Shown: positions 1 to 64,000 of the stretch, piece by piece | Position numbering within the stretch: the first letter of the stretch is position 1 | Layout of the letters: each line of letters begins with the position of its first letter | NCBI GenBank assembly: GCA_030407315.1 | Contig: JALQPE010002906.1 | Location: 21,463 to 85,462, forward strand | Source: Asparagopsis taxiformis | Taxonomy: Eukaryota > Rhodophyta > Florideophyceae > Bonnemaisoniales > Bonnemaisoniaceae | Length of the DNA stretch: 64,000 bases | Direction: 5' to 3' | Position numbers and translations under genes: made by a program | The notes under the pieces: model-generated | Seen by the model: only the letters and a program-made list of their open reading frames with translations | What the model was told of the DNA's origin: nothing | Databases searched by the model: none

Positions 1-21
1 AGCGACCATTTCGTTCCAGCA
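1..21 (+). repeat. 3' terminus of a copia-family LTR (cut by window edge)
   Basis: The first 21 bases match the end of the copia LTR found on the minus strand at 44227-44247 with one mismatch, and finish in CA. In the second copy of this locus (60330 on) the coding sequence runs straight through this point. A copia-family element therefore ends here, and its insertion removed the methyltransferase part that would precede the SET domain. Confidence 0.75.
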
Positions 22-118
22 ACCCCCACCTGGCCTTCCCCTGTACCAGAGGTTCCCGAAATATATTCGGCAGTACCTCTGGCAGCTGTGCCCAGAGTCG
101 ATTGCGTCGCACGAGCAC

Positions 119-730
119 ATGGAAAAACCGGTACATTATTGGCCACCTTCCCTGCGCCGCTGGTTGCAAACTGAAAACCCTCGCGTGATGCGGGCACACG
201 ATTGTGTTGCGAAAAAATTGAGCGTTCGACCATCGCTGATTAAGCATCCAAATGCAGGAAGAGGGCTCTTCGCTGAACAGACATTTAATGTTGGCGACGA
301 AGTATGTGCATACTACGGAACTGTTGTGTACTCTGATATGAGCAAGGAGTCGATGCGGTTCGCGTACGGAGAGGGTCACATGGCGATAACGAAGGAAACA
401 TTCTTGATGTATGCCATCAAGCTGTATGCAACAGCGGAGGACGACGAAAACATCGAGCATCCAATTTGGATTGTTCCGGCTCCGTTCTGTTCGGCGCAGT
501 TCATCAACGACCCGCGGTATTTGCGAGGTGAGGACACTCCGGCGGAAGACACCAGGCGGATGGCCAACGTCGAGTTTGTCGAGAACTACAGCAGCGGTTC
601 GACGGGGAAGAAGCTCAAGGCCAAGGACCTAGAAAATCCGAAGATCATCGTAGTACGTGCAATCCGCGATATCCGTCCAGGGCAGGAGCTCTACGTTCAT
701 TATGGGACAGCGTTTAGAGCATGGAATTAG
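119..730 (+). CDS. SET-domain protein (C-terminal part of a methyltransferase-SET gene)
   Basis: The 203-residue frame has the landmarks of a SET domain, the catalytic fold of protein lysine methyltransferases. A GRGLF motif sits at residues 47-51 and leads into GDEVCAYYG. An FIND/NVEFV pair (128-154) stands where the usual NH/C motif lies. A GQELYVHYG ending (188-196) supplies the C-terminal tyrosine segment. The frame stays open upstream of this ATG to base 20. In the second copy (57849-61033) the same residues follow a DNA methyltransferase domain, so this ATG is probably internal to a longer original protein. The canonical NHS/C residues are replaced by IND, as in divergent protist SET proteins. 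Substrate is unknown. This is the only intact SET copy in the window. Confidence 0.8.
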   Translation: MEKPVHYWPPSLRRWLQTENPRVMRAHDCVAKKLSVRPSLIKHPNAGRGLFAEQTFNVGDEVCAYYGTVVYSDMSKESMRFAYGEGHMAITKETFLMYAIKLYATAEDDENIEHPIWIVPAPFCSAQFINDPRYLRGEDTPAEDTRRMANVEFVENYSSGSTGKKLKAKDLENPKIIVVRAIRDIRPGQELYVHYGTAFRAWN

Positions 731-962
731 GGTCACGAAAGATGTTTTCATTTCGACTACAAATAAAGCTACGTTCCAGAGTTGAAGTATATCATATAAT
801 GCAGCATGTCCAGCCACCATTAGTCCAGGGTGAAACCTATTCGGCAGTACTCACCTGTCAAAAACCAATCGTTCACACTCCAGGTGCACTTCGTCCGAGC
901 AGTGAACCTGATTGCTTGGATGCTGTTATGCGTGCAGATGCAAAATACACGACCAAGTTGAA

Positions 963-1156
963 ATGGACGCCCGGTGGATGTCCAGCTCAGTTGCATTGCT
1001 GTCCAGCCCAGAAATTCTACAATTCAGGGCAGAAAAAATATTGCAAAAAACATCGATTTCAGCGGGTCGATTGTGCCGTACGGCACACCCCCATCTCAAA
1101 AACATGTTCACATGTGCATGTTTTTGAGAATAGCCCAAATTTTAATTCAAATCAGG
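963..1156 (+). repeat. Palindrome-bearing flank repeat, copy 1
   Basis: This unit recurs seven times in the window. It contains the perfect palindrome GTGCCGTACGGCAC, then a hairpin with arms TCTCAAAAACATG and CATGTTTTTGAGA around a loop containing CACATGTG, and ends in a CAAATCAGG motif. It lies directly downstream of the SET gene, as copy 5 does downstream of the second SET gene. Bases 1157-1394 hold no gene and match the inverted copy at 55530-55715. Confidence 0.85.
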
Positions 1157-1394
1157 ACGTCTTCCGGACATAGGGGTGCTCGCGGCCTAGCTCGACAGCT
1201 GTAATTGTACCTCATTAAATACTGTTGATGACTGCCTACCGTATACAATCTGGACTGTTGGCGTATTCTCCGGTACTTGACCTGACCTGACCTGAACGTT
1301 CATCGCAGACCGTTGTGGTTACCGACACTATACAGCAATCTTTTTTGTATCTCGTGCAACTCAATCGTTCCATCGCTTCCGGGAAAGCTTCATT

Positions 1395-3679
1395 ATGCCG
1401 CCGCGTATTGCGAAGAAAGCTCCAAAGCCTCCGGGCCTCCAGAAAACCCGGTCAGCAACTGCTGTATCGAGTGCCCGACAATCCCGTGCGAAGAAGCGGT
1501 GTGGGCCTACCGGCAGCATTGAACCGCGGTCCGGTAGTCGCAAGACGGACCGGCGCAGAACTGGGGATCCGCAGCGAGAAAGTGAGGAAGGAGGAACGGC
1601 GCGGAGAGAGATGGGGCTTGACCGAGGCAAGCGTGCTCGCAGGGACAGTGAACATCATGATGATGACATGATAGTGGCTCAAAACATGTTGGAATTGCGG
1701 CAGAGTGCTATGGCAAAGGTAGTTCCTCCCGGGTTGGCAGATGCGGAGGTGCTGCAGACGGGGTCCCAGCCGGGGGTTCGCGAGACACTGGAGGCTGTGA
1801 CCCCCACTGCGCCAACTATGCCGAGTACATCAGCCCCAGCAGGTAATGCAGTCAGGGACCCGAGGATAGCGGCAAGGGATGTTGTTTCTGAGCAACGTTC
1901 ACAGGATGCCAACTATCATCGGCGGTCAGGTGGTACTGAGGGGAGAGAGCAGCCGGAGTGCGGGCCTCGTCACAACAGACTGTCATTGGTGCCAAATATG
2001 CGCGTAACGCCCCCGCGACGTCAGGCTATTGCCGATGGAGGACATCATAATCCCGATAGCGTGGGAGATGGGGGGACGGTGAGGGCAGAGAGGTTGCATC
2101 CGCCGGAATCCATCGATTTAATGGCGAGTCGCATCAATGCGCAGAAGAAGAAGATCGCGGAGCTGGAAAAAAAGTGTTTAGCCAGGACATAGCAAACAAG
2201 GCGCTCACCACGGAGATAGTTGCGTTAGAGGCTAAGGTGAAGACTCTGCAGGCGGAAAATGCCAGCCTTACTGCAATTGCGAGAACAGGTAGAATCAGTG
2301 ATCACGGTGGCGGTAAGTCGAAAATACAGAAAGCCATTCCTGTGAAATACCTTGGAGTTCTTAGGGCGGTTGAGGAAAACCTGACAAAGTGGTGCAAGAA
2401 CGAGACTATGGAGCTGGACCCTACAGCGGAACAAACGCAGAGACGTTGGACTGGACGTACCATCGAGGTAGAGCCGGTAGAAGGGACACTTTGGAGCGAA
2501 AACGGTGTAGGATATATTGCTACCCCTCCGGGCTATATCATCAAGAATCTGCAGTGGTATACACCTTCGTACAGGGACGAGAGTGATCTGCTGAATGACT
2601 TGGTGCGACACGTACTGCGTCAAAGTCCGTGGTGTGATGTGTTTTCCGATGAGGAGCAGCGTTTGTGCTGTCAAGAGGCTGTGGCGGGGAGCAAGGAATT
2701 GAAAGTGAAGGTGACGCAGAAACTGTCCGACGTGATGAGTGCACGGAAGCGTAATGCGAGGGACAGATTGTTCGGTTCGCTGGGGTACACGAAATTAATG
2801 TCTAGATGCACGATGCTGACGACGCGAGCTGAGATGGACGAGCGAGAGGATCAAAAGCGCGAAGCGTCTGAGAAGCTTTTGAAACGGGAAAGCAACGGTG
2901 ATTTGGATATGGGGAGGTGGCGAACGGCTCCGTTCTCAGAGCTGCGATACAGCAAAGGCATGGTTCCTGACAGCTTCGAAATGGAAGTGAATGGTGATGC
3001 ATGGTTTAACAACCGAGTAGCTGTGAATGTGCTAGACATCTTCAGGGGTTATTCGATACGACCAGAATAAGTAATGGACATAGAGACGAGCATACTAACG
3101 CTGGCGCGCCTGGATGCTTGGCTAGTGACTACTGTGGAGTGTTTGGATGAACCGAAGGGGAAAGGAGGTGCACGGCAGAAGGAGTTTACAAGGCGGTACA
3201 GTCAATATGTGGGGGTAGCTTTTCAGCAATTAGTTGGTATGGTGGTGTACTGCATGTCTTGTCTCCAAGGCTCGCAAGCAAGGGAAGAAACGGACGTTGT
3301 CGAGAGCGAACAGCGGACTAGTGCACAGTCACGGCATGTGTTTGCAAGCCGTACTGTGACGAGAGAGGCTGTTGAAGTGTGGCAAAGCGGAGAGGGGTCT
3401 GGAATTGTTCATGTCGTTGATGATGTAAACCGTTGCTCATCACTTGTTCTAGTGTCCGAGGATTGGATTCAATCGCATATTACGTCAAACCTGGGTGCTG
3501 TAATGGATTGTGTGATTGCGCAAGGACTAATTGGCGCAGAACTTTTCGTCGTTGACCCATATGCTGGACACCTGAGTGCAAACCTGAATGTCGAAATCAA
3601 TGCCCCACAGTATGGGGGCATGGAGCGGCGCCATGCAGCAACTGCTGATAACAGTTTTGGCGTAATGGAGGATGGTTGA
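1395..3679 (+). pseudogene. Coiled-coil accessory protein of the Plavaka-like element (two lesions)
   Basis: Three open pieces (1395-2192, 2174-3070, 3074-3679) belong to one gene of about 760 codons. The first break is a run of seven A at 2167-2173; the inverted copy has eight A and reads through. The second is a TAA at 3068-3070, where the inverted copy has CAA (Gln) and continues into the next piece. The N-terminal third is basic and low-complexity. A heptad-like coiled coil follows (about residues 240-300), then a conserved globular part rich in W, C and charged residues. I do not recognise the family. It converges on the transposase gene, ending about 80 bp from it, so an accessory role in transposition or DNA binding is plausible but not shown. 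Confidence 0.65.
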
Positions 3680-3756
3680 AATTAGTGCAGTAAATGTGAC
3701 GTTGGCTAGAAGGCTTATCATGTAGTACATTATCAATAGAGTGCTGCGATTTAGAT

Positions 3757-6700
3757 TTATTCTTCTTCATTATCATCTGTGAACTGGTAATCAGTGTTGG
3801 TGTAGAAGCGGTTGAGATAGAAACGGTGGTCCGACCAGTGCATTTGTTTCGTAAATGGCTTGACTGGAAAGTTACTTCGTACGATGTGCACGGTGCCAGA
3901 TATAGTAGATGCAGGAATGAGGTCAAACCAAGGACCACCTGCACTGTGGGATGCAGTGTCATTGCTGTCAACGGATCCGTTGTCCGGGTCCCATGTGGAC
4001 CACTTTAAACAAATGCACCCAAGTGATTTTTCCACAGCGGTTTTTGGGGCAAAGCAGGTCATATACTGAACGAAAGCGAGTTCTACAGGTTGAAACAGGT
4101 TTGGAGACTGCAGGCGTACCAGTGCCAGGACGCGCCCTACCCATATGGTTCTGTAGTCATCGGCAGTTCCGGAGATGACGACAAAGGAGTACTGCGATCT
4201 CTTTGCGGGGCCGAATGATGAAGTTGCAAAGACGCGCTGCTGCTTGTGCCTCGACACGTTTGTGGGGCGAAGCATGCCACTGTGCGGGTCAAAGTCGTCG
4301 GCATCTGGGACGTACCCTCCCATGACGTAGGCGGACTTTACCACGGTGACGGAAATGTCCATGTCATGTATTGGAGGGCCTTCTGCCGTGGCGCGCAGTC
4401 TAGCGAGGGTGAGGAACGCTTGTGCAGCTGTGTCACCGAGTTGCTGGAATAGCGTTATGGTGCCAGACGGGAACGAGGAGTTGTGCAGAGGCAAAAGAGT
4501 GGCAGGATCGGGCTGTCCGTCGATATCTGCAACGAGGAGGGTTGCATCGGGCAGCAGGGAGGCAAAGTCGTGCAGTGCAACGGTGAATCCGTCGCGAACG
4601 AGTACTGCACCGTCTGTGGGCGATATCATGCGTGCGTTTCCCAATGTGTTGGATGGGGTGTGACCAGTTGGAGTGGCCAAGGAGAATTCCATGTGGCGAA
4701 TAGTCTCTTCCATGGCTGTGGAGCGCCTTCGAGAGGTTTTCCTATAACTCTGTTTGAACAGAAGATGCGAGTGTTCGTAGGGGCCTGCATCGATGTGTTC
4801 CAGGGCGCCATATCTCTGCAAGTCACCGGGAAGATGGTCAAGAAGATGGAACTTGAAAGTTTTGAGACCTGTGGTGTGGAATGGGCCGAGGGTGGAGAGC
4901 ATTGATTGTTTGAAATAGGAAATGGAGTTCTGGAGGCTTTCGAGTTCGGCGGCAGTCCAGTGCTTGATGTGACCGCGTTTCATGACCCATGCGACGAGGT
5001 CAGAGTATTGCGTGCAGATGGAAGTGAGGGGGGCTGTATCTACTTCGTCACAGCATGTGTCAATGAATGCTGCGATGAAAGGGAACACCATGTCGACATG
5101 GTGATAGTCTTTGGCTGCGAGCATGCCGCGTATGCCGTCCTCTGTGAAGAGGCCGTTCAAATTGGTGCCCTTCTCACCCTTGGAGAAGTCGACATGAAGA
5201 CCGGTGATGTAGTAGTCGCGTTCGATAGCGGACAGAATGCTGTTTGAGCCGGCGAGGATGGATTTTTTCACCTTCTTGAAGGTGCGAGGTGTCCCGGAAT
5301 GGGAGGCAGTGGTGGTGGTGAGGTCTGCGGAGCTGAGGCGGTGGACAATGCACTGTTTGATGAGCTTTGAGATGCCGAGGTGGAGATTGTGCAGAGGCTC
5401 GAAGGAGAAAATGTTGTAGGGGTCTAGGGGACTGTTGGTGGGAAAAAGAGCGGTCGATTCGAGGACAGAGTGTTGTTCGAGGAGGGAGGGAGCTTCGAGC
5501 GGAGCAGTTGTATGCTCCTGAGCGCTCTCTTGGCGTGCAGAGCGTGTATCATCGAGGGAGCGGGGCTGGTGTGACGCGGTGGATTCAAGTTGAGTGGCGG
5601 GGATGTAGCAGCGGTGGCAGGGATGTGTGGTGGTAGTGCTGTTGCGAGTGCATGACAGCTCTTTGGCCTCTGGAAAGTCGCAGCAATAATTGGCTAGGAT
5701 GGGAAAGCATTGGCGGGCAGTTGCAGTGGAGTCTGTGCAGGGGAACCCGGAAGAGAACGCGGTGGATAGGGACGAAAACACTTTTTCGAGTGCTTTATGA
5801 AGAATATCAATTTTGCGAGCGCGACTAGCAGAACTAGAGGTTGTCGGCATTTCATCACCGAACAAGGCGTTGGACGAAGGGTTCACAATGTACGGAAGAT
5901 ACCCGACGATGGTGAGGCCGGTACGGATGCAGTGGCGACGGAGGGGGGCGGAGAAGTTGAGCAGTGTGACGTGTATGGGGTATGCGACGATTGCGGAGCT
6001 CTTGAGGCTTGTGCTGCTCTTGTCGGAGTACACTTGGAGGAGGCCGGCAAAGGATGAAGGTGTGGAATCAGTTTCCTCTGCCCATACGACCTGTGGATCT
6101 TCCGAGAGCTGCACGCGCTGTCTAGTAACCTGGTGCAGCGTTTTCGCGAATTCTGTGTGTAGGGGATGAGAAAATATTGCGGTGCCGTCTGGGGCGGTCT
6201 GTGGGGAGGGGTGGAAGAGAGTATTTTGGTCGTTAGCCAGTGCTAACTGCCTGCGGAGCATGTCGACTGGGTCGCGGAGGTACAGCTGTGCCGAGTACTT
6301 ACCAGTTTTGTCTGGAATGATGTGGCTCTTATAACCTTCGGTGCGGAAATGTGTTTCGACCATGGAAGCGGTAACGTGGCGACATTCTTCTACGGTGCGA
6401 ACGGCGCTGTTGAACTTTTCTAGGGAGAATGCGGGGTCTTGTAGGATAGTGATGACTTCGCTCACGCGGCCAGCGCCGGCCTTGTACTCGAGGGTTGTGA
6501 GACTGGCGGCGAGGGATTGCACGAGGAGGTCTGCGCGGGAGGGGGTTGAGGTTGGTGGCAGTGGAGCGTCACAGGGTGAGTCGCTGGAGGAAGCACGACC
6601 AGATTCTGGGTCTGAGGAGCTGGGTTGCGGGGAATCATGGTCGCCGTTTCGAGCAGGCTCATGGGTGACGGCAGGGACACGAGCGTTGTTGAAATGTTGG

Positions 6701-6798
6701 GGAGAGGGGTTGAAACGGTAGCGACACGTTCGCTCATGCAGCGCGAGCACATAAGCATCTACGCAGTAGTAGAAGCACCCTTCATACTTGCATTCCAT
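3757..6798 (-). CDS. Plavaka-like (CACTA superfamily) transposase
   Basis: An uninterrupted 1013-codon frame. A C2HC zinc finger is at the N terminus (C3, C8, H21, C25). The RNase H-like core shows YSDKSS with Asp259 followed by the AYPIHVTLLN strand and IVGYLPYI, then FPILANYCCDFPEAKEL with Asp374, a CHRC knuckle (394-397) and FEPLHNLHLGISK (467-478). The order and wording match Plavaka-type transposases. A conserved GPYEHSHLLFKQSYRKTSRR block (672-691) ends the recognisable part. About 320 further residues of unknown function follow, longer than I expect for the family. The protein would cut and rejoin transposon ends in the nucleus. A near-identical but frameshifted inverted copy is at 50106-53134. 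I see no missing core residue, so this copy could be functional. Confidence 0.75.
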   Translation of the reverse strand: MECKYEGCFYYCVDAYVLALHERTCRYRFNPSPQHFNNARVPAVTHEPARNGDHDSPQPSSSDPESGRASSSDSPCDAPLPPTSTPSRADLLVQSLAASLTTLEYKAGAGRVSEVITILQDPAFSLEKFNSAVRTVEECRHVTASMVETHFRTEGYKSHIIPDKTGKYSAQLYLRDPVDMLRRQLALANDQNTLFHPSPQTAPDGTAIFSHPLHTEFAKTLHQVTRQRVQLSEDPQVVWAEETDSTPSSFAGLLQVYSDKSSTSLKSSAIVAYPIHVTLLNFSAPLRRHCIRTGLTIVGYLPYIVNPSSNALFGDEMPTTSSSASRARKIDILHKALEKVFSSLSTAFSSGFPCTDSTATARQCFPILANYCCDFPEAKELSCTRNSTTTTHPCHRCYIPATQLESTASHQPRSLDDTRSARQESAQEHTTAPLEAPSLLEQHSVLESTALFPTNSPLDPYNIFSFEPLHNLHLGISKLIKQCIVHRLSSADLTTTTASHSGTPRTFKKVKKSILAGSNSILSAIERDYYITGLHVDFSKGEKGTNLNGLFTEDGIRGMLAAKDYHHVDMVFPFIAAFIDTCCDEVDTAPLTSICTQYSDLVAWVMKRGHIKHWTAAELESLQNSISYFKQSMLSTLGPFHTTGLKTFKFHLLDHLPGDLQRYGALEHIDAGPYEHSHLLFKQSYRKTSRRRSTAMEETIRHMEFSLATPTGHTPSNTLGNARMISPTDGAVLVRDGFTVALHDFASLLPDATLLVADIDGQPDPATLLPLHNSSFPSGTITLFQQLGDTAAQAFLTLARLRATAEGPPIHDMDISVTVVKSAYVMGGYVPDADDFDPHSGMLRPTNVSRHKQQRVFATSSFGPAKRSQYSFVVISGTADDYRTIWVGRVLALVRLQSPNLFQPVELAFVQYMTCFAPKTAVEKSLGCICLKWSTWDPDNGSVDSNDTASHSAGGPWFDLIPASTISGTVHIVRSNFPVKPFTKQMHWSDHRFYLNRFYTNTDYQFTDDNEEE

Positions 6799-7702
6799 GT
6801 CGAGTTTTGACGCAAAAGGGAGGATTGCGAGCTGAACAGGGGAGACTGTGCCGTCCAGATGCGACCAATTTTATTTTTGTGGTGCTTTCGAGACTTGGAA
6901 TGTAACGTGTTCGTTCGTAGTTTTGTGGGTAGTAGTTTTGTGCTCACTCCAGCTGACATCCCAACGGTGGAATGTAACCGAGAGTTCAATCATTTCCAAC
7001 TGTTACATCACATTGCGTGCTGGCAACGTGTGCATGGAAGGACGAACGACCGCCCAGGGAGATGAATTTTCAATTAATTCATTTGTAATAATAAACTTTT
7101 TTATTTCCAAACTTCGTGGAATCTGAATGTGCTTTACAGCGGATATGCCACGGATCATGTAAGGAAAGCAAATGGATTCTCATATATATGATTATATGTT
7201 TATATTCGTTGTTCTCGATCCGGATCTCATTGTTCGGGGAATCAGAGACCATGGCTTGGGCCATACTCAATCTCACTGCCGGCGATGATTTCGAGTATGC
7301 ACAGCAAGACTTAAGCGGACGCTGAAAGCTGTCCGGTCGACGCCGCAGGCTCCACTCCGCCCTCATCACCGACTGAGATTCTTTGACCGCCTTTGCTTTG
7401 TTTAGTGTAGAGGATGGACGAAGGTACGTGCGCGAATCTTGAGGGTATGCATTGAGGGAAGCGTGGGTTTTGAGCCTGACTATTTCCGTTGATGCGATAT
7501 TTCTCATTGGAAGCCCGTTGACTCATGGTTTGTATTGAGCGGAGGATGGAAGAGAGAGGTATGTGAAGTTTTGAAAGTATGCTGTGAGGGAAGGTTGGTT
7601 TTGAGTCTGACTGTTGTGGTTGATTCTGATCTTGTATAGATGATGCAGGAATGTTGATGACGGAAGGTAAGTTTCATTGAGTGCCAAGATGTGCTTTGCG
7701 AA
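6799..7702. other. Distal end of the Plavaka-like element
   Basis: No confident gene. Both strands carry modest open frames (minus 7079-7507, plus 7116-7325) that are also open in the inverted copy (49480-49836), so at most one is real and neither matches a family I know. Homology with the inverted copy stops at about 7702 (right-hand partner about 49192), which marks the limit of the duplicated segment. Bases 7510-7700 belong to the repeat family expanded at 48250-49440. Confidence 0.45.
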
Positions 7703-9353
7703 GATAACACGGTTCAGTAATAAAACAGAATAAAAAAACTAGAACAGAATTTGCTGGATATGGGAAAAGGGTAGCGTAAACGGCGCCTAGACTACAGTGC
7801 GTAGCACTGTAGAAAGAAATGCTGTCACGTGTGCGTGGTTCCTGCTATTTTAAAATTAGCGTTGTTCCTTGAATAGTTTACAGTATTGCTACGGTGAAAA
7901 ACTATTATTGAAACAGCTGCACTGAGTTCCTGTCGGTTATGCTGTGTTCTGTCTGTGTGGTTACACTGGTCAGTTTGTATTTTAAATCAAATTTCGAGAA
8001 TTGCACATGACATGCAGTTGCACTCGGCAACCTTGAGGCAAGCTTGCGCGGCTGTGCTTGTACCATTTGCTCGTGTCCCAATGGCCGTCGCTATTGGCGG
8101 GCACCAATTCATCAGCTAGCTGGCTGCTTGTGGGCTGTTGGCTGTACTAGTTCCCTTGCGAGGATTTTGGGTGAGGCAGGCTGACTTCAGATCATTGTAC
8201 TACATGTATGGTGATTAGTAGTTTTAGCTAGGGAGAAATTTACGATTCTGATTTGGAAGATACTTTGCACTAGCTGAAACTACACGCACGCCGACAGCTG
8301 CTATTGTTCCACTATGTCGCAAAGAAATGCATTCCAGGCAGTGTTCGACACTGCAGTGCTGAGTGTTCCTGAGCATATTGATTCATATCTTAAATTCCAC
8401 TGCAGTGAGCTGAAATGCGACATATAGAAGTTTGAAGCTGCCGCTGACTGATAAGTTTCACGTCCATATACATATGGAATACACCATCAAATATTGTTTC
8501 CAGTTGTAGTGACTATGAATAGCAAAAAGTGAGATGACTTGTCAGTGTTTAAGTCAGTGGCTATGTACACAGATGCCACAAGGATTTCCGACTGATTATT
8601 TGATGCGGGCAAACCTGCTGGATACATGGGAAGTCTGCCAGCAGCGGTAGACTGCCGCTTCAAATACCAGTGTTTAGCATCCTGTATCACAGGGGAATAA
8701 TGCAGTCAGTATGTAGTGCGTAGTAGTTCTGGGCTATGAGGACACGTATGATAGGGAAAGAAATGATATTTCAGACGGGGACAGCTGTCACATTACTATC
8801 ATAGGCTGAGCACAAGACGGGGCTGTTCACTGTTCAATGAGTCGTGCACATCATTGATGTTATACGAGGTGTTCCGTTGTGTGACAAGGTACACTGTACA
8901 CTGACCGCCAATCAATGAAGCTTTTCTGTTGGTAGAATAGAGTTTGGAGGATGGCTACCATGTTCGGAGGTTGATATACATCACTACAAGTCCCTATTCA
9001 AACTGGACGGGTACGTTTGCGGTATGCAGTATATGATGATACCTGAACAATGCAATACCGTAGAAGATTTCTAGTGGTAACAGAAGTAATATTCAACTTG
9101 TATGGAGTATACCATATGCATGTATAGATTTGAGTATAGCTTCATCTTCATTTGCTAATGTTGGTTTGACTGTTCTGATATGGTGCAAGTTCAATTGAAC
9201 CAGCACAGTATCTATAGGTAAGATTCATCCTACCAATGGGTGTACAACAACTGAACTTATTTTATAGGAAGGGAGAAATGGTGAAGCTGGGGAAGGGAAA
9301 TGAACTGAATGGCTCCTGTCAGCCAAGCCGATGGGCCCAGCCGCAGGCAGTAG
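7703..9353. other. AT-rich stretch with no gene seen
   Basis: I find no credible coding region, RNA gene or long repeat. A small perfect hairpin CTACAGTGC-GTA-GCACTGTAG is at about 7790-7810. The last five bases, AGTAG (9349-9353), are the left target-site duplication of the copia insertion. Confidence 0.5.
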
Positions 9354-10372
9354 TGTTGGACCGAAATGGTCGCTTGCCGAGCGTTTATTGAATCTGCGAG
9401 CTCACTACATTATTTGTATTCTCGCCGAGGTGCGCCGGCGGTGCTAAGGACAGCCTGTTAATAGCTGCTCCAGACAGACTGTCACTGACAGTCTGTCCTG
9501 GTAAGCTCCCGCTGCCAATTGTTGACTCACTGAGAATGGGCCTGGTAGGCCTAATTCCGTGAGAAAACTTTGACCCTCGTTTTCTCCTAGAAGGAGTGGT
9601 CTGAGCGCTCTGACACCTATCTCATCGTATTCAGCGTGCCCGAATTAGTCGGGTAGCAACTTCTCCGGGGCTCCTACGCCATGGCAGAGGGAAAATGTTA
9701 TGATAAGTGTACACGTGTGGATGATATGATAGAGAAGCCCACGTGTACCAGATTGGCAGCGGGTGCTTGCTAGGACAGACTGTCAGTGACAGTCTGTCTG
9801 GAGCAGCCTTGAACAGGCTGTCCTTAGCACCGCCGGCGCACCTCGGCGAGAATACAAATTATGTAGTGAGCTCGCAGATTCAGTAAACGCTCGGTAAGCG
9901 ACCAAACTTTATCAACACGAATCTGGTACACGTGGGCATCTCTATCATATCACCCACACGTGTACACTAATCATAACATTTTCCCTGTGCCATGATGGCA
10001 ACCCATCCTGGCTTTTCTAATTACTAATTGAAAGTATGACAAACAAATTGAAACTTCAGACGCTATTTCCTCCATGAAGAAAGGTCGTAGAAGCTTCGGA
10101 GAAGTTGCTACCCGACTAATTCGGGCACGCTGAACATGATGAGATAGGTTTTGGAGCGCCTAGAGCACTCCTTGTAGGAGAAATCGAGGGTTAAAGTTTT
10201 CTCACGTAGCTGAGCCCCTCAGGGCCTATTACAGTGAATGCTTCAACCGTTTTTCAACGAGGAACACGATGAGCCATATTTCAAGGCTCCTAGAGGACTC
10301 CTTCATCGAGATTTTCACAGGAGATTCTCGAGATTGAGTGCTTCTGTTGCTGTGACTCAATTATTCGCAACA
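9354..10372 (-). repeat. Copia 3' LTR, enlarged by a nested LTR
   Basis: On the minus strand it begins TGTTGCGAATAATTG next to a polypurine tract and ends TCCAACA-like. The 5' LTR is 610 bp; this one is 1019 bp because 398 bp of a second LTR plus a 5-bp duplication lie inside it. It contains a 25-bp palindrome (GACAGACTGTCA/TGACAGTCTGTC around one base) near 9473-9498. Confidence 0.88.
9520..9917 (+). repeat. Nested solo LTR of a related copia family
   Basis: It starts TGTTGACTCACTG, ends ATCAACA and shares blocks with the surrounding LTR in the opposite orientation. It is bordered by CCAAT (9515-9519) and CGAAT (9918-9922), an imperfect 5-bp target duplication. The other LTR (44380-44395) shows the uninterrupted site. 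A full element must have inserted and then collapsed to one LTR. Confidence 0.8.
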
Positions 10373-13224
10373 CTCCCCCTCTGTGACAAGCTCGATGAAG
10401 CACCAGATGTAGGGAGGTTCTGAAGTCCGATGAGGTCTTTGAATTTGTGAAGGAGAAGACGGGGAAGAGGTTTTGTGAGCAAGTCGGCAGCCATTTCTGA
10501 TGTGGGGCAGTATTGCATGGTGTAGAGGTTTTTGTCCAGGCTATCGCGTACGAAGTGGTATTGAATGTCAATGTGCTTTGTTCTAGTTCCGGACACATCA
10601 TTTCGAGCCATATTGATAGATCCTTGGTTATCGACGTTGATGCAGATCGGCTCGTATTCTTCGCTTGCTGTGATTGAGCGGAAAATGTTGCTAAGCCAGA
10701 TTGATTCTTTTACAGCTGCACACAGAGCCATGTACTCCGCTTCGGAGGAGGAAAGAGCAACGCAACCTTGTTTGCGTGACTTCCAGCTGACGGCCCCTCC
10801 CGCCATTAGGAAAACGTAACCGCTGGTGGATTTTCGATTGATGGTGCAGCCACCCCAGTCGGAGTCACTGTACGCGACCGGCTGGAACGGTTTATCGGCT
10901 TGATAGAGCAAGCCCAGATTCCTTGTTCCATTCACATAGCGGAGTACGCGCTTAACTGCTGTCCACAGTCTTGTTGTCGGATGTTCCACATGTTGGGCAA
11001 GCCGTCCCACAGCGAAGGATATGTCGGGGCGAGTCCCAACCGATAGATACATGAGGCTACCAACAGCGCTTCGATATAGTGTAGAGTCTATAGGTTCCCC
11101 TTCGAGGTCTGCAGGGCTTATCTGCGATTCCATTGGGGTGACTACGGGACTCGAGTCAAGCATCCCGAAGCGTTCTAGCACCTTGTGGACATAACGACTC
11201 TGGCTTAGGTGCAGAGTTCCTCTTGACGAGCTGCGAACGATCTCGAGTCCAAGACAGACCTTGGCTTCTCCGCAGTCTTTCATTGAGAACCTTTTTATTG
11301 AACTCCCCTTTTAGCCAATCAAGTAGTCGGCGATTACTTGATGCCATGAGTAGGTCGTCAACGTAGAGGGTAATGATCACCATTGCTCCTCCTTCATACT
11401 TGACGTAAAGGCATGGATCATACGGAGAAGTCTCGAATTTGAGGATACCGATCACGAATTCGTCGATCTTTGCGTGCCACTGTCTCGGAGCTTGTTTTAG
11501 ACCGTAGAGTGCTCTTTGCAGTTTACACACATGGTTCGGGTATTGCGGATGAACGAACCCTTCTGGTTGTTCCATGAAGATATCCTGATCGAGATCACCG
11601 TATAGGAAGGCTGTCTTGACATCCATTTGGTCGCAATGGAGGGATTTGTGAGCAACAATAGCGAGGAACGTGCGGAGAGTGCATAGTTTTACAACCGGAG
11701 CGTATGTTTCTTCGTAGTCAACACCGTATTGTTGTTCAAAACCACGAGTGACAAGTCGTGCTTTGTACTTCACACCGTTCGTTCCGTCGTCGTTGACAAA
11801 ATCCTTGATTTTGAAAAGCCATTTGCAGGAGAGAAGATTGCGGGCTTCACTGCGAGGGACAAGAATCCAGGTCTGGTTGGTGTAGAGAGATTCCATTTCG
11901 GAGTCTATTGCTTTGAGCCAGAGCTTTCTATCCTCCCCCTCTGTCGCGGTAGTGAAGGTGAGGAGTTCCGGAGCAATGCTAACGAGTGCAGTCGGTTTCC
12001 ACCATTGAGTCGGGGGCTTTCGAGGTCTTGAAGACTTCCGAGGAGCAGATGGAATGGAGAGGTTGCTCGGGGAAGCCGGTATAGTAGGATGATCAGGACT
12101 GCTTGGAGAAGCAATGGGGCTCGATTCTCCCCCGGAGATGGTGGGAGACTGTGGAGGCATGGGCGACTCGTCATCCGATTTTTGCATGCGGGTTTGAGGA
12201 TCGTCCGGTACGTAGCTCAAGGTGTTGTCGTCATCAATATATGTAGAGTCTTCAACAGAGCGAGGTTGAGTGGTTTCATCCGATGCCGATTCGTCGAAGA
12301 CGACGTCCCTTGAGATTACCACGGTGTTCGTTTGGTCGTCCCACAGCTTGTACGCTTTCTGGGTTTTGGAGTAACCGATCATCATGGCAGGAGATGAGCG
12401 ACTGTTTAGAGATGTTAGGCGTATTTGTGGGACCTTGTACCAACACTGACTACCGAATACTTTTAGATGGGAGATATCAGGTTTACGACCCATCCATAAC
12501 TCGAACGGAGTTTTATCTGAGGGTATCCCACGGCTTGTGACACGATTTCGGACGTATGCTGCACAGTCAAGGGCTTCCGTCCAGAAGTCTGCAGGGACAG
12601 AATTGTGATGGAGCATGGCACGAATGAGGTCTTTTAGAGTCCGGTTCATCCGTTCCGATACACCGTTTTGCTGCGGGGTATAGGGAGCGGTAGTCTGGCG
12701 AGTGATTCCGTGAGTTATGAGGAACTCGCTAAACTCGTTTGAGAAATATTCACCGCCACCATCCGAGCGAAGTTGGCGGATTTTTCGTCCTGTGTGTGTC
12801 TCTGCAGTATTTCGAAAGTGCTGGAAAGAGCTGAAGCTGTCTGATTTATGTGCGATAGGATAGACGGAAAGCCAACGGGACTTGTCGTCGATAAAGGTAA
12901 CGAAGTAACGTGCTCCCCCTTTTGAAGATGTTTCCATAGGTCCGGCTACATCAGTGTGGACAAGGTCAAGTAAACCGGTTGCTCGAGTATCGGATGCATG
13001 GGGAATTGGTGCTCGAGCCATTTTACCGGCCAGGCAGCCTTTGCACGGTTGCTGGGTTGTCGTCCCACCGGCAATTTGGAGACCTTTAACGAGTGAGTGT
13101 TTTGCCATATGCGAGATTGCTGCATGGTGTACATGTCCAAGGCGACGATGCCAGAGTTCCAGGCTGGCCACACATGCTACCTCTACGTTATGTTCGTCAG
13201 GAGTAGTGTGTAGAGTATAGAGTC
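10357..13224 (-). pseudogene. Copia pol: integrase, reverse transcriptase, RNase H (one frameshift)
   Basis: In order on the minus strand there is a GAG-pre-integrase zinc-binding segment (LWHRRLGHVH, then CKGC), followed by an integrase core with Asp107, Asp170 and Glu206 (HTDVAG, RSDGGGEYF, SERMNR; numbering from 13270). A copia reverse transcriptase follows with YKARLVTRG, QMDVKTAFLYGDL, LYGLKQAPRQW and a YVDD active site. A single extra base near 11290 shifts the frame. RNase H continues to 10357 with YSDSDWGG, SSSEAEYMAL and HIDIQYHFVRD. The first 15 or so residues of the open frame (13270-13225) are really gypsy LTR, so the copia part starts at 13224. All catalytic residues are present, and only the frameshift and the gypsy insertion disable it. 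Confidence 0.9.
10373..10382 (-). other. Copia polypurine tract
   Basis: The minus strand reads AGAGGGGGAG immediately before the 3' LTR start. This is the expected position and composition of the plus-strand priming tract. It overlaps the last codons of pol. Confidence 0.75.
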
Positions 13225-13797
13225 TGTGGAACAACGTTAGTTCTAGATAGCTGGTACGAGCTACGGACACGCTGTCCTTACGAAACGAAACGAGCAGTCC
13301 ACCCGCTGGTGTTTGACTGTATTGTTAGAACGGTAGAAGGTAGAATGGTTAGCGAGTAGACACGAGCGTCACGACGCAACAATCCACGCGAGGATTACGT
13401 TAGCAAACGAGGTGGTACGTCACCGGAGGCGCTCTCAACCAAGCCCGGAGGCACTACACGCAATCAGCCTTACGTGCGGCGATGGGTAGGGAGTACGCAG
13501 CTCGACGGAGACGAAGCCTCGTTAGGCAGAATGTAAACGTAAAACGTAGAAGTCAGTCGTAGACTAGAGCCGTTGCTCGATCGTTGAATTGTCCCCCTTT
13601 CCCTCCCGGCACGATGCCAATACCTATATGGCCACGATGGCATCGCTTTACAGTGTAAACACTGTTCGTAACGTCCCCGAATGGGAAAGGACCTTGTGGG
13701 TCACACGTAGGGACCCGTTGGTCCGTTGGCCGTTGCCAGTACGTTCGTTGCACACGTGTGCCGGTTGCGCGCGCGCATGCGCCAGCAATGTTCGTGC
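13225..13797 (-). repeat. Gypsy 3' LTR, distal part
   Basis: It matches 40877-41450 almost base for base. The remaining 88 bp of this LTR are at 28450-28537, displaced by the CACTA insertion. Confidence 0.92.
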
Positions 13798-13820
13798 CAC
13801 TACGGTGTTGGGAATGAAAA

Positions 13821-14165
13821 AAGACAGTAAATTTACTGTCTGAGACAGTAAAAATTACTGTCTGGCCAAGACAGTGCGCGGAGACAGTAAAATTTACTGT
13901 CTGGAAATTTCAGAATACTGCTGCAGCAATAAACTGGCACGAAATCTGGACAGTACCAAAAACAGTAAAATTTACTGTCCAGAACAGTAAATTTTACTGT
14001 CCGGAAGTGTTGCCGCCAGACAGTATGTGCAGACAGTACATTTTACTGTCTGAGGCAGTGCATTGTATTGTATTACTGCACTGTCTGGGTAAATCTGTAG
14101 ACAGTAGTGTAGATAGCAAATTGTATTGTCTGCGGGTAGTACCGTGTATTGGTTCACAACACTGT
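13821..14165. repeat. Left subterminal repeats of the CACTA element
   Basis: About ten copies of GACAGTAAA and its complement form short palindromes such as GACAGTAAATTTACTGTC. They are probably transposase binding sites by analogy with the family. The same block recurs, slightly decayed, at 46814-47258. Confidence 0.8.
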
Positions 14166-15064
14166 CTCGTGGAGTGGACTTGAGAGGAAATATGGAGCAT
14201 AGTGTTGGTGTGAAGGTAAATATTGGAATGGTGTAATGGTGTGTGGTATACGAAGATAGTAATTGTGGTCGAGCTTTACAGATATTTGTAGGTAGCGAAG
14301 TTAGTACGAGGGAGGATAAATGAAAGAGGATAGCAGATCGACCGACCTAGAATGGGATTGAGGTTTCTAGTCTCAGTGAAGCCTATTCTGCCAATAGAGA
14401 ATAGAATCATGTTTATGTCAGTTGGGATAGGAGATGACACTATCGATTTTAGTGCGATGACAATTAGAATCGTGCTGAAGGGCCTGCAATCGCTGAGGAA
14501 TGTGACGTCATATTCCTCAATTTCCGAACGGAAGTTGGGAATAAATAGGAGTTCACGAATGGGAGCAGCGATGCACAAAATTGGTGCAGAAAGAGCTTTT
14601 CGAGCTAATCACTGAGGCTTCCGTGAAGGAACTGAAACAGATACGGAAGAGTGTTCCATAGTTGATTACTTTCTCAATTCGAGAGCTATTTGCGATCATA
14701 GTCGCGATGCGCCGAGTGAACCAAAGCGTAAACAGCTGTTATCTCCTCTGGTGCCGTCTCCATGTTGAATCCTGCGACTTGTACATGTGTGAGAGATGCT
14801 GACAATGTGAACATCGCCGGTATGCGAAACAGCCAATTGTCGAGCAGAACGTGTGTTGAGACAGCTGTTCGGAAATGGGTTTTTCTGGCGCACAGAAAGG
14901 CTGATTGCAAGTTTTGCCAAACGCCTCACACCACAAAACACACGCTTTCAACAATATATCCAACAAAAAATTTCATGGATCAAGCCGCCAACCACAATTC
15001 ATGACAACCAATCATCAGTTCACTCTCGCCAATGTGCAAGTAGCATTAATGCTAGTGTGGTCAA
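14166..15064. other. No gene seen
   Basis: Only short open frames without recognisable content. Confidence 0.4.
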
Positions 15065-15067
15065 TTG

Positions 15068-15720
15068 ACCACACTCGACCGTGGCAAACAAGTATCGCAA
15101 GCGGATCGTTATCTCATCGCCTTGCGTAGTTGGCAATCCGCACAGTCCATACGCACGCAATTGATTGACACCAATGCGACGCCACACGCGCTTCTGTTCG
15201 TCGCTACCACGCTGCATCGTCGCTTCCAAACCGATTGGTTGATGTTCACCGATGACGCACAGCGCATTGACGCCTTTTGAATCCCGCTTCTCGCGCTCGC
15301 GCTCCCCCTTCACCACCTCCGGGCTCTTTTTCTTCGCGCACGCGTGCCACTTTGCGATGGCAAATGTGTGATCGTCACTGCGCGACTCTAGGTGGCTCGA
15401 CCTCCGTCGCGTCTTCTCTGAGGAACACGTGCACATTTTTCACGTCATGTCGGCGGTCGTGCTCGAGTTTCGACACGCCGAGACACAGCTTTTGCACCGC
15501 TTTTGTGCACAAAATGTCCACGTTGTTCTGCAGACCTCCCTGTTTATGCTGGCCATTTTGCATGTCAATCTTCCCGCCTGTCTCAACCGTGCGGCGTTGC
15601 GTAATGCGCGTGCCGTTCTCACTTTTTTGCAAGCCTGGAAGGCCTATTCGAGCGACCCGGCAGTTCTTCCAACTGTCATTGCAATCCGTTTGTACATGCA
15701 TCTTTACTGGTCACACCATT
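15068..15720 (+). pseudogene. Importin-beta-like (transportin-3/importin-13 type) fragment
   Basis: The translation from about 15090 contains a segment with AWQ-like spacing (RSWQSAQSIRTQLID), then LLFVATTLHRRFQTDW and CVIVTARL. This resembles the N-terminal HEAT repeats of transportin-3/importin-13 nuclear import receptors (a repeat, a YFAAQT-like strand, then a helix of the VTQLALAIA type). A stop at 15278 and frame changes interrupt it. A further frame from about 15429 holds helical segments (LQTSLFMLAILHVNLP, ARAVLTFLQAW) compatible with the same family. It looks like host gene DNA captured by the CACTA element. The assignment rests on pattern memory over about 60 residues and could be wrong. 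Confidence 0.4.
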
Positions 15721-18329
15721 AATCTCACACGTGTTATTTCAACGATATGATTACGATGTCACTAGTTACGGAAAGATTGATACGTCTGCTCGCTTTCTCA
15801 CGAGTCAATTCACCCATTTCGGTCTCGTGCCTACTGCCGAAGAGGAGCCTAGCTTTATGGACAAACATTAGGACTGAAAAATGTATCTAATTCAAGTAAG
15901 CTTCCTAGAATTTCACAAGCTATGCTCGATACTAAGCGAGGGGATGGCGATGAGCTCTACACAGTCAACTACGATGACCCCCGATGTGGTTCACATTCGT
16001 CACAGTACCAGTCGGGGAGACTCCTACCTCTCAGATGGTGTCCCGGTGACTCCAAGACGCCACTGCTTTGTCCAATCCTGGTCCTAAGAAGATGACGGGT
16101 TACGCTATGTGTGACGTACATGAGTACCATGGAAACGTGAGTGGGAATGGTGATAGTGGGATTACTGGAGTGATGGGAGATGAGTCTGGGGAGAAATCAT
16201 ACAGTTTCTATACACCTGACGGGTATTGGTGGAATATAATTGAATGGAATGATGTGTGATGTCTGCACCACGTCGACCTCCTCTCTCGCCCCAACATCGC
16301 GCAGCACTCTCAATGCAACACAGTGTGCATCTTTGTTGGCGTTACATGTGCGCCTAGTTCTTGCATCGCTGCTTCCCTCACATCATCATCTAACCGTCTG
16401 TAACGCAACAACATGCCACCGCATGTCGCTCACAGTCACATATGTATTTCTTAATACGCTTGTTGAAACACGGAACGCTCTTATTCACCACAGCGGCAGC
16501 TCTACACAAACTAACACTGAAACCAAGATGGAGGCAATATATCGGTGGCATTTCATTACAAATGTACTTTTTCTTTCTGCTGCTGGTGTGGCCTTGTGTT
16601 TGAAACTTGCTTGCAGGTCCTTTCCAACAGCTTAGTGTCGTAACCATTGCAGATGCGTTGCTGCTAGAATCACCCGGAGAGCTTCAATCAAATGGTTGTT
16701 GTGGACTAGTTGCGCTCGTTGTGAATCAATCGCCAGTGCGTGCATCTGTATTTGTGCGTTCGTGTGCGCGCTTACTAGATGCGATGCAATGCAATGCTCA
16801 CGTACACTGTATACTACTGACTTTTACAAATATAGCTTTGTATGAGAAGCGTCGGTATGTATCCGACACCTTACCATTGCCTCACTCTGTAAAGCTTCTT
16901 TCCCAGTAGCAATTTGTATCGCATTGCACCATGACGCAGGGCAGACTGCGAGTGAAAGCAACGAGTAAACAAACTTTTCGCTCATCATTCACCACACGCT
17001 GTTGTCGTTGAAGTCATAACCATATCCACATCCCATTCTGGAAACTCTTGGAAGACAGACGAGCCCAGTCCACCACTGGTGCTTGTAGATGTAGCATTTT
17101 TAAGCTGTTCGTTTAGATAGTAAGGGATAGATGGTGTAGTGCGCAACACTAGAGAACAACGCTGTGCAGGACAACATGTTTGTTCGGCGTAAATCGTCAT
17201 ATGTTCCATTTGGACTATTTTGGCAGCTCACATGCATCAACCTGAATATTAAGACTCTGGACTGGCACACTCAAGTATCTGGATACGCTTGAGCAGTGGC
17301 AGGGGCGCAAGAGCCGGTCCAAGTTTTTGTACAAGGCACGTTGACACACTGCATTCACTTGATTGACACCCGAGTGCAACGACTGGCTCGCTGTCCAGGG
17401 ATGGGGGACTGCTGTGCAAGTGTTCAATACATCTCAAGATGCAGTTCAAGAATAAACATTTCAACGTTATCCGGCTCACGGTCTCAGTTGGTCAAGTCAT
17501 GGATCACAGGGTGTGGTGAAAAACCTCTTTGTTTACATTGTCTCAATAGCGAGGTCGACGATATTGCGACCTCGTTACTGGGACGGATTGGCATCACCGA
17601 GTGTGACAGACTGGAAGATGTGATTGGGCAGGAGCGAGGTGTGTGTGAAGGATAGTAAGAAACAGCGAGGTGGGTGTGTGGAAGGTGCGAATGGCGTCAA
17701 GTGATTGGCACAAGGGAGTTGAGCTCATCTGCGGACAGAGTATGGATGGCATCGTATGCCCGTTGGGACAGCCCGGGCGGAAGTGATCATGGGAAGCTCG
17801 TTTATGTATGTGTGCGGCAGTTGGGATTGGGCGCGACTGGACGGCGAATGTGGTCGAAGAATGGGCGCGGCGACTATGGTCATGCTAAGTGGACCAACGC
17901 GGTGCGAGTCGAACCAGTTGATATATGAGGGATGTCAAGGCAAGGGGGCATTTAGACGGGCGAAAGGGTGCGTGTGACGCGAGTGGAAGGCGGTGAGGGA
18001 ATGCATGCATGAATTGAGCGTGTGGGCGGACGAGGATTTGAGAAAACCTAATATGACAGTACATTGCGTGTGTGGTAGGCGCGTTGAAGTGTTACGGCGC
18101 ATAAATCATCGGCGCCGATGGCTACGTCACAAACGGTGTAATCACCGCTGTAATCGGCGCCAACAGCATGTTATGGCTGCAGACGCGACAGAATGTCGAC
18201 TTCATCCTTAGAATGAAGTACGCTAATTAGCCATTCTGCCCAGCACCAGGTACGAAACTTGGGACTGGGCACGTCATTAGAGCTCTAGGGTAGGTAACAG
18301 AATATAAACTTATGTGGGAGGACGGGTTT
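15721..18329. other. No gene recognised
   Basis: Open frames of up to about 130 codons exist (for example 16240-16635 and 17296-17655, plus strand), but none shows a motif I know. They may be further decayed captured DNA. Confidence 0.4.
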
Positions 18330-18520
18330 TCAGGACAAGCTGTCGGAACTGTAATTACTGTGTTTTCTTACAGCAAAGTCATCGTTAAGGCGGATTTGCT
18401 TTCTCAGGACAAGCTGTCAGAACTGTAAGTACTCTGTTTTCTTACAGCAAAGTCATCGTTAAGGCGGATTTGCTTTCTCAGGACAAGCTGTCGGAACTGC
18501 TATTCAGTTTTCTTACAGCA
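18330..18520 (+). repeat. Tandem repeat of about 75 bp
   Basis: About 2.5 direct copies, each starting CAGGACAAGCTGTC and containing half of the foldback hairpin (TTACAGCAAAGTCATCG) followed by TTAAGGCGG. Confidence 0.8.
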
Positions 18521-18522
18521 AA

Positions 18523-18756
18523 GGCAGTTTACCCCGGTTGCTTACAGCAAAGTCATCGTAACGATGACTTTGCTGTAAGAAAACAAAACATTACAGCAAA
18601 GTCATCGTTAAGATGACTTTGCTGTAAGAAAACAAAACATTACAGCAAAGTCATCGTTAAGATGACTTTGCTGTAAGAAAACAAAACATTACAGCAAAGT
18701 CATCGTAACGATGACTTTGCTGTAAGAAACCATGGTAAACCAACTTCTCTGTAAGC
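18523..18756. repeat. Foldback cluster A (four hairpins)
   Basis: Four hairpins of the form CTTACAGCAAAGTCATCG-(3 nt)-CGATGACTTTGCTGTAAG repeat every 49-50 bp (18541-18726). They are enclosed by weak inverted flanks containing GGCAGTTTACC and GGTAAACC. Confidence 0.85.
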
Positions 18757-18839
18757 ATATGAGAGGGACTGATGTTTCTCACTCGGGAAGAAGAAGGAGA
18801 CGATTTCAGACCTCGCGAAAAAGGCTGCAAAGTGGTCTG

Positions 18840-19640
18840 AAACGGTTGGGGTGGTTCTAGGGAGCACTAAAACTTGTTTTAATTGCACTCAAGCTTTCTC
18901 GCTTGCGTGGAAGGGTTGGTATAATTCATCGATTTTTGGTCATCAGATTCTCACAACTGGAGATGTGATGGTCAAAATGGAACTTTGTCCGAATGATGTG
19001 CAAGTGGTCTGTAAGGGTTGGAGTGGGTCTAGGGAGTACGGAAAAGTGTTCTATGAGTTCGTAAAGCTGCTGGCTTGCGCATTAGGGCTGACAGAATGCA
19101 TCGAGTTTTGGTCACCAGATTCCCACAACTGAAGATGTGATGGCCAAAATTGAACTTTGTCGGAACGAAGTGCAAGTGGTCTGTAAGGGTTGGAGTGGGT
19201 CTGGGGAGTACTGTAATGGGTTTTATTTGCCCTGAAAGCTGGTGGCTTGCGAGGTACAGCTTCCGGAGTTCACTAATTTTTGGTCACCAGATTCTCACAA
19301 CTGGAGATGTGATGGCCAAAATTGAACTTTGTCGGAACGAAGTGTAAGTGATCCGTAAGGGCTGGAGTGGCTCTAGGGAGTACGGAAAAGTGTTTTATGT
19401 GTCCGTAAAGCTGTTGAATTGCGTGGTAGGGATTCCAGAATGCATCGACTTTTGGTCACCAGACTCCCACAACTGGAGATGTGATAGCCAAAATTGAACT
19501 TTGCAAGAACGAAGTGCAAGTGTTCTGGATGCCTTCAAGTGGCCTGGAAGCGTACTCTGGACAAGTTTTCGGACCTTGAAGAGGCTCAACTGCACAATGC
19601 TGATATTGAAATGAAACATTCATATAGTCCATTTTTAACT
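18840..19640 (+). repeat. Satellite-like tandem array, about 172-bp period
   Basis: The anchor motif (AATTGAACTTTGTCGGAACG and variants) recurs at 18978, 19148, 19319 and 19493, giving periods of 170-174 bp and about 4.5 copies. Each unit also has a TGGTCACCAGATTC block. No coding function is evident. Confidence 0.85.
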
Positions 19641-20395
19641 AGAACTGCTGGAATGGATTGCGTAGCCTATAGAGGAGCAATGTAGTTATATAATAGAGCT
19701 AGAAGCATGCCTCAACAACCTATCTCTCATGCCTCTAGTTCTCCTTCATCATTCCAGTCTTCCTTCCTGTGACGCACCGCGCCTCTGGTGTCACTTCACA
19801 CGCCCCTCCTGTGCATTAAATACCTGTCTACCACTTCCGTATTCTACTCATACCACCACCTTCATTTTACCCCATGCCTACCATCCTATCCTTTACCTTC
19901 TGTCCTTCAGTCCTAGGCTAACCTACTTCATAACCATCGATGTAAGGTGAATATCTAGATTCCTACCTACTTGAGAGTATAGTTTATTATAACGGAAAAC
20001 GGACGGTTTTGTATAGTCAATGTGCTACACAGCACCAGGAGTAGATTTTGCGCACCGATAATCTATGCTTGATATTGGAGAGACCGGCTTCTTGTAGCCT
20101 CGGAAAATGTGCAGGTAGTACCTTTCCAGAGGTCCTGGAGGTGTTCACACCAACTCTAGTCCATTTTAACGAGTTTGAATTTCGACCGCCAGAATCTCTG
20201 TCGTGAGAAAATGGTGGTCGAAATTTACCGTGCTGCTCTCCCAATACTGAACTTTTTAGGTAGTTCAGCCCGGGTGAACAAGACACAGATTGCTCTTCAA
20301 AGCCGCCCGAAGCCGTCGAAACCATCCTTCCACAATGTTCCCGACTTCAAAATTCCTATCTCACCCTTCCCAAAGTGAGAGAGGGACCAAGGTAC
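19641..20395. other. Segment flanking foldback B; member of a three-copy direct repeat
   Basis: A block starting near 19957 and ending at the foldback is paralogous to 21028-21450 and 22350-22742. All three share a GGCACCA..GTAGA(T)..TCTATG core. No gene is seen. Confidence 0.6.
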
Positions 20396-20788
20396 CAGAC
20401 GCTTACAGCTGAGGCAGTTTACCAGGGATGCTTACAGCAAAGTCATCGTTACGATGACTTTGCTGTAAGAAAAGAAAACATTACAGTGGGCGAAGGATTT
20501 TACCGGGTGAAAAAATCACCAAGAATTTTTTTACCGGGTAAAAAATCGTGGCTACTGTAATGAAACGTTTTCTTACAGCAAAGTCATCGTAACGATGACT
20601 TTGCTGTAAGAAAAGGAAACATTACAGTAGGCGAAGAATTTTTACCGGGTAAAAAATCACCAAGAATTTTTTTACCGGGTAAAAAAACGTGCCTGCTGTA
20701 ATGTTTTCTTTTCTTACAGCAAAGTCATCGTAACGATGACTTTGCTGTCAGCACCCGCGGTAAACTGCCTCAGCTGTAAGCGGTCTGG
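20396..20788. repeat. Foldback cluster B (three hairpins)
   Basis: The outer inverted arms (CCAGAC-GCTTACAGCTGAGGCAG and its complement, ending GTCTGG) enclose three 36-39-nt hairpins. Between them lie smaller inverted motifs TTACCGGGTAAAAAA and TGGC/GCCA. The whole block would fold into a multi-branched structure. Confidence 0.85.
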
Positions 20789-21449
20789 CTTCACCCTCTC
20801 TCTCATGTCTCTTGTCTTCCTCATCCCAGCCTATCCCAACCTCCCTTCTATGTCGACTCCGGTGTCACTCCAGCCGACCCTTCAGTGAGTGCAATCCTTC
20901 TCTACCACCGCCATAATCTACTCATACTATCCCCTTCATGTTGCTGCATACCTACCCTCCCATCCTTCCTGATTTTCCTACAATCCTAGGCTAGCCTACT
21001 TACCAACTATGTTGGTATTGAAGGCAGCTAGATTCCTAGTAACTCAAATCTATAGTCTGCTAAAAAGGGCGATTTGGTGTGGTCACTGTGCCACACGGCA
21101 CCAGGAATAGAATCTGGCCACGGATACTCTATGCTTGATCTCAGAGAGAACAGCTGCGCCAATGCTCCGAAAATGTGCTGTCAGTACCTTTCCAGACGTC
21201 CTGGAGGTGCTCATGCCAGCTCTAGTTCATTTTAGGGAGGTTGAGTTTCGACAATCAGAATTTCACTCTTGAGGAAATTGTGTTTGAAATTTTGTGCACT
21301 CCTCCCGCCGTACCAGGCAGGGCACCCAGCCCAGACTGGGTTAGCACGACGCAGAGTGCTCCCCAACACCGCTAACAGCCGTCCAAACCATCCCTCTGCC
21401 ATGTTTTACGGCTTCACAATTCCTTGCTCACCCTTCCCAAGGTGAGGGA
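20789..21449. other. Inter-foldback segment, no gene
   Basis: Second copy of the paralogous flank described at 19641-20395. There is no coding signal. Confidence 0.5.
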
Positions 21450-21690
21450 GGGACCAAGCTCCCAGCCGCTTACAGCTGAGGCAGTTTACCAGGGATGCTT
21501 ACAGCAAAGTCATCGTTACGATGACTTTGCTGTAAGAAAACGTTTTCATTACAGTGGCCAGGAATTTTTTACCCGGTAAAAAATCATGGCTACTGTAATG
21601 AATTGTTTTCTTACAGCAAAGTCATCGTAACGATGACTTTGCTGTAAACATCCCTGGTAAACTGCTCCGTCTGTAAGCCGTTGGTCTCAA
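21450..21690. repeat. Foldback cluster C (two hairpins)
   Basis: Inverted outer arms (CTTACAGCTGAGGCAGTTTA and a diverged complement near 21655-21684) enclose two hairpins at 21499-21537 and about 21610-21647. Confidence 0.82.
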
Positions 21691-21909
21691 CCCTCGATCT
21701 CATGTCTGTTGTCCTCCTTCATCATCTCCACATCCCTTCCTGCTAAGCATCACTTCTCTAGTGTCACTCTACCAGTCCTTTTCGTGCATGAAATACTTTT
21801 CTACCACTGCCATAGTCTACACATACTATTGCCTCTATACTTCTGCATGCCTACGCTTCCATCTTTCTCTCCCGTGCTAGGCTTAGAGAATATCCTACTT
21901 CCTGAATCA

Positions 21910-21979
21910 TTGTACAGTGAGGCAGTAAAAATCACTGTCTCACCGTACTGTCTGAGGCCCTCTTTTCAACACCGTAGTG
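21910..21979. repeat. Second CACTA right end embedded in the element
   Basis: Some 70 bp match the true right end at 28378-28447, including the terminal TTCAACACCGTAGTG. No matching left end is seen nearby, so it is a truncated or recombined relic. It sits against the 172-bp repeat family. Confidence 0.75.
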
Positions 21980-22330
21980 TATAAGGGCTGGAGTGGCTCT
22001 GGGGATTACAGAAAGGTGTTTTATCTGTCCGTAAAGCTTCTGGCTTGCGCATTAGGGCTGGCAGAATGCATCGATTTTTGGTCATCAGATTCTCACAACT
22101 GCAGATATGATGAATTTCGGCCATGGCCAAAATTCAACTTTGTCGGAACGACGTAGATTTGGACTGGATGCCTCCAAGTGCATGCACTTGAAAGTGCACT
22201 TAGTCCAAAAAATTGTCCAGAGTACGCTCCCAGGCGATGGCCTGGAAGTGTACTCTGGACAAGTTTTTGGACCTGGAAGAGGTTGAATTGCACAATGCTT
22301 GTGTTGAAATGAAACATTTATATGGCCCAT
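21980..22330 (+). repeat. 172-bp repeat family, second location
   Basis: About two diverged units (GTAAAGCTTCTGGCTTGCGC, AATTCAACTTTGTCGGAACG). They include a short inverted stretch CAAGTGCATGCACTTG and a direct copy of the segment at 19535-19620. Confidence 0.75.
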
Positions 22331-22741
22331 TCTTTACTTGGACAGCTGAAATCCTATCTACTCGAGAGTAAAGTATATAAAAACTGGAAACAGACGGTTT
22401 TGTATTGTCAATGTGCCACAAGGCACCAAGAGTAGATTTTGCCCTCCGATAATCTATGGTTGATTTCAGAGAGGATAACCGCGTGCAGTCACAGGACATG
22501 TGTTACCAGATCCTTCCCAGAGGTCCTGGAGGTGTTCACACCAACTCCAGCCCACTTTAACGAGTTTGAATTTCGAAAGTCAGAATCTCTGTCGTGAGAA
22601 AATTGAACCATTTCCGACCACGTGGTAGAAATTTCGTACACTCCTCCAACCATACTAGACACAACACCCAGCTCAAACCGGGTGTAAACAACAAATGTGT
22701 TACCTAATGCCGCCTACAGCCGTCCATACCATTCCTATACC

Positions 22742-23335
22742 CTGTTTCCTGACTTCATAATTCCTTCCTCACCCTTCCCTAGGTCGGAAAAGGACGGAAG
22801 TCCCTGCCGCTTACAGCGGAAGCAATTTACCAGGGATGCTTACAGCAAAGTCATCGTTACGATGACTTTGCTGTAAGAAAATAAATCATTACAGCAGCCA
22901 TGATTTTTTACCCGGTAAAAAAATTCTTGGCCACTGTAATTGAAACGCTTTCTTACAGCAAAGTCATCGTAACGATGACTTTGCTGTAAGAAAATAAATC
23001 ATTACAGCAGCCACGATTTTTCACCCGGTAAAAATTCTTGCTGATTTTTTACCCGGTAAAATTTCTTTGGCCACTGCAATGGAAACGTTTCCTTACAGCA
23101 AAGTCATCGTTACGATGACTTTGCTGTAAGAAAATAAATCATTACAGCTGCCATGATTTTTTTACCCGGTGAAAAAATTCTTGGCCACTGTAATGGAAAC
23201 GCTTTCTTACAGCAAAGTCATCGTAACGATGACTTTGCTGTAAGAATCCCCGGTAAACGGCTTCCGCTGTAAGGGGCTGAGAGTTCCGTCCCCCTCCCAC
23301 CTAGGGAAGGGTGAGCAAGGAATTGGGAAGTCAGG
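22742..23335. repeat. Foldback cluster D (four hairpins, longest arms)
   Basis: The most complete member. Terminal inverted arms of roughly 90 bp (22742-22836 and 23240-23335, sharing CTCACCCTTCCCTAGGT and CGCTTACAGCGGAAGC-like blocks) enclose four hairpins, near 22839, 22957, 23094 and 23209, separated by TTTTTTACCCGGT/ACCGGGTAAAAAA-type motifs. This is the architecture of a foldback transposon. Bases 23336-23689 hold nothing recognisable. Confidence 0.85.
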
Positions 23336-23689
23336 AACATGGCTCAGCAGAACGTTTGTACGGCTGTGAGTGGCTTCCAGGAGCATTCTGTGTCATGTGT
23401 TATCTCAGCAACGTCTCTTATAGTCGAACCTCACGGGTTGTCAAGGTCTAAAACTAGTCCCCCCTACGGTCTAGCTAGTGAAATCATGTAAAGTTGTAGA
23501 CTAATACAAAAATGTAGCAATCAATAGGCTTAGTAGCACTAAACTATGACATGAAGGTCAGATGTATAGATGAAAATAGAAAGGTGGGCTAAGCGAATAA
23601 TGTTGAGATGAGAAGGACAGAACTTCATAGCAGGGAACAATAGCATAGGTTTTAATACTTCTCGTATGCTATCTATTGCTCCTGTCATA

Positions 23690-25870
23690 CTTTTAATATT
23701 CGACGGTGTGGATGTGGTCCGTGAGGACGTCCTTCTCAGTCTTCAAGTAGATGTGGCCGCGCGTGGGCAGACCATAGACTAAATTCTGCTCCCACAGGAA
23801 GATCTCCTCACCTGAAGCCGACCCCGTAATGGTAAAGGTCACCGCGATCAACTAAGACGGAATAGGGTGGCACATAAAAGTGGTTAACGGGAACCTTCCA
23901 CATGTCGGCGTCCGTATGGACCAGGCATACATGACTATAAGGTGCAGCTACTATAAAGAACCCATCGGATCCGCTCGACATCATGAAATAGGATGGGGAT
24001 TGGGTAGGTCCGACTCCTCAAAATTGGGATACTCAGAAGTCCGTGTGCCCATCCTGGTCCGCAGCCCCATCTGTTTTAAGAAGCAGCCGTAATCCTGTCT
24101 TCGGGAAAAAGACAGGATCCTCACCCTCCATTCCCAACTTCAAGAAATCCGCACAAACACCAAGAGCAAGCTCTGCCACCAACTTGTTCCTGTACATATC
24201 CAAATTCCCCTCCTCCAGCTTGTCGCACAATTCACACCGCGGCAGGGGGAGTCGCCCACGACCACCATCTATGCGGTCCTTCGCAGCACCCACGTTGTGG
24301 ATGAAATGCCACGGCGAAGGATCAAAACCGGGCTTGGCGAAATCTGGGGGCTCGTCCTGTGGTTTCCTGTCTTCATAATCAGAATCAGACTGCTGGGAGG
24401 GTTTCTGTGGCTTTTCAACCTCCTCAACCAGCTGGAACTGTCGAGAAAAGTGACTGAAGAGGTCATGCGTCGCGCTACCAGCCGTGGACGACTGCAAGAG
24501 GCCTTCCACAACAACCACCCCCATGTTGTCCAGCAACGCCGCTTCACCGCAAAGTACTATTCCACCACCGAGTCCTCAGCACCTGGCGATGCAGCTGCCA
24601 GGAATGCTGCCGCCTTTATTTCCGCCCGCACCGTCTCTACCGTCGTAATTTCCATGTAGTACTTCATCGGGCTACCAGACGCAATTGCGCTGGGGAGAAC
24701 GGCGGCCACATTCTCATCGACGATACTGTCGGGAATAGGATTTTCATGGGCGTCGTCGAACTGGAGAATCGGCTCCCGAGAACGTCCTCTGGAAGCCGAC
24801 TTGGATTTCTTTGACGACGACTTTGATGAAGTCTCACTGAGCTTCCTCTTTTAAAAGTACCAAATTTGGTAGAGGGCTCGGGCGTCGCAGAAGCGGTTTC
24901 CCAGTTGCGCTTCCCAAGGATGGAGCTTTTACCCGCATCCTTGGGTGCGCTCTCCAGCTCGACGACCTGAACAGGGCTCGCACCACCCGCCGTCGCTGTT
25001 CCACCACGACCGGAACGACTCTCTTTCAGGCAGGTACTCCTTTTGGGCATCACTTTCCCAGAAGTTTCCACTCCGGACGATGCAGACACGACAGGGGTAG
25101 TGGCAGAAACAGAGGCAGCCTCGGAATAGCTGGAAGAATCTAATTGAGGTGGTACTACCTAAATTGGATTCTTCAAAGGCAAAGGAATGGAGGATGAAGG
25201 GATGGTCAGGGAAATGGAAGGGGAAGGGTTGGCGGAATCATGACCACATGTGACTGGGAGCGCAGCATGTGGGATGTGTGGGTCCACCACGTAAAATTGT
25301 TTCCGCATTTACATGTCGCGGTAGCCAGTTACGCGCAGGAGCATTTTCCTGGCGTCCTTTCAAAACATAGACTTCCGATTGGGAAAGATGTTCTCAAACT
25401 TGGAGCCATTGGAGGGCCTTCCCTGGGATGTAAGTCCGCTCAGAACCCCTTCTTGGGCACCATCAGCGCAAAAACTTCGACAACGCGTGAGTGAATGTCG
25501 AAGCTCTTGCTCGGGTCACCCACGCTGGGAATGGAGCCATCCAGCATCCTCAACACATCCGAAACGTTCCAATACTCGGCCACCTCCTTCACGTACCCGA
25601 AGATTTCCAACAAACCAGCAATCCATTCCTGCCCAATGGTACCAACCGAGTTCGGTTTCAGCCCGGCCCACCAACGGCTACAAGTGTAGTACGCCGTCAT
25701 CTCGAGGTTGACACAATTTTGGACGTCCGGAGCACCCCTAAACGATCCGTTGAACAACAATTTCACCGTACACCCAGCCAGATTCTCCGTCGAAGAGAAC
25801 TGCACGAACTCTGGCCTGTTCGGAATAGTTTTCTGCAGCCAAATCCGTTTTCAAGAATTGCTCCATCGTT
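23690..25870 (-). pseudogene. Decayed gene of unknown function
   Basis: Several long minus-strand open pieces line up head to tail in shifting frames: 25805-25440 (121 codons), 25089-24664, 24536-24033 (167 codons) and two more ending in stops near 23800 and 23692. The middle is Ser/Lys-rich and low-complexity. The 167-codon piece is acidic with a CELC pair. The last pieces are rich in aromatic residues. The consistent strand and protein-like composition suggest one gene of roughly 700 codons with at least four frameshifts, or one with small introns. I do not recognise the family. It is cargo of the CACTA element. Confidence 0.45.
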
Positions 25871-27745
25871 GCAGACTTCTTCAACCACTAGCCAACGACC
25901 TCTGATATTCACTTTGCGAGGTTCAACTTGCACTTCAGACGAACTATACTGGGCAATATTGATGCATGTCTCGCTTGCTGAAGGAGATTTACTCTTCTCC
26001 GCTACTTCTCCGCTATAGTGCAGAATTATATTTCTCCGCCACTAAATTCAACCATTAAGAAACCTTTCCTGGCTTTCATTCGATCCAATGAACTGTTTCA
26101 CCACAATGATTTTTCCTATGCTCATTACTTTATGCACAATGATTGCTATTTCATCCGGGCTCGACCTACTCAATATCGTTTTGCTATCTTGTATCGCATT
26201 CCCTAAACACCATCCTGGCCAAGACGTATCCACTTCCGTTTGTTACGCAGTGATGCTCTAAGCACTAATACTGAATCTGATTTTCTCATGCACGTAGTTC
26301 CTACTCGTATACTCTACCATATTCTCGGCCCTATTCACAAGGTGAAAACACGATGTCTCGTTGAATCGTACTCGGTGTGATATCTTAAATTAGGATACAT
26401 TTATATATTGCAATGCAGACTCACTGCTCGCTTGAAACATGAAAATTATAAAAATTCTTCGACACTGCTGTTTCCTAACCGCCACCATCCACGTGGCCCG
26501 CTTTGACTGCCTGCCAAGTGTACTCGGAGCATACAATGACGTTATCGATATATACCATCCAATCATCACTGGAAGCGCGGACTCCTCGTCCAGGAAAGTG
26601 CGCCATTTTTCTTACTCTTCACCTCCGCCTGTCCTGTAGGCCCCATATGCTAGTGTTTTTCCTATATTTCTGTAGTGATGACGTCATTCTAGACAATAAA
26701 AGGCGGTAGAAGATACGATAATGTGCGCCTCCTCTGCCAGATCATGTGCTTCCAAGCGTAATTCGCAGCCTAGGTATCGTTTTTCTGGGCCTCCCATCGC
26801 ACCGCTCCGTTTCAAACTCATCCCTCTATTTTTCTCCTACACGTCATTTCCGCCCGTAGAGTACTACTTAAACGAAAGATTCTGGAAATCCCTGTTTCCA
26901 TCTTCATATCCGTCGGAAACAAAGCAACAACCCTGGCCGTGGAAGCCGTATAGATCATCTAAACTGCTTCCAAAGCGTAAGTTTTAGATCATCAATACGG
27001 CTTCCAAGGCCAAAGTTGTTGCTTTGTCTCCGACGGATATGAACCATGATGGTACGTTTCCACAACTCACGCCACTAACCCAGTTTTCTATTCGTTTTCT
27101 CTTTCTCAGGTTTCCAGTCGGTGAGTGTTCCACTTCTACTTTCATTTATCTTTCTCTCTTACCACTTCTCCACTAATTTTCTTTTCTGCCTGTGAGTACA
27201 TATCTCAATTTGGGATGCAATGGTATTTGTTAAGGTACGTTAGTCTCCTAATCACCATCAATTTCCCTCTCCAATTCAACGTCACTAACTTGTTTCCTTT
27301 CTATACATCATTTTTTCTTCTTCTCTTCATTTCCTAGCTTATTCATGCAGCTCAATCAGTTGATAGATTTCTAGACTTTTCTAGTAGTTTTAGTTTTACT
27401 CGTCGGAATAGTGTTAGTTGTAGTAGCATTTTTAACATAGGGATTGTTTATTCTCAATGTAGCCTGCGCAAATAAACAAATCCAGAGTGAAGCTTCCCAT
27501 ATCGCACCCTCTTAGATTGCTACCTATCCTACCGCGTATACCTCTCGCTAGCTCATAGTCACTACGAAATAAAAATTCCTAGCCGTACTATTCTGTCCAT
27601 TCCCATATGAATACCGTCCATGCCCCATCCTCATAGCGCTAGAACTGCCTTCCTCTACCCCAGAAAGATGCCCACGACAGCGTGACGCTCCATCTCATCC
27701 ACCACTCCCAGACACCGAATTTTACTATATCAGGACACTACTTTT
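25871..27745. other. AT-rich non-coding stretch
   Basis: No gene is seen. A short inverted repeat (GCAACAACCCTGGCCGTGGA near 26925 against a diverged complement near 27005-27025) is the only structure noted. Confidence 0.45.
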
Positions 27746-28110
27746 ACTGTCTCCAGGTGCTGCCCAGGGCAGCACGAAATACTGTCTCCAGGTGCTGCCC
27801 AGGGCAGCACGAAATACTGTCTCCAGGTGCTGCCCAGGACAGCACAAAGTACTATCTCCAGGTGCTGCCCAGGGCAGCACAAAGTACTGTCTACAGGTGC
27901 TGCCCAGGGCAGCACAAAGTACTGTCTACAGGTGCTGCCCAGGGCAGCACGAAATACTGTCTACAGGTACTGCCCAGGGCAGCACAAAGTACTGTCTACA
28001 GGTACTGCCCAGGGCAGCACAAAGTACTGTCTCCAGGTACTGCCCAGGACAGTGAAAATCACTGTCTCCAGGTACTGCCCAGGACAGTGCACCGTGTTGG
28101 TTCCATCTAT
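27746..28110 (+). repeat. 35-bp minisatellite with internal palindrome
   Basis: About ten units, each with ACTGTCT followed by the palindrome GTGCTGCCCAGGGCAGCAC, at an exact 35-bp spacing (27746, 27781, 27816 and onward). Because 35 is not a multiple of three, the open frame across it is not a gene. Confidence 0.9.
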
Positions 28111-28215
28111 TGTCCCAGGCAGCGTATTTCACTATCCGGCCATGTTGCCTTGGCCAATACAAAACACTATCCGCCAACACTGCCCAGTACAGTAAATTAC
28201 ATCATATCCAGCTAT

Positions 28216-28430
28216 TGAATAAATCATTAATTTTTACTGTCTCCATTCACTGCCTCAGACAGTACTGTGAGACAGTGTTTTTTACTGTCTGCAGACAGTG
28301 TTCCGTACTGTCTGCCAGACAGTGCAAATCACTGTCTCCAAGTGTGGCATTAATTTTCATTTGCCGCATAGTGATTTTTACTGTCTCAGACAGTAAAAAT
28401 CACTGTCTCGCAGTACTGTCTGAGGCCCCC
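28216..28430. repeat. Right subterminal repeats of the CACTA element
   Basis: Multiple GACAGTAAAAATCACTGTC-type inverted motifs mirror the left subterminal block. Confidence 0.78.
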
Positions 28431-28449
28431 TTTTCAACACCGTAGTGGC

Positions 28450-28537
28450 ATTGCTGTCGCCGGTCGTGTCCGCCGAGATTCGAATTCCGCGGAAAAACGT
28501 AAATATTTGCAATTTCGGAATTGCCACGTATACTACA
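28450..28537 (-). repeat. Gypsy 3' LTR, proximal part
   Basis: It matches 41449-41536 and completes the LTR interrupted by the CACTA element. On the minus strand the LTR begins TGTAGTATACGTGG. Confidence 0.92.
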
Positions 28538-28550
28538 CAGCCCCACCCCC
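28538..28550 (-). other. Gypsy polypurine tract
   Basis: The minus strand reads GGGGGTGGGGC just before the LTR start, as expected for plus-strand priming. Confidence 0.75.
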
Positions 28551-28914
28551 ACACGTGGACGTCCCGGCCACGCGAGGCCTTCAGGACGCGCCTGAGACAC
28601 GGGCCGTGGCGCCTTTTCGGGTACAACTGCGGACGTGGCAGTTGTCCCGAAAAATCTCGTTTAAACGTACGCGGCCCGGTGGCTGATCGAATCGCCACGG
28701 CGCCGGAGCGCGCGCGTGCGCTCCGGCTCTTTCGTAATCAACGCGGCCCGCCCGTTGGCGTCGTACGTCAATGCCTCGCTTAGGCGTTTCCCTGCAACGA
28801 ATGCAGTGTCCAATTCCACCACGCGGGTGTGCTTCAATTCAGCGCGATACGTGCGCAGGCCGCGGCCCTTTCGTGAATCTGCCAGCGGGCATTACGACAA
28901 CGGTCGTCCGAAGG

Positions 28915-28923
28915 TTATTTAAG
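28915..28923 (+). promoter_or_regulatory. TATA-like box for the antisense gene
   Basis: TTATTTAAG lies 63 bp before the first ATG of the antisense frame in an otherwise GC-rich region. The role is inferred from position only. Confidence 0.35.
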
Positions 28924-28985
28924 CCGCGGCTTAACGTGATAGCGATCGTCGCTCACCCTTCCTCTCACCATCGTCATCCAGGCCG

Positions 28986-31355
28986 TTGCCTTTCGTTCTC
29001 CCTTACCCTTTTCCCCCGCTGGGTACTACTACCTCCGTTCCTTTCGTTCTGTTGTTCCGTTTCGCCCGCGTGGCTCTCGTTTTCGTGCTCGTTGCACTGT
29101 TCGTCTTCGTTGCGTACGAACTGACCACGATGGTCACTACGCGTAGCACCGATACCCACACTCCGCGGCCCGCCGGCTCTGCTGGAGGTGGAGCGAGGAA
29201 CCCTTCGCAGGGCGCTCCCTCCCTCGTCGTGGCCGGTGCGCCGCCAGCGACGGAAGCGTCCGTCGCGCCCGCCCCATCCGTTAGGGCGGGTCAAGCCGTT
29301 GCTTCGCAGGCCGTCGCCTCTTCGTCTCGCCCGACGGCTCCGTCTCGCCTGGTGGCTTCCGTGACGCCTGCCGAGGCTGCCAGGGCCGATGCCCCACGTG
29401 ATGATGACGCAACGGCGTCCGACTCGGGGAATTCGTCACCCGTCATTCCGGCCGCCGCGGCCCCGTCGACGGGTGCAGCCGCGATGACAGCGGCCGCTCG
29501 TTCGCGTCGTGCTGTGGCGGCGGCCCGCACGGGCGTGCCTCGTCGTGATGGCTCGCCGCGTTCCCCTCGCCAGGATCCCTCGCCGGAGGGTGGTGACCCC
29601 GTTGGGACAGTCGGCACCGCCTCACGTGGCGGTGCGGCGCTAAACGTAGGCGTCCTGACCCACGCGTGGGCTGCGTTGCCCCGCGTGGGCATTACGGATG
29701 ACGATCTCGCCACGTTGGCCAGAGATCGTCTGGACGCCCGCGCGGTCGTCGACTATATGCGTTCCGCCGAGGATACGTGGGGGCGGGCAGCCGGGCGTCG
29801 TTTCGCCAACGGGCCACCGGGATCGGAACGTTACCAGATCCCGGCGTCGATACGTTGCGACCGCTCGTGGTTGCGTGACGTCAACGACGCGATCTACGTC
29901 GATCGTATGGACGCCTTCCTGTGGAAGGGGACGCCCGAGGAACCGCCGTTCATCTCGGTGGCGTCCGTATTCGTATGTCCGCGGAAACTTTCCGAACGGC
30001 AACGTGCCGAATGGAAGACTGCTCTTTCGTTGAGCGTCATCTCCAAAAGTGTCGTGTCGTACGACGACCACTTCGCGCTCCGTCACGTGAACGCAGACGA
30101 CTACCGCGTGTCGCACGCGTCAGCTCCGTGGGTCGTCCCGAGCGAGCTCTACTTCCCGCCGTTGCCGGAAGTAGTAGAGGAGTTTCCGTACCCCCGTGGG
30201 TCGTCCACATTGTTACCACGCGTGGTACATTATTTCACCGATGCCGTGAAGGACGCGCCTGCCCCCGTGAAGGAACGTTTCCTCATGGCCGTGGATATCG
30301 AACACGCAGCGATGCTCGCATGCTCGCTGTTCGTGGAACGTCGTGTGTTCGGGCGCGCATGCCTACTGCCGGAGTCCACGTTGGACTTCCTGGCCGACTA
30401 CGAGATGCTTCGTGCAATCCCGGTGGACGGTTCCGACACGTTTGTCTCCGTTACCAGCGCGTTGGCTGAGGCTCGCGGCGCCCTTGCGTTGGGGCCGGAG
30501 TATCGCGTTGTACGCCCGATTACGCGACCGGGGACAACCAGAGTTCGTCCAGGTACGAAGTGATGGGGCTTACGTGCCGCGGGTCGCTTCCCGTTCCGAA
30601 CGCCGTCGTGGCAATCGTGCCGGTTATTTCGGCGGCCTCGGGGGCAACGAGCGCCCCCGAGGGACGCGTTCTGGCCGTCGTGGCCATCAAAACGAAGCGC
30701 CGCGTGCGCCGGATCCTCGAGAGGTCGTGCCACGCGAGGCTACGGAAGGGGGCAACGTTGCCCACGTCAGTCGTCCGGATGTGGCCACGCCGGCCGAACG
30801 CGCGCCACGGTTCGTTAGCCTGGACGACCGCGTCTCCGATGAGGATGCCCGTCGGCTTCTCGGTACGTCGATGGCCGCTCCGCCTCGTGCGGACGGCTGG
30901 GTTATTCGTTCCCTCATCTCGTCCGTGGCTCGCGCAGCCGAAGAGTTCAGGGCCCAGACGTTGGACCTGACTGCCCGCTTGGCAACGGAACGCGCGATTT
31001 CCGAGCGTCTCGCCGCGGCGACTCGTAGTTACGCGCCGCCCGTTGGCGTTCGTAATGACCTTACGGTTATGCGAGTGGCGGCGGCTTCGGCGACCCCGCC
31101 GGGTATGGTCACGCAGCGGCGTACCTGCCACGCGACCCCGCTTCGGCGCGCCCTTCGGATACGCGCAGTCACGGAACTGCGGATCCTTACGCTAGGGATC
31201 CCGCGTCGCGTCGCGAGCGAGCCCCCGTGGTCACGCAGACCGTCGATCCGTATGCGCCGGGCTTCGTTCAGCCCAGTCGCAGCCGCAGCCACGATAGCCG
31301 CGGCGAAGGCCCTGGTCCGTATGACCCTGCGGGCAAGCGTTCTCGTCGCTACTAG
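28986..31355 (+). pseudogene. Antisense accessory gene of the gypsy element, function unknown
   Basis: A 525-codon frame (28986-30563) continues after two frame changes (about 30540-30600 and about 31080) to a clear end at 31355, for about 790 codons in all. The first 48 residues are hydrophobic; the next ATG (29130) may be the true start. Residues 50-220 are Ala/Pro/Ser-rich. From about 235 to 500 there is a compact, charged globular domain. The third segment has a helical, coiled-coil-like stretch (AAEEFRAQTLDLTARLATERAISERLAAA) followed by a disordered Arg/Ser/Pro-rich tail. I do not recognise a family, though the layout (disordered head, globular core, basic tail) recalls Gag proteins. 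It is opposite to gag-pol and lies between integrase and 3' LTR, the position of antisense genes in some large plant gypsy elements. Confidence 0.55.
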
Positions 31356-33849
31356 GTCGTTCCTAGGCTAGTTCGTAGGCCACGTCGGCTCCAGCATCGT
31401 GTTACTTCGTAAACTTCGTCTTGTTTCTTTGCGTAATCGCATGGCTCCGTTGAGCTTCGTAATTTGCGTTTGGCAGGTCGTCTGCAGCGGGGGAGGGGTT
31501 AGCGTTAAGCCCCTCCCCACAATTTTTTGTTGTGGCGTCTACCCCGTCGGGTGTCGTAAGGCTTACGTAGCCCGTGCTTCGAGTTCGCGGCGGCGCGTGC
31601 CCGTTGGCAGGTTCATAACACACGCAATTATTCGGCAAAGCGGCGGCGCGTAGCGGCGGCTTTTCACTGCGAGTGGTACGTTAACCTCGATCATAGAGCC
31701 CGTTGGCGTGCGTATCATTTAGTAACTAACTCGGAAATCGTTTCCGCCGTCGTTTCTCGTTCGGATAACCCCGTCGGGTGTCGAATTTCGTTGAGCGTTC
31801 GAGCTCTTTGGCGCGTAGCACGTCGGTGCCAATTTTAATTTGCTCCGATGAGCTGGACGGAAAATTCGCTAACGTCAGACCGACTCGCGCGTGAGTTGGT
31901 TTGACGTTTCACGCCGTGGCGTGTACGCAGTAATTCGTCGCAGTACGTTGCGGTTCCGTTAACGACGTGGTTGCCGGCGGGCTTGGCTTTTCGTATAGCC
32001 GTTGACGTAATTAGCGCCGTCGCGCTTCACGTTCCCGCGGCTTCACGTTGGCCAGTGGCGTTATCATTTTGTAACTATCTCGGAATTCGTTTCCGCCGTC
32101 GTTCCTCGTGCGGATAACCCCGTCGGGTGTCGAATTCCGTTGAGCATTCGAGCTCTTTGGCACGTAGCACGTCGGTGCCAATTTTAATTTGCTCCGATGA
32201 GCTGGACGGAAAATTCGCTAAGCGTCAGGCCGACTCGCGCGTGAGTTGGCTTGACGTTTCACGCCGTTGCGTGTACGCGGCAGTGCGTCGTGGTGCGTCG
32301 CGGTTCCGTTGACAACGTCTTTGCCGGCGGGCTTGGCTTTTCGTATAGCCGTTAACACCGTTAGCGCCGTCGCGCTTCACGTTCCCGCGGCTTCACGTTA
32401 GCCGGTGGCGCAATCGTTGCGCTAGTCCGCTTCGCGTGGTGGCGTCGTTCGCCGCGGCGTCCGAGGAGCGTTTCGTTAGCTCATCCGTTATGTGGTGCGA
32501 CGTGCACCTGGGCATACGTAATGCTCGCCCTCTACGCCGTTGCGTAATTTCGTTTATTCGACTTGCGAACCCGACGGGGACGCGATTGACGGAGTCGTTT
32601 CGCATGCCCGCGGGCGTTTGAGGCTGCCTCGTGAGCCAAGTTCGTCGGCAGACGTTGCCTTCAGCTGTGCCGTTTACGTTGGCTACCGCTTGTACGCCGT
32701 TGCGTATTCGTATTTCGTTTCGTGCGTTCGACCCGTTGGCGTGCGTCGTTATCGTTAGCGACGTCCGCGTACGCGTTCGTATCCTGGCCGACGTGGCCGG
32801 TGGCGCGCGCGCCTTCGAATTCGAACGGGTCTAAGCTCGTTAGCTTCTCGTTTTGCGACGCGGACGTGCGCGTCTTAGCCTTCGTGACCGTACGTGGTCA
32901 ACCCCTTTCGGGTTTGCTCGTGCGTTTCGACTAGCCGGCGGGCTTTTCGCTTTCGCGTGTCATTCGCTATGCCCGCGTGGCGGACACCGTTGTGTCGTTC
33001 CGTGGTTGCCGTACGTGGCTACCGTGTTCGGCGTCGTGCCTCACGATGGCGATTCGGTTCGCCGTCCGTCGTCGCGGCCTCGTTGGCTCGTCGTTCGCAC
33101 GCTTTACTCGCGCGCTTCGTGCGCTGAGACCCGTTGGTCTAATTCGTCGGCTAACGTATAGCTTCGTTCCGCTTCGTGCGGGAAGTTTCGTAATGAGGCC
33201 GTTGCCATCTTCGTTGGGGACGCGTCCGTCCTACGTCGTTTCTCCGCCTTCCGGCGTCACGTTGCCGTTAGCTCGCGAGCTGTTTGGCGTTGACCTCGTT
33301 GGTCGATGCGACTCGTTGTCAGCGGCTGTCCACGGGGACGTACGATGGCTCACGTGACATGCCAAAATTACGAAATTTTCGGGGCACGCGTGTCCCGAGA
33401 TTTGGCCGGATTAGCGCACTGTAATCGGCCCGATTTTTCGTACCGTGCGTCCATGGCCCGCTGGCCCAAGTATAATTTTTCGCGCGAAAAATCTGACGTG
33501 TTGTCCGTCCGTGGCCCGTGGTGTCGTCACCTTTGCCCGTGGGGCGGTCAACACTGTCGAGCCAGTCGTGGCTCTTCACATCGTGTGAATCGTCCGCGCG
33601 TGGACTCGTCGTCCAATCTTTCGTTGGCGCTCGTGCCTCCACCAACGTATGGTGTCGAAAACGAAAAGAGCGACGGCTCTAGCACGCATCGCGCCCCCCC
33701 CAACGCAAGGGTGGACGTCCCGGCCACTCGTTGTGCCTTCGCTTCTCGTTCGTGCGGCTCGTCGCCTTCGTTTGTTGCATCGTGCAACGTCGCGCACGCG
33801 TGCGCTTAACCCGACGCTCGTGTGCGTTTTCGGGGGCCGTCGTGGCCTT
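31356..33849. other. GC-rich non-coding spacer of the gypsy element
   Basis: Dense in TTCG, ACGT and CGTT words, with no convincing gene. It separates the antisense gene from the chromodomain end of pol and includes the 350-bp tandem duplication listed next. Confidence 0.5.
31711..32410 (+). repeat. Tandem duplication, 350-bp period
   Basis: Bases 31711-32060 and 32061-32410 are close to 95% alike by eye, starting at ATCATTT.GTAACTA and ending at CTTCACGTT.GCC.GTGGCG. Confidence 0.9.
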
Positions 33850-36800
33850 TCACGTTGTTGCTCGTCGCACGCGTGCGAAGTATCGAGAGACGCTCTCTTC
33901 AGATACGTTCCGGCGGGGCTCCCACGTAGGGTTACGATACCCGACCCACTTCACGAGGAAGTCTAACGTTCCGTCCTCGTTCACGCGGTGGTTGAGTAGG
34001 TCGTCTACTACATACGCCGGACCGTCGCGGTTCTTGTCGAGGTCTGCCTCGGTGGCATCGTATGGCTCCGGCGGGGGCGCGTTCGCCGGCGTTGGCGCGT
34101 ACGCAACGCGGTCCGAGTTGACACGTTCAACTACGTCTCCTCGTTGGATGACGAACGTTCGTACGTCGTTACGTAGTACGCGGAACGGTCCCAACGCGTG
34201 GTTGCCGAGCTTCGTGCCCTTCGTGGTCCCGTCCGTCGGGTCGATGAATACGTATTCTCCCGCGCGGATGTTTCGATTCGAGACACGGACTCGCTTGTCG
34301 AAATTTCGTTTATAACGTGCCTGCGCGGCCTTCAGCGTTCGATACGCGTTATCCATCGTTGTGGCGAGCTCACGAACGTAAGTGGCTCGCCCTCCCCCGT
34401 CGGGTAGTTCGCGGTTCGTTACCGACGTGTGTAGCGCCAACGGTGGCGGTGGATTCGTGAGAATCAAATCGAAGGGCGTCGTGCCCGTGCTCGAATGCAC
34501 ATGCGTGTTGTACGCAAACGTTAACGCCGATGCGTATCGATCCCAGTCGTTCTGGTTTTCGTTCACGTAATTGCGCAGCATCGCCAGGATCGTCCTGTTG
34601 TAGCGCTCCACCTGCCCGTTCGTTTGGGGGTGGTACGTCGACGTAAAGACGTTCGTTACGCCGATCTCGTTGCAAACGCGCTGGAAGAACTTAGCAGCGA
34701 ACTGCTTTCCGTTATCGCTTATGAGCGTCCGTGGGGGTCCATACGAGAAGACCCACGCGTTGACGAACGCGCTCGCCACGTTGGCGGAATCGATATTTCG
34801 TAGAGGTACGACTCTAGTCAGCTTCGTGAAGCGGTCCGTTATCACGAGAATAAATCGGTTACCACGCGTGGTCTTCGTAAGCGGACCTAGTATGTCGATA
34901 CATAGGTCTCGCAGCGGCTTCGTAGCCGGAAATAAACGTAGCGGGTTCGTCCGTTTGCGAAGCTTCACGCGGTTCTTCGCACATCCAACGCAGTTTCGTA
35001 CCGTTGCGTGGATGTCGGCGGCCATCGCGGGCCAGTAGTACGTCCTCCGTAGGGTATAGTACATACGCGTTTGCCCGGGATGTCCAGCGAGGACGTGGTG
35101 GTGCGTTAACTCCAGCAGCCGCGGCCGTAACGAAGCCGGCACAACGATTTGTGTACGTTCCTCATCGTGAGGGTTCCGGCGTCGGAGTAGGCCATCGTGG
35201 CCTTCGAAGAATGCAGCGTCCTGCGTCTCGGACTGTCGTGTCAGTATCGTTTGACAGAACGCGTCCTCGCGTTGAGCTTCGATAAGCTCGTCCCTCGTAA
35301 TGGGAAGCTGAACGTCAGCTGGTGGCACGCGTGCCGAATCGTCTTCAGCAGCGCGCTGTTCGTCGAGGAAATCCGGTTCCTCGTCGAGAACGTCATCGAG
35401 CGACGCGTCGCGGTTGAACTCGAGGCCATCGTGGCCAGCCGTCGCGGCTGATGTTCGTTCATCACGAGTCTCGTTCGACGGGTCGTCGTGACCCCTGGCA
35501 TTCGTTGCCTTTTTACGTACGGACGTCGTTCGTCCTTGCCCATTTCGTGTGGGTTGTCGACGACTGCGAGTCGTCACGAGGACCGCGTCCCCGTACGATG
35601 GTACGTCATCGTCGACGGGTCGACCGTCGTCATACGTAGATATCACACGTGATAAAGCGTCAGGTACCTGGTGCACGCGCCCAGGCCTGTACGTAACTTC
35701 GAAATCGAATTCGGCAACGCGTAGCCTCCATCGTAGTAGTCGTCCGGACGCGTCCGCAACGTCATCAGCCAACGTAAGGCTTCGTGGTCCGTACGTACGG
35801 TGAACCGCTGACCCTCTACGTAGGGTCGGAGCGACGTTATCGCCCAAACGACGGAGTAGCACTCGCGCTCGGTCGCCGAGTAACCGCGTTCGGTTTCGTT
35901 AAGGGTCTTCGACCAGTACCCAATCGGCACCCATTCGTTGGGCTTATCTTCGTTCTGCTGTGGAGCAACGTAGCTCCCAGCTGATACGCCGACGCGTCGG
36001 TATCGATCATGAACGGACGTCCCGCCTTCGGAAGGTGCAATACTGGTGGCGACACCAGTATTGTCTTCAACGTTTCGAACGCATTCGTTTGCGCGTTTGT
36101 TGGTTCGTCCAATCGGGGGAAGCGTCCTTCTTCAACATCGTGTTGAGTGGCCGAGCGATCTCGGCATACGCCTTTACGAAACGGCGGTAAACGTTGGCCG
36201 CGCCCAAAAACGATCGACATTGCGTCTTGTCGCGTGGGAACGTAGCCGTACGAAAGGCTTCCTTGTTCCGAGCTGCGACGTGCAGCTTCCCTGGGGTGAT
36301 CACGTGCCCCAGGTAGTCAACTCGTGGTTGAAAGAACGAGCACTTCGTGAGCTTTAACGTTACTCCCGCTGCGCGTAGCAGGGAAAGCACCTGGTCAACG
36401 TGACCCAGGTGAGACTCGAGGTCTTTCGAAAAGACGATTACGTCGTCTAAGTAGACCAGGCACGATTGCCAACGTACTCCGGAGAGGATGATGTCCAACG
36501 TCCGCTGAAACGTAGCGGGGGCATTTCGTAGCCCGAATGGCATTCGCACGTAGCGATACGTTCCCATGAAAGACGTAAACGTTGTCTTATCACGGTCCTC
36601 GGCGGAGACGGGCACTTGCCAGTAACCGGCGTTACAATCGAGTGTCGTGAAGATGGCGGCGTCGCCAACGAATCGAGGCAGTCTTCCATACGAGGAAGCG
36701 GGTACGAATCAGCGATCGTTTTCGCGTTCAAACGCCTGTAGTCGACACAGAAACGTAAGGATCCGTCCTTCTTCGGCACCAACACGATTGGTGACGCCCA

Positions 36801-38311
36801 TTCGCTGGACGCGGGTTCGATAACCCCTTCGTTGAGCATCTTCGTGATCTGCTCCTCGGCTATCGTACGTAGAGCCGGACCCTGACGATAGGGCATTGAA
36901 CGTATGGGCCGCGTGCCGGTTCGAGTTCGATTCGATGCTCCGTAGCATTGATTTCGCCGAGGCGTCCGCTCGTCCACATTGACGAATGTGTAGCTAGCAT
37001 CTCGTTGATGCGCTTTCGTAAATCCTCGTCGTCGAGGTGCGACAAATCGATTGTCGACTGCCAATCGTGGCGGGGTCGTTCCCCTTTTCGTTGACCAACG
37101 GGTCTGGCGTTTCGTCGCCCAACCCGTTCGTATTCGTGTCCGCGTCGTCGCGTCGACTAGCGGTAGGTTCAAAACCTTCGCGAGGGCTTCGCCGCCCTCA
37201 CGCTTGAGTGGGACGATTCCCAACGGGGAGCGTACCGCGTACGCAATCGTTGCGCCTTTCGGCAATTCGCGGTCCTTCTTCGTGAAGTTCGACACGATAA
37301 TAGAGAACGTCTCTCTGGGTCCTACGTCGACCACTCCGTTGGCTATGCGCAGCCCATGCCGGAATTGCACCGACGCTTTCGGTTCGAGGAACACGAGTCC
37401 GGTCGCATCCGTCGTCACGTTGACGGTCCGTTGCGACATCGCCGGTACACGCGTATACTTCGTCAGGCGAACCGAGAACGTTCGGCTCGGCCGATTCGAG
37501 GCCGCGTTACGCTCGCGGCGTTTCGGGTGTTCCACGTTTGGATTCGTCTCTTCCCCCTCCTCGTACGGAGTCGTCGTATCGCCCTCCGCGATAATGGGTA
37601 TCGTATCCCCCCGATGGAGGTCGATTGTCTGCGCTCGACAGCGTATAGCATCGACATGCTTCGACATGAACGACGTGCCCATTATAACGGGGACGCCAGC
37701 GTGTTGGCTACGAAGAATTTTACGCGGAACAGCGAGTTCCCCAGCCTGACACGAAGCAGGATGGCGCCTTCGATAGGCAAACGTCGCCCGTTGGCGTCTC
37801 CGAGCTTCGGTAGCTCTTCGTCACGTAGACAGCGGTCGACCCAGTCGTAGGGTAGTAAACTTGTTCGTATCAAGTTGTAGCCGCTGCACGTATCCATCGC
37901 GATGGTAATCGCCCTCATCACGTTGAGGTCTAGTCCGATCGTTCCGGATACGATATAATGCTTCGACGCAAGTAGGCACGTATGCCCGTCGAGGACCAAC
38001 GGTTCGGTCCTGACCGGCGCGCGGTCTACGTCTTCGCTAGCGGTTCGTCGCTTCACCGTATGAGCCCGTATGGCTTCTTTTGCGTCGACACGCTTCGTAT
38101 AAGCCGCGTGCTTGGCTTTCTCGCGCTCGGAAGCGTCGTGCTTCCGGTAGCGCGTCTCGCTCGTCTGCGAGGCTTCCTCTTCGTGTGAGGTTCGTTCGTC
38201 CCGTCGGACTTCGTTTCTTCCCCCACGTCGGGTGTCGTGTGACTCGAGTTGGCCTTCGCGGCCGTGAGCTTTACGTAACTCTCGTTCATCGGTGAGCCTG
38301 CGGAGGACCAA
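33850..38311 (-). pseudogene. Gypsy pol: protease, RT, RNase H, integrase, chromodomain (several frameshifts)
   Basis: In minus-strand order there is first an aspartic protease segment with MDTCSGYNLI, where the usual DTGS reads DTCS. The reverse transcriptase has GVIEPASSEWASPIVLVPKKDGSLR, RMPFGLRNAPATFQ and a YLDD active site. RNase H follows (FMIDTDASAYQLGATL, WSKTLNETERGYSATERE). The integrase has an HHCC finger (HHHVLAGH, CVGC) and a core of Asp323, Asp383 and Glu419 (numbering from 35862). Finally an SH3-like module and a C-terminal chromodomain (VVDDLLNHRV to FLVKWVGYRNPTWEP) close the protein. Single-base frame changes occur near 37690, 36655, 36100, 35955 and 35755. The chromodomain identifies a chromovirus-like element, expected to bind methylated histone at integration sites. 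Confidence 0.92.
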
Positions 38312-38372
38312 TCATCGACGTCGGTCGTCCCCCTTTCACGTAAGGGTTCAGGCGATGTGGGTGGCTCGTGAC

Positions 38373-40777
38373 CTACATCGCCTGGTCGTTTTCCGGCGCG
38401 GGGCCGTTCGACACGTCGTCGTCGTGAGCCCACGAAGCTCGTTCGTCATCGTGACTCGTTTCCACCTCGAGTGGTGTTTCGTCAGCGGAGGTCGTCACGT
38501 AGACTCCGCTGCGGCCATTACGCTGGCCATTTCGTTCGTTCGCCCACGGGCGGGGGTCACGTCGGTCATTACGAAAGTCGCCGCGGCGCCTGTCGAAGGG
38601 CCTTCCCCCGTCACGATTGGGGTTTCGGAGTATCGTAGGCGGCGTGCCGTACCTCCGCGGGTTCACGTTCCCTCGCTCATCAGGTCGTTCCTGGTTACGC
38701 TTGGCCATTCGTTGGCGGAAGTACTCAGCCTGACGTGGGTTGCTCTTCACGTGGAAGAGGTAGTACTTGTACGCGAAAAAGATCCGTTGATCTGGCGTCA
38801 GACGCGGACACGTAAACGTCGAGTGGCCATCTTCGCGGCATGACCAACACGACAGCGTCCAGTAATCATTCGGGATTACGGAGTGCGCCAATTGCGTCTG
38901 CTCGCTCGTGAGCTTCGGCACGTCCTCGCATGGACGGTTCAATCGAGCTTCGAGCTCGTCCGGCTTTTCGTTTGCCGTTTTCGTATCGTTGGGCGGCGGC
39001 CCGTTCGTGAAGAGGATCGCCTCCAAATTCTCGGCAACGTGAGCCGCAGCGAGCGACACGTCGTCGTCGTCCCTCGCGGGGATGTTCGGGTTACCATCGT
39101 GGTAACTGGGCTCGCTAGCCCGTTCATTACGTAAGTACGCGGACTCATCGTAGTCCGCGAACTTCCTCGACTCGTGGTCGGAAATAGCCAACGTAGGCTT
39201 CACCGGAAACCGCACTTTCGGTTTCGCGGCTGACGCGACAGCTGCCGTACGTGCACGGAAGGTCGTTCCTTCGGCCGTCGCCAATCGTCTCACAACGGTG
39301 AGGTCGTTCCTCTCTCGTTCGGGGAGTGACCGGAGTCGTTCCGTCACGGCTGCCCGCGTCGAGGGCAGCAAACCACGTACGTAGTGGTGAACGAGGAGTC
39401 GATCCGTAAACACGTAGTTGCACGCCCGCGTGGCGGTGTCGAGTCTATCAGCGTACTGATTCTCGTCCTCGTTAGGACTCTGCGTGATCATCGTGACCTT
39501 TTCGTAGGCCTCCTGCAGCACGTCGTCTTGCAGGTATCGTTTAATCAACGCGTTGATTACGTGAGGCCACGAGAACCTCTTCGTCGGATCAGTCGTGATC
39601 ACGCCAGTCGTACACTGGGAATCGTAGAACCGTCGGGCGTCCCCTTCGAGGAAGAAGTGCAGCGCACGTACTGCCACTCCCTCGCACACTCCGAGTGTGC
39701 TGAACCCATCACGTATTTGGGCGAGGAATCCGAGTAACGTAATCGGATTCCGGCCGGAGAACGGCTTTAACGTAGGGAAAAGTCCCTCCAGCTCACGTTT
39801 GAGCTTATGTACGCTTTGACTCTCGTTCACGTAGAGATGTTCACGTACATCGTTAAGTCGGTACATGCGGTACGACACCACGTTCGCAAATGCGTCGAGC
39901 ATTGTCGTGTGCTCTGCCAACGCGTGGCAAACGGGTCCGAGGGCGTTCCCTGGTAAGCGTACCGCGTCGGCACGTTCGTTTTCGTGGACTCGCGTGTCCG
40001 TCGTGCCGAACGTACCCAGCCACGGAATGTACGTTTCACGTGGCGGGGGAGCTCTCGTATCGAATTGCGCAGCTCGTGCTGCGTCCGCCGACCGCGCGTG
40101 GTCTGGCGTATCGTTAAAACGTAATTGCCTTCGTGGCGTCTCGTTGGGGTTGGCGATGGCTCGTTGCACTGTCGCCCCCCTTCCGTACGTTGTCGGGGTC
40201 GTCGGACCGGGTGTTGGGGGTATCCTCCCGGAACGGCCGGGGAGGATTGCGAGTTATAGGCGCGCGAGCCTTCTTCGTAATTCGGATCGCTTCCGCTCGG
40301 CGGAGCGGAACGTCCGGCGACGATTTCGTTGAATACTACGACAAACGAGTCGAGTCTTCCCTCCACGGCGGAGAGGCGGTTTCGTAAATCTTCGTTTTCC
40401 CGTTCGAGGGTCGCTGAGCGTTCACGTAACGCACGAGCTTCGCGCTCCGAGACTCCGAGTCTCTGCCTTACGGCTTCGTCGACGGCCGCGTCGCTCGCCC
40501 TTTCGATGTGACCTCGAAGGTCTTCGTACACTACGCGTAGTGCCGTGGGAGTCACGTTCCCTTCGTTGAGCTGACCGCGCGTTGCGGGGTCCATACTCAC
40601 GGACTCAAACGGGCTTACCGTACGTGGTAGCTGGCCGATCGCCTCGATATCCGGCGGGATAGATCGATCAGTCGCGAAGATCGCTTCTGCTGACAAGGCC
40701 ACGTCGGCTTCGGCGTCCGCTGACGTTGGCAACGGTTGCCTGGGCGACGCGCTGGAATTCGACACAGCGTAATTCAT
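38373..40777 (-). pseudogene. Gypsy gag (one frameshift)
   Basis: The frame opens at 40777 with an acidic, coiled-coil N-terminal region (REARALRERSATLERENEDL), shifts at a run of six C near 40175, and continues to 38373, for about 800 codons. The central part has the retrotransposon gag pattern (LKPFSGRNPITLLGFLAQIRDGF, HFFLEGDARRFYDS, QYADRLDTATRACNYVF). A CCHC knuckle, CWSCREDGHSTFTC, follows, then an Arg/Asn/Gly-rich tail. It forms the capsid and binds RNA. Pol begins near or just after its end. Confidence 0.85.
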
Positions 40778-40859
40778 AGACCGTCGTCTGTAGCACGTAG
40801 CTTTTCGTTAACGTAAAAGAGCTCAACCTCGTTGGTTGTCGTTATGCTCGTAGCAACTT

Positions 40860-40876
40860 CTAGGTCGAGAGACCAG
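40860..40876 (-). other. Gypsy primer-binding site (candidate)
   Basis: Immediately after the 5' LTR the minus strand reads CTGGTCTCTCGACC. The TGG start fits pairing with a tRNA 3' CCA end. The tRNA is not identified. Confidence 0.5.
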
Positions 40877-41536
40877 TGTGGAACAACGTTAGTTCTAGAT
40901 AGCTGGTACGAGCTACGGACACGCTGTCCTTACGAAACGAAACGAGCAGTCCACCCGCTGGTGTTTTGACTGTATTGTTAGAACGGTAGAAGGTAGAATG
41001 GTTAGCGAGTAGACACGAGCGTCACGACGCAACCATCCACGCGAGGATTACGTTAGCAAACGAGGTGGTACGTCACCGGAGGCGCTCTCAACCAAGCCCG
41101 GAGGCACTACACGCAATCAGCCTTACGTGCGGCGATGGGTAGGGAGTACGCAGCTCGACGGAGACGAAGCCTCGTTAGGCAGAACGTAAACGGTAAAACG
41201 TAGAAGTCAGTCGTAGACTAGAGCCGTTGCTCGATCGTTGATTGTCCCCTTTCCCTCCCGGCACGATGCCAATACCTATATGCCACGATGGCATCGCTTT
41301 ACAGTGTAAACACTGTTCGTAACGTCCCCGAATGGGAAAGGACCTTGTGGGTCACACGTAGGGACCCGTTGGTCCGTTGGCCGTTGCCAGTACGTTCGTT
41401 GCACACGTGTGCCGGTTGCGCGCGCGCATGCGCCAGCAATGTTCGTGCATTGCTGTCGCCGGTCGTGTCCGCCGAGATTCGAATTCCGCGGAAAAACGTA
41501 AATATTTGCAATTTCGGAATTGCCACGTATACTACA
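40877..41536 (-). repeat. Gypsy 5' LTR
   Basis: A 660-bp intact LTR, TG..CA bounded, followed by the GAGTC duplication at 41537-41541. It serves as the uninterrupted reference for the split 3' LTR. Confidence 0.93.
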
Positions 41537-41555
41537 GAGTCCAGTCGACGAGTCC

Positions 41556-42848
41556 CTAGAGCACTATGGAGTTTTGTTCTTTTTGGAATTTCCGAACAGT
41601 GTCTTTATGAAGGAGAGGGAGAGACCACGACTGGTGAGGGTGGAACTGAGATAAAGGGAGAACACGATGAGGGTAAACTGCAGCACGTTGCGGAGTAATG
41701 CCCGTTGAATGACCTTTTACTTTTATAGGTAGGTGGATATCTCCTCGCCCGATGGCTATAAGAAAAAAGGGGGGTGGGGGGGGTAGGGGCAAAAAAAAGG
41801 GGGAACTTGTCCCCATGGTACGTTGAAAAGTGATCTCTGACTTATACTGTTTTGAACATGGATCGGTCGAAGTTATATGTGAGGTGGACGCAGAGTCAAT
41901 ATGCCAGATTGTTGCCCTTGCTTCGTGAGACTGTTGCACGCCTCATAGCACTGCTGAGTAAATCATACGTAGTCGAACTCTTCCTCGGATGGTTCCATGC
42001 TACTGGCAGCGGTTTGCTTGAAACGCTGGTTGCTGGAGTATGTGGACTCCTTCGGGCTTGTTACTTACTCCGAGAATGATTGGGACGAACCATGCTTTTT
42101 CCAGCAATAGGGTTCGGTAATGGTTGGTTTCCTGTGGCAGTGAGAGCAGTATTTTCGATTGGCACGACGTGGTTTGGTTTCCCATATAAGTTGACTATGC
42201 TGATGCTTGTAAGATGTGTGTGAGAGTTTCGTATGCATGCTAGTTCTTCTTTCTTCCTGCAGTAAAGCGGCTGCGCACTTTGTCAAAGGTTGAACGAAGG
42301 GTCTCATCTCAATTGCATCGAGTGCGTGATCAACGTTCGAAGGATGATTGGAGGCCCGTTGAGTACAGCATGGCCATTTCCTTTTCGTCAATCTTGACGT
42401 CCATTGACTCGAGGTGGGAAGCCATTTGACGTACACGATTGGGTATACAGAGCATTTGCTCCCCCTGCTTCATTGTTGCAGTGTAGAAGTCACGACGCAG
42501 CGAGCTTGTTGAGAAGAGTGTGACGTTTATGGACGTTGCAGATCTCTTGCCACATTTCTAGGGCGGTAGTAGTGTGGCGAACGTTTTTCAGCATTTCGTC
42601 ACAGACTGATGCGATTGCCATGCGAGCAGTCTTGTCTTTACGAGTCCATTTAGACAATGCCTCTGATCCTCTGGAGGAGGGCGGCATAGAATGGGATCGA
42701 TCATGTCGTCCACCTCGCGGTGGCCGAGGATGAGCTCCATCTTTTGCTTCCATGAGTGGAAGTTGGAGTAATCCAGCTTTTCAATGCGAATGCCGGATGA
42801 ATTGCTCTCCATGCTCTTATTATGTCTTATCTGTTCGACCCTTTCCAA
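41556..42848 (-). pseudogene. Copia gag and protease (frameshifted)
   Basis: On the minus strand the copia Gag signature IRIEKLDYSNFHSWKQKMEL opens the frame. A helical part follows in another frame (KDKTARMAIASVCDEMLKN, ALEMWQEICNVHK, FYTATMKQGEQM). A zinc knuckle (CSHCHRKPTITEPYC) comes next, and then the protease active-site segment WHIDSASTSHIT, equivalent to the usual DSGAT/S. Frame changes occur near 42690, 42300 and 42070. A G- and A-rich low-complexity run at 41764-41805 interrupts the protease. The gypsy element inserted just downstream. Confidence 0.82.
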
Positions 42849-42977
42849 GTGGACAACCGATAGTCGTCTAGGACCAAGCTGGGATCTATAGGATAAAGAC
42901 TTTTAGCTAAGAGCTAGATGAGTGGAGAACAAGAAACAAGGTTTATCAAAGAGAAATCAGCTAGATTTCTAGTGTGT

Positions 42978-43394
42978 CTAGAGAAGGGGAGTCCTACTTA
43001 TCGGAGGACGAGGAAGCCTTAGAGGCTTTAGCGGCTTGAGAGTCTTCTCGATGGCACGGTGGCGACTACCGCGGAGGTGGTTGTCGAACTCGCTCTGGGT
43101 GCGAACGATGACACCGCAGGGCTTGCAGCCTTGAGACCACCTTCCTTGAGCGTTCGATAGTCTTATTATGTCTAGAGCCACTGAAGTTGCGACTCTAGAC
43201 TCGGCGGAGTTGAGAAAGACGTTGCAGTGATGGCACCTCGAGCGGTTTGCCTCCTTGTGAGCGGCGTACTTCTTCTTGTTATCCCTCCTTTCGGCGATGC
43301 TGTAGGCTTTGCGGAAGACCCGGTCTTGAAGAGACTCCCCTCGCGACGAAGCCTGGAGGCTGCTCGTCGTTTGCGCGGTTCCACGCGTCTTCCG
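42978..43394 (-). CDS. Zinc-finger ORF in the copia leader
   Basis: An open minus-strand frame of about 138 codons without an obvious ATG at its start. It encodes a basic segment, a CHHC pair and a perfect U1/matrin-type finger (C-x2-C-x12-H-x5-H; CKPCGVIVRTQSEFDNHLRG then SRH), then a Lys/Pro-rich tail and a stop at 42978. Such fingers usually bind RNA or DNA. It lies between the 5' LTR and gag, where copia elements normally carry only a short leader, so it may be a captured host exon. It could also be an exon of a leader-encoded gene. Confidence 0.45.
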   Translation of the reverse strand, partial: RKTRGTAQTTSSLQASSRGESLQDRVFRKAYSIAERRDNKKKYAAHKEANRSRCHHCNVFLNSAESRVATSVALDIIRLSNAQGRWSQGCKPCGVIVRTQSEFDNHLRGSRHRAIEKTLKPLKPLRLPRPPISRTPLL

Positions 43395-43683
43395 TCACTG
43401 CTAGACACTGCAGAGAGAAGAGAACAAGAGTGTTAGAAGTTATACCGATCAATACTAAGGTCTAAACCTTGAAATAGACCGAAAGGTGAAAGGTATAAAC
43501 TTCTTGTGGAAACCGTTGACAATGAAACCAAACGTTGGATGAGTTTATTCGGTGATAGGTAGAGGCTATAACGCTATACCGATCAGGACAAGGTCACGGT
43601 CTTACAAGAGCAGGACCGAGTTGAGAAAGGTATAGACTAGCCAATATAAAAGCAAAGGTCGATTCCAGTAATTGGGCCTTGAG

Positions 43684-43774
43684 TGGCCCGGTTGCCGAGT
43701 GGGTTGGACGGTCCACGGAGATGTACCGAAAACTTGGTTCGAGTCCCAGCAGCGACGCTGGCCAAACTTTTTCT
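43684..43774 (+). other. tRNA-Ser-like sequence (degenerate)
   Basis: It contains an A-box-like TTGCCGAGTGG and a perfect B box GGTTCGAGTCC, with a CAGCGACG 3' end typical of serine tRNAs. The acceptor arms do not pair fully and there is no room for a normal anticodon arm plus variable arm. It is a tRNA-derived relic or SINE head rather than a working tRNA. Confidence 0.35.
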
Positions 43775-43920
43775 TCGCAGGCAGAACCCAGTTAAAAGAA
43801 TGATGTCACCTGATGACGAGGACCCGGAGACGGATGGCAAGGTGACAGAGTGTCAGTGTGACACAGCGTGGATAGCAGGATGTCAGTGTCAGTGACAGGA
43901 TACACAGTGTGTCGCGCGGA

Positions 43921-43998
43921 GCGGCGACAGAGGTGCGGCGCGGCGAAGGAGGTGCGGCGCGGCGAAGGAGGTGCGGCGCGGCGACAGGAGGTGCGCGA
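43921..43998 (+). repeat. 19-bp GC-rich tandem repeat
   Basis: About four copies of GGCGAAGGAGGTGCGGCGC, in the copia leader. Confidence 0.75.
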
Positions 43999-44226
43999 CG
44001 GCCGAGGAAGAACGGAGTGATGGCCGCGGGAGCGTGGAGGAGACGCTCAGCAAGACCGCGGAAGCGCGGAAAGGCGCGCAACGGAAGAAAAGCGCGCAAA
44101 CGAAGAGACGAGAAAACGAGGCGAGAACGAGACGAAATAGGTAAGAGAACGCCGACGCAAACGACGCACTTACCGAAGCGCGAGAGATATTGAAACGACC
44201 TACGAGCGCGCTGGGCCCATAACCTG

Positions 44227-44836
44227 TTGGAACGAAATGGTCGCTTGCCGAGCGTTTATTGAATCTGCGAGCTCACTACATTATTTGTATTCTCGCCGAG
44301 GTGCGCCGGCGGTGCTAAGGACAGCCTGTTCATGGCTGCTCCAGACAGACTGTCACTGACAGTCTGTCCTAGCAAGCACCCGCTGCCAATCTGGTACACG
44401 TGGGCATCTCTATCATATCCCCACACGTGTACACTATCATAACATTTTCCCTTTGCCATGATGGCAACCCATCCTGGCTTTTCTAATTTCTAATTGAAAG
44501 TATGAAAAACAAATTGAAACTTCAGACGCTATTTCCTCCATGAAGAAAGGTCGTAGAAGCTTCGGAGAAGTTGCTACCCGACTAATTCGGGCACGCTGAA
44601 CATGATGAGATAGTTCTGGAGCGCCTAGAGCACTCCTTGTAGGAGAAATCGAGGGTTAAAGTTTTCTCACGTAACTGAGGCCCCTCGGGCCTATTACAGT
44701 GAGTGCTTCAACCGTTTTTCAACGAGGAACAACGATGAGCCATATTTCAAGGCTCCTAGAGGACTCCTTCATCGAGATTTCACAGGAGATTCTCGAGATT
44801 GAGTGCTTCTGTTGCTGTGACTCAATTATTCGCACA
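44227..44836 (-). repeat. Copia 5' LTR
   Basis: A 610-bp LTR, ending in CAACA on the minus strand and followed by a candidate primer site that includes TGGGCCCAGCGCG. The outer flank AGTAG (44837-44841) matches the flank at 9349-9353. Confidence 0.88.
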
Positions 44837-44841
44837 AGTAG

Positions 44842-45709
44842 CACGTTCACGAGGTTCTGAACTTCATCTAGCACGAAGTGTAACGGCTGGAACTCCTCGT
44901 GTAGCGTACTCATAGTATGCAATTGAAGTCCGTCAAGAATGTGTACACATGCGGAAAGTACCAGACCGCCGTCAAAATAGGCACTGGGTGTCGCTAAAGC
45001 GACCCCTCAATGTCTATCCAAGCTTTAGTTTCATAGACGTGTACACACAGGTGCCGCAAATGTTCAGCTGTACAGTTTTTGTAGGCTTCCGGGTTTACAC
45101 TTGGACAGCTGAAACGCCAAACAAAGCAGCTGAATGGAAAAGGGAAAGACGGTTGGATTGTACGTGCGCGTATGTAAGCGCAATAGCAGTCGTGCACAAA
45201 TTAGATATGGTCTATGGTATACATAGTTTGTTTTAGAATTTCGAAGCGCTTACGTAGGAGGTAAATACGAATGCGCGCTCTAAAGAAGAACAGAGGAAAT
45301 TTAATCCAGAGGTATATGCTATAGACAGGTGGATAGAGATTCTTTGATTCGCTTTGAGTCATCAGTTGAAAGACGATTGTCTCGTCGCAATTTTGTTAAA
45401 CGCGCCAAGACGGTATGGAACTAATTTCTGCCGTCCATTCCTGTTGTTGCGCAAAATTGCTCACCTATATTTCGAAAGGTGTGGATCTTTCTTGTTGCCG
45501 TAAGCTTCTAGCCACACGGATTTCAGTCGATGGATAAGACCATCCCCATTCGCAATAACTCCATCATCGGAAGCAAGCCAGAAAGGGCAGCTCTCATATC
45601 AGTTCGAATCGCAATCATATCATCAATAGAGTAGCTATAATCAATAACGGATTCTTCCTCAGTGTCACTGCCTTCAGTCGTAATCATTCCATCCCTCTGA
45701 CTCGAGCAT
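44842..45709. other. No gene seen
   Basis: Originally contiguous with 9353 before the copia insertion. There is no recognisable coding sequence. Confidence 0.4.
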
Positions 45710-46812
45710 TTAACTGGAAAAACTGATTCTGGAGATGCTCTTGCTCCAGTGCATAGGATCCTTTCTTGGTTTGTATCGTATCAACAAGCTTCTCAAGCTC
45801 ATCCATCTTGACTTTGCTAGCAATTCGAGACTCCGCAGAGAAGATACCACGGCGTATTTCGAGAAAAGTTTTCTGAGGGAGTGGTAAATGTTGAGGAGCT
45901 GAGAAAATATCCGTGTGAACTTTAGGAATCCCCCTGACTTATCTGAATGCAAATGTTCCATCAAGCTGACAAGCCTCTTTACAGAGACAGTATTTCTGGA
46001 CCTTTCATATCGCTTCTTGGTTCTCCACCTCCTTAGAAAGCGGAAGTACCTAAGTGCGAAATGGGGGCACTTAGCGAGGCAGTGAGACTGTTCGAAAAGA
46101 GACGACAGATTTATGACATGCAACATATGGCTGACATGAGGCTAGGGAGTATAACATGACAGCTCATGAATTAAATCCTGCAAGGTAACTGCAGAGTGGG
46201 TCTTGAGCCGTTTGGAGGTACAGGAAAAGCTTTGGTCGATATCCTCGTGCGTATGACCTACAGGTAAAATGACACCTGTATCTCTGAAAACACTTCCAGT
46301 GCCACGAGGCATTTTATGTAAGAAAAGAAGTAGCGATTCTTATTCTCACGCGTACAATTGTCGACCTAACAAATAAAACATCTGGTAGTCTCCCCTCCAT
46401 CTCTTTCCGGGATAGCCATCTATGTAGTGCTTCAATACGTGGTTAGCGCCTGTTTTTGTGCTCGTCCGTCATAGTTAACCAGTGTAAGCTTTTCGGAGAC
46501 GCGTGCTCCAGTATGCCTGTGAGGTGTACACCAATTTTGTGACCCCGTTGTTTGCCTGTTTCATATGGCCAATGCGGAAAGTCCATAAGCGCTTTGGATG
46601 CTCCGTCTATGATGATGCTCGCAAACTTCTTTGGTAATTTTCTTGCCATTCTCTGTTCTTGTATACTGTAACCGTTCCTTTTTCAACGATTTATGATGCT
46701 TCTTTTGTAGTTCACGGAGAGCGTCAGTCTTTAAGCGATCTATTCCTGCATCTGCTATTGTTGCTTTAGTTGTTCACACACGTCACAAAATCTTGAGAAT
46801 CGATGTACCCGC
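45710..46812 (-). pseudogene. DUF7869-type transposase-like remnant
   Basis: Reading the minus strand, pieces in different frames give a FSRFCDVCEQLK cysteine motif, a helical LRELQKKHHKSLKKER linker and IIIDGASKALMDFPHWP. A hallmark VGHTHEDIDQSFS follows at about 46225-46266, then a Phe/Arg-rich tail. This order is typical of the DUF7869-containing transposase-like proteins common in protist and animal genomes. The GHTHEDID motif is directly visible. At least three frame breaks and stops show it is dead. Its upstream end is cut off by the CACTA-end relic at 46814. Confidence 0.65.
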
Positions 46813-46813
46813 C

Positions 46814-47258
46814 ATACGGTGTTGGGATGGAAAAGACAGTAAATGTACTGTCTGATACGTAAAATTACTGTCTGGCCAAGACAGTGCGCGGAGAGCAAGT
46901 AAAAGTTACTGTCTGGAATTTCAGATACTGCTGCGAGCAATAACTGGCACGAAATCTGGGCGTACCAAAAACGTAAAATTTACTGTCCAGAACAGTAAAT
47001 TTACTGTCGCTGAAGTTGTGCCGCCAGACAGTAATGTGCAGACGGTAAAATTTTTACTGTCCTGAGGCAGTTGCATTGTATTGTATTACTGCACTGTCTG
47101 GGTAAATCTGTAGACGTAGTGTAGATAGCAAATTGTATTGTCTACGGGTAGTACCGTGTATTGGTTTTCACACACTGTCTCGGTGGAGTGATTGAGAGGA
47201 AAATATGGAGCCTAGTGTTGGTGTGAGGTAAATATGAATGGTGAAATGGTTGTGTGGT
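46814..47258 (+). repeat. Relic of a CACTA left end
   Basis: It matches 13801-14230 with many single-base indels, including the TACGGTGTTGGGA terminus and the palindromic ACAGTAAA motifs. The first bases of the terminal repeat are altered (CCATACGG instead of CACTACGG). Confidence 0.82.
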
Positions 47259-47282
47259 CATAACGTCTGTGTTTTCGGAAGT

Positions 47283-47845
47283 GGACGCGGACGTCCAGTC
47301 TCTCTAGTACGGGTCCTAGTCGGCCCCGAGATTTACTAGAACAAATGAACGTCCGCGTCCAAAAAAAAAATAAAAATTTTTTGGATGCGGACGTCCACTT
47401 TCTATAGTACATATGGCGGAATACTAGGGCCCGACATCCACTTTCTCTAGTACATATGGCGGAATACTAGGACCCGACATCCACTTTCTCTAGTACGTTT
47501 GGCGGAATACTAGGACCCGACATCCACTTTCTCTAGTACATATGGCGGAATTACTAGGACCGACATCCACTTTCTCTAGTACGTTTGGCGGATACTAGGA
47601 CTCGACCGACATCGAATCCAATTTCTCTAGTACATATGGCGGAATACTAGGACCCGACATCCACTTTTCTCTAGTACATATGGCGGAAATACTAGGACCC
47701 GACATCCACTTTCTCTAGTACATATGGCGGAATACTAGGACCCGACATCCACTTTCTTATAGTACATATGGCGGAATACTAGGACCCGACATCCACTTTC
47801 TCTAGTACATATGGCGGAATACTAGGACCCGACATCCAGTATACA
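47283..47845 (+). repeat. 43-bp minisatellite
   Basis: About eleven units of a 43-bp sequence containing TCTAGTACATATGGCGGAAT and ACTAGGACCCGACATCCACT, with scattered variants (TACGTTTGG). The first part (47283-47400) is more diverged and includes GCGGACGTCCA. Confidence 0.88.
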
Positions 47846-47954
47846 ATATATCAGCGAAAACCGGGAGGGAAGAAATACAGCGGATGGTAAATTCAGGGCC
47901 CATATCGGACCGTATTTTATTCTCTCATTTAGGAAACTGCTCGTATACAATACG

Positions 47955-48075
47955 TCTCTCTAGAATAGGGAATACATATCTGGTCAGAATAGGAAATAAA
48001 TACCCGGTTAGAATAGGAAATAATACCCGGTTAGAATAGGAAATACGTATCCAGCCAGAATACAAATACCTGTCA
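47955..48075 (+). repeat. Tandem repeat of about 25 bp
   Basis: Five imperfect units containing AGAATAGGAAATA and CCCGGTT. Confidence 0.8.
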
Positions 48076-48249
48076 GCATATCGTCGATCACCCATCTCCC
48101 TCACTATCGCGTTCTCCCTACCATCCGAACGCCATGCACCACCATCCGCACATACTGCAAGAACCCTCACGACCTAGATTACAAAAATACGCTCCTTCCC
48201 AATACCATCCGCTTTCCTCGACCCACCAGCCCCATTAAATCATCAAGAC

Positions 48250-49440
48250 ATCAAACACGAACATGGTCAGCAAAAATCTTACACCACTTGAAAACGCACT
48301 CTCACTTCTTCGTATGCCCCAAAATATACACATACCAGAAACACCTCACAGCTTCATTCCCATCTCCTACATCCCTTCTTCACTCTCCTTCAGTCCTGCC
48401 GTTCCTGCTTCACCACTCCTGCATCACATACACAACATCAGAATCAACCACACAGTCAGAGACTCAAAAGCAACGCTTACCACGACAGATATCCTAGAAA
48501 CTCCCTTACTTACCTCTCCGAGAGGATGACTGAATCATCCATCCTACACAAAATACAAACCATGATCCAAAAACCTTGCAATGAATAATCAAAGTCAGCA
48601 GTCCATATCTTCGCAAAACAAGTCTTGGTGCTCAGTAAAACTTACCTTCTGTCATCAACATTCCTGCATCATCTACACAACATCGGAATCAACCACAACA
48701 GTCAGACTCAAAACCAAACTTCCATCACAGCATACTTTCAAAACTCGCACACTTACCTTCGCTCCACACAATACACACCATGACTCAATAGGCTTCCAAT
48801 GAAAAATATCGCATCAACGGAAATAGTCAGACTCAAAACCAACCTTCCCTCGCTGCTTACTTTCAAAACTCGCACACTTACTTTACCTGTTCCCATCCTG
48901 CACACAATAAAAAACCATAAATCACGTAATCGTGTAGCCAAGAAAAGTAGTCAGCATTCCGCATCTTCGCACAACCGGTCTGGGCGCCAATGTGACTTAC
49001 CTTCCGTCATCACTATTCCTCCATCACCTACGCAACATCGGATTCAATCGCAACAGTCAGATTGAAAACCAACGTTTCCCTCGCTACATACCCTGAGAAC
49101 TCGCAAATGTACCTCTCATCCATCCTACACACAATACAACCATGATCCAAAAACCTTGCAATTAACAATAATCATAGTCAGCAGTCTAATCTCTTCGCAA
49201 AGCACATCTTGGCACTCAATGAAACTTACCTTCCGTCATCAACATTCCTGCATCATCTACACAAACATCGGAATCAACCACAACAGTCAGACTCAAAATC
49301 AACCTTCCCTCACAGCATACTTTCAAAACTTCACGTACCTCTCTTCCATCCTCCGCTCAATACACACCATCAGTCAACAGGCTTCCCATGAAAATATCGC
49401 ATCAACGGAAATAGTCAGACTCAAACCCACGCTTCCCTCA
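48250..49440 (+). repeat. Imperfect tandem repeats of the transposon-end family
   Basis: Four units sharing CTTACCTTC.GTCATCA, TTCCTGCATCATCTACACA and CAGTCAGACTCAAAA occur near 48400, 48623, 48978 and 49207. The same sequence is at the end of the left Plavaka-like copy (7510-7700, reverse orientation). Short frames across it are repeat artefacts. Confidence 0.75.
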
Positions 49441-49479
49441 ACGCATACCCTCGAGGGTAGAGGATGGAACGAAGGTACG

Positions 49480-50105
49480 TGCGCGAATCTTGATCAAGAT
49501 TCGCGCACGTACAAAGCAAAGTCGGTCAAAGAAGATCAGTCGGTGATGAGGGCGGAGTGGAGCCTGCGGCGTCGACCGGACAGCTTTCTGCGTCCGCTTA
49601 AGTCTTGCTGTGCATACTCGAAATCATCGCCGGCAGTGAGATTGAGTATGGCCCAAGCCATGGTCTCTGATTCCCCGAACAAAGAGATCCGGATCGAGAA
49701 CAACGAATATAAACATATAATCATATATATGAGAATCCATTTGCTTTCCTTACATGATCTGTGGCATATCCGCTGTAAAGCACATTCAGATTCCACGAAG
49801 TTTGGAATAAAAAAGTTTATTATTACAATGAATTAATTGAAAATTCATCTCCCAGGGCATTCGTTCGTCCTTCCATGCACACGTTGCCAGCACGCAATGT
49901 GATGTAACAGTTGGAAATGATTGAACTCTCGGTTAAATTCCCACGTTGGGATGTCAGCTGGAGTGAGCACAAAACTACTACCCAAAAACTACGAACACGT
50001 TACATCCAAGTCTCGAAAGCACCACAAAAATAAAATTGGTCGCATCTGGACGGCACAGTCTCCCCTGTTCAGCTCGCAATCCTCCCTTTTGCGTCAAAAC
50101 TCGAC
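49480..50105. other. Distal end of the inverted Plavaka-like copy
   Basis: Reverse-complement match to 6799-7500. It includes a small inverted duplication at 49477-49512 (GTGCGCGAATCTTGATCAAGATTCGCGCAC), absent from the left copy. No confident gene. Confidence 0.6.
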
Positions 50106-53100
50106 ATGGAATGCAAGTATGAAGGGTGCTTCTACTACTGCGTAGATGCTTATGCGCTCGCGCTGCATGAGCGACGTGTCGCTACCCGTTTCAACCCCTC
50201 TCCCCAACATTTCACAACGCTCGTGTCCCTGCCGTCACCCATGAGCCTGCTCGAACGGCGACCATGATTCCCCGCAACCCAGCTCCCCAGACCCAGAATC
50301 TGGTCGTGCTTCCTCCAGCGACTCACCCTGTGACGCTTCACTGCCACCAACCTCAACCCCCTCCCGCGCAGACCTCCTCGTGCAATCCCTCGCCGCCAGT
50401 CTCACACCCTCGAGTACAAGGCCGGCGCTGGCCGCGTGAGCGAAGTCATCACCATCCTACAAGACCCCGCATTCTCCCTAGAAAAGTTCAACAGCGCCGT
50501 TCGCACCGTAGAAGAATGTCGCCACGTTACCGCTTCCATGGTCGAAACACATTTCCGCACCGAAGGTTACAAGAGCCACATCATTCCAACAAAAAACTGG
50601 TAAGTACTCGGCACAGCTGTACCTCCGCGACCCAGTCGACATGCTCCGCAGGCAGTTAGCACTGGCTAACGACCAAAATACTCTCTTCCACCCCTCCCAC
50701 AGACCGCCCCAGACGGCACGCGCAATATTTTCTCATCCCCTACACACAGAATTCGCGAAAACGCTGCACCAGGTTACTAGACAGCGCGTGCAGCTCTCGG
50801 AAGATCCACAGGTCGTATGGGCAGAGGAAAATGATCCCACCGCTTCCTCCTTTGCCGGCCTCCTCAAGTGTACTCCGACAAGAGCAGCACAAGCCTCAAG
50901 AGCTCCGCAATCGTCGCATACCCCATACACGTCACACTGCTCAACTTCTCCGCCCCCTCCGTCGCCACTGCATCCGTACCGGCCTCACCATCGTCGGGTA
51001 TCTTCCGTACATTGTTAACCCTTCGTCCAACGCCTTGTTCGGTGATGAAATGCCGACAACCTCTAGTTCTGCTAGTCGCGCTCGCAAAATTGATATTCTT
51101 CATAAAGCACTCGAAAAAGTGTTTTCGTCCCTATCCACCGCGTTCTCTTCCGGGTTCCCCTGCCAGACTCCACTGCAACTGCCCGCCAATGCTTTCCCAT
51201 CCTAGCCAATTATTGCTGCGACTTTCCAGAGGCCAAAGAGCTCTCATGCACTCGCAACAGCACTACCACCACACATCCCTGCCACCGCTGCTACATCCCC
51301 GCCACTCAACTTGAATCCAGCGCGCCACACCAGCCCCGCTCCCTCGATGATACACGCTCTGCACGCCAAGAGAGCGCTCAGGAGCATACACTGCTCCGCT
51401 CGAAGCTCTCTCCCTCCTCGAACAACACTCTGTCCTCGAATCGACCGCTTTTTACCCACCAACAGTCCCCTAGACCCCTACACATTTTCTCCTTCGAGCC
51501 TCTGCACAATCTCCACCTCGGCATCTCAAAGCTCATCAAACAGTGCATTGTCCACCGCCTCAGCTCCCCAGACCTCACCACCACTGCCTCCCATTCCGGG
51601 ACACCTCGCACCTTCAAGAAGGTGAAAAAATCCATCCTCGCCGGCTCAAACAGCATTCTGTCCGCTATCGAACGCGACTACTACATCACCGGTCTTCATG
51701 TCGACTTCTCCAAGGGTGAGAAGGGCACCAATTTGAACGGCCTCTTCACGGAGGACGGCATACGCGGCATGCTCGCAGCCAAAGACTATCACCATGTCGA
51801 CATGGTGTTCCCTTTCATCGCAGCATTCATTGACACATGCTGTGACGAAGTAGATACAGCCCCCCTCACTTCCATCTGCACGCAATACTCTGACCTCGTC
51901 GCATGGGTCATGAAACGCGGTCGCATCAAGCACTGGACTGCCGCCGAACTAGAAAGCCTCCAGAACTCCATTTCCTATTTCAAACAATCAATGCTCTCCA
52001 CCCTCGGCCCATTCCACACCACAGGTCTCAAAACTTTCAAGTTCCATCTTCTAGACCATCTTCCCGGTGACTTGCAGAGATATGGCGCCCTGGAACACAT
52101 TGATGCAGGCCCCTACGAACACTCGCATCTTCTGTTCAAACAGAGTTATAGGAAAACCTCTCGAAGGCGCTCCACAGCCATGGAGAAGACTATTCGCCAC
52201 ATGGAATTCTCCTTGGCCACTCCAACTGGTCATACCCCATCGACACATTGGGAAACGCGCACGCATGATATCGCCCACAGACGGTGCAGTACTCGTTCGC
52301 GACGGATTCACCGTTGCACTGCACGACTTTGCCTCCCTGCTGCCCGATGCAACCCTCCTCGTTGCAGATATCGACGGACAGCCCGATCCTGCCACTCTTT
52401 TGCCGCTGCACAACTCCTCGTTCCCGTCTGGCACCATAACGCTATTCCAGCAACTCGGTGACACAGCTGCACAAGCGTTCCTCACCCTCGCTAGACTGCG
52501 CGCCACGGCAGAAGGCCCTCCAATACATGACATGGACATTTCCGTCACCGTGGTAAAGTCCGCCTACGTCATGGGAGGGTACGTCCCAGATGCCGACGAC
52601 TTTGACCCGCACAGTGGCATGCTTCGCCCCACAAACGTGTCGAGGCACAAGCAGCAGCGCGTCTTTGCAACTTCATCGTTCGGCCCCGCAAAGAGATCGC
52701 AGTACTCCTTTGTCGTCATCTCCGGAACTGCCGATGACTACAGAACCATATGGGTAGGGCGCGTCCTGGCACTGGTACGCCTGCAGTCTCCAAACCTGTT
52801 TCAACCTGTAGAACTCGCTTTCGTTCAGTATATGACCTGCTTTGCCCAAAAACCGCTGTGGAAAATCACTTGGGTGCATTTGTTTAAAGTGGTCCACATG
52901 GGACCCGGACAACGGATCCGTTGACAGCAATGACACTGCATCCCACAGTGCAGGTGGTCCTTGGTTTGACCTCATTCCTGCATCTACTATATCTGGCACC
53001 GTGCACATCGTACGAAGTAACTTTCCAGTCAAGCCATTTACGAAACAATGCACTGGTCGGACCACCGTTTCTATCTCAACCGCTTCTACACCAACACTGA

Positions 53101-53134
53101 TTACCAATTCACAGATGATAATGAAGAAGAATAA
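50106..53134 (+). pseudogene. Plavaka-like transposase, inverted second copy (frameshifted)
   Basis: Near-identical to the transposase at 3757-6798 but on the opposite strand and broken by many one- or two-base indels (for example near 50215, 50590, 50700, 50860, 51170, 52250 and 52840). Long pieces remain open, such as 51622-52240, which spans the lineage-typical YRKTSRR block. Most differences are indels rather than substitutions, so either recent decay or a low-quality consensus could explain them. Confidence 0.85.
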
Positions 53135-53211
53135 ATCTAAATCGCAGCACTCTATTGATAATGTACTACATGATAAACCTTCTAGTCAACGTCACATTTA
53201 CTGCACTAATT

Positions 53212-55483
53212 TCAACCATCCTCCATTACGCCAAAACCGTTATCAGCAGTGGCTGCATGGCGCCGCTCCATGCCCCCATACTGTGGGGCATGATTTCGAC
53301 ATTCAGGTTTGCAGTCAGGTGTCCAGCATATGGGTCAACGACGAAAAGTTCTGCGCCATTAGTCCTTGCGCAATCACACAATCCATTACAGCACCGAGGT
53401 TTGGTAATATGCGATTGAATCCAATCCTCGCACTAGAACAAGTGATGAGCAGCGGTTTACATCATCAACGACATGAACAATTCCAGACCCCTCTCCGCTT
53501 TGCCACACTTCAACAGCCTCTCTCGTCACAGTACGGCTTGCAAACACATGCCGTGACTGTGCACTAGTCCGCTGTTCGCTCTCGACAACGTCCGTTTCTT
53601 CCCTTGCTTGCGAGCCTTGGAGACAAGACATGCAGTACACCACCATACCACTAATTGCTGAAAAGCTACCCCCACATATTGACTGTACCGCCTTGTAAAC
53701 TCCTCTGCCGTGCACCTCCTTTCCCCTTCGGTTCATCCAAACACTCCACAGTAGTCACTAGCCAAGCATCCAGGCGCGCCAGCGTTAGTATGCTCGTCTC
53801 TATGTCCATTACTTGTTCTGGTCGTATCGAATAACCCCTGAAGATGTCCAGCACATTCACAGCTACTCGGTTGTTAAACCATGCATCACCATTCACTTCC
53901 ATTTCGAAGCTGTCAGGAACCAAGCCTTTGCTGTATCGCAGCTCTGAGAACGGTGCCGTTCGCCACCTCCCCATATCCAAATCACCGTTACTTTCCCGTT
54001 TCAAAAGCTTCTCAGACGCTTCGCGCTTTTTTCCTCTCGCTCGTCCATCTCAGCTCGCGTCGTCAGCATCGTGCATCTAGACATTAATTTCGTGTACCCC
54101 AGCGACCGAACCATCTGTCCCTCGCATTACGCTTTCCGTGCACTCATCACGTCGGACAGTTTCTGCGTCACCTTCACTTTCAATTCCTTGCTCCCCGCCA
54201 CAGCCTCTTGACAGCACACACCTGCCCTCTCCTCGGAAAACACATCACACCACGGACTTTGACGCAGTACGTGTCGCACCAAGTCATTCAGCAGATCACT
54301 CTCGTCCCTGTACGAAGGTTATACCACTGCAGATTCTTGATGATATAGCCCGGAGGGGTAGCAATATATCCTACACCGTTTTTCGCTCCAAAGTGCCCCT
54401 TCTACCGGCTCTACCTCGATGGTACGTCCAGTCCAACGTCTCTGCGTTTGTTCCGCTATAGGGTCCAGCTCCATAGTCTCGTTCTTGCACCACTTTGTCA
54501 GGTTTCCCTCAACCGCCCTAAGAACTCCAAGGTATTTCACAGGAATGGCTTTCTGTATTTCGACTTACCGCCACCGTGATCACTGATTCTACCTGTTCTC
54601 GCAATTGCAGTAAGGCTGGCATTTTCCGCCTGCAGAGTCTTCACCTTAGCCTCCAACGCAACAATCTCCGTGGTGAGCGCCTTGTTTGCTATGTCCTGGC
54701 TAAACACTTTTTTTTCCAGCTCCGCGATCTTCTTCTTCTGCGCATTGATGCGACTCGCCATTAAATCGATGGATTCCGGCGGATGCAACCTCTCTGCCCT
54801 CACCGTCCCCCATCTCCCACGCTATCGGGAATATGATGTCCTCCATCGCCAATAGCCTGACGTCGCGGGGGCGTTACGCGCATATTTGGCACCAATGACA
54901 GTCTGTTGTGACGAGGCCCGCACTCGCGCTGCTCTCTCCCCTCAGTACCACCTGACCGCCGATGATAGTTGGCATCCTGTGAACGTTGCTCAGAAACAAC
55001 ATCCCTTGCCGCTATCCTCGGGTCCCTGACTGCATTACCTGCTGGGGCTGATGTACTCGGCATAGTTGGCGCAGTGGGGGTCACAGCCTCCAGTGTCTCG
55101 GGAACCCCCGGCTGGGACTCCGTCTGCAGCACCTCCGCATCTGCCAACCCGGGAGGAACTACCTTTGCCATAGCACTCTGCGCAATTCCAACATGTTTTG
55201 AGCCACTATCATGTCATCATCATGATGTTCACTGTCCTGCGAGCACGCTTGCCTCGGTCAAGCCCCATCTCTCTCCGCGCCGTTCCTCCTTCCTCACTTT
55301 CTCGCTGCGGATCCCCAGTTCTGCGCCGGTCCGTCTTGCGACTACCGACCGCGGTTCAATGCTGCCGGTAGGCCCAGACCGCTTCTTCGCACGGGATTGT
55401 CGGGCACTCGATACAGCAGCTGCTGACCGGGTTTTCTGGAGGCCCGGAGGCTTTGGAGCTTTCTTCGCAATACGCGGCGGCAT
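53212..55483 (-). pseudogene. Coiled-coil accessory gene, inverted second copy
   Basis: Counterpart of 1395-3679. Here the A8 run (complement at 54708-54715) keeps the frame through the coiled coil, and CAA replaces the left copy's TAA. Other indels (near 55230, 54790, 54545, 54325, 54035 and 53690) break it instead. Together the two copies define the full-length gene. Confidence 0.8.
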
Positions 55484-55715
55484 AATGAAGCTTTCCCGGA
55501 AGCGATGGAACGATTGAGTTGCACGAGATACAAAAAAGATTGCTGTATAGTGTCGGTAACCACAACGGTCTGCGATGAACGTTCAGGTCAGGTCAAGTAC
55601 CGGATATACGCCAACAGCCCAGATTGTATACGGTAGGCAGTCATCAACAGTATTTAATGAGGTACAATTACAGCTGTCGAGCTAGGCCGCGAGCACCCCT
55701 ATGTCCGGAAGACGT

Positions 55716-55912
55716 CCTGATTTGAATTAAAATTTGGGCTATTCTCAAACATGCACATGTGAACATGTTTTTGAGATGGGGGTGTGCCGTACGGCACAAT
55801 CGACCGCCCAAATCGATGTTTTTTGCAATATTTTTTTGTGCCCGAAATTTTAGAATTTCTGGGCTGGCCAGCAATGCAATCGAGCTGGACATCCACCGGA
55901 CGTCCATTTCAG
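55716..55912 (-). repeat. Palindrome-bearing flank repeat, copy 2
   Basis: Same unit as 963-1156, reversed. GTGCCGTACGGCAC is intact; the long hairpin lacks two A on one side. Confidence 0.85.
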
Positions 55913-56096
55913 GTTGGTCTGAGAGAGCGGGCGGGACCATGATGGAACAAGGACCAAGACCTGTCCCTGGCGTATTGAGCCTGAAATTGACCCTTCGTCA
56001 GACGCCATTTAGCCTTACAGTTGGTGCTTACAGAAGCCAGTGATGACCCCGCTCGGGCGGCGGTCGGTTCCTGGGGCCGTTGTGGCCAATTAGACC

Positions 56097-56255
56097 CCTG
56101 ATTTGAATTAAAATTTGGGCTATTCTCAAAAACATGCACATGTGAACATGTTTTTGAAATGGGGGTGCCGTACGGCACAATCGCGCCGCCCCAAATCAAG
56201 GTTTTTTACAATATTTTTGCTGCCCGAAATTCTACAATTTCTGGGCTGGCCAGTA
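56097..56255 (-). repeat. Palindrome-bearing flank repeat, copy 3
   Basis: Reversed unit about 380 bp beyond copy 2, with both palindromes recognisable. The intervening DNA (55913-56096) matches that between copies 5 and 6. Confidence 0.85.
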
Positions 56256-56714
56256 ATGCATTAGCTATGTGCTCTAACCGATTCTAACAAGCAGAAAGAA
56301 TCCTCTCCTTCAGGACGATGCTCTCGAATTGAGTGCAATGCAACGGACTCCCTCCAGGAGAACGACAAAGCATCGTCTTTTGCAAGACATTTTCGTACGA
56401 AAAATAATCGAAACACATATTTGACTTTAACCTAACAGCTATCGCGAGCACCGTACTCAGCTAAATTCCTCTGTAATTTCCTTCCTCCAACCAATCAATA
56501 GCGCTTGGTCACAGGCTTAAAAGCCTTCCACTATTTGTCCTATCCATCGAAGAGGGTTCGATCCAGGCCTTGATGGGTGTGGAACCCGAGAACTTGAAAA
56601 TGGAACATATTGCGACAGAGATGAGATGTCATTCTCTTTCGTTTACTTTTTTAACAGATTCTAAACGTCTACGCAGCGGAACGAACCCAATGTCGTCCGT
56701 CCGTTTTCAGCCCG

Positions 56715-57050
56715 GTGAGATGTTTTTTGCCATTAACGGAGGTGGAGGCGGCTATGGAGGAAGCCTGCGGTTCGGGTATTCTTTCCATTACGGAGGTGGA
56801 GGTGGCGGCTTTGAGGAAGCCTGGAGAACATGTGAGATGTCAGTACCCATGGATCACAAGAAAACATGTAGAGTCCAGTTGGATATTGTTGCCATTAACG
56901 GAGGCGGAGGAGGCGGCTACGGTGGAGCCTGGAGAGCATGTGAGATGTCAGTACCCATGGATCACATGAAGAACATGTTGAGGTGCGGTTCGGATATTCT
57001 TTCCATTAACGGAGGCGGAGGAGGCGGCTACGGTGGAAGCCTGGAGAAGA
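56715..57050 (+). repeat. Gly-rich tandem repeat region
   Basis: Four units with GGAGG(T/C)GGAGG-type cores separated by TGTGAGATGTCAGTACCCAT-like spacers. An open frame at 56570-57124 would encode repeated INGGGGGGYGG blocks. It has no other support, so I treat it as a repeat that may or may not be translated. Confidence 0.6.
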
Positions 57051-57349
57051 ATAGAATAGTCCTATACCCATGGATCACAAGTAGACGTAGTTGGGCTCCT
57101 TTTCGAAGCCCATTCGTCTCTTGAATAAATTAGCACCCAAATCATATACGATTGCCGAGTTGACACCCCGTATGTCTCGTTGGTAGAAATAGCAGGGGTT
57201 CCACCACTCAGCTGGCGGGAAGTAGTTACTGATTATATGAGATATGGCTTAGCTCCCGCCAAACCGATAGCTCTGGGCTCAGGTTCTCCAAATGTGGTTA
57301 TACGAATGTGTTTGACATTGTAGAAGACGATATCTGCATCCTGCTTTGA

Positions 57350-57500
57350 ATTAATTTGGGCTATTCTCAAAAACATGCACATGTGAACATGTTTTTGAGA
57401 TGGGGGGTGTGCCGTACGGCACAATCGACCGCCGAAATCGATGTTTTTTGCAATTTTTTCTGCCCGAAATTGTAGAATTTCTGGGCTGGCCAGCAATGCA
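57350..57500 (-). repeat. Palindrome-bearing flank repeat, copy 4
   Basis: The reversed unit closest to the methyltransferase-SET gene on its upstream side. It forms an inverted pair with copy 5 (61262-61453) on the downstream side. Confidence 0.85.
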
Positions 57501-57848
57501 TCTGAGTCGGACATCCCCACGTCCAGTGGCCGTCCGGATGTCGCTCACCTGGTAAGCGTGAGGCACCTGTGTCAACCTATGTGACTGGCGGCCTTGCAGT
57601 ACAACACTCAAAGGCAGGGAATCACAATCTTTTTAAAATTTTTTCTCTACCACGTATCCGTCACAACTTATTACCTACACCGGTTACGGGTTCAAGACCT
57701 TTCCAGTGCTGTGTACCCGTATACTCTGTTCCGTTCGATATCAACCAGTGTTCCTCACGAAGAGTGCAAACGTCACGAGATACGTCGTCAATTTGACTGT
57801 CTCGCCGAGCGGTCGCCATCCTGTACCGAATTTTCCACTCATTCCATT

Positions 57849-60800
57849 ATGACGAATAAGCGCAGGCGCAACAGCAATCCGATCGTTGACGACGCAACCG
57901 TGCCAATTCTGCGCGAACCCGCTAGCCCTTGGGAGGATTCTAGTGACATGGGTACACGTCGAAACGTAGGTCGCGCCGCCCGCGAAACTACTCTCGCTGG
58001 CAAAGACTTCCTCCGCCTCTTGCTGGATTTATTCGCCCACTCAAGTTTTCGCAGACTTGACGGACAAGCCGGGAGGTTTCACATACGCGGACCTTGGCGC
58101 TTGGGTTGCGCAGGGCACGGAAGAACAATTTGTGGCGCTGCAAGGTCGACTCAGCATGTCCTTCAGCGGTCGTTCGAAGAATGCTGGAGTCGAGGCGGAT
58201 GTTGCCGAAATCGTCATGGCAGAGATGAACGTTGAGCGAGCCAAGCAGATTGTTCGTCTGGCATTACCCATTGCCGAGTTTTCAACAGGATGAGCGTATC
58301 GGGCAATGGGTTGAGCACTGCATCCTTTCTGGGATCGTGCCGCAGACCTTCCTTATTGATGTAACATGCTTCCTTCGCCACTACAGGCGCCGCAGCGCGG
58401 GGAACCAAGCGCCTTCGTTCTTGCTCCACCGGAAACGTTCGAGGTTGATGTATTTCCAAGCGTTGTCTATCATCCGAAATCACAACAAGAACCTGCCGCG
58501 TCGCCGAATAGGAGATGCGGCCGAAGAGGGGACGAAGCCGCACGCGTCCCAGCCCATCGGAAAAGCACTAATCGAGCTTGTTACGTGGTTCAAGTTTTAT
58601 ACCATGCTTGGACCGATGTGGCCTACGCCGCAAAGTTTTCCAGCTTCGAAGAGTTGATGGCGCCGTACATCATTTTCGACAGCAGTGAGCATTGGTTTGA
58701 CGTGCTCGATGAAAGGTCTATTCGCACCGATGGAGCAGAAGCTAGATCTCTACCACAACAAAGCTCCCCTATCTCATCCTGATGGATTGGTGGAAAAGTA
58801 GAGACAAGAACCAGTGCGCAGCACAGTGCATTTAGGGACCTTGTGAGGAAGTTCTTCGACCGGTTGCAGTTTCTTATCGTCAACCCGGACCTGTACACCT
58901 GGCCGGAGTCCGACCGCTGGGGGGCACTGGAAATATACTTCTCAAGCGGAAATCCGGACAAGCTGCCAGCGTATTTTGACACCCTCGACGAAGACGTTAT
59001 GGCTGTCCTCCGCCCGGCACCACAAGCCGCGGACGCAGAAAAGGTCCCCAAGCCGGTTGATGACACTCCCACTCGTCGCAACACAGGAGGGAGAGGTTTG
59101 GTTCCGTCGACAAGACACAACCAGGCTTCAACTTGGACCTGGGAGGACCAGTCTTACTGCCCAAGGGCCGTCTCCCCCGTCACCGTCACCCCATGCGACA
59201 GAAGAGCAGGAAAGTGAAGGGCAGGCTCTCGCAAAGGACTTTCTTTCGAAAATGAGTCAGTATTGCCGGGTGTACGACGTCCTTTCGAAGATTTGGTCAG
59301 TGCCGACGAGAGCCGAGAACACGTGCCCATCACGGGCAACGTTCAGCTCATTCTGACTGATCCGCCCTACAATGTTCGTCGTAAGAGGAACGATTCCAAC
59401 TCTTCGTACGACAGGCTAACTGCAGAAGATATGCAAGCTAGCATCGAAGTGTTTGACGAGCTGTTGCGCCCCGGTGGCCACGGCATCGTGTTCTGCTCGG
59501 TTTTGCAGTTCTACGAATGGTTTTCCATTACTTGGAAACGTACAAAGGACCGCAGTCAGAAGGCCCAACCGATACTGCTGCCAGTGATGACGGGTCGGAT
59601 GAAGAAGAGGTTACGTCCATGAATTCGGACTCCGAAGCATCGCAGCACAGTGGCGAGAAAGTGCGGATGAGGAGGAGGACGAGGAGGAGGAGGACGTCGT
59701 TCGGAATTCAGTTTTCCTTCGTTGACGAGGTACCTCTGTTGTTTGTCCGACTACCTGGGCCCTCTATCAAATGCCGGGGCGGAAGAGGTACCAACGCATG
59801 AACATGGCAGAGGTCGCTATCCACTTCTGGAGCGAGGTGTTCCGTTCAAGACCGGAAGCGAGATGGTGGCCTATAGGAACCACGGATACATGGACGGCAC
59901 GTACCCGGCGTGGTGCAACGTCACCATCAATATGCCCGCCATCGATTCGAATGAGATGGTGTGGCGAACAAGGAGCACAACCGGTGCTACGGTCAGAGTT
60001 CGTGCAGAGCAGAAGAGCGTCGCTCTCATGATGGAGTTGATCAGCCAGCATTCACAGCCTGGTGATATTGTGTGTCGATCCATTCTCTGGCACTTTCGCA
60101 ACGGGAAAAGCAGCTATGAGCTTGCCTGAGCACCGTGTTTTCGTCGGCAGTGACATGGACAAATTGTGTGTGGTACGATCGCTTCCAAAGCTGTGTGCAG
60201 TCATGTCACGTGTAATCTTTCAAACAACACTGACATGAGGGTCACGACAGAAGCGAAACAGAGTGCTGAGAAGTTCTTGGCGTCCCCCTCTGTCACGATG
60301 CGTACGCAGAGGGAACGCAGGATCATCGAACCCCCACCTGGCCTTCCCCTGTACCGAGGTTCCCGAAATATATTCGGCAGTACCTCTGGCAGCTGTGCCC
60401 GAGTCGATTGCGTCGCGCGAGCACATGGAGAAACCGGTACATTATTGGCCACCTTCCCTGCGCCGCTGGTTGCAAACTGAAAACCCTCGCGTGATGCGGG
60501 CACACGATTGTGTTGCGAAAAATTGAGCGTTTCGACATCGCTGATTAAGCATCCAAATGCAGGAAGAGGGCTCTTCGCTGAACAGACATTTAATGTTGGT
60601 GACGAAGTATGTGCATACTACGGAACTGTTGTGTACTCTGATATGAGCAAGGAGTCGATGAGGTTCGCGTACGGAGAGGGCACATGGCGATAACGAAGGA
60701 AACATTCTTGATGTATGCTATCAGCTGTATGCAACAGCGGAGGACGACGAAAACATCGAGCATCCAATTTGGATTGTTCCGGCTCCGTTCTGTCGGCGGC

Positions 60801-61033
60801 GCAGTTCATCACGACCGCGGTATTTGCGAGGTGAGGACACTCCGGCGGAAGACACCAGGCGATGGCCAACGTCGAGTTTGTCGAGAACTACAGCAGCGGT
60901 TCGACGGGGAAGAAGCTCAAGGCGAAGGACCTAGAAAATCCGAAGATCATTGTAGTACGTGCAATCCGCGATATCCGTCCGGGGCAGGAGCTCTACGTTC
61001 ATTATGGGACAGCGTTTTAGAGCATGGAATTAG
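57849..61033 (+). pseudogene. DNA methyltransferase (beta-class, DPPY) fused to a SET domain; frameshifted
   Basis: From an ATG at 57849 the product has an unrecognised helical N-terminal half (about 500 residues, for example LAGKDFLRLLLDLFAH and AEMNVERAKQIVRLALPIAEF). A DNA methyltransferase follows. Motif IV is ILTDPPYNV (DPPY at 59359-59370), then LLRPGGHGIVFC. A TRD-like insert with an acidic stretch comes next, then QHSQPGDIVC, motif I DPFSGTFATG (60077-60106) and VFVGSDMD. Motif IV before motif I is the beta order; DPPY is usual for N6-adenine enzymes. About 70 residues later the frame enters the same SET domain as 119-730. Single-base frame changes occur near 58040, 58280, 58390, 58790, 59150, 59250, 59520, 59780, 60072, 60230, 60353 and through the SET part. 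Since the frames always resume in the next domain, I infer one ancestral fusion. Confidence 0.7.
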
Positions 61034-61261
61034 GGTCACGAAAGATGTTTTCATTTCGACTACATAAAGCTACGTTCCAGAGTTGAAGTATATCATATAA
61101 TGCAGATGTCCAGCCACCATTAGTCCAGGGTGAAACCTATTCGGCAGTACTCGCCTGTCAAAAACCATCGTTCACACTCTAGGTGCACTTCGTCCGAGCA
61201 GTGAACCTGACTGCTTGGTTGCTGTTATGCGTGCAGATGCAAAATACAAGACCAAGTTGAA

Positions 61262-61453
61262 TGGACGCCCGGTGGATGTCCAGCTCAGTTGCATTGCTGT
61301 CCAGCCCAGAAATTCTACAATTCAGGGCAGAAAAAATATTGCAAAAAAATCGATTTCAGCGGGTCGATTGTGCCGTACGGCACACCCCCATCTCAAAAAC
61401 ATGTTCACATGTGCATGTTTTTGAGAATAGCCCAAATTTTAATTCAAATCAGG
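61262..61453 (+). repeat. Palindrome-bearing flank repeat, copy 5
   Basis: Directly downstream of the second SET domain, equivalent in position to copy 1 behind the first. Both palindromes are intact. Confidence 0.87.
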
Positions 61454-61649
61454 GTGTCTAATTTGGCCACAACGGCCCCAGGAACCGACCGCCGCCCCGA
61501 GTGGGGTTGTCACTGGCTTCTGTAAGCACTAACTGTAAGGCTAAATGGCGTCTGACAAAGGGTCAATTTCAGGCTCAATACGCCAGGGACAGGTCTTGGT
61601 CCTTGTTCCATCATGGTCCCACCCCACTCTCTCACGACCAACCTGAAAT

Positions 61650-61840
61650 GCACGTCCGGTGGATGTCCAGCTCGATTGCACTGCTGGCCAGCCCGGAAAT
61701 TCTAAAATTTCGGGCACAAAAAAATTGTAAAAAATCAACGATTTCAGCGGGTCGTTTGTGCCGTACGGCACACCCCATTTCAAAAACATGTTCACATGTG
61801 CATGTTTTTGAGAATAGCCCAAATTTTAATTCAAATCAGG
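61650..61840 (+). repeat. Palindrome-bearing flank repeat, copy 6
   Basis: Same orientation, 387 bp after copy 5. The linker includes GGCCACAACGGCCCCAGGAA, shared with the linker beside copy 3. Confidence 0.87.
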
Positions 61841-62149
61841 GTGTCTAATTTGGCCACAACGGCCCCAGGAACCGGCCGCCGCCCCGAGCGGGGTCAATCA
61901 CTGGCTTCTGTAAGCACTAACTGTGAGGCTAAATGGCGCCGGAAGATGGGCCGATTGCAGGCTTCAAGCCTAAGTTATGCTAGGAGAAATCTTCTTCCGT
62001 GTTTTCATGGTCCCGCCTTACTCCCTCAACAGAAACACTACTCACCCATCACGTTACTCATATTCCGTGCACTTTATATTAGTAGTGAACCCGCCTGCTT
62101 AGTTGCTGCAATGCGTGGATGTAGGCAGCACCACACGACCAACTGAAAT

Positions 62150-62343
62150 GGACGTCCGGTGGATGTCCATCCCAGATGCACTGCTGGCCAGCCCAAAATT
62201 CTAAAATTTCGGGCACAAAAAATCTTGCAAAAAATCACGATTTGGGCGGGTCGATTGTCGTGCCGTACGGCACCCCCCCATCTCAAAAACATGTTCACAT
62301 GTGCATGTTTTTGGGAATAGCCCAAATTTTAACTCAAATCAGG
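62150..62343 (+). repeat. Palindrome-bearing flank repeat, copy 7
   Basis: Same orientation, about 500 bp after copy 6. GTGCCGTACGGCAC is intact. A tail similar to 1157-1205 (GGTGCTCGC, GACAGCTGTAATT) follows. Confidence 0.85.
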
Positions 62344-62688
62344 GTGTTCCCCGGATAAAGGGTGCTCGCAGCCGCCCAAAAAGCCCGCCTAGCTTGACAG
62401 CTGTAATTTAACACATTACACATAGGACCTGCCTGCTTCACGCCCCTCGTCAGGTTTTCGAGAGCCCGACTCGGGCCCGTTCCTGAACGGACACTCACAT
62501 CTCGATTGCCTGTCTTGCATTCCAGCGGTCACGATAGGTGTGTCCCTACAAAATTTCGGTTGTATTGTGTTATTATTTCCAGCGATTGGCGTTCACGACC
62601 ATTCTTCAACTTAAACGTGAAACATACCATCCACATCACTCGAATACGTCAACGTCAACCATCTCTTTTCCTTTCCAACTCAACAACC

Positions 62689-63374
62689 ATGGCGGATACG
62701 CATTTCAGCAGTTTGTTTTCAACGGTTTGCGGCGATCAAGTGAGCGCGTCAGCGGAGTCGCGCGGGTCAAGCGCGGCGTCGATGTCGACTTGTTTGCGAC
62801 GTGGACGGTGCTGCTGTGCATATTGGGACGGCTTCGGTGAGCACTGCTGGTGGCGATGTTTGGCCTTCCGCGCACGCTGCACAACCACAAGCTGCCGGAA
62901 ACCGACGAGGCCGACTATATCGTCGTGCGCAACATTGCGACTAAGGACAAGTTCAAGGACCTCCCGTTCCCGTACATGTTTGATGGCGCCGAGGGACCGC
63001 CGGAGACGATGGGTGGAGCATACGCCGCGGCGTTTTAAACCCTTGGGATACTCGATGATGCGCCCCCGCTGCGGAGGATGGCTCTAGCGAACATTCGTAC
63101 CCCTGCTGCAGCGTCAAACTTCAACGCAGCGACGAACCAGGCCAGCTCGGGACGGATGCCCAGTACGGTCCAGCAGGCGAAATCACTTGGTTCGGGGGGT
63201 ACAAGCTCCAGCACGCTCCTCCCGGTTTCGGGAGGCACGAATCGCCCTGCTCGCTCTGCCAGAGCCTCCAGTGGAGGCACGAAGCACCCTGCTCGCTCCA
63301 ACGTCACCGAAGCTACTACGCAGGACGAAACCGAGGTGGACGACGAACCGGAGGTGGCGGGAAAGCATTCGTGA
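62689..63374 (+). pseudogene. Probable N-terminal region of the ParB-like gene (frameshifted)
   Basis: An ATG in a good context (CAACCATGG) opens MADTHFSSLFSTV. Frame changes then lead through VDVDLFATWTVLLCILG, ADYIVVRNIATKDKFKDLPFPYMFDG and a Ser/Thr/Gly-rich linker (SSSTLLPVSGGTNRPARS) to an acidic TQDETEVDDEPEVAG. I do not recognise a fold. It is placed just upstream of the ParB-like frame and probably belongs to it. Confidence 0.45.
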
Positions 63375-63393
63375 GCAGCAGGGGACGCAAATT

Positions 63394-64000
63394 ATGGTGC
63401 CCAAGTTTGTGACGTCGGATTACGTCGGAGAAGGAGCGACTGTGTTGGTGAGGCAGCTAGTGGAACCGGCCGTGACCCTTCGCGATGTCAAAGAAGACCA
63501 CGTGGAGGACCTGACAACAATATGTTTGGCGGTGGGGTATGTGAGCTCTTCGCGTATCACTGTGACGGTGCTGAGGTCGCAGAACACGCATTTGTCCGCC
63601 GACACGCGTCTGTTCCAGAATGGCAAATTCCATGCCAATGCGAACGTGACCGTGATCGACGGACTGCATCGTCTCAATGCTATGCATAGCATTGCGGATG
63701 ACTTCACGCGCCTCCCCGTATGCACAGAACCAGCTGCCACAGGAGGCAAACCGCTTGCGCTGGGTTTTACTCAGCCTCTGGATGTGTACTACCTTCGCCG
63801 CAAGACGACAGTGATCTCCAGCCTCATGAGATCATCCACAAGAGTGCAGAGTCGAACCATACGACTGGGACGCAATGAACCTGACGGAGCGCTCCCTGGT
63901 TCGAATCTTGTCGTCCATACCAGCAGTTCATACCGTACGATTGCTGTTGCAAACAACGTGGAAAACGCTGGCGACTTGCGTGAGTCTGATCATCCGAACA
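63394..64000 (+). CDS. ParB/Srx-like domain protein (partial, runs off the window)
   Basis: The frame is open from ATG 63394 to the last base (202 codons). The segment ANANVTVIDGLHRLNAMHSI carries the DGxHR motif (63658-63672) of the ParB/sulfiredoxin fold, preceded by beta-rich sequence (SSRITVTVLRSQNTHL) as expected. In bacteria and phages such domains bind or cut DNA, hydrolyse nucleotide, and are often next to or fused with DPPY methyltransferases. Here the same kind of methyltransferase lies 2.4 kb upstream in a related repeat context. The C-terminal part is outside the window, so a fusion to a methyltransferase cannot be checked. The family call rests mainly on the one motif. Confidence 0.55.
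   Translation, partial: MVPKFVTSDYVGEGATVLVRQLVEPAVTLRDVKEDHVEDLTTICLAVGYVSSSRITVTVLRSQNTHLSADTRLFQNGKFHANANVTVIDGLHRLNAMHSIADDFTRLPVCTEPAATGGKPLALGFTQPLDVYYLRRKTTVISSLMRSSTRVQSRTIRLGRNEPDGALPGSNLVVHTSSSYRTIAVANNVENAGDLRESDHPN

Follow-up and report, generated by a model that had tools for sequence, protein, structure and literature searches.

A putative DNA methyltransferase fused to a SET domain in a Plavaka-type element of the red alga Asparagopsis taxiformis

DNA transposons that carry a single epigenetic enzyme have been described, with TET in fungi and SET in oomycetes (Kojima, 2025, PMC12730594). In the passages of that report on TET-carrying Plavaka and SET-carrying Harbinger/MuDR elements, a DNA transposon bears its own epigenetic enzyme, as does the element studied here; however, those elements carry either TET or SET, whereas the present one has a DNA methyltransferase and SET united in one protein. 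The "Plavaka giant repeats" of Amoebidium, whose main cargo is tyrosine recombinases, have relatives reported from dinoflagellates and red algae (Sarre et al., 2024, PMC11244446). Like the present element, they are large and combine genes poor in introns with a flanking Plavaka transposase, but the giant-repeat section of that paper mentions no methyltransferase-SET protein. The bdelloid N4CMT, in the parts of the report that deal with its function, represses transposons on behalf of the host (Rodriguez et al., 2022, PMC8885841). It is a host gene that combines an SPPY motif with a chromodomain, i.e., a reader, whereas the gene described here belongs to a transposon and combines a DPPY motif with SET, i.e., a writer.

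The first-pass annotation of the locus knew of no described element with this pair of domains. Our search of the open-licence literature likewise found no transposon with a DNA methyltransferase-SET fusion; Iyer et al. (2014, 2016) might mention the pair. Since such a fusion was not found while the separate parts are known, the combination appears to be new, even though its kinds of part are not. We give a probability of about one half to the joint reading that a Plavaka-type DNA transposon of ~23 kb is present at this locus as a damaged or misread copy, and that its protein, made of an N-domain, a beta-class amino-methyltransferase and a SET domain, acts as a two-headed writer that would protect the element from silencing.

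An intact gene and its broken copies

The window, i.e., the whole stretch of 64,000 nucleotides analyzed here (G000:C2777:21463-85462), stops where its contig stops, in an assembly of 141.5 Mb and 3,156 contigs. Its features are listed in Table 1. The methyltransferase and SET signals of the window copy are split over several short frames, with a DPPY piece (window:59218-59622; PF01555, E = 7.2e-4) and a motif-I piece (window:60041-60238; PF01555, E = 0.023), both under the curated cut-off, and a SET piece that exceeds it (window:60835-61020; PF00856, E = 2.8e-5). In the same Pfam comparison, 7 further pieces gave no relevant family. These signals on one strand, with frames resuming domain by domain, had initially been read as one protein, and this proved correct: at seven loci (L002-L008), 100% identical across 3,198 bp, the gene is a single 1,065-aa ORF.

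Table 1. Features of the window.
Feature	Position	Strand	Remark
SET end of gene, second element copy	119..730	+	710 bp (21-730) 98.9% identical
Intact 1,013-aa Plavaka transposase ORF, second element copy	3757..6798	-	PF18759 E 3.5e-25
Terminal inverted repeat at the outer end of the copy with the methyltransferase-SET gene	47263..47297	+	35-bp repeat
43-bp minisatellite close to the inner side of the inverted repeat	47390..47838		Tandem Repeats Finder, 10.2 copies
Plavaka-type transposase gene, broken	50106..53134	+	98.2% identical to window:3757-6798
761-aa coiled-coil ORF, broken	53212..55483	-	98.7% identical to intact L011:5193-7478
Upstream cluster, three repeat units with 16-bp palindrome	55783..57423		palindromes 55783, 56164 (one mismatch), 57408
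Methyltransferase-SET gene	57849..61033	+	broken copy of 1,065-aa ORF
Downstream cluster, three units, opposite orientation	61369..62310		exact palindromes 61369, 61757; altered unit near 62260
1,310-aa ORF, 5' part, ParB-like stretch	62689..64000	+	97.4% identical to intact L010:4004-7936; cut by contig end

Intact copies thus represent 7 of the 12 compared; the window copy, C424, C2587, C481 and C346 are broken. The window copy is separated from L002 by 26 indel events and only 7 substitutions, and 2, 6, 5 and 27 indel events were counted in C424, C2587, C481 and C346, respectively. The frame breaks belong to the window copy and not to the intact gene. As indels exceed substitutions in the window copy and in C346, this damage points to read or assembly error, although it may also be decay. 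A decayed or mis-assembled repeat without any working product would agree with the 26 indels and the five broken copies, but is highly improbable in view of the seven intact, identical copies and of a fusion that recurs in distant homologues. For the same reasons, a reading of the fusion as chance or artefact was ruled out. Also, two genes misread as one were ruled out by the continuity of the ORF, which holds in these seven copies as well as in P0001, the closest database protein.

In a genome-wide search, all 40 scored candidates matched at 97-100%, and 16 of them tied at the top score after the self-match; these copy counts are lower bounds, because just 40 of 1,251 first-look candidates were scored. 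The presence of at least 16 near-identical copies suggests recent multiplication, and duplicate contigs could account for some of the identical ones. This bears on the main rival reading, in which the two-headed writer would repress the element's own genes and thereby limit damage to the host, by analogy with the bdelloid N4CMT. Such copy control fits less well with an element that seems to have multiplied recently and with a gene that is the element's own and not the host's, and we regard it as unlikely.

The intact product contains 1,065 residues in the order N-domain, PF01555, linker and PF00856. A conserved profile spans residues 40-399 (N-domain), followed by PF01555 at residues 501-774 (E = 3.4e-15, 57 bits for a cut-off of 26.7) and PF00856 at residues 909-1058 (E = 1e-6, 29.5 bits for a cut-off of 22.4), which places the SET domain where the first-pass annotation had put it; Pfam gives no chromodomain. 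The PHROGs match was phrog_67, a DNA methyltransferase (E = 8.1e-17). Motif IV (DPPY, 507-510) lies ahead of motif I (DPFSGT, 746-751), which is the beta-class order noted at first sight, and the structure predicted for the methyltransferase part shows a beta-class amino-methyltransferase fold, CcrM-like. The most likely target of this enzyme would be adenine-N6 on DNA.

The subfamily of the SET part differed between methods. Foldseek gave SUV420H1 first (E = 2.2e-5) with a low target TM-score of 0.39, and no SET was found among the VIA-align matches listed, whereas the sequence profile placed KMT2B and KMT2A on top (E = 2.4e-4 and 9.6e-4). In an earlier structure model built from seven sequences (mean pLDDT 47.7), the top Foldseek matches were M1.HpyAVI and SET8.

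Motifs were counted in a 33-row alignment, in which the rows of P0029 and P0033 are without SET. Motif IV was DPPY in 24 rows, DPPF in 4 and altered in 5 (DPPQ, YPPY, APPQ, DPPL, DRPF), and the Asp and Gly of motif I were present in 33/33. The catalytic motifs of SET domains comprise a Tyr, Asn residues and the His of NHxC. The Asn residues were found in 29/33 and 30/33 rows and the Tyr in 26/33, with 4 gaps, all of them being present in L002 as well. The position of the NHxC His is occupied by Asp in L002 and in 26/33 rows, so SET activity is not taken for granted. The methyltransferase part might instead be a DNA-binding module that brings SET to the element and methylates no DNA. The altered motif IV of five rows and the second SET Asn kept in 30 would suit such a pseudoenzyme; nevertheless, the copies of this genome retain both DPPY and motif I, DPP[YF] is kept in 28/33 rows and the fold is CcrM-like, which makes this explanation very unlikely.

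The element and its repeat units

The locus had been described as probably mobile, and its element turned out to bear a Plavaka transposase (PF18759, E = 3.5e-25 at window:3757-6798 and 6.6e-15 at L011:7556-9646), 35-bp terminal inverted repeats and many near-identical copies. In the window, the element copy begins at the repeat at 47263 and its other end is beyond the contig end. Whole copies were found at C503:61780-84936 (23,157 bp) and C436:158329-181715 (23,387 bp), both bounded by the 35-bp inverted repeat (up to 5 substitutions allowed), whose ends differ at 2 positions. As their flanks differ, these copies are separate insertions. The termini are ACGTCTG (or CGTCTG); if the ends are taken as CGTCTG..CAGACG, TA flanks both whole copies, but this dinucleotide is missing in front of three single ends. 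Plavaka transposons are characterized by a target duplication of 2-3 bp. PlavakaA and PlavakaB of fungi, in the description of their ends, have the termini TGT..ACA or CATCA..TGATG (PMC12730594), and because of this difference the element was not assigned to either.

The gene order transposase (+), 761-aa ORF (-), methyltransferase-SET (+) and 1,310-aa ORF (+) is shared by 4/4 stretches in which the complete set of genes can be seen (the window, with the 1,310-aa ORF cut, and C424, C436 and C503). C481 agrees for three genes, and C2587 and C346 for two. The 761-aa ORF matched coiled-coil families only, all under their cut-offs.

Some copies are rearranged. In the second element copy of the window (1-7704), a shared repeat joins the methyltransferase-SET part to a transposase arm in inverted orientation, and the methyltransferase-SET gene is split by an insertion of ~615 bp with a 6-bp duplication (also L151:5643-8000). 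In the C476 copy (L013-L015), the 1,310-aa ORF is split and the transposase turned round, resembling a nested insertion or an inversion.

The flanking repeats already noticed around the methyltransferase-SET gene take the form of inverted blocks (~55.7-57.5 and ~61.2-62.3 kb). The whole element contains ten units in three clusters, located before the methyltransferase-SET gene, between this gene and the 1,310-aa ORF, and after the latter. The units, which were selected by the palindrome itself, align with 141 invariant columns out of 397, among them blocks of 50 and 24 columns that are invariant in 10/10. When the 50-bp block was searched alone (up to 10 substitutions), the same ten units were recovered without any substitution, and in all of them the block precedes the exact palindrome TGTGCCGTACGGCACA. 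The element has 10 occurrences of this palindrome, compared with none in ~72.5 kb of non-element sequence; in the window, the palindrome was found 5 times exactly and once with one mismatch, vs. 0 in 100 shuffles. It was present in 23 of the 231 loci examined, all from the A. taxiformis genome. Gene conversion could have homogenized the invariant blocks, but selection on a candidate binding site is the simpler reading because the flanks have diverged.

The position of the clusters is relevant to another explanation, in which the protein and the repeat cores would serve excision or replication, for example by marking the ends or binding subterminal repeats, and the methyl mark would distinguish new from old copies. 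CACTA elements, whose subterminal repeats are bound by element proteins, offer a precedent, and the third cluster (element positions 19826-21106 of 23,157) does lie between the ParB-like 1,310-aa ORF and the far end. However, two of the three clusters are intergenic and centrally placed, away from the ends of the element, so that a role as transposition cofactor seems decidedly unlikely.

Some further repeats were observed. The 50-bp block contains a hairpin-like sequence, AAAAACATG...CATGTTTTT. The C503 copy (L010, L011) has a second palindrome, GCTGGCCAGC, with 8 occurrences in the element and 0 outside. In the window, two repeat units are separated by a 108-bp tandem repeat (56766-57048), one frame of which encodes glycine-rich stretches. 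The 16-bp palindrome also occurs once in the viral contig L232 (14,130 bases), at 10187-10202.

Distribution and origin of the fusion

Two protein searches (7 and 48 rows) provided 53 different proteins. A SET profile, built from seven proteins that are themselves among the 53 scored, matched 31 of them, and 30 of these 31 also matched both methyltransferase halves. In the 33-row alignment, identity to L002 was 22-37%, with the exception of P0001 (98%). The 22 homologues without SET match comprise six fusion relatives, eight metagenomic proteins and eight distant methyltransferases (P0047-P0054). Among the fusion relatives, P0029, P0030, P0033, P0036 and P0038 are short, cut or split, and P0037 (Pyropia yezoensis) ends without a SET match.

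The metagenomic proteins (P0039-P0046) are the nearest SET-less relatives. They have a C-terminal methyltransferase that groups with the fusion clade (P0045 omitted) and a middle part that matches the N-domain of the fusion, but they differ by the SET domain, matched in 0/8, and by a DG.HR motif in the methyltransferase chain, present in 7/8 of them and in 0/31 SET fusions. In a midpoint-rooted tree of 48 methyltransferase domains with long branches flagged (P0031, P0038, P0045, P0050 and P0053 omitted), 42 rows grouped together (100/99), of which 30 have SET and 12 lack it; among the latter, the seven metagenomic rows formed a subgroup (100/100). The SET label needs 7 changes on this tree, several SET-less rows being incomplete sequences. 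As judged from these comparisons, in which P0002-P0035 are known from protein sequences, the methyltransferase-SET fusion is old and has been kept across deep divergence.

Viral and prokaryotic sources were also considered. Viral contigs scanned with the seven-row alignment gave 79 loci over query residues 497-813 and none over the SET part, and a scan with the SET-less alignment gave at least 44 loci in the methyltransferase region alone. Among the 50 BFVD matches listed, methyltransferases (Pandoravirus, E = 3.7e-10) were separate from SET proteins (Feldmannia virus, E = 6.5e-6). A viral source was therefore rejected, no methyltransferase-SET fusion being found in these scans and matches. 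A close prokaryotic source was rejected too, as the best 80 of 102 loci were only 21-28% identical, mostly over the methyltransferase.

The neighbouring ORF and possible roles

The 1,310-aa ORF had one relative in its own protein search, P0008 (E = 9.9e-159; 27% identity over the best 29% of the query). It contains DGLHR at position 324, and a stretch upstream of this motif aligns with the initial part of proteins of the P0039-P0044 type (hhalign probability 80, E = 1.4e-5, 33 columns), while the N-domain of the methyltransferase-SET protein matches their middle (probability 85, E = 5.8e-6, 122 columns); both are one-against-one comparisons. The Pfam ParB models matched neither the 1,310-aa ORF nor P0039, P0041 and P0043, and PHROGs and NCBIfam gave no match for the ORF. 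The label "ParB-like" therefore refers to the DGLHR motif and the hhalign match. At its C-terminus, the ORF has a head that shares 50% identity with P0008, in which an HND...H...R pattern is kept; we take this pattern to be like that of 2OG dioxygenases, and the head had no match in Pfam, PDB profiles or NCBIfam. Judging from these matches, a single ParB-like/middle/methyltransferase protein may have been divided between the two genes, with a new C-terminal head on each half.

The first-pass annotation had proposed that one protein could write both DNA and histone marks, perhaps to silence or protect its own element. Both domains in one protein and the mobile element were borne out, and the two writing activities are predicted from domains and motifs. 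We hypothesize that the N-domain, the product of the ParB-like neighbour, or both would bind the repeated cores of ~75 bp that surround the two genes, that the methyltransferase would mark the DNA of the element at these cores, and that the SET domain would methylate a lysine on local histones or on another bound protein. Jointly, these marks would keep the genes of the element permissive against host silencing. We prefer this anti-silencing role for three reasons: the element is apparently multiplying, 6mA is associated, in the part of a report that treats this across eukaryotes, with permissive, H3K4me3-marked chromatin (PMC12695648), and transposon-borne TET has been read likewise in the passages on TET-carrying elements (PMC12730594). 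As the pairing is retained in distant relatives, some mobile DNA may mark both DNA and chromatin with a single tool. The element thus offers a natural test of whether one tool can write DNA and protein marks tied to one address, and would represent a possible route of bacterial-type methyltransferases into eukaryotes.

More tentatively, and rather doubtful in our opinion, the element could be a complete self-addressed epigenetic system with a ParB-like loader, a dual writer and a dioxygenase-like head. The ParB-like protein would load on the 16-bp palindrome around the genes, which is of parS size, spread along the element in ParB fashion and recruit the one polypeptide that writes DNA methyl and histone lysine marks, while its dioxygenase-like head would edit DNA or chromatin. 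In that case, the two genes would stem from the splitting of an ancestral ParB-methyltransferase protein, and each would have gained a chromatin head. If so, a segregation-type module targeting a coupled DNA/histone writer would be a new transposon design, and the ParB-like protein with its palindrome would form a putative compact targeting module, open to testing in vitro.

Elsewhere in the window, long ORFs at 10357-13108 and 33850-39902, the second in a GC-rich block (~55-62%), presumably belong to Copia and chromodomain Gypsy retroelements, respectively.
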